A stretch of 64,000 nucleotides of DNA from Larimichthys crocea (taxonomy: Eukaryota > Chordata > Actinopteri > Sciaenidae), in the NCBI RefSeq assembly GCF_000972845.2, contig NC_040033.1, positions 5,422,241-5,486,240 on the forward strand. Direction: 5' to 3'. The notes below the pieces were generated by a model that was given only the letters and a program-made list of their open reading frames with translations, was not told the DNA's origin and ran no database searches. Shown one piece after another: positions 1 through 64,000 of this stretch (the stretch's first letter is position 1; each line of letters begins with the position of its first letter). The translations under genes were made by a program, and so were the position numbers.

Positions 1-54
1 TTTTTTATCCTGGAACAAACAGACGAGTTTTAACCGTCTTTTGTTTCCTTTCAG

Positions 55-3000
55 CCGAAAAGAGAATGTCGCGGACCCCCCGCAGGACTCAGCAGCCAAA
101 GACCCTGAACACGCCGGAGGACTCCACCTATTACAACCTGATTCATGTGAGTTAAAGAAAGAGATGAGGAACGATTTCAGATATTTGACACAGCAAAGTT
201 TTGCTGTCTGCCTAGAACTCCTTCCCCAGATACTGACTCCAGCAGCGCATCGATTAACAATTTTTATCTGTTCCCAAGACGAGGAAGATCAGACGGTTAC
301 AAAGACGTCTGGAAAAGTTTCTTTAGTACATTTGACAAATAACAATTTCTATTTTTTTGTACATTAAACAGTTGATTTATTGTTCTGCTCGTGTAATTGT
401 TTGTTTGGATCATTTCAGCAAACTGTAGCTCCTTTAGCAGAACTTCAGGTTTGTTTACATGCTGCCACTTCTGTTTCATAGTATAAAGCTTTTAATCAAC
501 ATTCAATAAAGAATATTTTAACAATAATTACACCAGTGCAAATGATGATGAGATTATACAAATGTGATCACACGTATCGGAGCAAAAATTCACTGAAATC
601 TTTCAGGTAATGATTAATAACAATTAATGTTTTAGAAATGCTTTGATTGTTCTTCTATCTTTCTAAAAACACTGGTTTCCAACATGGGGTCACATGATAA
701 ATCAGACAACCTGCAACACAAAATCATCTATTTATTTCTAAACTTTAATTATTATATGACTTTACATAAAATAATCCAAATTACGGGTGTAGCAGTATAG
801 CGAAATCTTTGGTGGTTTGCTCCAACGTAGCGGGTGGTGGTAATGCACGTCAATGCTGGTTGTTGCCACTAAGAGGCAAAACTCACAATAAAAGTTAAAG
901 ATGAACGATTCGTATCATGTTACTTTAACATATTACCATCTTAATATGTGGTAATAAGCATTAAACACAAGAACAGCTGAGGCTTTGCAGGTATTTGGTC
1001 AAAAACTGAAGTATTGGACAGATGATGTCACAGATTTCAACCTCATTGGGGTGCTGGAGGAAAGGTCACATGATCACCAAAGTTATTTTGGGTTTTGCAG
1101 CTGGGTGTCAAGAATGTCTGCTCAAGATTTCGTTTCATCCATCCAATAGTTGAGATATTTCTTTTGCTTCAGTTTCTTTTACCTAAACTCAGAGATTAGG
1201 CGCGTTTGATTGACAGGTAATAATCTGTCCTCTGTCTCTCTCTCTGTCTCCACTCAGAGGTCTGTCCAGGACGATAAACGCAAGCCCAGGAAAGAGGAGT
1301 AAGTGTCTGGTTCTTATTTCCACCTCGTCTTAACAACCTATCGCTGCTGTTTTTAAAGAGGTTTGGCCTGACGCCTGCTTGGCTTGGCTCTGGGTTCCAG
1401 AGTAATGACTGTAGCCGAGCGCCGACATAAGGACAGCGTCTGGGTCCAAACCTAATGATGTGCAGAATTACACACATCCTCAGCCAAATTAATTAGCCTC
1501 ATCCTTCACCATGGTTACATCCGCTCAATGCACTCAGTGAAATTTAATGCCAGGCATCAGAAATGTGGACGATGTTTCACATACAGTACAGTCGGAGCTC
1601 TGGAAAGTGTGTGTGTGTGTGTGTGTTCATGCATATGGCTGTGTCACAGAGGCCACGAGGTGAGCGTACCACCCAGGGCGAGGGAGGGGGGGCGAAGATA
1701 GACCGATAGGGCCGAAGAGACCGGGGTACTTTATCACAGCAGTCTGAAGACACACACACACACACACACACACAGAGTGCAACACAACGCTTAAACATCA
1801 AGGGTAATAATTTGTTAGCAGATAAATAAAGCCGGCGATGGACAGGAGCAGTTTACATGCATCATTAAGGATGAGAAGGTCAGCAGGAGAGATAGCGTCT
1901 CCGGCTGAAGCTGACAGCAGAGGAGGATGGGAGACGGGCGAGCGTGGGTGGGAAGAGGAGTGGAACCTGGAGAGGCGATGATAGTAAATGGGAGCAAAGA
2001 CGTCCAGATGAGAAATAGGGAGGCAGAGTTGACCAGAAACTGCAGATATATCTGTATTTTATTGCCAATATCAAAGCGATGGCGTGTAAGATGTGACATA
2101 ACAGTGATTCAGCCGATCGTCGGACTCATAAAATCTCTCGTATTTCTACTTGAAATTCCTCCGCACCCTGTGTGTCTGATAGCAACGACGGCAGCAGTTT
2201 GTTCAGAGATAATCAGAGGAAGGACAAGATAGTTAGCATGAGCAGTGAACCGGGGGGATGAACCGGCCCCAGAACCAGCCCCGGTTCAGCAGCCAGGGTT
2301 TGAACTCATTCCCCCCGGTGGGAGCTGGAAAGAAAGCAAGTGAAGAAATGACCAAATTTTTTATGAACTGAAATGAGTCCACAGCGACTCGGCGAGGTTG
2401 TACCTAAGTGCTAACTTACACACAATGCAATGACTCGACATTTTTGAGATTTTCCATGTCCAGTTTTAGTCTCTGAGAGAGACAGCAGTCATCTGTTAAG
2501 TCTTGATGGCCAGTAGGAGGATGAGTCCATGTTAAGCCTCTTTGTTTGTTGCTCTGTAAGAATTTGACAGCATCAGTTGGTCTTTGAGCCTCTTCCAGCT
2601 CCAAATCTCATTCCTGAACTGACTCCTCGACTTTTTTGGGGGCCGCCCTGAACCACATATCCACTTCCTTTACCATGCAACCTCCATGTTATTGCTTAAT
2701 CTGGAGTTTCTTAGTGTAGTATCGACACAGGACATCAACAAATCAAATGAACTACACATTGTAGATGCTGTTAGTCCAGACTGGCCGTCCTCCTAATGTC
2801 TAATGTTTGTGCTCCAGTCCAGGAAAGCTCCTGGATGTGGACGACCAGTACTACAAAGGACTGTCCAGCAGCAAGTCTGAACCCTGCATCCCCACAGAGG
2901 ACGCGTCCATCAGCAGCATGCCGGAGAGGAGGTCGTCCATGGACAGGAGGCAGTCTGCGGAGCTGAAAGACGCAGCCGCTGCCGGTAGACCGACCAGAGA

Positions 3001-3687
3001 GAGAGCCGTCACCGAACCGGAGCATCCCAAAGCTTCCGGTGACCACAGGTACTTCACTGTGTCCTATTCCAATTTATGCTGAGTCATGTTTTAATTTATG
3101 ACGAAAGAATGGACTCAGAGGTCCTCTTGGTATCTTCTTGGGGCCCTTTTCCATTATTAGCTGCTCATGTGACCCGGATGAAGGTCGTGAATGACCTCCT
3201 TGATGTTTCTCTGCACACACAGACGCAGTAGACTTTATTGCAGTCGTATCTGGGTGTCAAATCCCGTGATAAGAAGCAAGAGACCCAGCTAACACAACAG
3301 AAATTAATTTGGCTTTTTATTAATTGAGGATGCCTCAAATTAAAGACAGCAGACGGATTACACAACCCAGCTGCTAAACGATGAAGACAGCTGCAGATGA
3401 AGCTTCAGTTTGTTATTTGTGATGGAGGTCACCTGCAGATGCTCTAAAGACAGATGTGGACTTTAGAAGTTCTCCGGACGGCGCCACGCTCGTGATGAAC
3501 GGTCACTGAAAGATGACAAACAACATGAAACCTTTCTCCCGAGCATTAATCTTTTACGTCTCCTCTCTCCAGGCGCTCTCTTCCCAGGATGTCGTCCACG
3601 GAGAGCCGGGCTGAGGACAACCCATACGACTACAGACATCTACTGAGGAAGACCTCGCAGAGACAGAAGCTCATCAAACAGTACTGA
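55..3687 (+). CDS. myo3a: Myosin IIIA, C-terminal tail (partial, last four coding exons)
   Basis: Unconventional class III myosin, an actin-based motor with an N-terminal kinase that works at stereocilia tips and in photoreceptors (family knowledge). Only the tail lies in the window. Coding exons are 55-146, 1258-1298, 2818-3048 and 3573-3687; each has AG/GT borders and the phases join in one frame (about 158 codons to TGA at 3685-3687). The first exon needs one base from an exon left of the window. Readable peptides include TPEDSTYYNLIH, HRSVQDDKRKPRK, DVDDQYYKGLSSSKSEP and the C-terminal NPYDYRHLLRKTSQRQKL...QY. The last matches the tail homology II actin-binding motif, which is present in MYO3A and absent from mammalian MYO3B, so I choose myo3a. 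Its position upstream of gad2 on the same strand agrees with the human order. The motor, kinase and IQ regions are outside the window. Confidence 0.9.
3573..3687 (+). CDS. myo3a: myo3a last coding exon with tail homology II motif
   Basis: The acceptor is ctctccag at 3565-3572. The exon starts in phase 2 (one base completes an Arg codon) and encodes RRSLPRMSSTES, then NPYDYRHLLRKTSQRQK, ending KQY-stop. The basic segment before the stop is the terminal actin-binding site of myosin IIIA, used for tip localisation (family knowledge). The TGA is followed by an AATAAA about 125 bases on, consistent with a terminal exon. Confidence 0.9.
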
Positions 3688-3810
3688 ACAAAAAACTGTT
3701 AGCGTTCATCATGCTGTATGATTTATGAGTATTTGATTCATCACAGCTTCTTGGAAAAAACCTCCACAGACTGATTACAAGTCACCGTCTTCTTCATGAA
3801 GGCTGCTGTA

Positions 3811-3816
3811 AATAAA
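3811..3816 (+). terminator. Likely myo3a poly(A) signal
   Basis: AATAAA about 125 bp after the myo3a stop codon. A second AATAAA lies near 3914. A short 3' UTR ending near 3.83-3.95 kb is inferred; which site is used cannot be told from sequence. Confidence 0.5.
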
Positions 3817-3949
3817 AAAACGCTCCAACTTTGAAGCCGGCTGTAAATGAAGGTTTTATTTATTTATGTCATTTGTAAACTAGACGTCCACTTGAAACAT
3901 CTCTAACTTGTAAAATAAAGATGATGTAAATACAAAAGCAACGCGCCTG

Positions 3950-5744
3950 CACTTGAAAACTTTGCATTTCCAAGGACGTATGTTTGAAAAATCAGCCTCA
4001 GTGTTGTCACGTTGTATGAAATGTACATTTTTATTCTGCTGTTTTGTTCATTTAAACATGAAAATATATCCAAATCTTTGTGACGCGTCATTTCTCGTGA
4101 TAATCAGCTTCATTTGAACTGAACACACTTCTTCTTTGTCTGGTTTGGTGTTGGCGATATCAGCTCCTGTGAATTCCACGTTGGTTTGAGCGTTTCTTTG
4201 AGATCCGACCTCTGACCTTTCAATGTGACATTTGAAAAAGGAGAGAAAGCCCCACAGGGGGTGTTAGCGAATCCCCAGCGACATGCTGACTGCACGCACT
4301 GGCACTAAAAACTACAACAACAAAAGAGACAGCGAGGCAGCGAGAAAGAACTGAGTCCAGGTGCTGAAAGCCGTGCAGAGGATGAGTCAGGATTGGATGT
4401 TGGATCATATAGAAACATCTCTGTTTTTATAAATAACTGATCTGTGGAAGCTTAAAGGAATAAAACAACTTTAAAAATAAATCCACAAAATTTTGCCAAA
4501 GGCTTCAATTTCTTTCTTTTTTTGGTTGGATTGGATTAATAAATCATCAAGGATGTGGCTCAGGCCTGCAGGCTCAGTTTGTTCTCATTCATGGATAAAC
4601 GGTGACAGTGTTTGATCGTTTTATTGAGATTTGTAACAGATAATATGTGGGAATAAATCCAAAATCTACAAACCAGGTTCACAATTTGTAAATTTCAAAG
4701 ATTCATTTCATTTCAGGGTGATGAAACATTCAGATATTTGATCGTTTGGGTGCAATATTTTGTGCGTAAAAAGACCCAAATGCGTAATGGTGCGACAAAA
4801 ATCTAACTGCTACCTTTGAACACACAACGAAAGTAATGAATACTTTTGGAGTAACGAGTCGCCAACACTGAGGAGGAAAGAGGCGGAACCTGTGCGCACT
4901 TTTTTTTTTTTTTGGATTTGAACCGTGCGTCCTCGCCTCCTCCTCCTCCTCCTCCTCCTCCTCCTCCCCGCTGTTTCCTCCACCGGAGGCGGACAATTAG
5001 AGCCACCCTGAGAAAACAGATCTGCAATTTCTGAGCTGAGATGAGTTAGTTTTGTCTGTATGGATGATGCTGGAGGAGGAGGAGGAGGATGAGAGGGGTG
5101 TGTGTGTGTGTGTGTGTGCGTGTGGGACCGAGTCTCCGGGATGTATAGAGGAGTCACGACGCACGACGCGACGCAGTTCGTCATGACCTGAAGTGAATCA
5201 CGATGGGATTTCTGTAGTGACGTGAAATTTAGGTTAGATGCAATTAGTCATGGCTCCTGTGCTGCAGCTCTGCACAGCTGCGCGCTGAAATCACTTTTTA
5301 ACACGTTTTTTTTTAGCTGCTTATTTCTTTTTTCTTTATTTTTATTTGGAGAATTTTTTCCCCCCCACATCCAAACGCACCTGAACTTCCTTCTTCTCTT
5401 GCACTGAGGTGAGGAGCTTTTGCTTTTGCTCGGAGTGCGTCGGTGAAGTCAGACCAGCGGATTTGTGCGGGGAGACGCCGGCTGCACCTGTGGACGCCTG
5501 CAGAAGAAGAGAAATCTCCGTGGACGCGTGTTTCTTTCTTTTTTCCTTTTTCTTTTTTCTTTTTCTTTTTTTTTTTTGATCCAGGCTTCCCGCGTCTGTC
5601 GGATGCACGCTTGGATTTGCAGCAGTTTGCACAGAGGTCTGGTCAGATTCAGCACCGCATCAGCTTTGAACAGCTCCGGGTCGTCGCGTGTGGATGGGCT
5701 CTGTCGGTCTCCGTGTCTCCTGCAGCTCCTAACTACCGGCAACA
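3950..5744. promoter_or_regulatory. myo3a-gad2 intergenic region with probable gad2 promoter and 5' UTR
   Basis: I see no supported gene here. The stretch is AT-rich up to about 4.8 kb. It then carries T-, C- and CCT-rich low-complexity tracts and a (TG)n run at about 5098-5118, and becomes more GC-rich just before the gad2 start at 5745. The gad2 transcription start must lie in or before this interval, but no unambiguous TATA box or initiator could be assigned. ORFs here are products of poly-T and CCT tracts. Confidence 0.4.
4936..4967 (+). repeat. (CCT)n microsatellite
   Basis: About ten consecutive CCT units roughly 0.8 kb upstream of the gad2 start codon. It is a polypurine/polypyrimidine tract of the type that can form triplex DNA (inference). 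Confidence 0.9.
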
Positions 5745-5820
5745 ATGGCATCACACGGTTTCTGGTCTCTTGGCGGAGATAATACCGGGGCCAATACCGG
5801 GAGTCAAAGCCCCAGTACGC
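5745..5820 (+). CDS. gad2: gad2 coding exon 1, start codon
   Basis: Encodes [17 protein letters not shown] followed by a Ser/Thr/Gln-rich stretch; the donor is gtgagt at 5821. Exon 2 (6072-6134) continues with [20 protein letters not shown]. Together they form the N-terminal targeting region, with Cys30 and Cys46 corresponding to human GAD65 Cys30 and Cys45, known palmitoylation sites. Confidence 0.93.
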
Positions 5821-6424
5821 GTGAGTGGCTTTTTGTCTTCAAGAAAAAGAAAAAAAAAAAGAAGCTGTGATGGACTCCAGTGCATTGTCTCTGCGTTTTT
5901 CTGCCGCCGAGTCGTGCGCAAATCCCCCCTACAAAAAAAATAGGCCTGCTGTGTTTCTATTTTTCATGTTTCATCCTGCAGGATGCAAGAATTTACAAGT
6001 TGCACGATGCTCCTGTCTTAAAGTTGGAGCATTTTGATTCATCACCACCTCTTTCTCTGTTTTCTCTCCAGCCAGGGCTTGGTGCCAAGCGGCGGCCCAG
6101 AAATTTTCCGGAGGGATTGGATCGAAATTATGTGGTATGTTTGTTCACAGAGGTGATTGGGGAGTGGTAGAAGCGATCTGTGCGACATGTTTTTATTATT
6201 ATTATTATTTCCATCATTGCATCGTAAGAGAGTTATTAAATAAATACATCTCATTGGTGTTTTTTTTATTTTTCTAGCGCTGCTCAATGTCGGGGAAGTG
6301 GAGAAACCCGCGGATCCGGCCGCCAAACAGCCGCCACAGACAGAAGCTGCAGGCACCTGCGGCTGCAACAAATCCTGCAACTGCACCAAAGGTGCTGTGG
6401 TCTTCTCCGACCTCTATTCAACAG

Positions 6425-6469
<45 letters not shown>

Positions 6470-9400
6470 GACAGATTTCAAACAGTGTTAGACTCCTGAG
6501 TCTGATCGTGGCCTTGCTTTTGGGATTGAGCTGATTTATTCGGTGTAAAAATGCCACAAATAAGATTTATTTGATAAAAAGGTGTAGTCATTATTTTATT
6601 CAATAAAAAATAAAGCTGTACATAAGTGAATTAAACGCTTAAATATTTGATTAAATGTTATTTTTATTCATCTTCTTTGTTCTAATAAAAAATAAATAAT
6701 AAACGTGATGCACATTAAAAAAATAAATGCAGCATGTTTCGGTTTGTGTGAAATAAATCATCTTTATTGAAACATCTGGATTTATTATGAGAGCTTTGTT
6801 GTGCAGAGGTCACCTTCACCCACGTTTTCAGGTGTTGAATGAAAAAATAAAAAAACTTCAAAACCTTTTAGACCTTTAAAAAACAAAAAAATATTATTTG
6901 TATTAATTATTTTTTGTTTTCAGGCCTGAAATATATTTTTAAATCATGTCGCAGGGCCTCACATGTGCAGCTTAATGTTGCGTGAATCACAAAATGTCTC
7001 CCCCTCTTTGCAGACCTGTTACCTGCCATGGACGGTGACACCAAAACAATGACCTTCCTGCAGGAAGTTGTGGATATTTTACTGGCTTACATCGTGGAGT
7101 CTTTCGACCGGGACACGAAAGTGATTGATTTTCATTATCCCAACGAGCTGCTGCAGATGAACAACTGGGAGCTGCAGGAGGAGCCGGCGACTCTGGATGA
7201 TATCTTGATCAGCTGCCGGGCTACTCTCAAATACGCCATCAAAACAGGTAGGCCTGGGTGTGGACGTGTGGATGCATGACAGAAAAATACTGTAATAATA
7301 AGTAATATTCACATATATATATGTAGGCCTAATTTCAGGCCTAGTTTGTGTTTTAAAAAATGTCAAAATCACAATAAAAATGATAAAGACATGTCCTGAA
7401 ATCTTAAATTATAGCACATAAAATCTCAAATCTACCTGAAAACCACAAATTATTATTATAATAACACAAAAATCAGCTAGTTTGAAGATTTTAAGGTGAT
7501 TTTTATTGAAGGACGTCCTCTAAAAACTCAAAGTCAAGACAGAATAAAAAACATGAATGGATAAATAAATAAATCTATAGTCTATCTTTATAAAAAATAA
7601 AATAAAATCCACCTGGAAGTTGTCCTCCTTTTTCCTCCCCCTGTCCAGCAGACCGATAAATGCAGTGACGCAGTAAATCTGGGAGATAATAGGCTAATAA
7701 CCAGGATTCATAGGGCCAAGTCCATTATTCTCCCCTGACTGACACACACAGGAGATTTACAGCGTCAACATGCAGAAAATAACAAACAACAGACACATTT
7801 TTAGGATATATTCCTTATTTTGATACATATTTAGCATTTATAACAGCTTATGAACAGGTCATAAATGATTTGTGATAATTATGGTAACAAATAGGGACAC
7901 TAGAGTGTCAACATGGAGATATTTTGAAATGTTTATTAATGTATATTTTACTGCGTGTGTCACTTAAAGGAAGTGTTATGCAGGGCCAACTTATATGATT
8001 AAAAAGAACATTATAAATGTTTATAATATAAAATAAAATACATTATTCATCTTTTATACATTTTGTATTGGAAACAAACACATTTTTATGTCTCTTTTTT
8101 TGTGTTTGTTGTTGCCTTAATTATAAAACAAAAGTGTAAAAACTCTGGTGTGTTAACCTCCTACATTTCCCATGCAGCACCATTTCTTTTCATCATTTCT
8201 TTGACGTCAAACCTGCAATTAAAGCGTTTAGGAGATGAAACACACTCAGCATAAACACCAGATAAAATGTTCCCTTTCCTCTCCTTCCTTTTTTTTTTCC
8301 AGCTCACCCCAGGTACTTCAATCAGCTCTCCACAGGATTAGACATGGTCGGACTGGCAGCCGATTGGCTGACATCCACTGCCAACACCAACATGTGAGTA
8401 CGTGGGCCCCAGGGCCTTCGTCGTGATTTTAAATGGTGATAATGAAAATGAATTCCATTTCCGGGCGTCCGTCCGTGTGTGCACTCTGCTCTGCGTCTGC
8501 ACCGACTGATAGCAGCTTTTTTTTTTTTTTCTTTCACTCAATCATCGCAAATGAAAAGGGGGTGAAATGAAAGGCAGACCTCCTCCTCCTCCTCCTCTCC
8601 CTCCACCCTCACTGCCTTTCATCCCTCCCCCCTCTTACCTCTGATCCCCACGGGGGGATACAAGGGGGGAGAAAATTAGCCCTGAAATTAAATTCAGACT
8701 AATCTGAAGCCAATTTTTGGGTGTGCGCGTGTTTTTGGGGTGATAAACTCTGCGAGAGTCGGCCTTGGCAACAGTTTTTTTGGAAATCACTGCAGCTTGT
8801 GCATCAGAAATAAAACAAGGTGCACATTTATGTTTTAGTGCAGCAAAGACGATGAAGGTAGAACACTTTCGGGTGTATGAAATGTAGAAATCAGTTCATT
8901 TTTATGTCGTATATTATGTTTCAAAGCATAAGATATTTCTGCCTCTTCAGAAAACAACAATTCTCCATCTTTAATACACAAAAATGTTTAGTAAGTGAGT
9001 TATTTAGTCTTTTATCTGCCTGTGCAAGAGCTTTGATTGATTCCAACAAATGTCCGTTTGCCGGCTGTGTTTCGGTGATGAGTCATGCCACATTTTGCTT
9101 TTAGGTTCACCTACGAGGTGGCTCCCGTCTTTGTGCTGCTGGAATACGTCAGTCTGAAGAAGATGAGGGAGATCATCGGCTGGCCGGACGGGCGAGGAGA
9201 TGGCATTTTCTCTCCTGGTATGTATGTGAGACGATGCACCACCTCTCCACCTCCTCCCCTGTTTCACTGAAAGTGGAACTGTCTGCACTGTGTGCTGTGC
9301 TGCGACGTGTCAATTTGCATTTTGATGATATAAATGGAACTCGTTTCAAAGCCAATTAGCATAAAATCATTTTCCAACTTAAGCTCCCACCCCAACCCGT

Positions 9401-9638
9401 CTCCCTCCGATCTTTAATTTCTCCCGTCTGACACATGATGAGGAGCACTCATTGGGGGGATTTTAATGACAAAGACCGTGATTGGCTGTGACACTGCGGA
9501 CAGTGAGCTATAATTTTGGATGCTGTGTCATCTCTCGATACGCTTTTTGTTGCTGTTTGCTGCGTCATTGTTTTGAACATGCGCGGACGTCTTTAAAACT
9601 CTGCCACGCTTCATGTCAGCTTTGAAGCCCTGCACCAC

Positions 9639-9679
<41 letters not shown>

Positions 9680-12600
9680 CCCCTATGAGACACTCCAGAC
9701 TGACACTGGACTGCCCTCTCCGTCCTCTAGGTGGTGCTATTTCTAACATGTATGCCATGCTGCTGGCCCGCTTCAAGATGTTCCCTGAAGTGAAGGAGAA
9801 AGGAATGTCATCCGTTCCCAGACTGGTGGCCTTCACATCCGAACATGTATGTTTCAATCCAGCCGTGTTGAGCACTGATTGCTGGTGTGTGTGTGTGTGT
9901 GTGTGTGTGTGAGTGTGAGGATACAAGGTGACTGGTGTGTCTGTCACATTACGTGTCACCTCTTTCATCTTTAAAGGACGTTTATGAAAGCAACAAAAAA
10001 AAGCCATTAACGTGCAGAGCTGTTTTCTGACTGATGTAATTATTTATATATTTATTTATTCAGTCATTGTTATAAAAATAAGGATTGTACTGGGCTGCAG
10101 GTGATTTAACTCTTAGAGGGAGTGTATGTGTGTTTTGTCTTTTTGTTTATTTTGTGTATTCCCCTTATCTAGCATGTGTTTGTTAAAGCTGCCTGGGAAA
10201 GGAAATTTTAAAAATGTTCAAGGACATGAGAAACAGACTAAAGGAAGTGTCATTTTGGACAAGAAACATAATGTTCATTACTAAGGGGAAAACCAAAAAA
10301 GGAAATCGTTAGTGGGAAGATGTTCGAGACAGCCCATTTTGAATGCATTGTATAAAAACTACCTGACAGAGCTCCACAGGGAGCCTTTTTCTCTGTAACC
10401 CTCTTGTGTGTTGCACTGTTAAATACGCTCCTTCTTGTACAAGAATATGAAATTCAACTTAAACTTTGATACTTTGAATCCAGTCCTCCTTATTCAAAGG
10501 TTCTTCTTAAAAAATTCTCATGACAGTCATATTTTACCCCCTCCTGTGACCTGGCGTGCCGACAGTTAAACACAACCTCACTTTTGTTTCTTTCAGAGCC
10601 ATTTTTCAATCAAAAAAGGAGCGGCAGCTCTCGGCATCGGGACAGAAAGTGTGATCTGCATCAAAGCGGATGAAAGGTAAAACACGAGAAGTTGCTTTCA
10701 CTCAAATACTGGACTAAAGTAGAATTTTGGGCGTCTGTTTTCTACTACAATCTAAGAAAAACTGGTGCTCTGCAGCACTTTGGGTTCTTTAAAGAACCTT
10801 TTTATGTTTGCTAATATATTTTTCCCTTTAAAAGTTCTTTGGAGTTCAGAGTACTGGTTCTTTAAGTGACCTGGTTCTGTTAAAAAGACAGTTTGATCAC
10901 CTTTTTAAACCTGGTATACAGTACATTAATAACTAACGCCTGCTATATGCTGATCCTATCCAGAAATTATTGTTGTGGTGTCATTTCTAATTATAAAGGG
11001 TCATATTCTACAGCCACTGCTAATTAATAACTTTATTATTTTAAATAACTTCACTCCTTAAAGGTCCAGTGTGTAGGGTTTAGTGGCCCCTAGTGGGGAA
11101 ATTGCAGATTGCAACCAAATGAATACTCTCCCATGTCTCAACATCTCCTTCCAAGATATTTAAGAGAGACTCTCAAAGGCTGTCAAATTCACATTAAAAG
11201 CATAAAGGTCATATCTGGATCAGAGTCTGATTTGTCTGTTTTGGGCTACTGTAGAAAAATGGTGGGTCAACATGATGGAAGAGGACCTGCTAATACAATA
11301 AATACTCCTAAATCTTAAACACTGGACCTTTAAGTAATTAAAATAATTAAATATTTACACTAGATTCTTGGAAAGACTTGATAATAAATGTTTCCCTGAT
11401 GAACTATGGGGTAAAACGTTCCCCTGACCTTTATTTCTAACGGTGTACTTCATACTTCTACTCCATCACACTTCAGATTTTCTGACATGGTTTGACCTGA
11501 AACAAGATGTCATAGTCTGCTGAAGTATTACAGATCACACCAGTGGTTTCCATCCTTTACTAGAACATTAGAGTCGAGTTTCAGATGTTTTCAGACATTT
11601 CTCCTTGAAACTTCTCAGATGGTTAAATTCAAATAATAACAGCAAACATTTAAGGAAGCAGAACTTGTTCTTTTTCTTCTCCTTTCTACCATTTATCATC
11701 TCACAACCTTCAGATTTATTATCTGAAGAAACTCTTCGGAGGTGTCCGACCCCTTTTGGGAACCACTGCAGGAACTGTGTATAGAGTAGTTAAATCTAGA
11801 TCCAACTCCAGCAGCTACAGACGATGCTTACATAATGATGCATCAGTATATAATATATCAAATACAGGAGACAGGAGGACTTTTGTTTATAATATTCTTC
11901 CTCCGCTGATGAATTCACAAACGACTCAAGAAGCAACTAAATATTTTCCCTCTTTGCAGCGGCAAAATGATCCCAGCTGACCTTGAGAGGAGAATACTGG
12001 AGGCCAAACAGAAGGTAATGCGATCCACGTTGATACCTCAGCTATAAAAACTGCAGATAGACATGCTGATGAGGGGAAACATATCGGTATAGTGCGATCA
12101 TTTATTTCTTTGTGCCTCCGCAGGGTTTCGTACCTTTCTTCGTGAGCGCGACAGCTGGAACAACCGTGTACGGAGCCTTTGACCCTCTCATCGCCATTTC
12201 AGACATCTGCAAAAAGTACAACATCTGGATGCACGTGGACGTGAGTGCATCAGGCTTTTTGTTTGTCTCCGCAGACGCACATCTGCATAACCGCTTCCTG
12301 CTGCCTCGCAATTACCTGAAAACGTACGCGATGCACAATATCTGTCCGCACTTTCAGTGAAGGAATGCACAGAAATACGGAGCTCGGCGCTGAGTTTGAC
12401 AAATCCATTACGTCTGTCTCGCCTCTAACTGCGTGCGGTTGACCCAGATAGAAGCCAGCCATTTCCTATCTAACACTGGGGATTAGAAAAACTGGAACAC
12501 AGGCTGTAAATCATCTCTTCCCTCTGACTTTGCCATCATGGGCCCTCTCACTGAAGGAACTCTATCTATTAATGAAGGTGATTTAGCCCTGACAGGGGGA

Positions 12601-15600
12601 CACCTCTATTAAGAGACATAAATGTCCTTATCTATCATTCCTCAACCGGCGATAGGCGGGGAGAAAACATCCTGCTGTCGAGCGTCTCGGGGTATGTGCT
12701 GTTGTGCTGTGTTTGGCTGCACTCCTCAGTAGTAAACATTACGAGGCTGGGAAGTCTGGAAATGCAAACACATGCACATGAACCTCCGACTGATGGCAAT
12801 TTCTCGTCATGATTTACTCCTGAAAAATGAAGAAGGTCGATCATCGTGCAAAGCTGAAACTCCTCCATTCCATTCATCAAATTTTTTGGAAATTATTTTC
12901 TTGATTAATCATTTAATTGTCTATAAAATGGCTGAAAATAGTGAAAAATACCAATTTAATGAAGCGGGAACTAGATATTTTTTTGCTGTTTTTGCTCACA
13001 AATTATCATAATTTCCTATTGTTATTGTTATCTGTTAATTAACTAATTGCTTCAGCTCTAGACAAAAATAAATTTTGAAGAAAACTGTCTGGAGGAGAAT
13101 TTATATGAATAAATAAAATACTTGAAATAAAATTATCCTCGCAGGTTTATAGAGCTTAATAGAGGCTGACTAACATCATAAAACTTCACAGTAGAGGTGG
13201 ACCAAGCAGCAAAAAACTTAAGCCAAAAAACTGCAGTTCCTCAAACGTCCACTTGAGGCTGGCTCCAGAAGTGAGTCAGTCTCCATAAGTCCCCATGTTC
13301 AAATGTCCAACTTCACCTTAGAAATAAACATGTTTACAGCCTGGTACAAAAAACAATTTTGGTCTCTGTAGCTAATTTCCCCGTTCATGACAACTGTACT
13401 GAGGGGGGATTTATACAACTCACCTGTTCAGGTTATATTAAGGCTTAAAGTTATGCAGGATTATCAGTGTGGACGCTTTGATTGACAGGTAGGGGCCGTT
13501 ACTCATGGCTTGTTTGAGCAACCAGGCTTCATTCAACCCGCCTCAGGTCCAACCACGCTTCCCATTTTTGGATTAGCTGGAAGGTATAGTGGAGGCAGGA
13601 CTGCCACCTATGTTTTAAAAGGTGTCTATGGAGGTAGACTGATGAATCAGCCAGTACAGCTCAGCAAAACATGTTTTTAAGGTAATTTAGAAACAATTAA
13701 AACCTAACAGAAATATTTGTTTATGTCAGGTTTAACGGGCCTTGCATGTCTGTAAATGTTGAGGAACTTGCAAGAGACAGATTTTTAAAAGAAATCAAAG
13801 TCAGTGCAGCAGAGGTTGAGAAGTATCCTGACTTTCTAGCGCCTACATTTCCCGCAATGCACCTTGATCTCATCTATTTTTAGACCCTCCACACCTTCAC
13901 GTCACATCTCCCCAAACTCTCCAGCTCCTCCAGAACACTGGAGTACATGTTGGACGGCTCATCGCCGTCGCTTCATCCTCGGTTGACCTTCCACCGTCAG
14001 CACCTCGCGGCGGTGCTGAGTGACCCAGAACTGAGTTTGTGTGTCTTTACAGGGAGCGTGGGGAGGAAGTCTCCTCATGTCCAGGAGACACAGGTGGAAG
14101 CTGGACGGAGTCGAGAGGCAAGTGGCTTTTTCTTTTTAAATTAGTGTTGGAAGCTGACGAGGATTCAAAGTAACGAAGCGTTGGTTTGTCTTTGTTAACT
14201 TCAGAGCTAATTCAGTAACATGGAACCCGCACAAGATGATGTCCGTCCCTCTGCAGTGTTCAGCCCTGCTGGTCAGAGAGGAGGTAGGCCTCATCACATT
14301 TAACCAAAATCGGTGAATACTCTTCTTTTTCTTGTTGGGATAATCCTAAATATTCTGGCTCTGATTTCACAGGGTCTGATGCAGAACTGCAACCAGATGC
14401 ACGCCTGCTACCTCTTCCAGCAGGACAAGCACTACGACCTGTCCTACGACACCGGAGACAAAGCGCTGCAGTGTGGACGACACGTGGACATCTTCAAGCT
14501 GTGGCTCATGTGGAGAGCTAAGGTAACTTGAAAATCAGGCGGTTCTTTGAAACGCAGACTGATTTTGTTACGATAGACGCCCGAGATAGGAGTTTGCAGG
14601 GTTTTCTTTTGCTTATTTTGTGTTTTAACCACCATATTTTCATGCCTAATGTAAAAGTTGAAGTTTATTTTGTCTTCTATTCACGGAAATGTAAGTTCAA
14701 ATGCTCTTAGACTTCCTTAGATTGTATTTCTGCATTATTGTGTCCCTTCATTGTTGCTTTTCTGTGCATGAGTCTCAAGAAAATGCAAATTTTGGACGTT
14801 CTTGTGCAATTTTCCAGCAGAAAAATCAGATTTGTGTCTCTTTTTATCCACAAATTACCTTCAAAACCTCACAATCTTTTTCTTTGACAGGGCACCATTG
14901 GGTTCGAGGCTCAGATTGACAAGTGTCTGGAGCTGTCAGAGTACCTCTACAACAAGATCAAAGACCGAGAAGGCTACGAGATGGTCTTTGATGGGAAGGT
15001 ATGCCCGCATTTAACTTTCTCTCTCTGCAAACGTCATTCATCTGCAGCCAAAAGTGGCTACCATCAGTCCACGTCGCTTCTTTTGCCTCAGTGTATTCAG
15101 TGTCATTACGGGTGACTTGATTGGCACGCTGTGTGCTCTGGCTTTGTGTTGGATGAATGCCATTTTTACCTCTAGCTGCCAGTATAATGTGCTGCTATTA
15201 TGTTTAATGAATAGCATAACGGCCTGTAATTGCTCATATGCATATGAATAGCGTGGTGTCTGAAATATCCTCTCCTGAGCAAAGCTCCAGCGGCACAAAC
15301 ATACGCGGGTACGACCGAGTTATTAAGCTAAAAAATCTTTTGTATGACGAGTGCTTGGACACCCAGAGTCATTTATAGTGAAAGCTCTTTAATGTTTCAA
15401 GGCTTATTGTTTTCCCGCTGAGCCACAAAAGGGGCTAAGAGCATCATAACCCAGAGGGTGATGGGGAAAAAGCCAAGTCCTCTGGGCATCCGCCCAGGTG
15501 TTCACTTGTCTGCAATCCCATTGAGCCATTACATCAATCTGATGTTGAATATACTACGGCTGAACCAGCCCCGGCTGTATAAACGAGGCCGGTGTGCATG

Positions 15601-18600
15601 GCTAGTCAGCCGTTGGTAATGAATGTCTCAGGCAGGGCCTCATATTCCAAAAAAAAATCGAGTCGGGCTTTTAGGCGGATAGAGAGTCGAAGAAGGAGGC
15701 AAGATAACCGATGTTGGGAATGCTTAATGGATTTCCTTTTAGTGCTGAACAGAGTTTGGTGAAATGGACGGGTTAGGATTACCTTTTATTTTGAGGTATT
15801 TGTAGTAGTATACCTATAGTACTTATAGGTATGTGTAGTACTTGTGTGTGGGACTGCATGCTGTGTTTGAAATTGGTACATCAATAATCATATTTTTTAC
15901 AAAATAATATCAATTAATCAGGCTGATGTTGATATTAATTAACTGTCATGTTTACATGTGGAAAAAACCTCTTGTTGTTGCCAGAATTTTACCGTAATAA
16001 ATACGATAAAACTTTCTCTAACATTTACGGTAAAAGGATATTAGTACTGTTGATTTCACATTTAATGTTGGTGTTTTATTCCATAGTTTAGCGTATAGGG
16101 ACAAGTTTATTTTCATCAAAAGAATTGTCATATAATTGTCATGAAAATACAGTATAAAAGAATAGTTTGTCATGAAATATCAGTGTTTTACTGCACAATT
16201 AACAGTCTCTAATAGAAAATATTACTTTATTCTGTAAAAATGCAGTACAAATAAAGTTTTTGCCAGGAAATGTGTAATTATAGAACTAATATTGTATAAA
16301 TGTGATGTTATTATAGCGTCTCCTAAATCATTCTGACGGTCTAAATCTTCATTACTTTTTATTTATTTCATTTTTTTGCAGCTCAGTACATCATAAATAT
16401 ACATTTTTAATACATCACTACAATGTTGGCAGCTTATTTACACATCCAGTCCAGCAGAGTAACATTAGCATTCAGTTGAGGTTTTGTTTCTGACCACCCA
16501 ACAAATATTCGCTCCACTTTGAGCTCTGTTTTGGTCTCCACCAACTCCTGAGGGAATATCTGGCCCTTTGTCTTGTTAGCTGTTAAATACTCTGATGAGA
16601 GACTAAATCAAAACAGTAAAGTTGTGGGAAGCAAAAACAGCTGAAAGATGCAAAAATGCTCATTTGATTTTGTGGCCAACATAGTTTCTAGTTTCCTAAA
16701 GTCACATTAAAGCTATAAGCTAAAATTAAAATGAGACAAGCCTCCGGCGCCAAAGAAAGGACATCTGTAAGCCCGTCACGTTGTGGATTCAGACTCTTTA
16801 AAAAACACTGATATCTTAATGAAACAACAGTCATATTGAATTATTTCCCATCCTTAAGTGTGCATGTTTTGCCATCGGTTTATTCCTAACTCTCTCTCTC
16901 TCTCTCTTTCTCTCTGTGTGTTCTCACAGCCTCAGCACACCAACGTCTGCTTCTGGTACCTCCCTCCTGGGATCCGCTACATGGAGGACAAAGAGGAGAG
17001 GAAGAAACACTTGCACAAGGTGTGTGAGCCCGAGATAAGAAGCCCGAGTATAATATCTAACAAAAAAAAAAACACCTTTCGCTGCACTTTTCATTTGCCC
17101 TACAAGCCTTGTCGTTACTATCCAGCTTGACCATCACGTGTCCTCATTAGGGACAACATGGATTAAAAAAATACATATGCACATGAAGGTATACTTTGTA
17201 AACTGTGTCTTTAAATATCACGGAGGAAAGGGTGTCACACGGAGCGAGGCCATTCAGTTAGCTAAAGTGTCGGGCCATTGAGAGGGTCCCACAGCAGCAG
17301 GGGGCTACTAATTGACAATTAGGACAAACAGATGGTGTACGTGCCAGCCATACAAAAAGCTCTGCTCTCTTTTTGTGCCGTAAAAACCATCAGCCATAAA
17401 TCATTTCCACGTTTGTCATGACGACATAAAAAAAATAAAAAAACACACAGTGGATATGCTTCACTGTGTTTGGCCAGGTCGCCTTTTTTCCACACACACA
17501 CACACACTCTGACACTAAAGATTGAGGCATGATGTAATGAAAAAAAAACTGAAGGAGCCTTCCTCAGTTTCCACTTAATGACTGGAAAATCATCAAAAGA
17601 CTTGATTTGACGGGAATCTGCAGCAGCCTGATTGATTATTTTACAGAAGAAAGTGTGCGCAGGCTTTGCCAACTGCAAACGGTGGACACCTGCAAGAGAT
17701 TTACAGGCAATGACTGATTATGTGATGAGAACTACAGGACCAGCAGCAGACTGCGGTATTTATGTAAGACCAGTTAGTGGAAGAAGTACTCAGGAGTACA
17801 GTAGTTCAGTACCTATCATCACCGTGTGGGCCTCTGTAGGCTGCACAACGAGCTGCTCTAACAGGCTTAAAATCATAGAAGTGACACTGAAATCAACTGC
17901 AACTCGTTTGAGGCGAGTCTATTTCAATTTTTCAACTTAAAACCCCTCAGATTTATTAAAGTTCTTGCTATATTATGCTGCACGTCGACGGTACCGATGA
18001 GTCACTGTTAACTTAAGCCCTTAAACCTTAGCTGCAAATTATGAAACCCATGCATATCCCCGGAAGATAGAAAACATCAGCAGCATATATATATATATAT
18101 ATATATATATGTATTTTCCGGACTATAGAGCATACCTCAATATAAACTAAGTTTTAAAAATAAAATAAAATAATTACATTGGACTGGACAGCTTGATATT
18201 GCAGTTTGTCTCAGCGTTTAGTAGTTTTTTGGTAAATTAATCAATCAAAGGACATAAAAAAAAAGCACTACAACCAACTACAACCATCAGCTTCACTGCT
18301 TCTGTAGTTATTGTCTTTCTTATTTCCGAATTGTCCCATAATATTTACAAAAATGACAAATGCTAGCCCTAAATCTAATCAGAGACACGCGTTTTGAGAT
18401 GTTTTCTCCTCGGCACAATGTGTTCACGCGTTGGTTGTTGGACAAATCGAGGAGTGAGTTTCTAACTTGTAATTGAATCTGCCACAGCTCATCACAGCAC
18501 AGAATCCACACTGTGCACAAAATAAATGACTGTCACCGCTTTGCTCCCCGAGATAACCTCCTCGACTTGGCAGCAGCAGCCAAGAGTGCCGTGGTGTCCC

Positions 18601-19364
18601 CACAGACACCGGCTGGTGTCAGATTTAGCTGTCAGACCGGGTGGGAGATAATGGACTACACGGACCCGGATCTGAAGAGTCTGAGGAGAAAATGGAAGTT
18701 GTTCAGTGGCTGAAAAAGAAAACAAATAAAAGAAAAAACAGAGAGAAAAACAAATTAAAATGGCATGTGCAGGGTCAGGAGAGGTCATCATTGGTCACTT
18801 TTTACAAAATGTAAACACCTCCTTAAAAAAGCAGCATTTTTAATTTATGTGTACTTAGTTTGAATTATGTTATTATTGCAGAGTCACGCTCAACATTTCA
18901 GACTTTTAAAATCAATTAATTACTGCCAGCAGAGTTCAAACTGCATTGTTCTAACCTCTGGCAGTTTTTTAATGAGAAAATTAACGAGTAAACAACATTA
19001 AAAATTAAGGATTGATTAATAAAGACACTTGAGTGTGCAAGGACGGATTTAATAACAAAAAAAATGTCAAACTATTGCATGTGTAGTCCACTTCGAGAAA
19101 CTTCGAGAGCTGCAACTGCTAACTAAAATCTGGACACGCTCTCTCTGAAAGCGCTCATAACTCATCTTATTCTCATATCGGATCTTTCAGGTGGCTCCGG
19201 TGATTAAGGCCAGGATGATGGAGTATGGCACAACCATGGTCAGCTACCAACCACAGGGGGACAAGGTCAACTTTTTCCGCATGGTGATCTCGAATCCCGC
19301 TGCTACCTTCGAGGACATCGACTTTCTTATTGAGGAGATTGAGCGACTGGGCCAAGATCTATAA
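5745..19364 (+). CDS. gad2: Glutamate decarboxylase 2 (GAD65), complete
   Basis: PLP-dependent enzyme converting L-glutamate to GABA and CO2 at inhibitory presynaptic terminals. The 16 coding exons are 5745-5820, 6072-6134, 6278-6424, 7014-7247, 8303-8393, 9105-9217, 9731-9846, 10597-10676, 11960-12014, 12124-12240, 14053-14117, 14205-14283, 14373-14522, 14891-14998, 16930-17019 and 19191-19364. They sum to 1758 nt, i.e. 585 codons plus TAA, equal to human GAD65 as I recall it. The N-terminus [11 protein letters not shown] and Cys30/Cys46 match the GAD65 membrane-anchoring, palmitoylated region, which GAD67 lacks in this form. The PLP lysine is in NPHK, with Lys at residue 396. The loop [20 protein letters not shown] is of GAD65 type. 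The C-terminus reads [10 protein letters not shown]. The start is the first ATG that gives this N-terminus. Oddities: a GC-AG intron after exon 11 and unusual residues next to the cofactor motifs, reported as findings. Confidence 0.97.
6278..6424 (+). CDS. gad2: gad2 coding exon 3, Cys cluster and microsatellite-linked donor
   Basis: Encodes [20 protein letters not shown] and then the Cys cluster [13 protein letters not shown], aligned with the human ACACDQKPCSCSK segment. The 5' splice site (gtacac) is the first six bases of a long AC microsatellite, so the intron begins inside the repeat. Confidence 0.93.
6427..6466 (+). repeat. (AC)n microsatellite at the gad2 exon 3 donor
   Basis: Twenty perfect AC units starting two bases after the exon 3/intron 3 border. 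The length is likely polymorphic. Confidence 0.95.
9639..9677 (+). repeat. (CAT)n microsatellite before gad2 exon 7
   Basis: Thirteen perfect CAT units ending 53 bp before the exon 7 acceptor (exon start 9731), so the repeat lies in or near the branch-point region. Confidence 0.95.
9731..9846 (+). CDS. gad2: gad2 coding exon 7
   Basis: Encodes [20 protein letters not shown] and then [19 protein letters not shown]. It carries part of the substrate/cofactor pocket conserved in group II decarboxylases and is flanked by a CAT repeat upstream and a GT repeat (9884-9911) downstream. Confidence 0.93.
9884..9911 (+). repeat. (GT)n microsatellite in gad2 intron 7
   Basis: Run of GT dinucleotides starting 38 bp after the exon 7 donor. 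GT-rich intronic runs near donors can bind splicing factors (general knowledge; no effect shown here). Confidence 0.9.
11058..11333. mobile_element. MITE-like element with terminal inverted repeats, gad2 intron 8
   Basis: Begins TTAAAGGTCCAGTGTGTAGG and ends CTTAAACACTGGACCTTTAA, imperfect terminal inverted repeats around about 276 bp without coding capacity. The outer TTAA could be a target-site duplication. It resembles a short non-autonomous DNA transposon family I recall as common in spiny-rayed fish; the family name is not assigned. Confidence 0.75.
12124..12240 (+). CDS. gad2: gad2 coding exon 10, PLP-binding Asp
   Basis: Encodes [20 protein letters not shown], continuing to KYNIWMHVD. 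The final Asp (residue 364) is the family residue that pairs with the PLP ring nitrogen. The next residues come from exon 11, so the HVD-AAWGG signature is split by an intron. Confidence 0.93.
13222..13550 (+). repeat. Interspersed repeat, copy 1 (gad2 intron 10)
   Basis: About 330 bp sharing long near-identical blocks with 42790-43092, for example CTGCAGTTCCTCAAACGTCC, TGAGTCAGTCTCCATAAGTC and AGCTAATTTCCCCGTTCATG. Both copies have the same orientation. It matches a high-copy fish repeat I recognise by pattern; no coding capacity is seen. Confidence 0.8.
14053..14117 (+). CDS. gad2: gad2 coding exon 11, followed by a GC donor
   Basis: Encodes [20 protein letters not shown] then ER, in phase with exons 10 and 12. 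The donor is AG|gcaagt, a non-canonical GC 5' splice site; no GT nearby keeps the frame. The human sequence at the start of this segment is AAWGGG, so two residues beside the cofactor Asp differ. Confidence 0.9.
14205..14283 (+). CDS. gad2: gad2 coding exon 12, catalytic PLP lysine
   Basis: Encodes [20 protein letters not shown] then ALLVREE. The Lys in NPHK (residue 396 by summed exon length) forms the Schiff base with PLP. The human motif continues MMGV; here it is MMSV. Confidence 0.93.
14373..14522 (+). CDS. gad2: gad2 coding exon 13, catalytic loop
   Basis: Encodes [20 protein letters not shown] and then [19 protein letters not shown]. This is the flexible loop that differs between GAD65 and GAD67 and governs cofactor loss. 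The QQDKHYDL form is GAD65-like, whereas GAD67 has QPDKQYDV. Confidence 0.94.
15970..16280. repeat. AT-rich probable interspersed repeat, gad2 intron 14
   Basis: Contains repeated 'acggta', 'cagtataaa' and 'taatagaaaatatta' type words similar in character to the AT-rich block at 52880-53240. It resembles a degenerate fish repeat by composition only, hence low confidence. Confidence 0.35.
16502..16552 (-). repeat. Repeat fragment shared in inverted orientation with 33667-33720
   Basis: Read on the minus strand, this segment matches 33667-33720 over the words GTGGAGACCAAAA, CAGAGCT and GAATATT. It is a piece of a dispersed fish repeat in gad2 intron 14; the full element limits are unclear and probably extend to about 16430-16600. 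Confidence 0.65.
18084..18110 (+). repeat. (AT)n microsatellite, gad2 intron 15
   Basis: Run of alternating TA/AT about 27 bp long. Confidence 0.9.
19191..19364 (+). CDS. gad2: gad2 terminal coding exon
   Basis: The acceptor gatctttcag is followed by [20 protein letters not shown], then [15 protein letters not shown] and the C-terminus [14 protein letters not shown] (TAA 19362-19364). This is nearly identical to the human GAD65 C-terminus. Confidence 0.95.
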
Positions 19365-20231
19365 GACTCATCTGACCAAATCCTCCTGTACTTTTCCCCC
19401 TTGACGGATGAATTGTTTGTCGTGAATGTACTGGTAAACTTTTATTTTCTCTCTCTCTCTCTCTCTTTCCTCCAAAGTCAAATATTTAAGAGTATATTTG
19501 AAGAAAAAAAAAAGAAGATATATCCATATATTATGTATTGTAGCTTTGCCGTGGGCTAACTTGGTCCAAAGCTATGTAAAAGTGCTTCTGTCTGCCTTTT
19601 CCTATAGTGTAGTAGATCCCAGAGTAGTGCAAGTGACGTAACTTTACATGTACTTTTTGTGAAATGAAACGCTTGTGCAATAGGGTCGATGAGGAAGAGT
19701 TTATTTTTCAATCATTTCTCACGCCGAGTATGTTGTTAAGTGCCAAACGTGGTCGTGTTCTGTTGTAAACTTTACATTTTAAAACTTAAACAACGACAAA
19801 AAAAGCACTTCACCTTACCTCAGCTTAATCAACTGCCTTTACATCTGCGCACCTGAAGCAGTGATTCTGGCCAACATCGTCTAAACAAGTATCCCAACCA
19901 CACAGCAGGCCATCGTAGAAATAAGGAAGAAATATACAGATATATATATTAAACATTCACGAAGGCGCGTTGGTCCATCATTAACAGCTTACGATGCTAA
20001 TTTAATGTCGTTGCTTCTTGACACTTTCTACTCTTTTTACACACACACACTTCTTTCTATTGTGTATTTAAGGTGGTGAAGGCTTCCATTTCCAAACCGG
20101 ACTGTATATTTAGCTGTGCTGAGTGTGCTTTACATGTTATAGTGATGAATAACCAACATTTCACAGGTGACGTAAAGTTGTAATCCTTAAAGTTGTCTTC
20201 GTGTCAGACCCATTGAAAGTATTTTGTAGTC

Positions 20232-20292
20232 CAAGAAGGTTAAATCTGGGAAGGTTAAAGATGTTTCACAGAGTCCAGATTTAACCTTCTTG
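20232..20292. repeat. Perfect 18-bp inverted repeat (stem-loop 1)
   Basis: Arms 20232-20249 (CAAGAAGGTTAAATCTGG) and 20275-20292 are exact reverse complements with a 25-base loop. It lies in the probable gad2 3' UTR. Confidence 0.9.
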
Positions 20293-20325
20293 AAGAAAGA
20301 TGACCTGAAAACCTTCACAGACTCG

Positions 20326-20504
20326 TTTATATTAGCTTTAATTGTTATTGGCGGACCCAGCCACAGGCAATTAAAGCTAATATAAATTAAGAATCTCAAT
20401 TTTTCTCCCTAAGTTTCTCATTTTTGCTACGATTCAATGGTCATTAAAAGTATTTTGCTGTTTTTAATCTATATTAGCTTTAATTGATAGTGGCAGGGTC
20501 CGCC
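20326..20504. repeat. Nested inverted repeats (stem-loop 2 and competing longer stem)
   Basis: Arms 20326-20344 and 20368-20386 are perfect 19-bp reverse complements (TTTATATTAGCTTTAATTG) with a 23-base loop. A further copy at 20470-20504 is the reverse complement of 20350-20384 at 31 of 35 positions, so the middle arm can pair either upstream or downstream. Confidence 0.85.
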
Positions 20505-23440
20505 GCTCTCACTTGGAAGTTCAAATTGCATCAACCAACACAGAGAGAATGCACAGGAAGCAATGCATACATATATTATATTTTGTTTGACCTAATGAAT
20601 CAAATTCTGATAATCTGAAGCATCATGTGGTTGTGGCACTTTAAAACACGTATTAATTATGTTAAATTTAATTAATCAGCTTGTTTTTGGTAGTGATTTG
20701 TAGGAGGTAAGGCTGGATTACCAAGTGGGCAAAACTGCCAAAGGGCCCCTGACTTTGAGGGTTCACAAAAGCCCTAAAATTCACTCCATGTCAACTGGTT
20801 TTAGTAATCTGATTACTTACTAAAGAACAAAATCGACAGGCTGTGTGTTTCTAGATAATCTTGTGGCCAGACAAGTAAATTCTCCACCTATGGGCTGACT
20901 GATGAGGTTAATCCAGCCATGAACTAGACTGAAATTTTAAGAATTATAACTTTAAAGTTGTAAACCGCTCACCTACAGCACCATAGTGTGAGGGACTATT
21001 TGTCAGTGGTGTTTTCTTTTTGTTGTTGTTTTTGGGATGAGCACTTAATGAAAGATTGAGGATCTTTAAAGAAAAAAGAAAAAACTGGGAACGGGGCAAT
21101 AACGGTGTTACGCCTGAATATAGGAACCTCACCTGATTTGCAGCTACTGTATACCTGACATCACTTGCACTAAATCATTGAGGGACGACGAGCATCCCTT
21201 TAGCATTGCAACTGAGATTTCTCCTTTATTAATTCACAAGCAATATTCGAGTATGGGTCCAATCTATATATATATATATAGATATACATAAATATAAATA
21301 TATATACCCTGCAAAATATCTAAAAGAAAACAGTGAATTCAAGTGTACAATAGTTAACGATAATCAAGTTTCCTACTACGCACAGTAGTTAGCACAAAAA
21401 TTTAAAAAACCTAAATAAAAACATGCTTACTGTAGGCGGGTTTAGTCGACGGGACGTGAACCCTGAGTTAACGCGCAGAGGTTCTGTAGCATTTCCATTA
21501 GATCGAGTTAGAAAAGCACAATTTGCTCAACATGGTCGGTCAGTGTACAATCACTTTTGATCATAGATTGTAAATAGTATTTCAAGATGTCCTAAGTACA
21601 TATCTTTGTGTATACATAAGTGTATATAAGACGTATAACCAGAGACTATTTGTGAGGTAAAGTTATTCATATTTTCTCTATCTCCAATATAGATTACCTG
21701 TATTTTCATCCTGTTAGTCCAAAAAGGCTTTTTCCCGCTCTCTCCCCTCCCTGTGTGTATGTACTGTATGTCAGATACTTGACTCGGTTTGTGACTCTTA
21801 TAGCTATTTCAAAGAAAAACGTGCATCAGGGACTGGCTTTAAAAAAAACAAAAAAAAAAACGAAATTTGACAGATTTCACCTTGAAATATTCCACGAGTC
21901 CTCGCTCAGACAAAGACGAAAAAGACGGAGACTCCGGCGTTGTGTTTGTGGATTTTGGAAAAACGAATATGCAAAGCCATTTTGACTCTGAAGCACTGTG
22001 TTTTTTGTGCACAAGTGATACTTGACGGTATGTGCCAACGTGTACCTTAGTGTGTTTGTAACTGTGTTGCCTTAGTATTATCAATTTTGCCAGTATTGTC
22101 TAGTTTTCCTCCGGAGAAAAAAGGGGAGGTTGTGCACTTTAGAGTATACACATGACCTAAATAACGTGCAATGTCCAATGGTTGTTCATAAGTTGATGTA
22201 AAACAAAAAAGAAAAAAGAAAAAATGTAACTAAAGCTCTCTGGTCTGAATGTGACATGAATCAAAGGGTCTGTTTGAAATGAAATGAATTTCTTTGCCAG
22301 TTTCTCGATGATAAAACGCTTCTTGTTTAACTTGTCTTAACATCCCAACAAAACAGAGAGGACCCTTGCAGCTTGAAGTACTTTTTAAGATTCATTGCTC
22401 CCAGATTTAAAAAATTGGCGTACACACTGTGACACGGACGACATCAGATTTATTACAGCGACAAAGGAATCTCACTGTGGTAGTCTTGGAAAGCCGGACG
22501 TCTCGTTCCTCTTGCTGCTGCTGCTAGACTTGCTTCCTTTGCACGTGCATGCGATGCCTTGCCTATCCAGCTTGTTTGATATACGGTCTCCTATATATCT
22601 GTTTCTATATATATACATATATATACATATATACAGTATGTGTAGCTCCTGTAATTAGCTTTAGTGTCCAATGTATAGCTTAGCCTGTAGATTAGTGCAC
22701 TGTCGCTCTGGCCTTTACATGTGATCTCTGTGTCTTGGGCTTCCTGTAAAGTTTCTCCGTGCCGCAAAGCATGCTGACCTCGCCGAGCATTGTATTCCTC
22801 TCCGCGCTTGATCTGACTATCTCTATCCTCCGTCTTTCTCTTCTGCTTGAAGACTGTCGCAGCTCTGAACGTAGAGTATTATATCTATATGTGTAGTCCC
22901 TCAGCATGTCTCTCTCTCTTTCTTGAAAGCTTCTCTTCTGCTCTGCACCTGTAACCTTTTTCTCTCTTTCTCTTCCGCTTCGCCCTCTCTGGTAGCAGTG
23001 ACGACATTGTCCTCGTAGCTTTCCTCCTTTAAAACCGTTTCTCGGCTACCCGGCTGTCATTCTGTTTGTACGTCTGAGGCGGTATGTTGACTCGTGTCAT
23101 GGTGCCGTAACGTCCACGCTCCTGATTTTCTTTGTCTCGCCAAGGCCCTCGACTCTACGGGATGTACACGAGAATTTAGATTTGATTGTCCAAATACTTG
23201 TCCAATGCAAGTGTTGTTAGCCTTTAACACGAGAGTATAAAACATAAAAATATACCCTGGTTTCTTGCTTACAGGATATACAGTTTGTTTTTGAGAATTT
23301 AAACCCCCTAGTACTCTGAGTGCAGTTCATTTTCACTGAATATGGTGCAATTTTGAATCATATATTCTGCAAACTTCTGTGCTAGCTTCTCTCAAAACGT
23401 TCATTTGTCCTGAAATATATGTTACTATCGGGAAAATAGA

Positions 23441-23446
23441 AATAAA
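23441..23446 (+). terminator. Candidate distal gad2 poly(A) signal
   Basis: AATAAA followed within 30-60 bases by a GU/U-rich run (tgttctttgttcttctttg), the classical cleavage and polyadenylation arrangement. Confidence 0.45.
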
Positions 23447-26292
23447 TATTGTGAAAACAAACTTTATTCGAATGTTCTTTGTTCTTCTTTGTGTTGTATT
23501 GTGTCGTGCTGTTACGTGAACAGACTTTAAACTGTTGCATAATCTGGTGATAACGTGCTTGAACAGCAGAGTGGGACACACCGGTCATGTTTATGTAATC
23601 TGATTGTTTCGCTGCCTCTCGAATTATTATTCAGTGATAGTCACAAGAGAGGGTTTGTCATCACTGATCCTGTGTCCAAACTGGACACATTAATAATAAC
23701 TTCAAATACAATAAAATACTAAGTTTAATGATATCTTTATGAAGTTTATGATGTAAAAAATTGATAAATATTACCTTAAGGTTACTGATAATGTATCATG
23801 TTTAAAAAAAAAGGAAGCAAGTGATCGTTTTTATTAATTTTAAGATGATTTTATTGGTTCATTAGTCTCTGAATGATCTTAGTCCAACATTTATGAGCCT
23901 TACTTGTAACCTACGCTCCCTCCACGACCCTCAGCTCTTCTGGTAGTGACCTTTTAATCACCTAAAGTCAGAAGAAAACTCACATTGAGGGCAGAACAGT
24001 TCATATTTTTAAGAGCAAACTCAAGACTTAACTTTTACTTATATTTATGTGTTTGTCTATTTATAGATTTGAATCTGGTACATCATTTTACTATTATTTA
24101 TTATATTGTTAGTTAGTTTGTCTGTCTATTTATGCATCTTAATGTGTTTTTGGACCTTTATTTTTGACGATCTATACATTTTATTTTGCTTTCCCACTCT
24201 TACTTTGTCTGTTATCTGTTTATACACATTAATGGTTTATTTAACTCTTTTATTATTACTGTTTTTAGTCTATTATAGTATTATTTTTATTATTATTATT
24301 TGATTGATTTATTTCATTCAGTGTTTCGTCACTGCATGATGAGACGGTGCATCGTTTGTGTTGTGCTTTTGTTTATAACACCGGATGGTGTGGATTATTA
24401 TCTGAAGCACTTTGTGTTTCATTTAATTTGTATGAAAAGTGCTGTACAAACAAAGTCTGATTAATTGATTTACTTGATTTACTTTCTGGGGAAATGACAA
24501 TGTTCTCCACAGGAAGGCAAACAGCATCAACTAAACAGGTTCGTACTAACGAGCAGTCAGAGCAGATAAAACAAACATAATAGAGATAAACTAATTAAAA
24601 ACATCCCAAAATAATGATAATAGTTATAAAAGCATGACAGTTGTGTCACTCCAGTGAAAAATGTGATGCCGGTAGGTTACTAACGTCTCTCTAGATGGCA
24701 CTGCTACCCCACATTTTAGTCATGACTGAGCAGAAAGGAGTGTATTTGTAACTTGTCTCAAAGTTGGCATGTGCTCCAAGTGTGGCTGGAATTTTTTGGC
24801 AAATAAAAGTAATTTTCCATTATTGTCTGAATGAGCTGTTATTTTTACGTCCTCCGCTCAATCATCTCTGATTACAACATCCTTTCAAGTCCAAACGAAA
24901 GAAGAAAAGGACGAAGAAAGACAACCCAAACTATGTGAAAGGTTCCCAGATGGTTTGCCTCATCTTCCCCTCTCGTGCACGTAATGCAGATAAAGAGGAA
25001 AAGTAACCACATGGGAATAATCGCGGACCTCCGGACAAAGATTCACCACTTAACCAGGCAGAGAATTACCGTATTTGTTTGTTTAAGTGACATAAAGGCC
25101 CAGATAAGAACGTGAGATATATGTATATAAGTGTGTGTGCGTTTTAAACAGAACATCTGGGGCGCACACTTATCAGCTGGCTCTGAAATGCATGGTTTTA
25201 ACATTACAAATGTGACATGTAATCACTCAGTTGGTTAACTGTTTCCACACAGCGGTTCGATGAGGTCCAAGACGGTTCAATGCAGTCATTGATCAAACCT
25301 CAGCAGGAGAGTGGACAGTAAGAGGAAACACGGTCTCATTGCTGAGCGTTCTTCAGACGTGATTTTATCTTGTAAGCCCGGCTGACAGCCGTACATGTCC
25401 TTCCTGTATAGCTACTGTTGATAAGTTGTGGCTACTCTGTTACTGTGAACCTCTACCGCAGCTAAATATGTTTGTGGAGTTGCAAAACTCTTGTTGGCCT
25501 CACACCAAATGACTTTTCAAAGATTTGAAAGTTTCCCATCATCTCAAACATTTGGTGCAAGGTCGTAAGGTCATAATTTCGGTAAAAATCAAACATGTTT
25601 AATATTTTCTGAGGTTTTTAGTCTCAGCTCCTGCAAAGCGACCTTCGATCATGTGAACCAATAGATTCTAGATGCTCTAGCACCATCAGGAGGCAGCCAA
25701 CTGGCTAACCATGGAGGTGGAGTCGTGACGTGAAGTCTCGCTTCTCTTGAGTTTTAGAAAAGGAGGAGGAATTTGTTGACTCGTAGTGAGAGTGTCTCTT
25801 CGATGTGTCCTCCCATCTGTATTACAATGGAGCGGAGAAAGAAAACAAGTGGACAGAAGCTGCTGCAGCCCTCGAAATTCACACCCAAGGACAGCTGAGG
25901 CCAAAAGCTGCTTTTGTTTTGGCTCTTAACTTTTTTTTTTTCTTCTGGTTAAATTTACACCAGGTGTAGAATGGGAAGTAATCTTAAAATGTAGTCTAGT
26001 AAACAGTGACCCTGCAGGATCCTCAGTCTTTGCCAAATCGTAAATTTGTAGTTGTTGTTAGATGTGTCAGACTTTAGTCTTTGAAAAGTTTTCTTGTGGT
26101 CTAAGTATTAATCATATTGCAAAGTGTGAAATCATTGACAGCATCAGCAACATACTAGAGTGAACTTAACAAATTGGACGACATGTCACGCTGGTGTATG
26201 GCCAAGTGTTCATAGGTCCTGGTTTTAATTAGTTAAAGGAGGTTTCTGACTCAATCGTGATTCAACTGGAATATTCTGACATCATTTTTCTA

Positions 26293-26365
26293 CATGAGCT
26301 GTCCTGTATGTAATATAAAGATGGACTATCTTTGTATCTTTGTATTACATACAGGACAGCTCATG
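26293..26365. repeat. Nearly perfect 30-bp hairpin
   Basis: Arms 26293-26322 and 26336-26365 are reverse complements at 29 of 30 positions; the exception would be a G-U pair in + strand RNA. The loop is 13 bases. The outer 23 bp (CATGAGCTGTCCTGTATG...) are perfect. The 73-nt size is within the range of a small pre-miRNA or a palindromic insertion; no known miRNA was recognised. Confidence 0.85.
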
Positions 26366-28328
26366 CAATACCCAGATTGGGAAGGGTCCATCCTCTGCAT
26401 CTTTACATTAAGCTTGTGCTATTTCTGATGAAGAAATTCTGGCCTTGATGGTGGTGTTAGAACAAAGATTTGTCATCATTAAGATTATTTTCAGTGCAAT
26501 CTTCAAACCCAACTTTATTGCTGTGAAATATCATAATGAGAAGAATAAAAACAGTTATAGTGATATAAAATAAGAGCATGTTCATGAAGTGGACTGACCA
26601 CTGCAGGCACTGCAAGGCAAGGCAAAATCACAGGTACGTATGTAGCTTCAGATTATAATTGAACATGAAGTGGTGCAACCACAGAAACATCATTAACTCG
26701 GCTAACTTGAACCCCAAAGGAGGACAAAACAAAGATAAAAGATAAACGTCAATGATGCTGGATGATCGGCACAGTAGCTTTAGTGATTTTAAACCCACTT
26801 TAAGTCTTTGAGGTTGCATAAAAACACCCGAGACACACACCAGGCATCAGATACAGAGCGTGGACACGTGCGCATGAAGTCATTATGTGAGTTATCCTCC
26901 CTTACAGCCCACATAGGGAGTTTTACGATCCATTGTTCTTGCTGCAGAGAGCCACAAAATGACGTGTCGGCTCATCCTCCATTAATTATCATCAAGGCCA
27001 TTACCTATGTGTACTCTTGACATCACATTTGGATTCTGGTGTCAGGAGACCAAATTAATTTCAATCAACCTTGACATGTTGCCTCTACAGACTGTGCTGC
27101 TGTTATCTTCCTGACAGGAAACTCAGTCTTTCACAGAGGGTAAATATTTTCACGGACGACTTTATAGATTGAAAATGAACTCAAAGAACAAAAAGAATAA
27201 TGACTAAATGACCACATCTGTCTTTTCTCAGAGATTAATCCTGCAAGCTTCTTTCCCCCATCGCGTTCCCACATGAGCAGTCCATCACCGGCGTCACCTG
27301 GATGATCTGCTCAGTGTTTGCGGCAACTCCCCCCCCCCCACCGCCCCAGACCATGTGCAGCACATCACGGGCCCTTGTAAAGTCCTGACACTCTAATCCT
27401 ACATGTGATTACACAAAGACGGGAAGAGCTGCTCTCTCCAAACACACGGGTTGCAGATAGGAGAAATGTAGCAAACATGTCATAAAGTTTAAGTCGAAGT
27501 TTCTCAAACTTGGCGGTGATTTACGAGCAAGACAACAGATGGTAAAATCAGAGTGGCTGGCTTGAGAAAAGCTCACCAAAGCATTTTGACAGAAAGGCAA
27601 AAAAAAAAGGTTTCTGCATGAGTGTGCAGGTCGGTTAAGCCAAGCCAGATGTCGGTGTCTGTTGGAATCGGTGGCGTTTGCCTTGTAGCCATACGTTGCC
27701 TGAATTCTGCCTCTGCCCTAGTGTCAACCCAGAAGCTGATGGGCCATCCGTTAGTGTTTGGTTTCACCCTGACACCACTCAGCTAACACATGAAAGCCCG
27801 GTCACCTTAGGGGAGAGGCCACATGCTTGGTTGACAGCAGAAGATTGTTGCAAAGACACATTTTGTTGTTTTGTGTCATTTATCAGCTGTCCTGCCAGGA
27901 GTTTGCCACTAATCATGAATTTGTTGGTTTGGAGGTCAAAAGACTTCTAAGGCCTCCGAGTTTAAAGCTGCTATACTCAATATTTTTAAATTGAAAATAT
28001 ATAAAAACGACTAGGCGTAATATGAAATTGGTTCTTTGTGATGACAAAACACAGAGAGAATTTTCACTTGACTAAAAACAACTCAAGTGTTTCAGTCTGT
28101 TCCAGCTCATTTTTTTGGTTTTATGGCCAAACTTAACTGTTTTGATCCACTCTCTGCACTGTCATTATATCATTTCCACAAGAAGAAGGCAGAAAAACAA
28201 CTTAAAATTCAAGCCAGTGTTGCTCCATATCCGCTGGATGTGTAGATGGACAACTAGTTGTTCATCATATAAACTTTACTGCTTGTTTCTCTGCTCCCAA
28301 CTGTCCAAAAAAATTGTTCAGGTTTAAG

Positions 28329-28680
28329 TCGGTGAAGGTTCTCGGTCATTCAGGTCATCTTTCTTCGAGAAGTGTTCAAATAGGTGGACGATGGTCGTTG
28401 ATGGTCGTCACATGAAGCCACATCACACCTGGCCTCATAAGACGCCAATGACCATCGTTCACACCAGATTTCAGGTGGCTTTATCGACTCTGGCGAAAGT
28501 CATCATAGCAACAACAAGCACTAACGAACCAAGTCGAAACTATGGCCGGGTCAATGATCCCACCTCAGGCTAAATACTCGGATCTCCCCACCGGTCAGTC
28601 AGAACTGAAGAAGCCTCTTGGATGCAAGGTGAAATGTCTTCATGGATCAACAACCAAGTCCAGTTGGCCCAGATTTCTTT
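28329..28680 (+). mobile_element. Retroelement 3' fragment (decayed)
   Basis: Starts GTCGGTGAAGGTTCTCGGTC and contains AACTGAAGAAGCCTCTTGGA, then GTGAAATGTCTTC and ACCAAGTCCAGTTG. These words are familiar from the 3' ends of a GIY-YIG-type retroelement family in fish (memory-based). It is interrupted by stops and is not functional. Confidence 0.5.
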
Positions 28681-30399
28681 CATTGCACATTGTACTCACT
28701 AAGTTAACTGCTCAGATGTCGCTAAAAAACTCTAACCAGACCATATTTATACAAACTTCCAAGTTCACCAAACTTTGATTCCTCTGACAACAATGAAAGT
28801 TTCCGACCACACTGTCTGTTATAGACGTATCACAGTTTACAGACCGTCAGTTTACAGACTGTCCTTGTCCTTGAAGACATGCTACATGTCTCACAGCATA
28901 AAGGGTGGAGTCGTTTCTGCACGAGTAAACGTTAGCCTTGGACGTACCACAAGTTGCGTTACTGCGTCCAATATGAGGGTAATTCTTAAGGACAATGGGT
29001 CATTTTTTTTTTGCCTCATGTCACTAAATCATATAAATGTTTCAGTGTTCCCAGATTTTACAGATTATTTTAGGAAGTATAATGTCATTAAAACCAAAAA
29101 GTAATGAGAAAAACTTAAACTGAAAATGAGACCACAGTTATATAAAAAAGAGGATTTGTTGTGAGCTTTAAAAACTTTAACAAATGACCAAATCCATTCT
29201 TGCTGAGTTGCATCCATGCTGGTAATATAAATGTGGGATTTTTCCACTTTTCTCACAGTCTACTTAAGCCAGAGATACTTTGCTGAGCCCCGTTCGTTAG
29301 TCAAAGTCAGTCGCACTCATTAGCTTCTCTGACCTCGCTGTGCACCCTGCCTGCTACCTAAGCATACATATGTTCTGCTGCAAAGCACTGCACGCACACA
29401 CACACACACACAACTCTGCTCAACTTATTGTGGTATATGCCGAGTCATTTGTATGGATGCATTCAGTGAGATAGTTAATCTGTAAGCGCCTGCCGGAGAA
29501 AGCAATTAACCTCGTGGACCACCGGGGAGTTGATATGAGTGAGAGAGCATCTCCCTGCCATTTAAATATACACCAGAGGGACTCACTCGCTCACATTCAG
29601 CCAACCTATTATTCATCATCAGCGCTTTAAATGGCCTCCTCATGAAGACAGCAGGACAGGCCTCCCTCCCTTTTACATATATATGTGTATATTATACACA
29701 CACACACACATACACACAGGTATTTATTTCCACCCCAGACTGACTGATCCCCATGGCTCTGGAGTTTCAGATTGCCCTTGACGCACAAATGATTAAGGTC
29801 AGCTAAAGAACAAGAAAATTAAATGCTGCATTCCTGGTGATCAGGGAATTTACCAGACACTGGAGGGAACTATGCAGAGCTCTTGCAGAGTCTGGAAAAA
29901 GGAGATACAACATGTCCAGCAGGATTATTTTCAATGCTAGTCTACTGTAGGTTTTTGGCTGGTCAAAATATCCCATAAAGTTTTATTTATGCAGTACCTC
30001 TTGATATACTTTTCCCCGTTCAGTGACGTAGAAAATTTAAAGAGCTCGGTGGTCAACGTTTTTGTGTTTGTCAGAGAGCCTGTTCAATATGAATCCCACT
30101 TTGTGTTTGTGGCTACTGACCTGCCAGCCCATTCCCTCATGCATCAGTAACCTCTCTAATGAGGAGAAAAACACTGGCACAGATGGACAGAGGAGGAGGA
30201 GGAGGAGGAGGATGGTGACAGATCAGTGGATGTGAAAAAAAAGGGAGGATGATGGAGAATTTACGATGGAATAAAGACTGAAGAGAAAAACCAAGAGACT
30301 TAAGGCACAGGGACAGTAGAGGTAATATCAGAGTTTTATGACAAAGAATTATGTTTTTAGCCACACTAGCTGCTTGGCTTATTGAATGGCAGTGGGTTG

Positions 30400-30960
30400 G
30401 TTTGTCAACATCTATCTAAGAGACTGATGATGTGTCACGGTGACTTTGATTACGTTACCTTGGTGGCTCGGTTGTGCAGCTTTGCACTTTACAACATCAG
30501 GCCTCACCTGTCTCAACATGCTACCCAACTCTTGATACATGCTGTGGTCATCTCACAACTTAAATACGGTAACGTCCTCCTGACTCCTCAACCCAAAAGG
30601 ACACATGTTTTGTTCTGAACCCACCTACTTGGATGGCCTCATACAGACCTCCAATGAACGATGCCTGGCTCTGCCACCAGAGGCAATCTAGACTCTTCTT
30701 CTTGTTGTTCCCCGTTGGTGGATCCTACCAGTTCCTACCAGATCAGGGGCGTCCCTCTCTACCTTCACAAACCTCCTGAAAACCTCCAGCTCTTCAGAGA
30801 GGACCTCGTCTCCAACACTGCCAACAACTAGACATGCTAAATCTATCTCCCTTCTACAACTGTCACAGTAGTTATTGCTGCACTAACGTGCCCGTCACAC
30901 TGTATGATGACTGTTTCCCTTTTGGTAAGTTGCTTTGGATAGGCGGCACCATGATGTTGA
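30400..30960 (+). mobile_element. Degenerate LINE (L2/Rex1-like) 3' end
   Basis: Encodes fragments such as ALYNIRPHLSQHATQLLIHA and VVISQLKYGNVLL, resembling the reverse-transcriptase C-terminal region of L2-type LINEs, where FHNI-RLRP...ALVISRLDYCN is usual. Frameshifts and stops follow. The segment ends with gttgctttggat, like the typical 3' tail. It is a dead copy in sense orientation. Confidence 0.65.
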
Positions 30961-33666
30961 CGTTTGTGGTTGAGTAAATCTATTGGATAGATTGCCATGA
31001 AATGCGGTACAAATTCACGCAACCCTCAGGATTGAGAAATATAATTTGTCCTTTGCCAAGTCTATAACCAATGGGGTTGCCACTTACACTGTGAAAAAAG
31101 ACACCTTGCCTTGACAAATTGCCATTACTTGTACAGTCATTCATGATCATCACACTTCTGTTCATGAATGATCACTGGATTACTGTTGAGAGGGAAAAAA
31201 ACAGTCACACTGTACAGTAATGGTACAAAGAGAAACTTTAAAAGCTCTCAAAGCAAATGTCATCTGGAGTCTCACCAGATGAAGATGATGTCGCCTCAAA
31301 CTTGAACTTGATTTGAACGTAAATTCTCTTCAGCTCAGGCACAAATGACACCATTCAGTTTCCTGTCTAGAGGGATTAAGTCCACTTGATGTCATCCAAA
31401 CTGGAAAGATGAAAACTTTGTTTTAAATACATCCAGACGTATAAAATAACGTGATAAATCAGCGATTGTTGGAACATACCAAAATTGGTACCAAACTTTT
31501 GTGTTTCATAGCGGTGTAAATCTTTAAGAATCCAGACATTTTAAATGTGCAATAGATTTAATTTTAATTAGTAGTCATTTGATTTGATTAATTCGTAGAA
31601 GAAACCGAACAAGTTGGATAAAATATCAATGACATCATTACGAACTTTCTTCACACCTCATAAATCCACCGTCAAGTACCACTGTAACACTGTGCGGAGG
31701 TCTACAGCATCAAACCTGACCACATGGTCTAAACATTTCCCTGACAGACAAGAGGCCTTGGCTCTTACAGTAACATCCGCTTCTGATTAAAGCGAGCCTG
31801 TCTCCAACTTTGTCCTTTTTAAGTCAACATCGGAGCAGACTGGGGCCAGTTTTGGGTTAGGCGAGTGTTCACCTCGACCACAAATCACTGCGACTGATGT
31901 GTCTATTAACGTGACACCGTGTTGCATTTTTTGAACAAATGGTGAAGGAACACATTTATAGTGAGATACTTTAACATAAAAAAAGGAGTGATATTCAACA
32001 TATTGGATTGTTTAGTTGTTGAAACAGTTGTGCTTTTGGAATCATCAGAGATTTCTGTTGTGTTGAAGTTACTTCCTCGCATGCCTTCGACTGTTTGAGC
32101 GAAATCCAAACGGAAAAAAACCCTCAGAAAGCAAATAAACTCACAACAGATGCATTGCGGCGATGAATGATGAATGAATGCTCTCGGTTTTGCCACAGAT
32201 ACACTGGCATGCAAAAGACTTGCAGCTCATCAAGCTGCATGCCACCTTCTCGTGTTTGTACATCACAACATTTGTGAATTGAATTTCTGAATTCTTGGAC
32301 TGATTAATCAATGTTGACTGAGGCTTCAGAGCTTTGCCAAAGTTCTATGAAAGCAACATTGTGTGACTTTTCTACCATACAATAAAATCGTTTTGATGCT
32401 GCGCTGACCTGTAATGGTGTCTCTGTCATTCCCACTCTGCTAGTTTGTTAGTGTTTGTACCACAGGGGGTTTGGACCACCGGGAAGAGAAGGTTAACAGA
32501 CCCCGAGGCGTGGGTGAATGTTGACTGTGTTGTGCCAGAACCAGAACTGGGCAAGCGGACAATATAACTGGACTCAGCAACCTCGATGGACATAATGACA
32601 GAGAAAAGACCGAAGGGGACACTGCAGAGAAAATAGAGAGTGACGGAGCAAGAAGCCGCCTGACAAGGGTAAAAACTGGGACTGACTTTTAGTCGTTGGC
32701 TGCTATGTCTTGGCTGTTATCTTGTCAACTTGCTAAATCCAAGAAATACCGATATCTACGCAACTCTTGGTTTCATGTGTATGCTTGAAAGATGAACGTT
32801 ACCATACATATAAAACGTGGAATTTTACAACAAGTAAGCAAACTGATTGGTCATTGTCTCGTCCTGAAAATATACAACAAACAAATACGAATAAGTCCAC
32901 TGGAAGTAAACTTTAATAAAGTAATACATCTGAATTTACAAGTTTAGCTTTTTAAAATGAATATTCTGTGTGTTACGCAGCTGTTAGACCGCCTCGTTAA
33001 TACAGGTGTATACCTCGTTTGTGTGCAGCACGTGAGATATCAAACAGTTTTAAAGACTAAAGGTGGACTAATCTGGACTGAAGAACATTTCGTTAGATAA
33101 AAACATGTTCATTTTGATTCCATCGATCTTTGTTCAACACATTTTGACTTTGGGACTTTACAACGCTGTGGAGTTACTGGAAATGTTTGGATCATCCTCC
33201 ATCAGCTGTGCAGGTGAGTCAGGCTGCTTCAAAATAAATGTGAAGTTAGGAGGCCAATCTGTTCATGGAAAAATCTCTTTGACAGCAGATATCTTAGTCA
33301 CTACAAGACTGAACTAACAAAGTTTAGTGTTTATATGTGCGCTACTTATTTAGTTTGGGAAACTCCACGATCTCCATAAGTGTAATATTGCTTAAGTATG
33401 CACCTCTTTTAATGCAGCCATAATAAAAACTATTTATATAACCAAGAGATCACATGGCTACTAATATGTAAGGGACACCAATGGAGCTTTATCGATTTTC
33501 AGCCCATTGTTTTGGTTTTCTTTAATATCTCATTGCTCATGTGGCGTAATTTTTCCAGCTGCAGAAGGCATCTATTTTCAGGGATGAAGCTCTTAATAAC
33601 CAACTTTATGCAACCTGTTCATCAATAATAATCATCAGACAGGCACAAGACAGCCAGATATATCAG

Positions 33667-33720
33667 TCAGGAGGTGGTGGAGACCAAAAACAGAGCTAAA
33701 AGGGGACGTGAATATTGGAC
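33667..33720 (+). repeat. Repeat fragment shared with 16502-16552
   Basis: Contains GGAGGTGGTGGAGACCAAAA, CAGAGCTAAAAGGGG and GAATATTGG; its reverse complement aligns with gad2 intron 14. A related repeat block (CAACAGCTGCTTGACGTTTG, GGAAACAGCTGCCGGCG) continues at 34.3-34.5 kb. Confidence 0.65.
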
Positions 33721-36717
33721 TTCAACTCAACAGGTGACCACAATGAATGCTATCTTTGCTCTGTCTCTGCTAAATGGGTAAAGTTCATCTTAAAAGGTGA
33801 TAGTGTATAATTTTTGTGTATCAGGTCGTTCCACTGTCCCATTATTTTAAGTTTTTAAATGATCTGTTGGACCAATAGGGGGGAACAAACCCCCCTCAAA
33901 AGCCCGAGAGATACAAAACCAACATATGAAGTCATATATGCTAATGTGGTATCAATAAATTGCCTGTTACTCATTCAGCAGAGACACAGCTACATTTTTT
34001 TAATTTGTCATCGAGTGTGACAAGCGAGTAAAATTTATTACTGATGAATGAGCTTTATTTCTGTAGCCTGCAGATGTCTTCTTTCACTTGTTTGGGTGCA
34101 TCGCAAAGGCAGTTTCTAATTTGTGCGAGCAAACGATCAAAGTATGCTTCCAGGTCTGTTAGTTCCTCAAGCACACACAAAAAAAATGTGTTTACTGTGG
34201 TCTAGGTACTGATCCTAAACTGTGAAACAGAGTCTGGAGTCATCTTTGTAGCCACTTGATGTAATGCGAGCTACAGCTCTGGCCTCCAGGCCTTCCAGGA
34301 GAAAATATCTGGCTCTTTACAACAGCTGCTTGACGTTTGACTTTGCATCTTCAAAGGGCTAATTGCTAACTTTATCTGTCTGCCATTTGGTGCTATGTGG
34401 TTACCATGAAGTGAGCTTATCACAGCTTTTATTTTTCTGCTGGAAACAGCTGCCGGCGTCTTGATGAGAGTGGAATTTGTTGGGCGCACAACCAAAATAA
34501 AACAAATTAAGGCTAACTAATAAAAGCGTTGTGGAGTTGAGAGGAACTAGAGAAAGTTGGGGAATGACTTTGTCATTGCTAGAAAGCTCTTTCACGTTAC
34601 ATAAAGTCAGAAAATATTGATTACAGGTGCTTTAAAGACAATGTTTTCATGTTTCCACAGTGTACTCTCTCTTCAGTTCCTCTGGGTCTTTTTGTTTCTC
34701 TCTCTGATGTCTCTGAAACTCTTCGAGTGCTGTGGGTCTCATTTGATCTACAGCGTCAGACATCTGGAGCACCGCTCCGGCTGAAACACCTGTTTTCAAT
34801 TCAGGCAACCGACAGAAACATTTGATTGTTTCTCACAACCAGACCTCTTTTTTTTTGTCTTCTTCTTCCTCTCACTGACTCACGGGCTATTTGTTATGTT
34901 CAAAACCGAAAGAACAGCTCTCCTATAGGTAATAGATGGTGGAATAATTTCAACTTGATTAAGACCGATTGAGAGGAAAATACAGTGTATGATTTTCCAG
35001 GTATTATGTCTGCAATTTTGGCACCTTAGCTGCTGAATAAGGTTGCTTTCAAAATAGGTTCAGTATGTTTGAGATTAAATGGAATGAGTAACGTCTGAAG
35101 GTTAAACTTTTACCCTTTAACTTAATTGAAAATAATTGCTGTTCACTATAAAATCAATGTCAAGATATTGGAATTAAGGTCACGTGGGAGGTCAAATGAT
35201 GTAGCTGGACTCGGTGCATATTATGCCAAATTAAACTGTGTTAAATCGTGAACTTTTTTCACCTCTGGTTGTTTAACGATGATTAACTCTTAGGTTCTGT
35301 TTTCAGCCCTAAAGCAGTCTGTTTCTGGAATAAACCCAACAAGGCAAACATATAGCTTTTACAAGCAACAGTAACATTTACGTTTCTGGCAAAATATACG
35401 TACATTTTATTTGGTGTTGAACAAATATGCATGCATTGACGTTCCACAAGACACGTGCAGGGAGCTCAACCACAGGAAGAAAAAAAAATAAAACATATAG
35501 AAATCACTAACCACGATGAAGTGAGAATAAAGCTGAAGAATTTCAGCGGCGGCTTCGCTGCCAACTCCCTGAAACACTTAATTGTGCCTAATTGTTTAGA
35601 GGACAGAACACACACAGAGGCAATTAGGAATGATACGCATGGGGAAGTCTTCACAGGGAAACAACATTAAGCCGAAAGAATAAGAAAGTATGATGTTTGC
35701 ACGTTCCGTAAAACTATGTTAAACTATACGCGTGCAAATAAAAGTACGATGGAGTCACTGCACTACTCAGTGATTTACCGTATACTTGACATATTTTTTT
35801 ATATTTTTCTCATGTCTGACAAATTTATGCATTTTATAGTGTAAATGCAAAATGTCCTGTTTTTATAAAAGACAAATAAATATCATTAAAAAAAAAACAT
35901 CATCCGATACCAAAAAACTCCTGCTTATTGAAAGTTTACTACATTAACATTTGTGTATAGCTCTTTCATGACAAACTCTTCAGAGCATTAAAGGAGGTGA
36001 CACTTTGGAAAGTGCATGTGTTTGCTTCATGGCGTAGGGTAACGGAGGAACTCCAATGGGAAAGTGTCGTGTCGTGTTCGCAACAGTTTTAGTCTGTCCT
36101 GCATGCAACTGACTTTGCCAACCTGCTCAGATTTGGTCTTTTTTTCTTGGTTTATGTGCTTATAAATATGTAAATATGCTAAGTAGTTAAATTGTTTCCA
36201 TTTTGGTGCTCTCATATTTGCTACCAAGAGTTAAATTAGCATAATATAAAGACTGGAAATGGGGAACGTCAATTCACCACTTTAGATGAGGTTATATCTT
36301 TGCTGTGCTGTGTCTTAGTTCATGTACTTACATACTTATATTTTCTAATTTCAGTTCATAAGTCAATTACGTCAAAACGCAGTGTACTGTGAGTACTCGG
36401 ATGGTTACGTAGCAGAAGAAGACGTTGTGGAAATGGCGGCCGAGGAAGCTGCTGAAGCGGTTGTGGTGAATATCACAATATACAAGTTGTACTTATGTTT
36501 TATTTTTTATATTTTGGCAGTAAAATGTTGGAGCCAATGCTCCGTTGGGATGCAATTCCGTGGACGCGACCATTTCCGGTAAGTGCACAACGGCTGTACT
36601 TGAATTGAGACAACACTGTCAAAATCAGTGCAGTACGCAATGTACACAGTGTACTACATAGAAGTATGTACTTACACTGCAGCTCTTGTACAAACTAGAT
36701 ATAACGTGTTGATTATT

Positions 36718-36760
36718 GAGCTTTAAAGGTGCTGGTAGGTGGATTTTGTTACCTTTGGAC
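36718..36760 (+). repeat. Repeat fragment shared with 55765-55807
   Basis: 38 of 43 bases match 55765-55807 (GAGCTTTAAAGGTGCTGGTA ... TTTGTTACCTTTGGAC). It is one end of a high-copy fish repeat whose other end (TAGCTTAGCATAAAGACTGG) is seen at 46.92 kb. Confidence 0.7.
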
Positions 36761-37038
36761 AGAGCCAGGCAGGTTTTTTCCCCTTGTTTCCTCTCCAGAA
36801 AGCAAACAAGTGCAACTCCCAAAATGTCAAACCACGTTTTTAAATGCCTAACGATATAATACCAAAAAAGTTTGTTACATACGTACTGTAAGTTAAATAT
36901 GTGCAGGAACAGAAGGATATACTTATCAAACTACTGCAAAAGTAGGCATGCCAATGTGTGCGTACACACACATACACACACACTGTATATGAGCACCGCT
37001 GCACATGTATGTGCACACACTCATACGTACTGTACACA

Positions 37039-37070
<32 letters not shown>
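37039..37070 (+). repeat. (CA)n microsatellite
   Basis: CA run within a longer stretch of interrupted CA/TAC repeats (36966-37080), about 270 bp downstream of the minus-strand gene's stop codon and possibly inside its 3' UTR. Confidence 0.9.
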
Positions 37071-37081
<11 letters not shown>

Positions 37082-37341
37082 TGTAGAATTGGTCACTGCT
37101 CAACCAGCCGAAGTACTTCAAGCAAAGGCAGTACTTACACTATGTAAATCATTCAATAAAAAGTCTAAACAGCTGATGCATTTAAAACAATAATACGACA
37201 AAATATGGGAATAAAAGTTTTTCATCAACAGTATATTTCCTTGATTTGGTAAATTGTTGAATCTGCTCTGCAATTCAATATCGTGCAAAACTGTCTTTTT
37301 TTTTTTTTTCACAAAGTGTGTTAATAAATCGTCCCACGGGC

Positions 37342-38873
37342 TCACACTGCAACCCAGAGGATTGAAATGTTAGTGCCGCCCTCGTGTGTTATCTGGTTAA
37401 CTCGTCCACGGATACAGTCCAGAGTAACATACACAGCTGTACCGTTCTGTACCTGAAATGAAGCCCTGAGCCCGATGCTGGCCCACTGGCTTCCTTCAGG
37501 CATAAAACCAGACACCTGCTGAGCCACAGGACCTGCCTGCCCTCCCTGACCCCCCGCCTGCTGCAAAGTGAGTTTTACAATATTGCAAGAGTGTATCAGC
37601 TTCAGGTTAAGGGCTATGTTCACAGTCCCTTTCTCGTGGAATATAAAGTTCTTACGGCTGTTCGGCTCCCCTGAGCGGGCCAAATGAACTTGCGGCGTGT
37701 CCGGGCTTATCTGCTGGAACAACAGCGGTTTATTCCTGACTGCTCCCGAGGGCAGGCCAGTCCTGGACACGGTAGCCGCCAGGGCTGAAGACACCGCCGA
37801 AGGAATCCAGATAAGACTCAGCATGCTGATCCCAGTGCTGTCCCCAAAGTAACGGATGTTACACTGGGATGGAGACGTGATCTCAAAGCTAAGCGTGTCC
37901 CCGCTCTCCACGCTCACGGCACCGGAGAGGGTGATGGAGGTGTCCCTGTAGTTGACGCCAGTCTTGAAGGCTTGCATCGCCTCCTGGCCAGTCCCGTTTC
38001 GGTTCGTGTAGGCAATCAGGGAGAAACCCTCTCGAATGCAGGTGTGGCCCATAGAGTAAAGCGCCTGTTGGAGGACAAACTTCACAACACCGCTTTCCGT
38101 GAAGCGCACGCCGCGATTGTCATGAGTTAGGATGATCATATACGGGTCGGACACTGAGGTTATGCGGAAAGTTGGACGGTAGCTGGTCTGGTAGTGCGCC
38201 AACAGGGACATCTGAGCCGTCATCGCTACGGCACCGGTATCATGCGACAACCAGAGCACGCTTAAAGACGGAGTGGTTACATCATAGACGTGAAGATCCT
38301 TGCTCTGGTTGCAGTGTTGATTCGGACTCTTCAGCAGCAGAGTAAAGGTGTGGTTGGGCTCCACCTCGACTCCACTGCTGACGCTCACACCCTGGAAGTA
38401 CTTCCCATCCGGCTGTTCAATGCGAACACCACTGAGGTCCTGACCATCCTCCTCTTGGCTCCCATTAAGCCTCATTCCCAACTGAAGGAAGTTCCTGCAG
38501 CTGTGCTTTATCGCAAAGTTATGATCCAACCACACCAGGCCGTGCTGGAGGAACGTCACATGTCCCGCCTCATTGGACAACAGATCAGTGACCTCTTTGC
38601 CTCGGATGTTTAGTTGAAGCCCAGGGAAGATGTGGGTGCTGGAGGTCCGTACAGAAGGGAGTACCACATTGGCCCTCCAAGACTGGGAGAGTCGGCTCTC
38701 TGAAGGCAGGCCGCAGACGGCGTCACTGATAGCCGTGCAGGGACTGCCGACAGGTTCTCCATCGCAGTCCGAACAGGCCTGGCACTCCTGCAGCTCCTGG
38801 TTGTAGAAGTAGCCATGACCACACAAGCCCATCACTGCTTCTCTTGCAGAGATTCCCAGACACCTGAACCCCC
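37342..38873 (-). CDS. Last exon of the secreted protein: EGF end, TNFR-like module, three jelly-roll-like repeats
   Basis: One 1532-nt exon. The acceptor (minus-strand ttatctgcacag) joins in phase 1 to give NTPGGFRCLGIS, completing the EGF-like module. Then CGHGYFYNQELQECQACSDC with CTAISDAVC forms a TNFR-like module. The repeats share a G-x-V/hydrophobic strand (EAGHVTFLQ, ESGVVKFVLQ, EKGTVNIALN), an early Cys (HSC, HTC, HSC) and a later Cys (QHC, SQC, LDC), and two of three carry a V-x-SG-x-x-V-E or VESGD turn. Long single-exon coding is usual for C1q and TNF-type domains. Confidence 0.85.
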
Positions 38874-41285
38874 CTGTGCAGATAAAGAATGGAGAAAACA
38901 AGGAGTCAAACTGCTCTGAAGACTCAGCACAAAGTCAGTATGAAAAATGGTTTAATTACTTCTGTTAGTCAGCATTGTACCCAAACATGATCAAATATGA
39001 ATAAAGAGGAGGAAGATTTGCTCTAAAAATGAAGGAAGGCAATAGTATTTTTTCAGTTAGTTGCAAACTGTGTTGATTATGAAGAAAATAAGCATTTGTT
39101 GAACTCACCAGGAGTGTTAAGGCACTTTACTCTCTCTCCACAAATGTTTGGTAATTCAAGGCATTCATCTCTGTCCTGCAATTCATACAAATTCATATCA
39201 TACATATCATAATAACAGTCGATTTTAAGTGTATTTTTTAAAAACATTTGGCCTAAAACTGCAGATATCTGATGTTTTTTGCCTCATGAATTGACATTAA
39301 ATGACAAAAATAATAAAATATCTGTGTTTTCTCTTGAATTATTTATCATAATTAGAGGTAATATCATGTATCGAGGTGCTAAAGTGTAAATATTGTGCCT
39401 CCAAATCAGCTGTTGTTATTGTTGGGTGAAAACATTTGTGTATTTTTAAAATAAAATATCAGTATTTTAAAGGACCGTACCTGGCACATCCTGTCTGCAG
39501 TAGGAGAACATTGTGAGATCAGAAAGAACCCCGGTGGACACATGGTGCATTTCTCACACTGAGGCGGGTCCCTCTGAAAATCACAGTACTCCTCCTGCCC
39601 ACAGGGCGAAGGGCATCCGAGCAGAGGTTGAGGAAAATGAGCCTCCCCGACTACGTCCATCACCTTCGTGTCCATGTCCATCTTGTGGACGGCGTAGGAC
39701 TTCTGCAGGTGGCTGCGAGCTTGGCTCTGCAGACCCGCCAGGTGATTCTGGAAGTAGCTCTGCAGCTCGCCCTGCAGGCCCTGGAAGGAAACCTGCTTGA
39801 CGGTGTCAGAGAGGAGACCGTACTGAGCCTTCACCACGTCCATCTGCTCGTACATGCGCTGCTGCTGCTCCAGGATCTCCCTCTGCTGGGACAGTAGCGT
39901 ATCCTGTTGGTCCACGAGCTTCTGCTGCAGGTCGCGGATGATCACCTGCTGGGCTCGCAGGGCCTCCACCAGCTTCTCCTGCCCCTTGGCCAGCTGGAGG
40001 TGTAAGATGAGGGCGTCTTCTGAGGGAACTTCATTCTCCCCTGAGAGAGGGGAGGAAAAAAAAGGCACAATGGGATCAGACAGACATGTTCTTATTGTCG
40101 GAGGAAGTGATTAAATGAGATTAGGGCTGATTCAGTAGTTTGATTTCTGCAGGAACAAAGTGTGAACACCCAGTGACCCCCTTCTATTAGTCTAGCCATG
40201 GCAAGTGCAATGAAAGTTTCCTATATGGACCAGCATCAAAGCAGTCTGCATTTTCTGCACAATTGACTCTGAGACATTTTTCCAGTCCAGCTGCTCTAGT
40301 TGCGCTGCAGGTATCATTTTTTGGGCTGAAGGTCAACAAAGTCTTTGCTGTTAAATCAGAATTAAAATTAAAATCTGTTGATCACTGGTGGTGGGGGAAA
40401 CGTGATTTAAGACAATACAGAGTGTTGTGCATTTGGTTAAATAACAGGATCTCAGCTCGTGATGAGAATTCATCAACTTCTTTTGATTTTCACTCAAGCA
40501 GAAATCTCTCTCAGCGTGCGCAACTGTGCAGGAAGGACGAGTCAATCAGCCTCTAATCATCTAAACACAACAGTTACATTATTACATGACAATGATGATG
40601 ATGATGATGATGATGGAGATAACAGACCTGGCTTGATGTCACATGTGAGTTGGACACCCAAAGGCGCGCCGCCAAGTTCCGGCGACGGATATCCAAGCTC
40701 CGGAAAATCCCCCAGAAACTGCGCGGCTCTGTCGGACAGATGCACGGGAGGAAGCTCGCTCTCCTCTGATCCGACCAGACATCCCTCACCCACACAAGAC
40801 TTCGCTCGAGGTTTTGGCCGTATCCTCAGCGGCAGTCTGCACTCGATCCCTCTACAGTCTCGGGTGTCATTGGAGGGCTGAAATTGTTTCACAAGAGGCG
40901 CGGCGCAGTCCACATCCGTGCACCCTGCAGGTGAAATTTCAGGCGCTCTTATCCGTGAGCTGCCGCCGCCGCCGCCGCTGCTGCTGTCACCGTGCCGCCC
41001 GCGGAGCGGCTGTACAGCCGGATAGGCTTCTCTTGGAGAGCCCGGGTACGCATGGTGCTGGCTGGCATGGCTGTGTGCTATGTGCGCCGATCTCCCCTGC
41101 GTTGCCGGGTTAAACTGCCGCGGCGGTCTGGAGGATCTGCTCCCCGGACAGTGCGCACCGGTGCACGGTCTTGGATCACCGGTCTCCGCGCCGTAGCAGT
41201 GCGTCCCACGGCAAATCTCTGCGACAGCTTGGAGTGACAACCAAGACAGCAGCAGCAGCAACAGCGCGGGTGATACTAAAACCAT
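37342..41285 (-). CDS. Secreted multidomain protein: coiled coil, TNFR-like, EGF-like and three C1q/TNF-like repeats (unrecognised gene)
   Basis: Coding exons on the minus strand are 41285-40628, 40040-39481, 39175-39109 and 38873-37342. All borders are AG/GT and phases 1, 0 and 1 match, giving 2817 nt (938 residues plus stop). Signal peptide 1-22 (MVLVSPALLLLLLSWLSLQ, cut after AVA). C-x4-C motifs start at 25, 41, 122, 144 and 164 within a Pro/Gly/Ser/His-rich region. Gln-rich coiled coil about 231-310. TNFR-like Cys module 361-405 (CEKCTMCPPGFFLISQCSPT). EGF-like DRDECLELPNICGERVKC from 407. Second TNFR-like module about 446-482. Three beta-rich repeats about 490-637, 650-785 and 800-938 end in LSVLWL, LSLIWI and ISILWV. 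No transmembrane segment follows the signal peptide, so secretion and coiled-coil oligomerisation are inferred. I do not recognise an orthologue; function unknown. It lies antisense between gad2 and apbb1ip. Confidence 0.85.
39109..39175 (-). CDS. Small exon encoding the start of the EGF-like module
   Basis: 67 nt with acceptor ttgcag and donor gtgagt on the minus strand, encoding DRDECLELPNICGERVKCLN then TP. It is too short for ordinary ORF searches. It is supported because it is needed to keep phase between its neighbours and because D-x-D-E-C is the opening of a calcium-binding EGF module. Confidence 0.85.
39481..40040 (-). CDS. Exon encoding the coiled coil and first TNFR-like module
   Basis: 560 nt, beginning GENEVPSEDALILHLQLAKG and continuing with Leu/Gln heptads (LLSQQREILEQQQRMYEQMD) to about residue 310, then the Cys-rich CPSPCGQEEYCDFQR...CEKC segment. 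The donor is CAG|gtacgg on the minus strand, phase 0. Confidence 0.88.
40592..40616 (+). repeat. (GAT)n microsatellite next to a splice donor
   Basis: About eight GAT units 12 bp inside the first intron after the coding start of the minus-strand gene. Translated in frame it would read poly-Ser, which is why an apparent ORF runs on past the donor. Confidence 0.9.
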
Positions 41286-41311
41286 TTTGTGTCCTCTCTC
41301 TCTCTCTCTGC
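40628..41311 (-). CDS. First coding exon: signal peptide and C-x4-C region
   Basis: The exon begins after a minus-strand acceptor ttttgcag at 41312-41319; the ATG is at 41285-41283, so 26 nt of 5' UTR precede it. The frame stays open further upstream, but that would put the hydrophobic core deep inside the protein, so this ATG is preferred. The five motifs read CRGTHC, CTGAHC, CTDVDC, CRGIEC and CVGEGC. The donor CCAG|gtctgt at 40628 is followed closely by a GAT/ATC microsatellite. Confidence 0.85.
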
Positions 41312-41399
41312 CTGCAAAAGAAGAAATGATACATTTGGATAAAAATCTCCAAAAGTCCATCAGCTCTCTCTTAAAGTTGACGCACACAGACTCTCTTAC

Positions 41400-41471
41400 C
41401 TTCAGCTCCAGGATGTTTGGTGAGACTGTCTCCTCCTGACTGTCAGTAAGGAATAAAAACATTAGACACAC
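41400..41471 (-). other. Probable non-coding first exon of the secreted-protein gene
   Basis: On the minus strand a good donor (CTGAAG|gtaaga at 41400) faces the acceptor at 41312 across an 88-bp intron, a typical fish intron size. The 5' end of this exon and the promoter are not determined. Confidence 0.45.
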
Positions 41472-42329
41472 GCATTACTGCTGGCTCTCTCCATGCCTGA
41501 CCCACTCTGAGGGCTTCTGCACTACAATGTCAGTTATGTGGCATTCCTAAGACTTAATTAGCATCAGGTTTCCCCGGCCACAAATTAACCCTTCACCTTC
41601 CCTGCTCTCCATGCTGGAATTCCCCCCCCTACCACCACCACCTCCAGAAAATGAGATGAAACAAGGCAGAAGGACACTTTTTCCTAATGCACGGTGTAGA
41701 AATATTCTCTCTGTTTTCATGTTTAGAAAGGGGGGATGTTGGTTGTCCATGTGGTGCCAGAATTATCTTCCCCTCTCCTGGTGACTGTCACTTCTCATCT
41801 TGCTCACTGTTGACTTTCCTGTGACCTTACGGCCGTCCAAGTTTCAAAAAGTGGCAGTGCCTTTTTTTTTTTGCACATCCTGATTGTTGAGACAGCTGCT
41901 GATCAGTGTCCTTCACGTTGCTGGCCTTGTCAACACCGAGCACCCACCACCCGCCTCCTCCTCCTCTCTTTCTTTATAGACAGAGCCTACAGAGGTCAAA
42001 CTTTTGTTGAAGGGACCTATGGCAGAAGTCAGGAATGTGAAGCCCACAGCTGGTTTTTGGACCGTGTCCTCTCTTTTGTGTGTGTGTGTGTGTGTGTTTC
42101 AGGAGGTTATCTGAGGCTGATGTGTGGTAGGTGGTGCTGGTAGGATGGTGTTTGTAGCTCGGCAGGTTCTGATGTAGTTTTCTGTTTGATCGTTTCAAGG
42201 TTATGTATGGAAGCCAAGAACAGGAGGAAAGATTTGACGTCATGACAGCGGTGATAAGTCACAAAGAACTTTGATTTACAATCTCGTGTTGCAGTTTTGA
42301 GAATATTTTGATTTATTTTCTTCTTAAAA

Positions 42330-42620
42330 ATGTTGATTTACTCGCATTTGTTGCATCACGTTCACTTGGTTTCTCATCATTTTGATGTACTCTCAAAATT
42401 TGGACTTTAATAATGTCATAATAATAGTAATTTCAGAATAATTTAGTTTTATTTTCTGATTTTTAAAACATTTATTTTGTACTTACTCTCACGTAATTTG
42501 GATTTATTATCTCATAATTTCGTCTCATTAACTCTCATATTTGTGACTTGTCGTCTGATCATTTCGACTCGGTGTCTCATTGTTTCGACTGATCTTATAA
42601 TGTTCACTTCTCATGACTTG
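42330..42620 (+). repeat. Degenerate short tandem array ('CTCATAATTTCGACT'-type words)
   Basis: Repeated variants such as ctcaaaatttggacttt, ctcataatttcgtctcatta and ctgatcatttcgactcg occur at about 20-45 bp spacing. It is a decayed minisatellite-like tract directly upstream of repeat copy 2. Confidence 0.6.
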
Positions 42621-42789
42621 TCTAATAGCTCTTACCTCTGTTGTTTTTACATAGTTTTCAATTATTAACTCTAAAAAATCAGACTTTGTATTACTACGGT
42701 GGCCACAAAACGAGCAAAAAGCTTCATCACAAAGTCTGGAGGACCTGTGGCATCTGTAGATCAGGCGTCAACCTTCGTGTCGCAGAAGT

Positions 42790-43092
42790 GCCGAAAACTG
42801 CAGTTCCTCAAACGTCCACTTGAGGCTGGCTCCAGAAGTGAGTCAGTCTCCATAAGTCCCCATGTTTCACAGCAGAAATAAACATGTTTACACCTGGTAC
42901 AAAAAACTGTTTTGGTCTCTATAGCTAATTTCCCCGTTCATGACAACTGTACTGAGGGTGAATTTATATACAACTCACCTGTTCAGATTATATTAAGGCT
43001 TAAAGTTATGCAGAATTAAGACTGTGGACACTTTGACTGACAGGTTGACAGTTGTTTGAGCACCCAGACTTCATTCAACCCGCCTCAGGTCC
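42790..43092 (+). repeat. Interspersed repeat, copy 2
   Basis: Same family and orientation as 13222-13550, with a long shared run after CTGCAGTTCCTCAAACGTCC and shared blocks to TTCATTCAACCCGCCTCAGG. Copy 2 lacks about 20 bp present in copy 1 after 'CCCCATGTT'. Confidence 0.8.
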
Positions 43093-46000
43093 GCCGATGA
43101 TCCACATCCTAAATAGACAGGAGGCGGACGAGACAGGACTGAGCTTCAAAATGAGTCTTCAGAAACTTGTGGGCGATTATACACTAATGAAAACATCTTC
43201 CACACTGGACCTTTTTAATAAAACATCATTTATAACTGCATGAAGTCCCGTTTTTTATTCATCATGAGTACTTCCAGACAAAATGAATCAAAACAAACCC
43301 TGAAATTCTTTGTTTGTTGGACTCTGTTGGCAAATGAATCCTGCCAAAAGCTGAGCAGGGAGGCTGATTAGAAACTTAAATGAGTTGCATACACAGAAAA
43401 AAAGATCCAGCTCGCTCTCTGTAAACATGCAGAGTGGAGCGGCGCTCCGCAAAGACAATAACAAGTGAAGGTTGGTAGCATGAACGGCTTTTTTTTTTTT
43501 TTTTACACCACCCACCGAGCACAGAAAGTGTTCAGTGCAGCAGAGTACAAACAGAGGGCACCACAGCACTCCTGCATGCATCACTTTTCACATCATCATG
43601 ACAGATTGTCCTCCGCAGCACCGCGTTTAACAAGCGCTTTGCAAGGTGCCCACTGGTTTTGTCATTATCACCTCATTTTCTTTTAGTGCAGGGGGAAAAA
43701 AAAAAAAAAACAGGAAAGGTATTTAGAGATGTGTCGGAGAAGTCAGGTTTTACATGACGGAGACTAATAGCTTAAAAGTATGCCCTCTTTTTACACCTCA
43801 CATCTGGAGCTCTGCTGCACAGCGCTTAAACTTGCAGCTCGTACTTTCTTTGCAGAATTTGATAAAAAATAACAACCCTGCACAGTTTCTGTGAGGTATG
43901 AGCTTGCAGCGTACATGGGGGCAGTAGTATCCTCTCTGTTGGACCACCCTCAGCGGATGAAGAGTGAGTGCAAAGACACAACAAAGCAGAAAAAAATCAC
44001 CCTTCTCCTCGAGCTGCCGAGCTCCACGGCCGTTAATCAGTGTATCTCTACTTGAGAAATGTTCCCGGAGGCACCGGCGCGCTGGAGAAACTCTGAGCTG
44101 AATGGGAGGCTGCCTTTTGCTGTCCAGAGAGAGAGAGAGAGAGAGGAAATGAGTGGTGGTGGTGGTTGTGACACATGCCTGTACCCAGAGTGTTTGTTTA
44201 ATACATCACGAGTCACGAAAGACTCTTGGACGCGTTCAAGGTTATTTGGTTTCCCCCCTCCTGTGGCGCTCAGCTTCTCTGATGACAGGGGTTTTGCCAC
44301 AGAGAGGGTGGTCTGCCTCTCCCAACGGGGCCACGGCTGATCTTTGAGGGAGGAAAATAAGGTTATGAGAGGGCTAATAATAGAAAAATAACACAAATGT
44401 AAACTAATATTTCCCTTTTGAAACAGATTAGGGGGTTGATAATGAAGGTAGCAATCGGGGGGGAAAGTTATTAGAAGGATAATAACGGAGCCCGGGTTGT
44501 GAAATCTTGTTTTTGGGCCTCCCAGGTTGACTCAAGGAGAAATGCAAATAAATAGATCTATCTGTGTCTGCGTGGTCAGATAAGAGCCGGAGGCTATTCA
44601 TAGCTTGACAGCTTGACTCTCCTTTAGTTCCCCCCTGAAGATAACTGACCTTGTTGCGTCACGCCACTGTCTTAAGATACTCCTTCCTGATTTTAAGCGA
44701 CGAAAAGACCGTAAAAGTGAAAGTGAGACGGTTTTATGTTTAAAAAGTTGTGCAGATATTGATGCATGTATGGATCTGTGGAAGGGTTTAGATCACTGGA
44801 GCTCAGACGGAGTCACCGTTGGGACTTGCCACATTACCACTCCCGCCTAAAGACTAGCTGTAAATCAGTTTCAGTGAGGTGAATTATTAACCGAGACCGT
44901 CACATTCCTCGTGCTGATTCAGCCGTTCTCTTGATCCCACCGAGACCTCGCTCTTTTTGAAAAAGAATTAAAACATTTCATCATATGCTCGAGCGTCTGT
45001 CAATCAGCAACCATGATTTGAAGTCAGAGCAAACCTCGTCCTGCAGTCCGTCCACGTTTTGTGGCTTTGACAACAGTTGCAGCACACGGCTCAGATAAGA
45101 AGTGCTGTTAAAGAGAAGAGAGAGGGGACGGCTCGAACGCTGCCTAGACAAGACTGTTGTGAAAGTTTTGAAGCTCTTGGCAGGAATGCAGTGACAGGTC
45201 TGGACCTGAACTTCCGCATTAAGCAGGAAGAAGTCAAGAAGTCAGAACGGCAGATACAATCCACACCCTCAGCACACCCAAAATCTGTCTGTATTTCTTG
45301 GTGTTGAGCTGTGTTAGAGAATATTCTGAGGTGGAGCTGACGTCCATGAAGCTGTTATCTTGAAACTAGAACAAGGATTAATACATTTGAAAAGGTGAGT
45401 CGCATCTCCGTTGAGTTAGATAAGAGACCGTACCTTCAGTTAACGGTAAACCCCTGCTTTCCTCTGAGCGGACATGACTTTGACTACTGTGTACAAGGGG
45501 CTGATTGCGACAGCTTGTCAAATTCTAGTTACGAGAGCACAGAAACGACACAAAGCTCTTATTGTTTTACCGTTATTACTTTTGTTCTCATTAGATAAGG
45601 CGAAATTACTTTGCTGCGCAGTGATGAGGCACATTAGGCGTATTTTAATATGGTGAAAAAATGGTGTTAGTTCATACGTGGTCTTGCCCAGTTACCAACT
45701 GGGTGGACCCGGCTCTAATTTCAGAATGCCGTATGACTCAATGACCACATGAAACCGATAGGATTGGCCTCCTTCTCCTTTTAATAATGCTGTCACTTTG
45801 TCTCTGATTGTAGGAACATTTTGTACAGTCGGCCCTCGGAGATGAGATTAAATCACAGAAAGAAGAAAAGAGGACAGAATTACTTAGAAACTGTATCTTT
45901 TCATGTGTCCAGGGCCGTAAAAAAAAAACATTTAGTTGACAGGGGTCAAACCAGAAAATGCTGCAATAGTTTTGTTTAGACAAAAGTTGGATGGAAATGA

Positions 46001-46917
46001 TTTTTATAAACTGCTTTTGACAAACATCGGTTCTTTAACGCTCTTTGCTGCTTTTGTTTCCACCGCAGAGCTCTCGATTTGCCTATTTACAGTCGAGTAC
46101 ATCCACTTCTTTACACACATCTGCCTCAGCACCGTGTATAGATGTTCAGCCTAGAGTAAGAGAGGGAGTTCCTGTACATTATGGTAAACACGCTGTGCTC
46201 TGATATGGCCACTTAGAGTGAGTTTGTTGTCTGGTTTCCATTTTCTTTGCCTGAAACTCAGGTTGCACATGTGTGCAGAGGCTGAAACCTTAATATTTGA
46301 GAGTTAACTTGAAGGGGGGATGTAGAAGTTGCTTTCATGCTACACTTTGTGTCTCTTTTATTTCTTTGGATAGCAGAAGTAGAACGCTATGTTTTCACAA
46401 TGCATTGTGCGGTCTTTGGCGAGGCGCCAGATTTCATGCCTGAGTGTTTCCAATAATATTTATGAACGCTGACAAATCACATATTTTCAGAGCGGTTTCT
46501 GGAAAGAAAATAGAAAATGGTGCAAAGAAGGGAGGACATATTTTTATGATTGTATCCCTTCACGCTTTGCAACGTTGTCCAAAGTAATTTGAATATGAAT
46601 CATAAGTTCACAAACGGAGTAAACGCAGTTATTGAGGGGAAATGAAATTATCCCATTACTCCCTCCATCTCACCTTACAGATGGACAATCTACGGTTGTC
46701 ATCGGTTTGTCCTGAAGAGACACGTTCGATTTAAAATGGAAAACTGAGCTCACTTCAGAGCGCTCCATGCTTCAGTAATGGTTCTTTCAAAACAGCATTA
46801 GTCATGCCAAACCTTCTCTTCCAACTATGAAAGTTCTCCAGAAGGATTGATAAAAATCGTTTTGCATGATTTCGCAACAGATCCACGTCGACCTCGATAC
46901 GCCGAGCCAAAGATAGC

Positions 46918-47065
46918 GTAGCTTAGCATAAAGACTGGAAACAGAGGGAAATAGCTAGCCTGGGCTTTGTACGGATTCAACAAACATGTTTTAATTTGTT
47001 AACTAGTGAGCTGGTTCAAACAGAACAAGCATGGCTACCTGTTTCCAGCCTTTATGCTGAGCTAC
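46918..47065. repeat. Foldback of a dispersed repeat
   Basis: 46918-46944 (GTAGCTTAGCATAAAGACTG...) and the reverse complement of 47039-47065 agree at 25 of 27 positions. The central 94 bp do not obviously pair. The arms belong to the repeat family also seen near 55.13 kb. Confidence 0.75.
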
Positions 47066-50000
47066 ACTACATTTAACAGGTGGATTTTCTTTCGTTTCAA
47101 CTCTTTGCAAGAATGCAAATGCGCTTAACAATTACTAACCTTTGATGCTATATATGTTAACATGTTTTTAATGACCCCTGTTTAAGGTTAACACTTTTCT
47201 CCGTGGTTCTGTTTTTTTTTGTTTACAATGTCACACTTACAAATGAGGTACTGAAAATTTAAAAAAATGAAACGAAACACTGATACTTCTCTAGGTTTTC
47301 TTTGTGCTCCTGTCTTCCGCTGATAAATGTATGATTTGAATTCATCTTTTAGTCAAATGACAAACTTTGTTTTCACAGACGACCGTTTGTTTTGTGACCG
47401 ATGCTGCATTGACCTCCTCTAACTTCTCGATGGGAGCGCTCCTTTTTAATCCGTTTGGCTTCTAAAAGCTGCTGGAAACGACCCGATTGACATATTTTCC
47501 TTGTAAAATACACGTTTCAAATTGTCATCAGCAGCTTACAGTGTTTACATGTTTTGTGTGGTTGCTAATGAGCAAATGAGTTGACGTGGTCCAAAATAAC
47601 ACTGCGGTTGTTGCGCAAAAGAAGAAGGAGGAATGAATATAATTAAGGAGTGGAAATAACAGATCTATTTTTAATAACGGGAACTCAGTGTTGGCCTTTG
47701 GACTGTTTTCTTTGTGCCGTTACATCTCCAAATGGAGTCCATCGAAATGACGTTTTTTCAGATCATTCAAATGTGACCTGTGAGCGAGAGACACGGCAGC
47801 GTTGGTATGTGTGCAGATGTCTTTTTCGTGTCACCATTTCCTATATATGATTTCAACATCGCACTGGCAGGAAGTTTACCCGTCACCACTTCCTCGAAGG
47901 GGCAAACCATTCGAGTAAAAAAAGGGGTGACGTGGGCCCACATGCACGCACGTCTCACATGGAAATAACGGCCTGACACTCGTAGAAATGTTGTCATTAT
48001 GGAACATACGATCACAACCAGTCGAGTTACTCAAATTTATCCGTGGAATCAGATCAGCTCAGTTTTTTTCTCATGAGTTTTTTGAACCATACGCACAGGC
48101 CATCTGGAACAATATTGATCCATTGATTTCAAATGAGAAACATCGTGTCACAGTACTCCGTGAACTCTTGGAGCACAATCAATCACTCTTGTCTTGTCCG
48201 CAGTTTGACTGTGGGTTCCCCCCTCCGAGTATCTTACTTTGTTTTTGATTAAATCTCTGCTTTTGCTTTTTACTAAATAAATTCCAAACCGTGATGAAGT
48301 GAAAGCAGCAAGTTACACTTTGTTAGAGATAATATTTTTGTATCTAATGTACCGTAACGGATGAAAAAAAAAAGGAATAAAGAAAGAAAAGGCTTGACTG
48401 AGGGAGAGGAAATATCATTGGTTTGATGGCTTCACAATGAGAGGCCTATAAAAAAAACATGGTGTAAAGAGTGTGTAGCCACTGACAACTTGGTTTGAAG
48501 TTCAGAAGATGGCCCATTTATTATTACTGTAACCATAACCACACCAAACCTCCATGTAACCACAGCACACGACCATTAAACTTCAGATACAAGTCTTTAT
48601 AATTAAACCTAACGAGCTTCTGAGCCTGTATGTTCTTATAATATGAATGAATGAACACAAAGCAGCTTGTTTTATTTATATTTCTCTATACGAAACATTT
48701 GAATATGATTGTGTTCCCTTTTTTGCAAACTCTGCTCAGCTCTGACAGGTGTCTCTCTATGTACAGAGCCACAAACATACGAACATAGACACAAAGATAC
48801 ATAGAAACACCACAACATAACAGCAAACAACATAACAGCAAGACCAGACATTCAATACAGCACATTTACCACATTTATCTCTCCCTATCCTGTGCATAGA
48901 TGCTATGGCAGAAGGTGCAAAACGCCTGCCATGGCAGGCACCGATGGCACTCTGGTTCACGTTTGTAGTCCGAGTAGTATTGACCAATCATGTTTGAGTA
49001 TGCTTTGGTTGCAACAATCTGTGTGGAGAGCAAAAAGAGGCGGCCTGGATAACATCGAACCCCAAGACATGACGATGTGGTCAAATCACATCAACCCAAA
49101 GTGCTGGACAAAGTGTTTTGATCTTGTGAGGGTGTCCAATGAAAAGGTTAGAAGATCACAGTCATTTGGGAACCATTAAGGTCAATTTGTGAGATATTTT
49201 ACTGGGTTAGAGACAAATTTGACCTCATGAGGGCACAAGAAGGAAAAAGTCATGGGATCAGTAAAGTCATAAAGAGTTGTTGAGGTATTCCAGTCTGCAC
49301 TGGTCCTGCAGCCATAAAACCATAAAACAAAGAACCAAAATGAAAACAAAACATTGAACCCTGTTTTACATTTCAAATGGTAATTTTAAATCGTAGCCTG
49401 TAGCGTGGCTAAAAGTCGGGCCAGTGAAACAGCCACAGAAGAAGAAGAAGAACTTTGTTCTGGTGAGCTTCCCCCTCAAACATTAATCAGTGTTTTAGTG
49501 GTTATGGAGCTCGCTCATCCCATTACTCAGTTAAGCAGTTACAGCAGTCAAACTCTCTGTTGAAATGTCCTCGATCTGAATATTTATTCAGTCACGTTGG
49601 GTCATAAACACCCGTCAGAGCTGCACGGTAGCTCAGATACAGAAAATTACATCTAGTAAAAAACCCACTTAAACCGAATGAACTCCCACTGACACCTTCC
49701 CGCTACTGGTCGTGTCCCAGTGTAAGAAAACAGACTCTCTGTTTTGACTGCACATTCTAGCCCATCATAACATTTGCTCTGAGAAATGGAGGGGGATTCA
49801 AATAAAACACGTGTGAGAGACAACACGCTGTACATAATTACAGACGGGCAATCTCAAGTGAATCTTCGGTTGGTTGTTTTCTGGGAAAACACGGCTACCG
49901 CGGGATATTTTTCCACTCTCAACTTGAAGTTTTAACCTCGGCGGTGCTGTTGTTTCGCTCCACGCATCCATCATGATAGAAAAAAAGAAGCTTTATTTTA

Positions 50001-50568
50001 TTGTGATCGTGCAATGTGAGTGCATGAATCATATTCTAGGTCTGATTTTTGCTCGGTGTGTCAAAGGATTTATGGCTTAAAATAAACTAGAACATGTGCG
50101 GGACAAGCAGGAACGATAGATTTATTAACATGTCAGATTAAAATCGCTACAAAAACATACAGTGTCTGTCAAAAAAAGAGCAAATATTATGTTTGAATGC
50201 GGCAGAAGTATAAGATTCGGGAATATGCAAACAAGACACAACAAGTCCAGGCAGAAAATGAATGCCTGGAAGTTATGCATACTTACTAATCTTTGGAGTT
50301 GGAGATGTTTTGTTGGATTGCGTAGCCTCGGGGCACGTATAACAAGTGGCAGTGCTGCGTCTCGCCTCTGTGTGTTGTGTAACACGCATGTGTGTTTAAC
50401 ATTTGTCTCTCCGTGCAGATGGTCTTCATTCCACACATTCCTTCACATGCCATTCGTCATGACAACCGCAGTCATTTGCTTCCGTCCAACACTAATCGAT
50501 CAAGGTCACTGATTGTTTCTTAATGTGACGAGGTGTCTGATGTTTTTCTATTTTTGTGTGTCAAACAG

Positions 50569-50628
50569 ATGGACGACATTGACGCCATGTTCAGTGACCT
50601 GCTGGGGGAGATGGACCTCCTCACTCAG
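50569..50628 (+). CDS. apbb1ip: apbb1ip first coding exon, talin-binding helix
   Basis: Encodes MDDIDAMFSDLLGEMDLLTQ, the amphipathic helix known in RIAM to bind talin. The ATG directly follows the acceptor (tcaaacag), so the exon carries no 5' UTR and upstream sequence must be spliced on. Confidence 0.88.
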
Positions 50629-53600
50629 GTGAGCTATCGCTGTCGTCATGACAACTACAAGGCGTAATTTCTAGACTTTTTCTTTTGTTACCTATCATTA
50701 TTTATCACTTAATATTACTTACTGTTCTGTAAGTACTGCTTTAGAGACACTCTTATATATTGGTATGGGTTGATTGCATTTAGTTTTTCTTTTTTAATTA
50801 TTATTTATATCATCATTACTATTATTTATTTGTTTATTGAACATATTGTTTGTTTTGTGTCAATGGCTAAAAGCAGTTTGCAAGTTTCAGCGATAAAAAC
50901 CTGAAAAAACAAAAGTCTGGATTAGAAAATGGCAAAGTTAAGCAGGAATTTCTTTTTTTAAAGACAAATAAAGGTGAATAAATAATAAAAAATAATTAAA
51001 AAAGTGGATGGATTCATGAAGTTTCATTGTGTAGCATTGAATCCCACTCTGATTTTGCTTTGTTTCTTATTATTTGCAGTAAGTTGGTGCCATTTTTGTC
51101 CATAATTTAGTCTCCAGATACATTTTTCGAGTCATTTTTGGTTTTATCGTGCACAATAAAATAAAACAACACAGAATAAGAGACAGGAAGCAGCTCTGAG
51201 ACAAACAAAAGAGACGAGAACCCAAAAACACTGAATACTACAGGCTGCATGCTCTAAAATACTCTATACTATACTCTGTTTTTATACTGTACATGTTAAC
51301 AGAGCCAGTTACCTCAGAAATATGTATACATGAATATTCTTCTATCTATTATTGTTCTTTTAGGCCTAAAGCAGACGTGTTGATTGCTGACCGTGTGGGT
51401 TATTTCATCTAAAAACTCTGTTTAGTGTAATTAGTTGTCCTGGTTGTGAGTTTGATAGCTGACAACACCAACTTGATTAGTCTTAAAAGTTGAAAACTAC
51501 TTATTTAAGGTACATATGGCACAAAGGACCAACTTTAAAAACAGCAGGACTTGTTAAATTTCCAGTTGAGTGCACCACTTCCTCTTTGTTTCAGCAGTGA
51601 AATATAACTTTTTTAATGAAAGAGATTATACAGACTTGGCGTGCGACACATTTTCTCCAGACTTCCTGTGGTTTAATCTCTCATCTTATACCTTAAATGG
51701 GCTTTTCCTTTAGACAGATGACAAACTCACTAAAAACCACCATCGATCATCGAGACACTCTAGACTGGCAAGCACAACAGACACAGTGGGGGGGGGACAC
51801 ACTCTTTGTGGTCATCTAACAACCATAAATTACACTCTTTTGGAGGGGGTCAAATGGCAAACTCATAAGCCAGCTAAAGATTACACATTTCTCTCTTAGT
51901 GAAAGTCCTGCTGATCACTTTGATGTTGTTTTCCAGCCCACCAGTCGTTTTAAATCACTCCCATTCGCCCGAGGGGAGGTTAATGTTACACATAGAAGGC
52001 CTGTCGAGGTGTAATACGTAAAAACAGATGTAACATTACACATGTAAACATTATACCCGCTTACATAATGTTTGGGGACAGTTTATGTTTCAGAGCACTC
52101 AGAATATGTTGTGGATTAACTCCCTGAGCCTCCGGGGGTCTTACTGCTGTACAGATATTGTATTCATGCTCTTATAAACACACCGCCTTGTTTATTCTTC
52201 CCCGCAGAGTCTCGGGCAGGAAACAGTACCTCCTGCATCTCCACCCAGCACCAACAAGGAAGTCAACTTCTCCATCGGCTTCACCGACCTGAATGGTGAC
52301 TTATCATTTTTCTCTCTTGCGTGTGTGGAAATACCACAAAAGGCCGGGTGTTGACTGTTTGCACACTGACTTACAACATATACTGTATATTGCATGTTTC
52401 ATTAATTATCTGGAAAATGGTTGCTCATGATTGCTTTTAGTGATGTAAAGAGATGACATTAAAAAAAAACTGGTGCCCTGCGGTGTCTGGCTACCGTTCA
52501 AGGGCTGATTGCAGACAAAGATTGAGGTCACTGTATGTGCTAATTACTCCGGCTCTGATGGGCTGTAAAACAAGCAGGTTAATGTTACAGCAAGGTTACA
52601 GCAGCTGCTGTTATCGGTGCTCAGTCTCACCCTTTCCCTGTTGTCTTTCCATTAGCTATGTCTGTATAATTAAATGCTTTAAAAGCAGGTTTGTTTGTCC
52701 GTGCAGCTCTTCATCACAATTTACTTTTTTTTTTTAGACAAACCTTCAGAGATTTAACTGCAGCCAACCGCAAAATAAACATTTTCTAACAAGACTGAAA
52801 ATCTGCAACCAAGCTGGAAGCTCTCAACATCTTAACTTAACTACAATTGATATTGATTACAAATTAGCGGTTAACAGTACAGCTTACAGATAATGACTGT
52901 AAAATTAACAACCAAACTGTTATTTGAAAGTATCATACCAATATTTCACAGGCTAAATGCTGTATTATTTATACAGTATTTTTCTGTTTTCTTAAATTAC
53001 GTACAATTATTTATACAGTATTTTTCTGTTTTCTTAAATTACGTACAAATCTATGTAAACTGTGACCTATTATCATAATTTTATTGTGAAATAATCCTAG
53101 GAAAATCTGTAAAATAAGTGTTTCTCTGCAAATCCTTGACTGAAAATGTCAGTAAATTTATAGTTTTTGACATTTCAATTATGATATTTTACTTTAATTT
53201 TACAGTTTTTGATTTGTTTTGTCATTTCACCGTGTTTTTTTTTTTTTTTTAGTTTCACCAAAGTCAGTAAGATTCATCCCCTGTGGACCATGAACATGTA
53301 CAAAATGTCATGGCAATCCACCTTTGCACTTTCAAGCATGTTGCAGAAACTATGTTGGCTGTAAAACCTGCAACAAAACATGAAGCTCCCTATCTAGAAG
53401 TAACTCTCTTCAGTTCAGTTCAGTTCTCTAGTTCAACACAGTGTCTGTACACATTAAAGGCTCATTCTAAGGTAACAAAGCAACTCTTATTTTTCATGCA
53501 CGAATGAAAACAGTTCCACTTCTGCCAGTAGATCGTCATAAATGTTTCACATTGGACCTTTAGCAATAGGGACAGACATGAGGAACAACATGAACATCCT

Positions 53601-56600
53601 TTTATTTGTTTTTATTACGAAGCATGATGAAAACAGAAAAACACACATCATTGCCAAAAAGGAACTAAGACATCCTTGATGTGCTGAGTGGTTTAAACAT
53701 TTTAAAAGTTCACTTTTAATATACAAACTGTGCCTGAGTCAAATAAATCCATTTTCTTCTCACACCAGAGTCTCTCAATGAACTGGAAGACACAGATCTG
53801 GACGCGCTCATGGCTGATTTGGTGGCCGACCTCAATGCGACGGAAGAGAAACTTGCAGCAGAGATACAGGGTCTGAAGGTGCCATCACCGCCCCCGTCAG
53901 ACTTACCGCCTCCACCTACGGACCTGAGCACACACCCTGCCTCATCGTACGCTTCCCCAACCTCACCAGCGAGCAGCACCGGCAGCAGCGTCAGCACCCC
54001 GGCCTCCTCTGCCACCTCCCCTATACCACCTCCTCAGTCTTCAAAGCCTACAAAGGTACAGCTTGTAAAATAAGAGAAGCACCTCTCTGCTAGGACTGGG
54101 TGAGAGGTTTAATTAATTGAGGATAATAGAGAGTTGCTATGGTTTTGAAGAAAAAGCCCAAATATTGGATGACAGATGATGAAGTTGAGAAGAAGAAGAA
54201 ACATGAAGCACAAAAAAGGAACTAATGTCACGATCTTTGTTTTATTGGTTTACCATGAGAAAGCAGTTTCTAAACCATGCGTGACAAGACAGTATTACAA
54301 CGCAAACACGACCAGTTCCCAGCGTATACATATCTGGTGAACTCTTTCTGTCTTTGCGGAGCTGGGATGAGTGGTATTCTCTTATAACGGGTTAGGACGG
54401 TGAGATCATGGCGAGAGCTGTTGCTTTGACGGAGGCATCTGTTACAGTTACAGAGACTCGTGAGGCCAAACAGCCTCAGAGAGTCTGTCTGGAAGAGATC
54501 AAACACATGAGGCAGGAAAAGAGTAACAGGATCAATACCAAAGGTTGTAGAAAGGGGAGGTAAAGATGTGGCAGTGGTGAGAGGGCGGAGGGGGGGGTTG
54601 AAGCCTAGACGGGAGCTTATTGCTTTAGCAGGACTTGTTACCTCATCCTTCTGAGGTAAAAACACCAGCTGTGCTGAGGCAGAGAATGTGTCATTGTTAG
54701 TCAGAGGTGTACAAGTTCATTAAAACTGCAACACAAGCAGGATTTTTATGTAAAAAAAAAAAACACATCTGATTTATAAGCCGGAGAAAAAGCGTGTCCT
54801 ACCCTCGCTAATTGAGATCCAGTAGATTAGACGCGATGTCCCCAAATTAAATTCTTTCGACGGCACATTCCAGTCACGAAATTAAAACTGAATCAAAACA
54901 AAACATTACACCTCCTGAGCAGCGGTAAAGTGCTAACATCCACAGAAAAAGAAAAACTCACCACTGTTGGATCATTTCCTCTCATTTAGCTTCAGCATCG
55001 TTTTCAAGCGATAGGTCAGCATTTTAAGAAACTTATCCGCTTATTCACTTTTTTGTTTTGTTGAGAGTTAGATGAAAGGATTTCTTCCACTCTCTAAATA
55101 CGAGGACACATCCAGCAGCAGATCATCTTAGCTTAGCATCAACACTAGGAACAGCTACCCAGGCACCTAACAGCACCTCTAAAACTCACAAATAAACACG
55201 TTTTCTTTAATCGTACAAAGACTAAAGTTTAAAAATGACACCTTGCAGTTTTAAGGGCGTGCCGGACTATTTCTTGGTTCATGGGCAGTGACTTCCTGTA
55301 GTCTTCGCTGGTTGCTTTCATCATTTCACAGCTATTGGCCAAGAAATTGATCAGCGGAAGAAACGCCCAGCAGTCAGTTTGCTCTTTGTATGAACTGAAC
55401 AAATGAAATAAGGCTCGCTGATTGAGTCAGACTTCTTAAGACTCAATTTTAAATGACTTCTCTTTGATTGATTGATTTATTTTAGTTTAGTTATTGTAGT
55501 TTTACTTTATCCTTTACTCCTTTAATCCTTTTCATATAAATGTTTATTGTTATTTAATATCTTTTAATCTTTTAATCATTGCTTTTATCATCTCTCTCTT
55601 CATTGTACAGTCGTTTTTTATGCCTTACATTTTTACTTTTGATCTCACCTGTGTCGCCTTCTGTTGGGTCAGCTGCTCTGTAAAGCACATTGTAAACTTT
55701 TAAAGGTGCTGTATAAATATAGTTATATTTAATATCATAAATTAGTTATAGAGTAATAATTAGTGAGCTTTAGAGGTGCTGGTGGGCAGAGTTTGTTACC
55801 TTTGGACTGACATCAAATATAATTTCTTGGTCCTGATTTTCCAAACGTTTTCCCACTTTCTGTGTACTAGATTATAACTCGTGGCAGATGAATGTTTATT
55901 CCTCACTGTAATAATCATTATATATTCTTATTTGTCCTGTTTAGGAGGAAATCGAGGCGCAGATGAAAGCGGACAAAATCAAACTTGCTCTTGAGAAGCT
56001 CAAGGAAGCCAAAGTGAAGAAGGTAAGCCGATGGTGAAGCGATCTTACATCCGCTGGAAACAATAAACTTTAAAGACATCGTGAATTACGGCTACATGGA
56101 CATCACTGTAAAAGACGTCATGTTCAAACGTAGTCTTTTATTTTCTTCTTTTGGAAGAGCCATCTATCACGGTAATGAATGGCCACTTTCATCCAGTCAA
56201 TGTCGTGCAGGACAGCACGGTTTCCTCTGCGGGTGATATGTGGACACTTTCTCATCTTCAAAGCCAAGTCAACAGAAGCGCAGACATGTGGTCTTGCATG
56301 CAAAGCTTCACATCAGGATCTGCGATTTTATACAAACTAGCTTCCCGACAATCTTTTCTTTTATCATAGATGATCTGACCGATGAAATAAATGCTGAGGA
56401 AAGTTAGAACTTGCATTAACGGGCCTGTTTTTCCCTTTTTTGAAAAGACAGTAATTGTTTAAAACCTAAAGAAAGCAGCCATGTGTGCGCAGATATGAGG
56501 AAACACAGACCACTGGCAACTTTCACAGGAACATCTGTATCATAGTTGTTAGATGCAAGAGTGCAAAGTACACTCTCAGTGGTTTTCAGCAGAAACCACT

Positions 56601-59600
56601 GAAGGCAAAGGCTGTTACGTTTCGGATGAACCCCAGTGGTTCCGGGGGCATGCTCCTGACACGTATCACATGTTTTGAAGATGCATATGGAAGAGCTGTA
56701 AGAGGTAAATCAACTTGATATAAGTGACATTTCATTCAGCCACATGCCAAACCCATATTGTTTTCCAGGGAAGGTCGAGACAGAGAAACATGTGATCTAA
56801 CACTCTAAATCCTCTTGTGATAACCATCTCTGAAACCCACATTTTTATGACACAAGGCAAGCGATTGGCTGACCTTGGCTCTGTGAAACTCCTCAGCTTC
56901 CCAAAAGCTGGATTTCATTCAGATGAGAGGAAGTGTGAAGCCGTATGAGCCTGCGCAGCGCTCCAGAGCATGATTAATCTCTGCCGACTTTGTCTCACCC
57001 AAAAGGAGACAAATTCGATACTGGAGAAATTACAGAAGAAGCTCAACAGAGTGGAGACACAGAAGTGCTGATGCTCCAACTCTTCGAGTAAAACTAACAT
57101 TAAGAAAACAGAAACAACCATTTACTCTGCATGGCCTGTAATTAAACTGGCTAACAAACAAGCTGCATGTGCTTCGAGGCTGGATTTGATGTTTTACTTC
57201 AGAGACACCTGCTGCTGTCCACAACATGTTTTAACTTCAATCTGGCGAGCAGATGACAGAAAACCTCATGTTTTCTGAAAGACAAGAATGTCAGATTACT
57301 GCTTTATGTCTCGCTGCTTGGAACATTTTCTGTCGTTTATTGTTTATTGCGGAAAAATACAGCAAAGTACAATAAAATCACATTTCTCTGTGACAGCTGG
57401 TGGTGAAGTTTCTGTTGAACGACGGCAGCGCTAAGACGCTGATGGTCGACGAGAGGCAGACTGTCAGGGAAGTTCTGGACAACCTGTTCGAGAAGACTCA
57501 CTGCGACTGCAACGTGGACTGGAGCCTGTGCGAGACCAACCATGAGCTGCAGCTCGGTGAGTTGCTGCGATACGGCATCGAAAATACTGTAACATCATGT
57601 GGTGGGTGCGACATTGTGGCGCTGCATCTATATTTATATCTATATATAGAACTTTTCATATCAGGTTAGTGCATTTCAAAGCGCTTCAGAGATGACTAAC
57701 AAGCTGATGATGAGAGAAGCATAAACAACGAAACCAAGTTGAGACTAGTGCACACACAAAAGGTCGAAATGATACATCTAAAAATAATGATGAAAGACAA
57801 TCAAAAATAAAATATATCAGACGGTAAAATACAATAAAAATGTTTTAAGGAAGCCAATCTAACGACTTTAAGATGAGTTTAATGACTTCCCTCCTTCTGG
57901 TTCTGGTTAGCACTTTAGCTGATTTATGACTTTTTTGGGACGAGTCTATCCTGCTGGATATAAAAGTGTACATCATGCGTACTCTGAATCCATCAGAGTG
58001 AGAAATGGTCGCACTTTAGCTGCATTTTTCAGATGTTAAAAAGCTGATTTATGACATACCGCACACACTTAATCTTAAGATGACACAGGAGTTTCTTGCT
58101 TATTTGCAAGTCCTAGAAAATGTAATTTTGTGGCTAGTTTTTGTCTAAGATTTCAGATGAGCTATATAGTGACATGAAGGCAGTATTATATATAAAATAA
58201 CACGTCTAAAACTGGCATCAGTAGGCTTTGTGTCATCAGAAGACACAGCCACATAAAGCCGCGTGTCATCAGCGTAGAAAGACACATTCTCCTCATGATA
58301 TATACAAATTTAGAAGACTGTAACCAGCTGAGGAGTGTTTATGACCAAAGATTAATCCATCAACAATCACCATTACCTTTAATGTGTTGCCACTAGTTTA
58401 TATAGCAGCATTGTGGCTTAAATCTGTGAGAGATTTGCTGTTTTTAAACACCTTGTGACAGGTTAAGTATGTTCAGGGGGGAAATTTAAAAATAATGGGG
58501 TGCACAATTCCAGCAGCAGCAGTTTAGAATAAATCAAAGACACACAAAGAATAAAAAACACAAAGATAAAGTAACTGGTAACACTGCTTTGGTAACAATT
58601 TGTGGTGACTTTAGTGCACAAACACAGCAGCTGGGCAGGAAATACCTGCAAAACACAGTGCAGCGGTAAACGTAGACTTCCACTTTAACAACATAAGCCC
58701 TCGGTGTGTTTTTATATGAATTGTCAACTGCGCACACAAACGTGCAGGGTGGGATATTTCATTCAGGCCCAGATGATGGACTGTGTTTTTATTGGCACGA
58801 TGGCAGCCACACTGCAGCAAGCTCACAATGAAACATTGATCTTACTCCCACCCGTCCTCCTCTCTTTCCTATACTCTCTCTTACCCTATCTCTCTCTCTC
58901 TTGCTTACGCACACACATACAGTGCAGACAGGTGGGTTTAATTTGCTGTATCGGACACTGTCAGTCATCCTCCCTGTCATGTGGAAATAAAAGCCTTATG
59001 ATCTCAATCCTCCGTCTGAGCTGTCTATGCTATATTTACTTGAGCTGCTAGACTCTTGGATTGTCTAGCCGCTGTTTTCTAATGATTTCATCAGATTGTC
59101 ACAGAGATAATTCATATTTTATAGCAACCGATCCTATATATCATGAACAGGGAGTCATTTTACTTCGTCCTGAAACTATTTTAATGAGATACTGATGGTA
59201 AAGTCATTAACCTCCATGAGCGGTGAAGTCAATATTATTTTAAATGAAAATTATATTCAAGTAATTTTATATGCAGCTAGTTAAGCCGTGACACACTTAA
59301 TTAAAGGATAAGCCTGGACTTATTACATATTTTTCTTATTTTCAACTTATTCCAATAAGGGAACAAAACCAGGAATGTTTCCCTAATCTATCCAGCTGTC
59401 CGCCTCAAGGCCCATTTATCCTACCAAATCTTTAATAAATAAATCAGAAATATATAGTTTTATTATAAAATGAAAGATTAAGCAATTCTCTTCAACTGTT
59501 GGTCACTATATTTTGTAGCAACTCTCAAACAAGAGTACATAACGGGTATGTTGGGGACTATTTTAGGCAGTGGATTAATACACAATTGCTATGTTAGTGT

Positions 59601-62600
59601 TTACAGCACCGTAATAAAGGAACACGTGTCTAATTCATGTATTTTTAATAGTTTTTGGACCTTAACAGTACGGCACAGAGGGATTTGTTGGCAAATACTT
59701 TGTAGCATTGCGAAGAGAAGTAACTCAAAAACATAAACATCAAGCTGATTTTGATTTTTTGATGGATGTGGCTGAGTTTGAAACACTTGAAACATCTGAT
59801 AGACACATTCAAATTCAACCTCACAACAAGTACAAACATGCGTCTTCATGCATTGGAGGCTAAGTGAAAATATATATATGTGCTGCCGGTGCAAAACAAA
59901 TGAGGTGTTAAAACAGAGTTTATTTTTATCCAAATGACAGCTCATGTCCGACACACACATCTATTTAAAGTGTGTCATCCAAACAAAACTTCTTCTGTTC
60001 GGGTCATTTGACTCATGAGCACGGGGGTGGACAGAGTCTTGTGTCACCTCTGACTAGCAAGGCCAGATGACAGCTTGACAATGGAAACACATTTTCCCCC
60101 CCGACCTTTAATCTCTATCAACGAAAAAATGTCCAACAAACGCCCACCGAGCTCAACGGCGTCTTCAAACAGTGAAGATCTCTCTGTTTAAATTTATCCA
60201 TGTGCTCACCATGCACACCACCGAAACACATCATGTGGTTAAAGCAGTTCAAAGGGGTTTTTACTCCACTCTGGCAGCAAAGTCACACCATCCTTTTAAT
60301 GATTGTAATAGTCAAACTATGGACTGGAACCCTGGCAGCAATTTATTTAATGCCTACCTCCACCTTGGCTGGTATCCTGTAATTGGGGACCATGGCTAAA
60401 CTACAGTCAAATGCCCAGTGCATGATGGAGATCTGTGGCACTGAGTGTGTGGGTGGGCAGAACGGAGGCGGAGGAGAAGGTGGTGGAAATAGGCCTTAAT
60501 GTGTTTTCGTGGTTTAGTGCCATTTAAAGTCCTTCCAACAAATCAGGAGGCTTGTATATTATTGAGCCCTTCCTTAATCCATCCCACTTGAAGAAGACTT
60601 TCTTACAGCTGTGAAATTGACTTTGAACCGAGCTCAGCTGATTTAAAGATTTTCGTGACAGAGTGAACTACTGTACATATGGTAAATCATTTGTTTTGAC
60701 ATGTTTTATGGTACAAAGCTAAAGCCGGGGGGACGCGGAGAATATAAAGTGAGATTAAAGACGGTTGTAGATTCTGGTTTAAATAATAATGTACTGTGTG
60801 AGAAAGTAAACTGGAGATATTTTTAATCTCCCAAAGCCCAGAGTGCTGTCATCAGTGCTGAGAAATGATCTTGTACGGCTGATAGAGAGATTAGCTGTGT
60901 TTACTGCGGAGGTGAAACGTAAGCAAGTATATTTATTTATGAGCGTACTGTACTTGACTGAAATTCAAAGCTACTTGTACTTTACTTTTTTACTTTTTAC
61001 TGCTGCTTGAGAACATTTCGAAACCGTTCTCTCTGGAAAATTACACCACTGTTATCAAAGTTTTAGTTGCCCAACCATCGTAGGGGTTTCTGGCACAACT
61101 TCAGCCACTTACAAGCTGCATGGAGAAAGTCTACAGATCTAAACTGACCCTGATAAAAGCCACAAGCTGAAACTCACAATAAAGACTTTCTTTATGGAAC
61201 TGGTGCTGGAGATTTGACCTTAACTTTAACCTGATTATAGCCTTTCTTCAGTCATTTTTAACGGTCACATGGCACAGTTTCAGACTTGCTTCAGTGTTTT
61301 GTGATGACAGCCACTCGTCTCATTCTGTCATTGTCACTTGTATATAGTTTTTTCTCTATTTGTAGTTTTATTTTTTATAATATATTCTAGTTTTACTTTT
61401 TATATAGTTTTCTATTTGTAAAGATCTTAACGCAGGTTTCATTTAAATCCAGGTTTATCTTATAGGTTAACTTTAGTGTATGTTTACTGTGAATGTCTGA
61501 ATTTCCTTTACTTTCCTTTTCACACATATATATTTATACATTTGAATGATTAGTGCGGCTTTACAGACTGACTAATAGACATTGTAATCTTAATGAATTG
61601 TTTAAGTTTGTTACCAACAACCCTGTATGTTTACTCCAAAACTTTTACTCTCATGGATGTATAACAAGACAATGGACCTTTACCCCATTGGGTCTGTGCT
61701 TGTTAGATCCATTCAGTAACCTATCCATGACTTGTAATTGAGTATTTTTGCATTATTTTGCCACGTGTATAATTAGAAAATTTTATACTTTGGCATCCCA
61801 CAATGGAAGAATCAAAAGGACATGTTGAATCACAAAAATACATCTAGATGTTCACCAGGATTGTCTCATTGGTCTACAAACCAAAACTTATACCATCATC
61901 GCATAAAATTAAACATATAGTGGCTTTAAATCTGAATACTTCCACTTCTTGTTTGCTGATGTCTAAGTTTGCTTTTCTTCCGACAGAGCGGACGTTTGAA
62001 GACCACGAGAACCTCGTGGAGCCTCTTCTCGCCTGGACGAGGGACAGCGAGAACAAAATCCTCTTTCAAGAGCGCAGGGAAAAAAATGAGGTTTTCAAAA
62101 ACCCACAGGTTGGTCCCCCCCTCATTATACGTACCTTTTATATACCTCTGTGAACATAAACCGAGTGATCAGAAGTGATGTGATTTCGTAAAAAGTACAA
62201 CACTGGCTAGTTCATTATTCCTGACCTTGTGCAAATCTATCTCCACATTGTTTCAGCTCAGTGCCATCTGGCTATTTTCACTGCTGAATCGCCGTCTGAG
62301 TTATGAGATGTCTTTCCACCGTGTAGGATGACCTCTTACATTTATGTCCTCACTGTAATATATCAGACAAAACAGCTTCAGGCAAAAGACATCAAGATCT
62401 TGGCATGTTTGTTGATATAATGGGAACCCTTTATAATCTTAGAGTGTTTAATGGATTCAGTCTGTTGGCAGAGACAAATAGCCGGGTTGGAAAAAACGGT
62501 GAGATATTCTCATTTTTAAACTACTCCATCATGCCTTCCACGTTCCCCAACAAAAGGCTGATCTGTTTTATACGGCACGTCCCATTCAATTTACAGTTTC

Positions 62601-63756
62601 TACTTTTGACAAGAGCTACCAAAGCAGATCTCCTCTTTGAGCTTTCTCTGGCCACAAAGAAAACATAGGTCCAGACTATGAAGTGAAATCAAACAAAAGA
62701 GGAAGAGTTAAAAAGATTTTTGAAAGTTTCATTTTTTTCTGCCCATGATGCTGATAGCCAATGTTTTGTTCTGATACTTAATATAGCTCATTTAGTCTTT
62801 TATCTTTGGCCAGACAGAAGACAAAGGCAAATAATTTCACAAAAGTCAGGATAATTGTAGATATTTGAAACAGACATTTGATGAATGATGAATGAGTATA
62901 AGAGTTTACAGCCATGCTAGCAGCTCTACTATCTTGTGACAATGATTGAGCCTCTGGGACAACCGCAAATGAGTCTGGGCTCCTGGTATAGCCAGTGGAT
63001 ATCTGGAAAAATGACAAACAAAAAATGTCCAAATATGTACAAACATCATGGCAATCCACCTCATAGTTGTTGAGATATTTCACTTGAAAAGACAAATGCC
63101 AACCTCATGGTGGCATTGCAGGAAATGTCAGAAGATCATCACAGTCAGTAGGACGTATCCATTGGAGATCATGAATGTCTGTACCAAATTTCATTGCAAT
63201 CCATGTTGTCGTCTTGAGATATTTCACCTGAAACATGGTGGTGCTAGTGGAAAATACAGAACATCATCATAGTTAAAAGTCAAAGAATGTATCCACTGGA
63301 AATCATGAATGTTTGCATCAAATTTCACGGCAATCCACCTCATAGTCGTTGGGATATTTCCATCTGGATTAAAGTTGTGTGGCTAATATTTTCTGTTTGC
63401 TGTAATCATTAATATACTTTTTGTTTTATTTCTGCAGAACTTTTATCTATGGAAGAAGGATAAGAAAGCTCTCAAAGACATAAAAGACAAAGACAAGGAG
63501 TTATTAGTACAGGTAAAATACACGCAAAGTGGAATATTTTCTTTAAAGTGACAGTTTTTCCCAGTGGGATCTCCTGTCAGTGTCCCTTTTCATCCCATCT
63601 TCCCCTCTGCAGGAGAACTTCTGCGGGACTTCCATCATCGTGCCTGATCTCGAGGCGGTGCTGCACCTCAAAGAAGACGGCAAGAAGTCGTGGAAACAGC
63701 GGCTTTTCCAGCTGAGGGCCTCAGGAATTTATTACGTGCCCAAAGGGAAGACCAAG
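50569..63756 (+). CDS. apbb1ip: APBB1-interacting protein (RIAM), N-terminal part; gene continues past the window
   Basis: Rap1 effector that recruits talin to integrins at the membrane (family knowledge). Coding exons are 50569-50628, 52208-52295, 53769-54055, 55945-56022, 57397-57556, 61987-62108, 63438-63512 and 63613-63756. All are phase-consistent (338 codons) and the next exon is outside. Domains: talin-binding helix MFSDLLGEMDLLTQSLG (residues about 7-23), second helix region ELEDTDLDALMADLVADLNA (about 54-73), Pro-rich DLPPPP Ena/VASP-type ligand, the helix before the RA domain (ADKIKLALEKLKEAKVKK), Ras-association domain from LVVKFLLNDGSAKTLMVDER (about 172-265), linker, and PH start (LHLKEDGKKSWKQRLFQLRA) to YYVPKGKTK. 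The N-terminus is a few residues shorter than the human form because the ATG sits at the acceptor. Lamellipodin (RAPH1) is the alternative paralogue, but the N-terminal talin site and the synteny favour RIAM. Confidence 0.93.
52964..53047 (+). repeat. Perfect 42-bp tandem duplication, apbb1ip intron 2
   Basis: Units 52964-53005 and 53006-53047 are identical (each begins ATTATTTATACAGTATTTTT). The surrounding sequence is AT-rich repeat-like material (52880-53240). Confidence 0.92.
53259..53567 (+). repeat. Adjacent dispersed-repeat remnants, apbb1ip intron 2
   Basis: 53259-53330 (TCACCAAAGTCAGTAAGATTC, then AAAATGTCATGGCAATCCACC) resembles the units at 63.03-63.36 kb. 53540-53567 ends CATTGGACCTTTAG, like the terminal repeat of the MITE at 11058-11333. 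Confidence 0.55.
53769..54055 (+). CDS. apbb1ip: apbb1ip exon 3, second helix and Pro/Ser-rich segment
   Basis: Encodes SLNELEDTDLDALMADLVAD, then LKVPSPPPSDLPPPPTDLST, then a Ser/Thr/Ala/Pro-rich low-complexity stretch ending QSSKPTK. DLPPPP is the Ena/VASP EVH1-type ligand; the Ser-rich tail differs from the human Pro-rich continuation. Confidence 0.9.
55012..55330 (+). repeat. High-copy fish repeat, apbb1ip intron 3
   Basis: Contains ATCTTAGCTTAGCATCAACA, AGCACCTCTAAAACTCAC and TGCCGGACTATTTCTTGG. The middle word is the reverse complement of the block at 55765-55807, so two copies lie in opposite orientations about 0.5 kb apart. Between them, about 55660-55730, is a LINE-like tail (gtaaagcacattgtaaac, ggtgctgtataaata). 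Confidence 0.65.
55765..55807 (+). repeat. Repeat fragment shared with 36718-36760
   Basis: 38 of 43 bases identical to 36718-36760, and inverted relative to the copy at 55012-55330. Confidence 0.7.
57397..57556 (+). CDS. apbb1ip: apbb1ip exon 5, Ras-association domain (first part)
   Basis: Encodes LVVKFLLNDGSAKTLMVDER, then EVLDNLFEKTHCDCNVDWSL. This is the ubiquitin-like RA fold that binds Rap1-GTP; exon 6 (61987-62108) completes it with RTFEDHENLVEPLLAWTRDS. Confidence 0.93.
57680..61980 (+). other. Long apbb1ip intron 5, no coding exon seen
   Basis: About 4.4 kb between the two Ras-association exons. It is AT-rich with short TC and TATA runs, and no splice-flanked conserved peptide was found. 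Short ORFs at about 58.7-59.05 and 59.6-59.96 kb look random. Confidence 0.6.
63030..63360 (+). repeat. Three diverged tandem units of a dispersed repeat, apbb1ip intron 6
   Basis: The core 'gcaatccacctcatagttgt' to 'gagatatttc' starts at 63051, 63196 and 63330, i.e. at about 134-145 bp spacing. Single related fragments occur at 1136-1160 and 53310-53330. Confidence 0.75.
63613..63756 (+). CDS. apbb1ip: apbb1ip exon 8, start of PH domain
   Basis: Encodes ENFCGTSIIVPDLEAVLHLK and then KKSWKQRLFQLRASGIYYVP. This gives the first strands and the basic phosphoinositide-binding loop of the PH domain. The donor is AAG|gtcagg; the remainder of PH and the proline-rich C-terminus are beyond the window. 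Confidence 0.93.
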
Positions 63757-64000
63757 GTCAGGGGTCAAAACGTGACATCATTTTGTGCACCCGTCCGACA
63801 TTCAGTCGGGCTCAAGCAGTGATGAAGGACATTCAGAGATACTTTTAGCAACAGAAACCTGAGGAAATATAAGGTTTATTTCAGTGTGTAGTCTTCCTGT
63901 TTCATGAACCAAACTCTTGTTTCGTGCAACACTGAATATAATTGAGCTTTTACTCCCTGCTGAATACCTGAATACAGTACATTCACCTACTCTACATCTT

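Follow-up and report, generated by a model that had tools for sequence, protein, structure and literature searches.

Introduction

C1q, cerebellins and TNF ligands are extracellular adaptors or ligands, and in C1q and TNF proteins the trimer is normally built from separate chains. Single-chain trimers have been built in the laboratory by fusion, examples being APRIL-BAFF-BAFF (4zch), the C1q head (5hkj/5hzf) and adiponectin (4dou); the account in PMC5529482 describes short linkers in engineered single-chain TNF trimers. Among natural proteins, the pearl mussel HcC1qDC6 is described as secreted with three tandem C1q domains, found with SMART (PMC5519582), and the Eastern oyster as having 21 multi-C1q genes, mostly with three C1q domains (PMC6835236). 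A review gives further examples (PMC10672478), and the vertebrate C1QTNF4 (CTRP4) is reported to be secreted with two C1q domains per chain (PMC10206021).

Here we describe a gene of Larimichthys crocea within a window of 64,000 nucleotides, the whole stretch of DNA that was analysed. We think it probable that its product is an oligomeric protein secreted into the extracellular space, and that within each chain the C-terminal 450 residues make up one complete TNF/C1q-type trimeric head.

A four-exon gene between gad2 and apbb1ip

The coding sequence is divided among four minus-strand exons:

40628..41285, minus strand: coding exon 1, residues 1-219, with the hydrophobic N-terminus, five C-x4-C motifs and the start of the GVQLTCDIKPGENEVPSED box
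39481..40040, minus strand: coding exon 2, residues 220-406, with the rest of the GVQLTCDIKPGENEVPSED box, the coiled coil and TNFR module 1
39109..39175, minus strand: coding exon 3, residues 407-428, the bulk of a calcium-binding-type four-cysteine EGF
37342..38873, minus strand: coding exon 4, residues 429-938 and the stop codon, with the end of the EGF, TNFR module 2 and three jelly-roll repeats

The introns follow the GT-AG rule with compatible phases, and the joined exons form a single frame of 938 amino acids. GC content at its first, second and third codon positions is 0.59, 0.46 and 0.66; that of the window is 0.41. All three exon junctions are gap-free in alignment with the orthologues of Scatophagus, Danio and Heterodontus (horn shark), to which the protein is 91%, 70% and 56% identical overall. 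These observations bear out the four exons with matching phases of the initial annotation. Upstream of the start we checked the dinucleotides GT (41399) and AG (41312), and a TATA-like site lies at 41978; judged by eye, this arrangement suggests a 5' non-coding exon. Past the stop codon, an AC dinucleotide repeat of 22 copies (37034-37077) possibly lies inside the 3' untranslated region.

On one side, joined plus-strand frames (window 9577-14528) match glutamate decarboxylase 2 (gad2; PDB 2okk, E 8.5e-58), and on the other two joined plus-strand pieces (window 57394-63819) match apbb1ip (RIAM; 4kvg, E 1.1e-42). These plus-strand matches on both sides place the 938-residue gene in the gad2-apbb1ip interval, on the opposite strand, as had been proposed. 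By eye, the frame at 6986-7276 is also gad2-like, and that at 53747-54070 resembles the N-terminal part of apbb1ip.

A cysteine-rich N-terminal region, a coiled coil and TNFR-type modules

Upstream of the C-terminal repeats, the following features were located:

40779-41213, minus strand: five C-x4-C motifs, residues 25-169
39712..40020, minus strand: long helix or coiled coil, residues 227-329, from the helix of an orthologue and the heptad pattern
39484..39615, minus strand: TNFR cysteine-rich module 1, residues 362-405, eight cysteines; PF00020 36.8 bits alone
exon 3 into exon 4, ending at 38857, minus strand: EGF_CA-type module, residues 407-434; PF07645 31.6 bits alone
38713..38823, minus strand: TNFR cysteine-rich module 2, residues 446-482, six cysteines; PF00020 35.9 bits alone

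The N-terminus is hydrophobic and, by eye, reads as the signal peptide that had been claimed; the protein carries seven N-glycosylation motifs, which fit a secreted protein, as we infer it to be. Four of the five C-x4-C motifs, whose number we counted in the region first noted for them, have the form C-x-G-x-x-C, and the motif may represent a small disulphide loop. Of their ten cysteines, the third pair is present in 63-64 of 85 sequences, and the other eight in 76-83. Apart from most of these cysteines the N-terminal third is weakly conserved (mean consensus frequency 0.45), and the N-terminal 228 residues matched no Pfam family at E up to 10, a range in which the HMMER filters drop most matches above 0.1. 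Directly before the coiled coil stands the GVQLTCDIKPGENEVPSED box, with a consensus frequency of 0.92 and a single cysteine (Cys215) kept in 83 of 85 sequences. Consistent with the proposed coiled coil, the full-length model of orthologue P0001 has a long helix at residues 222-324; its first 220 residues have pLDDT values of 26-50.

Both TNFR modules, scanned singly, exceed the curated Pfam cut-off of 29.4 bits for TNFR_c6 (PF00020), so that by sequence the protein has the cysteine-rich modules of the TNF receptor superfamily, and two of them, as initially annotated. In the whole protein, TNFR_c6 matched two stretches, the best at 366-405, with an overall E of 3.7e-14. The EGF-like module on its own passes the 27-bit cut-off for EGF_CA (PF07645), and within the whole protein its one stretch scores 24 bits, under the cut-off. 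Read from the sequence, it has four cysteines instead of six, with the last loop missing. TNFR_c6 and EGF_CA were each found in all 46 orthologues and paralogues (Pfam scan, E up to 1). The 18 cysteines of this middle region (8 + 4 + 6) occupy columns in which 84-85 of the 85 sequences have cysteine: all eight of TNFR module 1 in 85 of 85, and those of TNFR module 2 in 84-85. We thus assign the TNFR modules from the Pfam profile and cysteine conservation, their fold being unconfirmed by structure prediction, since the one model that covers the region, that of the full-length orthologue, has pLDDT blocks of 32-58 there.

A predicted three-repeat jelly-roll head

The remainder of the protein comprises three repeats:

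38248..38688, minus strand: jelly-roll repeat R1, residues 491-637
37801..38229, minus strand: jelly-roll repeat R2, residues 644-786, the best conserved of the three
37348..37791, minus strand: jelly-roll repeat R3, residues 790-937

In the predicted model these are three C-terminal beta-rich repeats with a TNF/C1q jelly-roll fold, and an AF2 run on a single chain gave a closed intrachain three-repeat form with a pTM of 0.91. The run treats the head as a monomer, with which a domain-swapped assembly between chains is also compatible; and the model rests on an alignment of one narrow family, so it leans on learnt C1q/TNF structures. Closure into a trimer within one chain is a reading that goes beyond the initial annotation. 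Of the two segments singled out there for structure prediction, residues 490-938 gave jelly rolls, but residues 361-482 gave no readable TNFR fold, the pLDDT being low. The predicted head is structurally like APRIL, BAFF, CD40L and RANKL.

The three beta-rich repeats are plain in the model but faint as sequence repeats. Profile comparison related R1 to R3 (probability 84, E 7.9e-6, 101 columns) and R1 to R2 (probability 78, E 1.7e-5, 27 columns), and gave no significant result for R2 and R3 (probability 12, E 0.0024, 34 columns). R2 has a consensus frequency of 0.82, against 0.73 and 0.71 for the other two repeats.

Known domain profiles did not recognise the head. Over the repeats, PF00229 (TNF) scored 13.8 bits against a cut-off of 23 (E 0.059), and it appeared in 3 of 46 members, at a best E of 0.02; PF00386 (C1q) is absent from the Pfam listings for the protein, for the 46 members and for the segments scanned alone. 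A PDB profile search at E up to 10 returned no TNF or C1q chain across the repeats. Of the marks of the C1q/TNF superfamily, the protein is predicted to have the jelly-roll fold and, within one chain, the trimeric assembly, and lacks recognition by sequence profiles. The best 120 of 162 matches to the C-terminal part (E up to 1) included no relative from outside the family; all 120 had E below 1e-198, with candidates limited to proteins of about 250-800 residues. Every one of these that bears a taxon name is from a vertebrate, and many have no taxon name.

Together, the Pfam matches and the predicted jelly-roll fold agree with the central claim of the initial annotation, that TNFR-type and TNF/C1q-type modules occur in one secreted-type, coiled-coil chain.

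Distribution across jawed vertebrates

Searched against about 5.8 billion proteins, the sequence had 308 matches; the names borne by the best 120 include nell3, si:ch211-37e10.2, 'NELL (neural EGFL like) family member 3', 'TNFR-Cys domain-containing protein' and uncharacterized. The gene had been called unrecognised, which holds for its function but not for its annotation, as these names indicate. With stork orthologue P0110 as the query there were 351 matches, and the best 120 included birds, turtles, lizards, snakes, alligator, amphibians, sharks, a ray, the platypus (P0161, with 80% identity across 76% of stork P0110) and a marsupial, Sminthopsis (P0144, with 72% across 98%). Three reptile orthologues (P0143, P0160 and P0214) are labelled 'leucine-rich repeat-containing', probably a misannotation.

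The suggested absence from mammals is thus contradicted by the platypus and marsupial orthologues. Placental mammals do not occur among the named matches in the best 120 of 308, 120 of 351 and 120 of 162; each protein cluster bears one name and some matches are unnamed, so that an unlisted or unnamed match could hold a fragment. Since about the 1478 bits of Sminthopsis would be expected of a placental orthologue and the P0110 list reaches down to 1115, the listed named matches indicate a likely loss in placental mammals.

In a quick maximum-likelihood tree of 47 proteins, rooted on cartilaginous fish, tetrapods stand apart from ray-finned fish, and bichir, sturgeon, and gar with bowfin lie below the teleosts. 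Nine entries named si:ch211-252f13.5 form a single branch on a long stem (0.48), nested in the teleosts with eels and bonytongues below it. They represent a teleost paralogue, a second copy, of which salmon P0115 is 56% identical over 98%. On this distribution the gene is an old jawed-vertebrate gene; the gain in fish also put forward was rejected, since sharks and tetrapods have orthologues.

Comparison with described single-chain and multi-domain proteins

Published work that we found on single-chain or tandem C1q/TNF proteins concerns engineered constructs and bivalve proteins. The engineered trimers are fusions made in the laboratory, whereas this is a natural chain, with repeats that are 19-25% identical to one another (rough alignment) and about 10% identical to the matched PDB chains. 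To our knowledge, C1QTNF4 has no TNFR modules; like the fish protein it has more than one C1q domain per chain, but two as against three (PMC10206021). The bivalve proteins, as described, are likewise secreted, with three domains in tandem and sometimes a coiled coil; a TNFR/EGF stalk goes unmentioned in the available text of both accounts (PMC5519582, PMC6835236). The C1q domains of HcC1qDC6 were detected by profile with SMART, but Pfam detects none in the fish protein, and the word trimer is absent from the available HcC1qDC6 text (PMC5519582). Set against the bivalve multi-C1q class, the predicted fold of the fish protein matches C1q-type structures, but its sequence does not match the C1q profile.

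Two predicted phage/giant-virus proteins in BFVD, A0A6J5LW36 and A0A1X9VNK7, cover the whole head in alignments of 468 and 502 columns, with TMq values of 0.68 and 0.72. They are viral and 12% identical to it, and the likeness comes from predicted structures, by which homology is not implied; single-chain C1q-type trimers may, on these models, exist in viruses too. Given the bivalve proteins, the review's examples and the viral predictions, the three-domain C1q/TNF-type chain is already known as an architecture. What is new, as far as the literature was searched, is a vertebrate chain of this type that domain profiles miss, that also carries TNFR modules and that is predicted to close on itself. 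Open-access papers yielded nothing under nell3, ch211-37e10.2 or ch211-252f13.5 apart from chance matches to variant spellings, nothing on the gad2-apbb1ip locus in zebrafish, and nothing relevant on TNFR and C1q domains in one protein, the one paper found being a mussel transcriptome off the point.

Proposed architecture and alternative readings

We propose that a signal peptide is followed by five small C-x4-C disulphide loops, the lone cysteine of the GVQLTCDIKPGENEVPSED box and the coiled coil. The coiled coil is the probable means by which chains multimerise and become cross-linked, and together with Cys215 it would join whole heads. Next would come a stalk, in which the four-cysteine EGF stands between the two TNFR modules, and then the head, in which three diverged jelly rolls are predicted to close round a pseudo-threefold axis. 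As every chain would carry a finished head, the assembly would be a multivalent bouquet of heads joined by the coiled coil, its valence set by the number of chains, and each head would offer three non-identical faces (R1, R2 and R3). The stalk would most simply be a stiff disulphide-rich spacer. By analogy with C1q, cerebellins and TNF ligands, the protein is most likely an extracellular adaptor or ligand whose head would bind a cell-surface or matrix partner, with R2, as the most conserved repeat, the first candidate for a binding face.

It is possible that the protein is instead a structural component of extracellular matrix or basement membrane, like EMILINs and multimerins, polymerising through its coiled coil and cysteines, with heads that are assembly or adhesion units and no signalling partner. 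A coiled coil ahead of C1q-type domains is found here too (the head in the model, with TNFR and EGF modules between), and many N-terminal cysteines are conserved. Against this, Pfam found no EMI domain in the N-terminal 228 residues, where no family matched at all, and EMILINs have one C1q domain per chain as against three here. The missing EMI match led us to reject the EMILIN/multimerin family itself.

A second alternative, which seems doubtful, takes the co-occurrence of both module types literally: the TNFR modules would bind the TNF-like head of their own or a neighbouring chain, giving a conditionally active ligand. A jawed-vertebrate ligand with its own receptor-type modules, a single-chain trimer that is capped in cis and that the coiled coil serves to release or cluster, would be an equally doubtful ancient cytokine-like system, running from sharks to marsupials with placental loss. 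What speaks for self-capping is the conservation of all 14 TNFR-module cysteines (84-85 of 85 sequences), together with the resemblance of the head to TNF ligands; there are just two TNFR modules, however, with an EGF between them, and at the low pLDDT of the full-length model a contact between TNFR modules and head is unreadable.

That the jelly rolls pair between chains, as domain-swapped trimers or hexamers, we consider quite improbable. Such pairing is the habit of C1q and TNF proteins, and the AF2 run covered a single chain, but links of 6 residues (R1-R2) and 3 residues (R2-R3) join the repeats, the closed form has a pTM of 0.91, and short linkers likewise serve in the engineered TNF trimers cited above.

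Least credible by far is a true third NELL family member, as the database name nell3 has it: NELL proteins have a coiled coil, an N-terminal laminin-G/TSPN domain, VWC repeats and several EGF repeats, and while the name, the EGF module and the coiled coil are common to both and the EGF region weakly matches NELL2 (6pog, E 0.011), NEL (9oz6, E 0.03) and NELL1 (6pol, E 2.3), this protein has one four-cysteine EGF instead of several, neither laminin-G/TSPN nor VWC was listed for the protein itself or among the 24 families that a Pfam scan of 46 members gave (E up to 1), and the 816-residue NEL chain matches a single stretch (residues 402-434) in the EGF. Laminin_N, a different domain from laminin-G, appeared in 1 of 46 members (E 0.14). 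We therefore rejected NELL membership; judged by its sequence, the protein is misleadingly named nell3.

Significance

Protein engineers fuse three TNF or C1q domains to obtain stable trimers, and a natural jawed-vertebrate protein is predicted to match that design. A single-chain head could evolve three different faces. Because of the seeming loss in placental mammals, work on mouse and human would miss the gene. If the head binds a receptor, fish, frogs and birds would have an overlooked extracellular ligand or adaptor.
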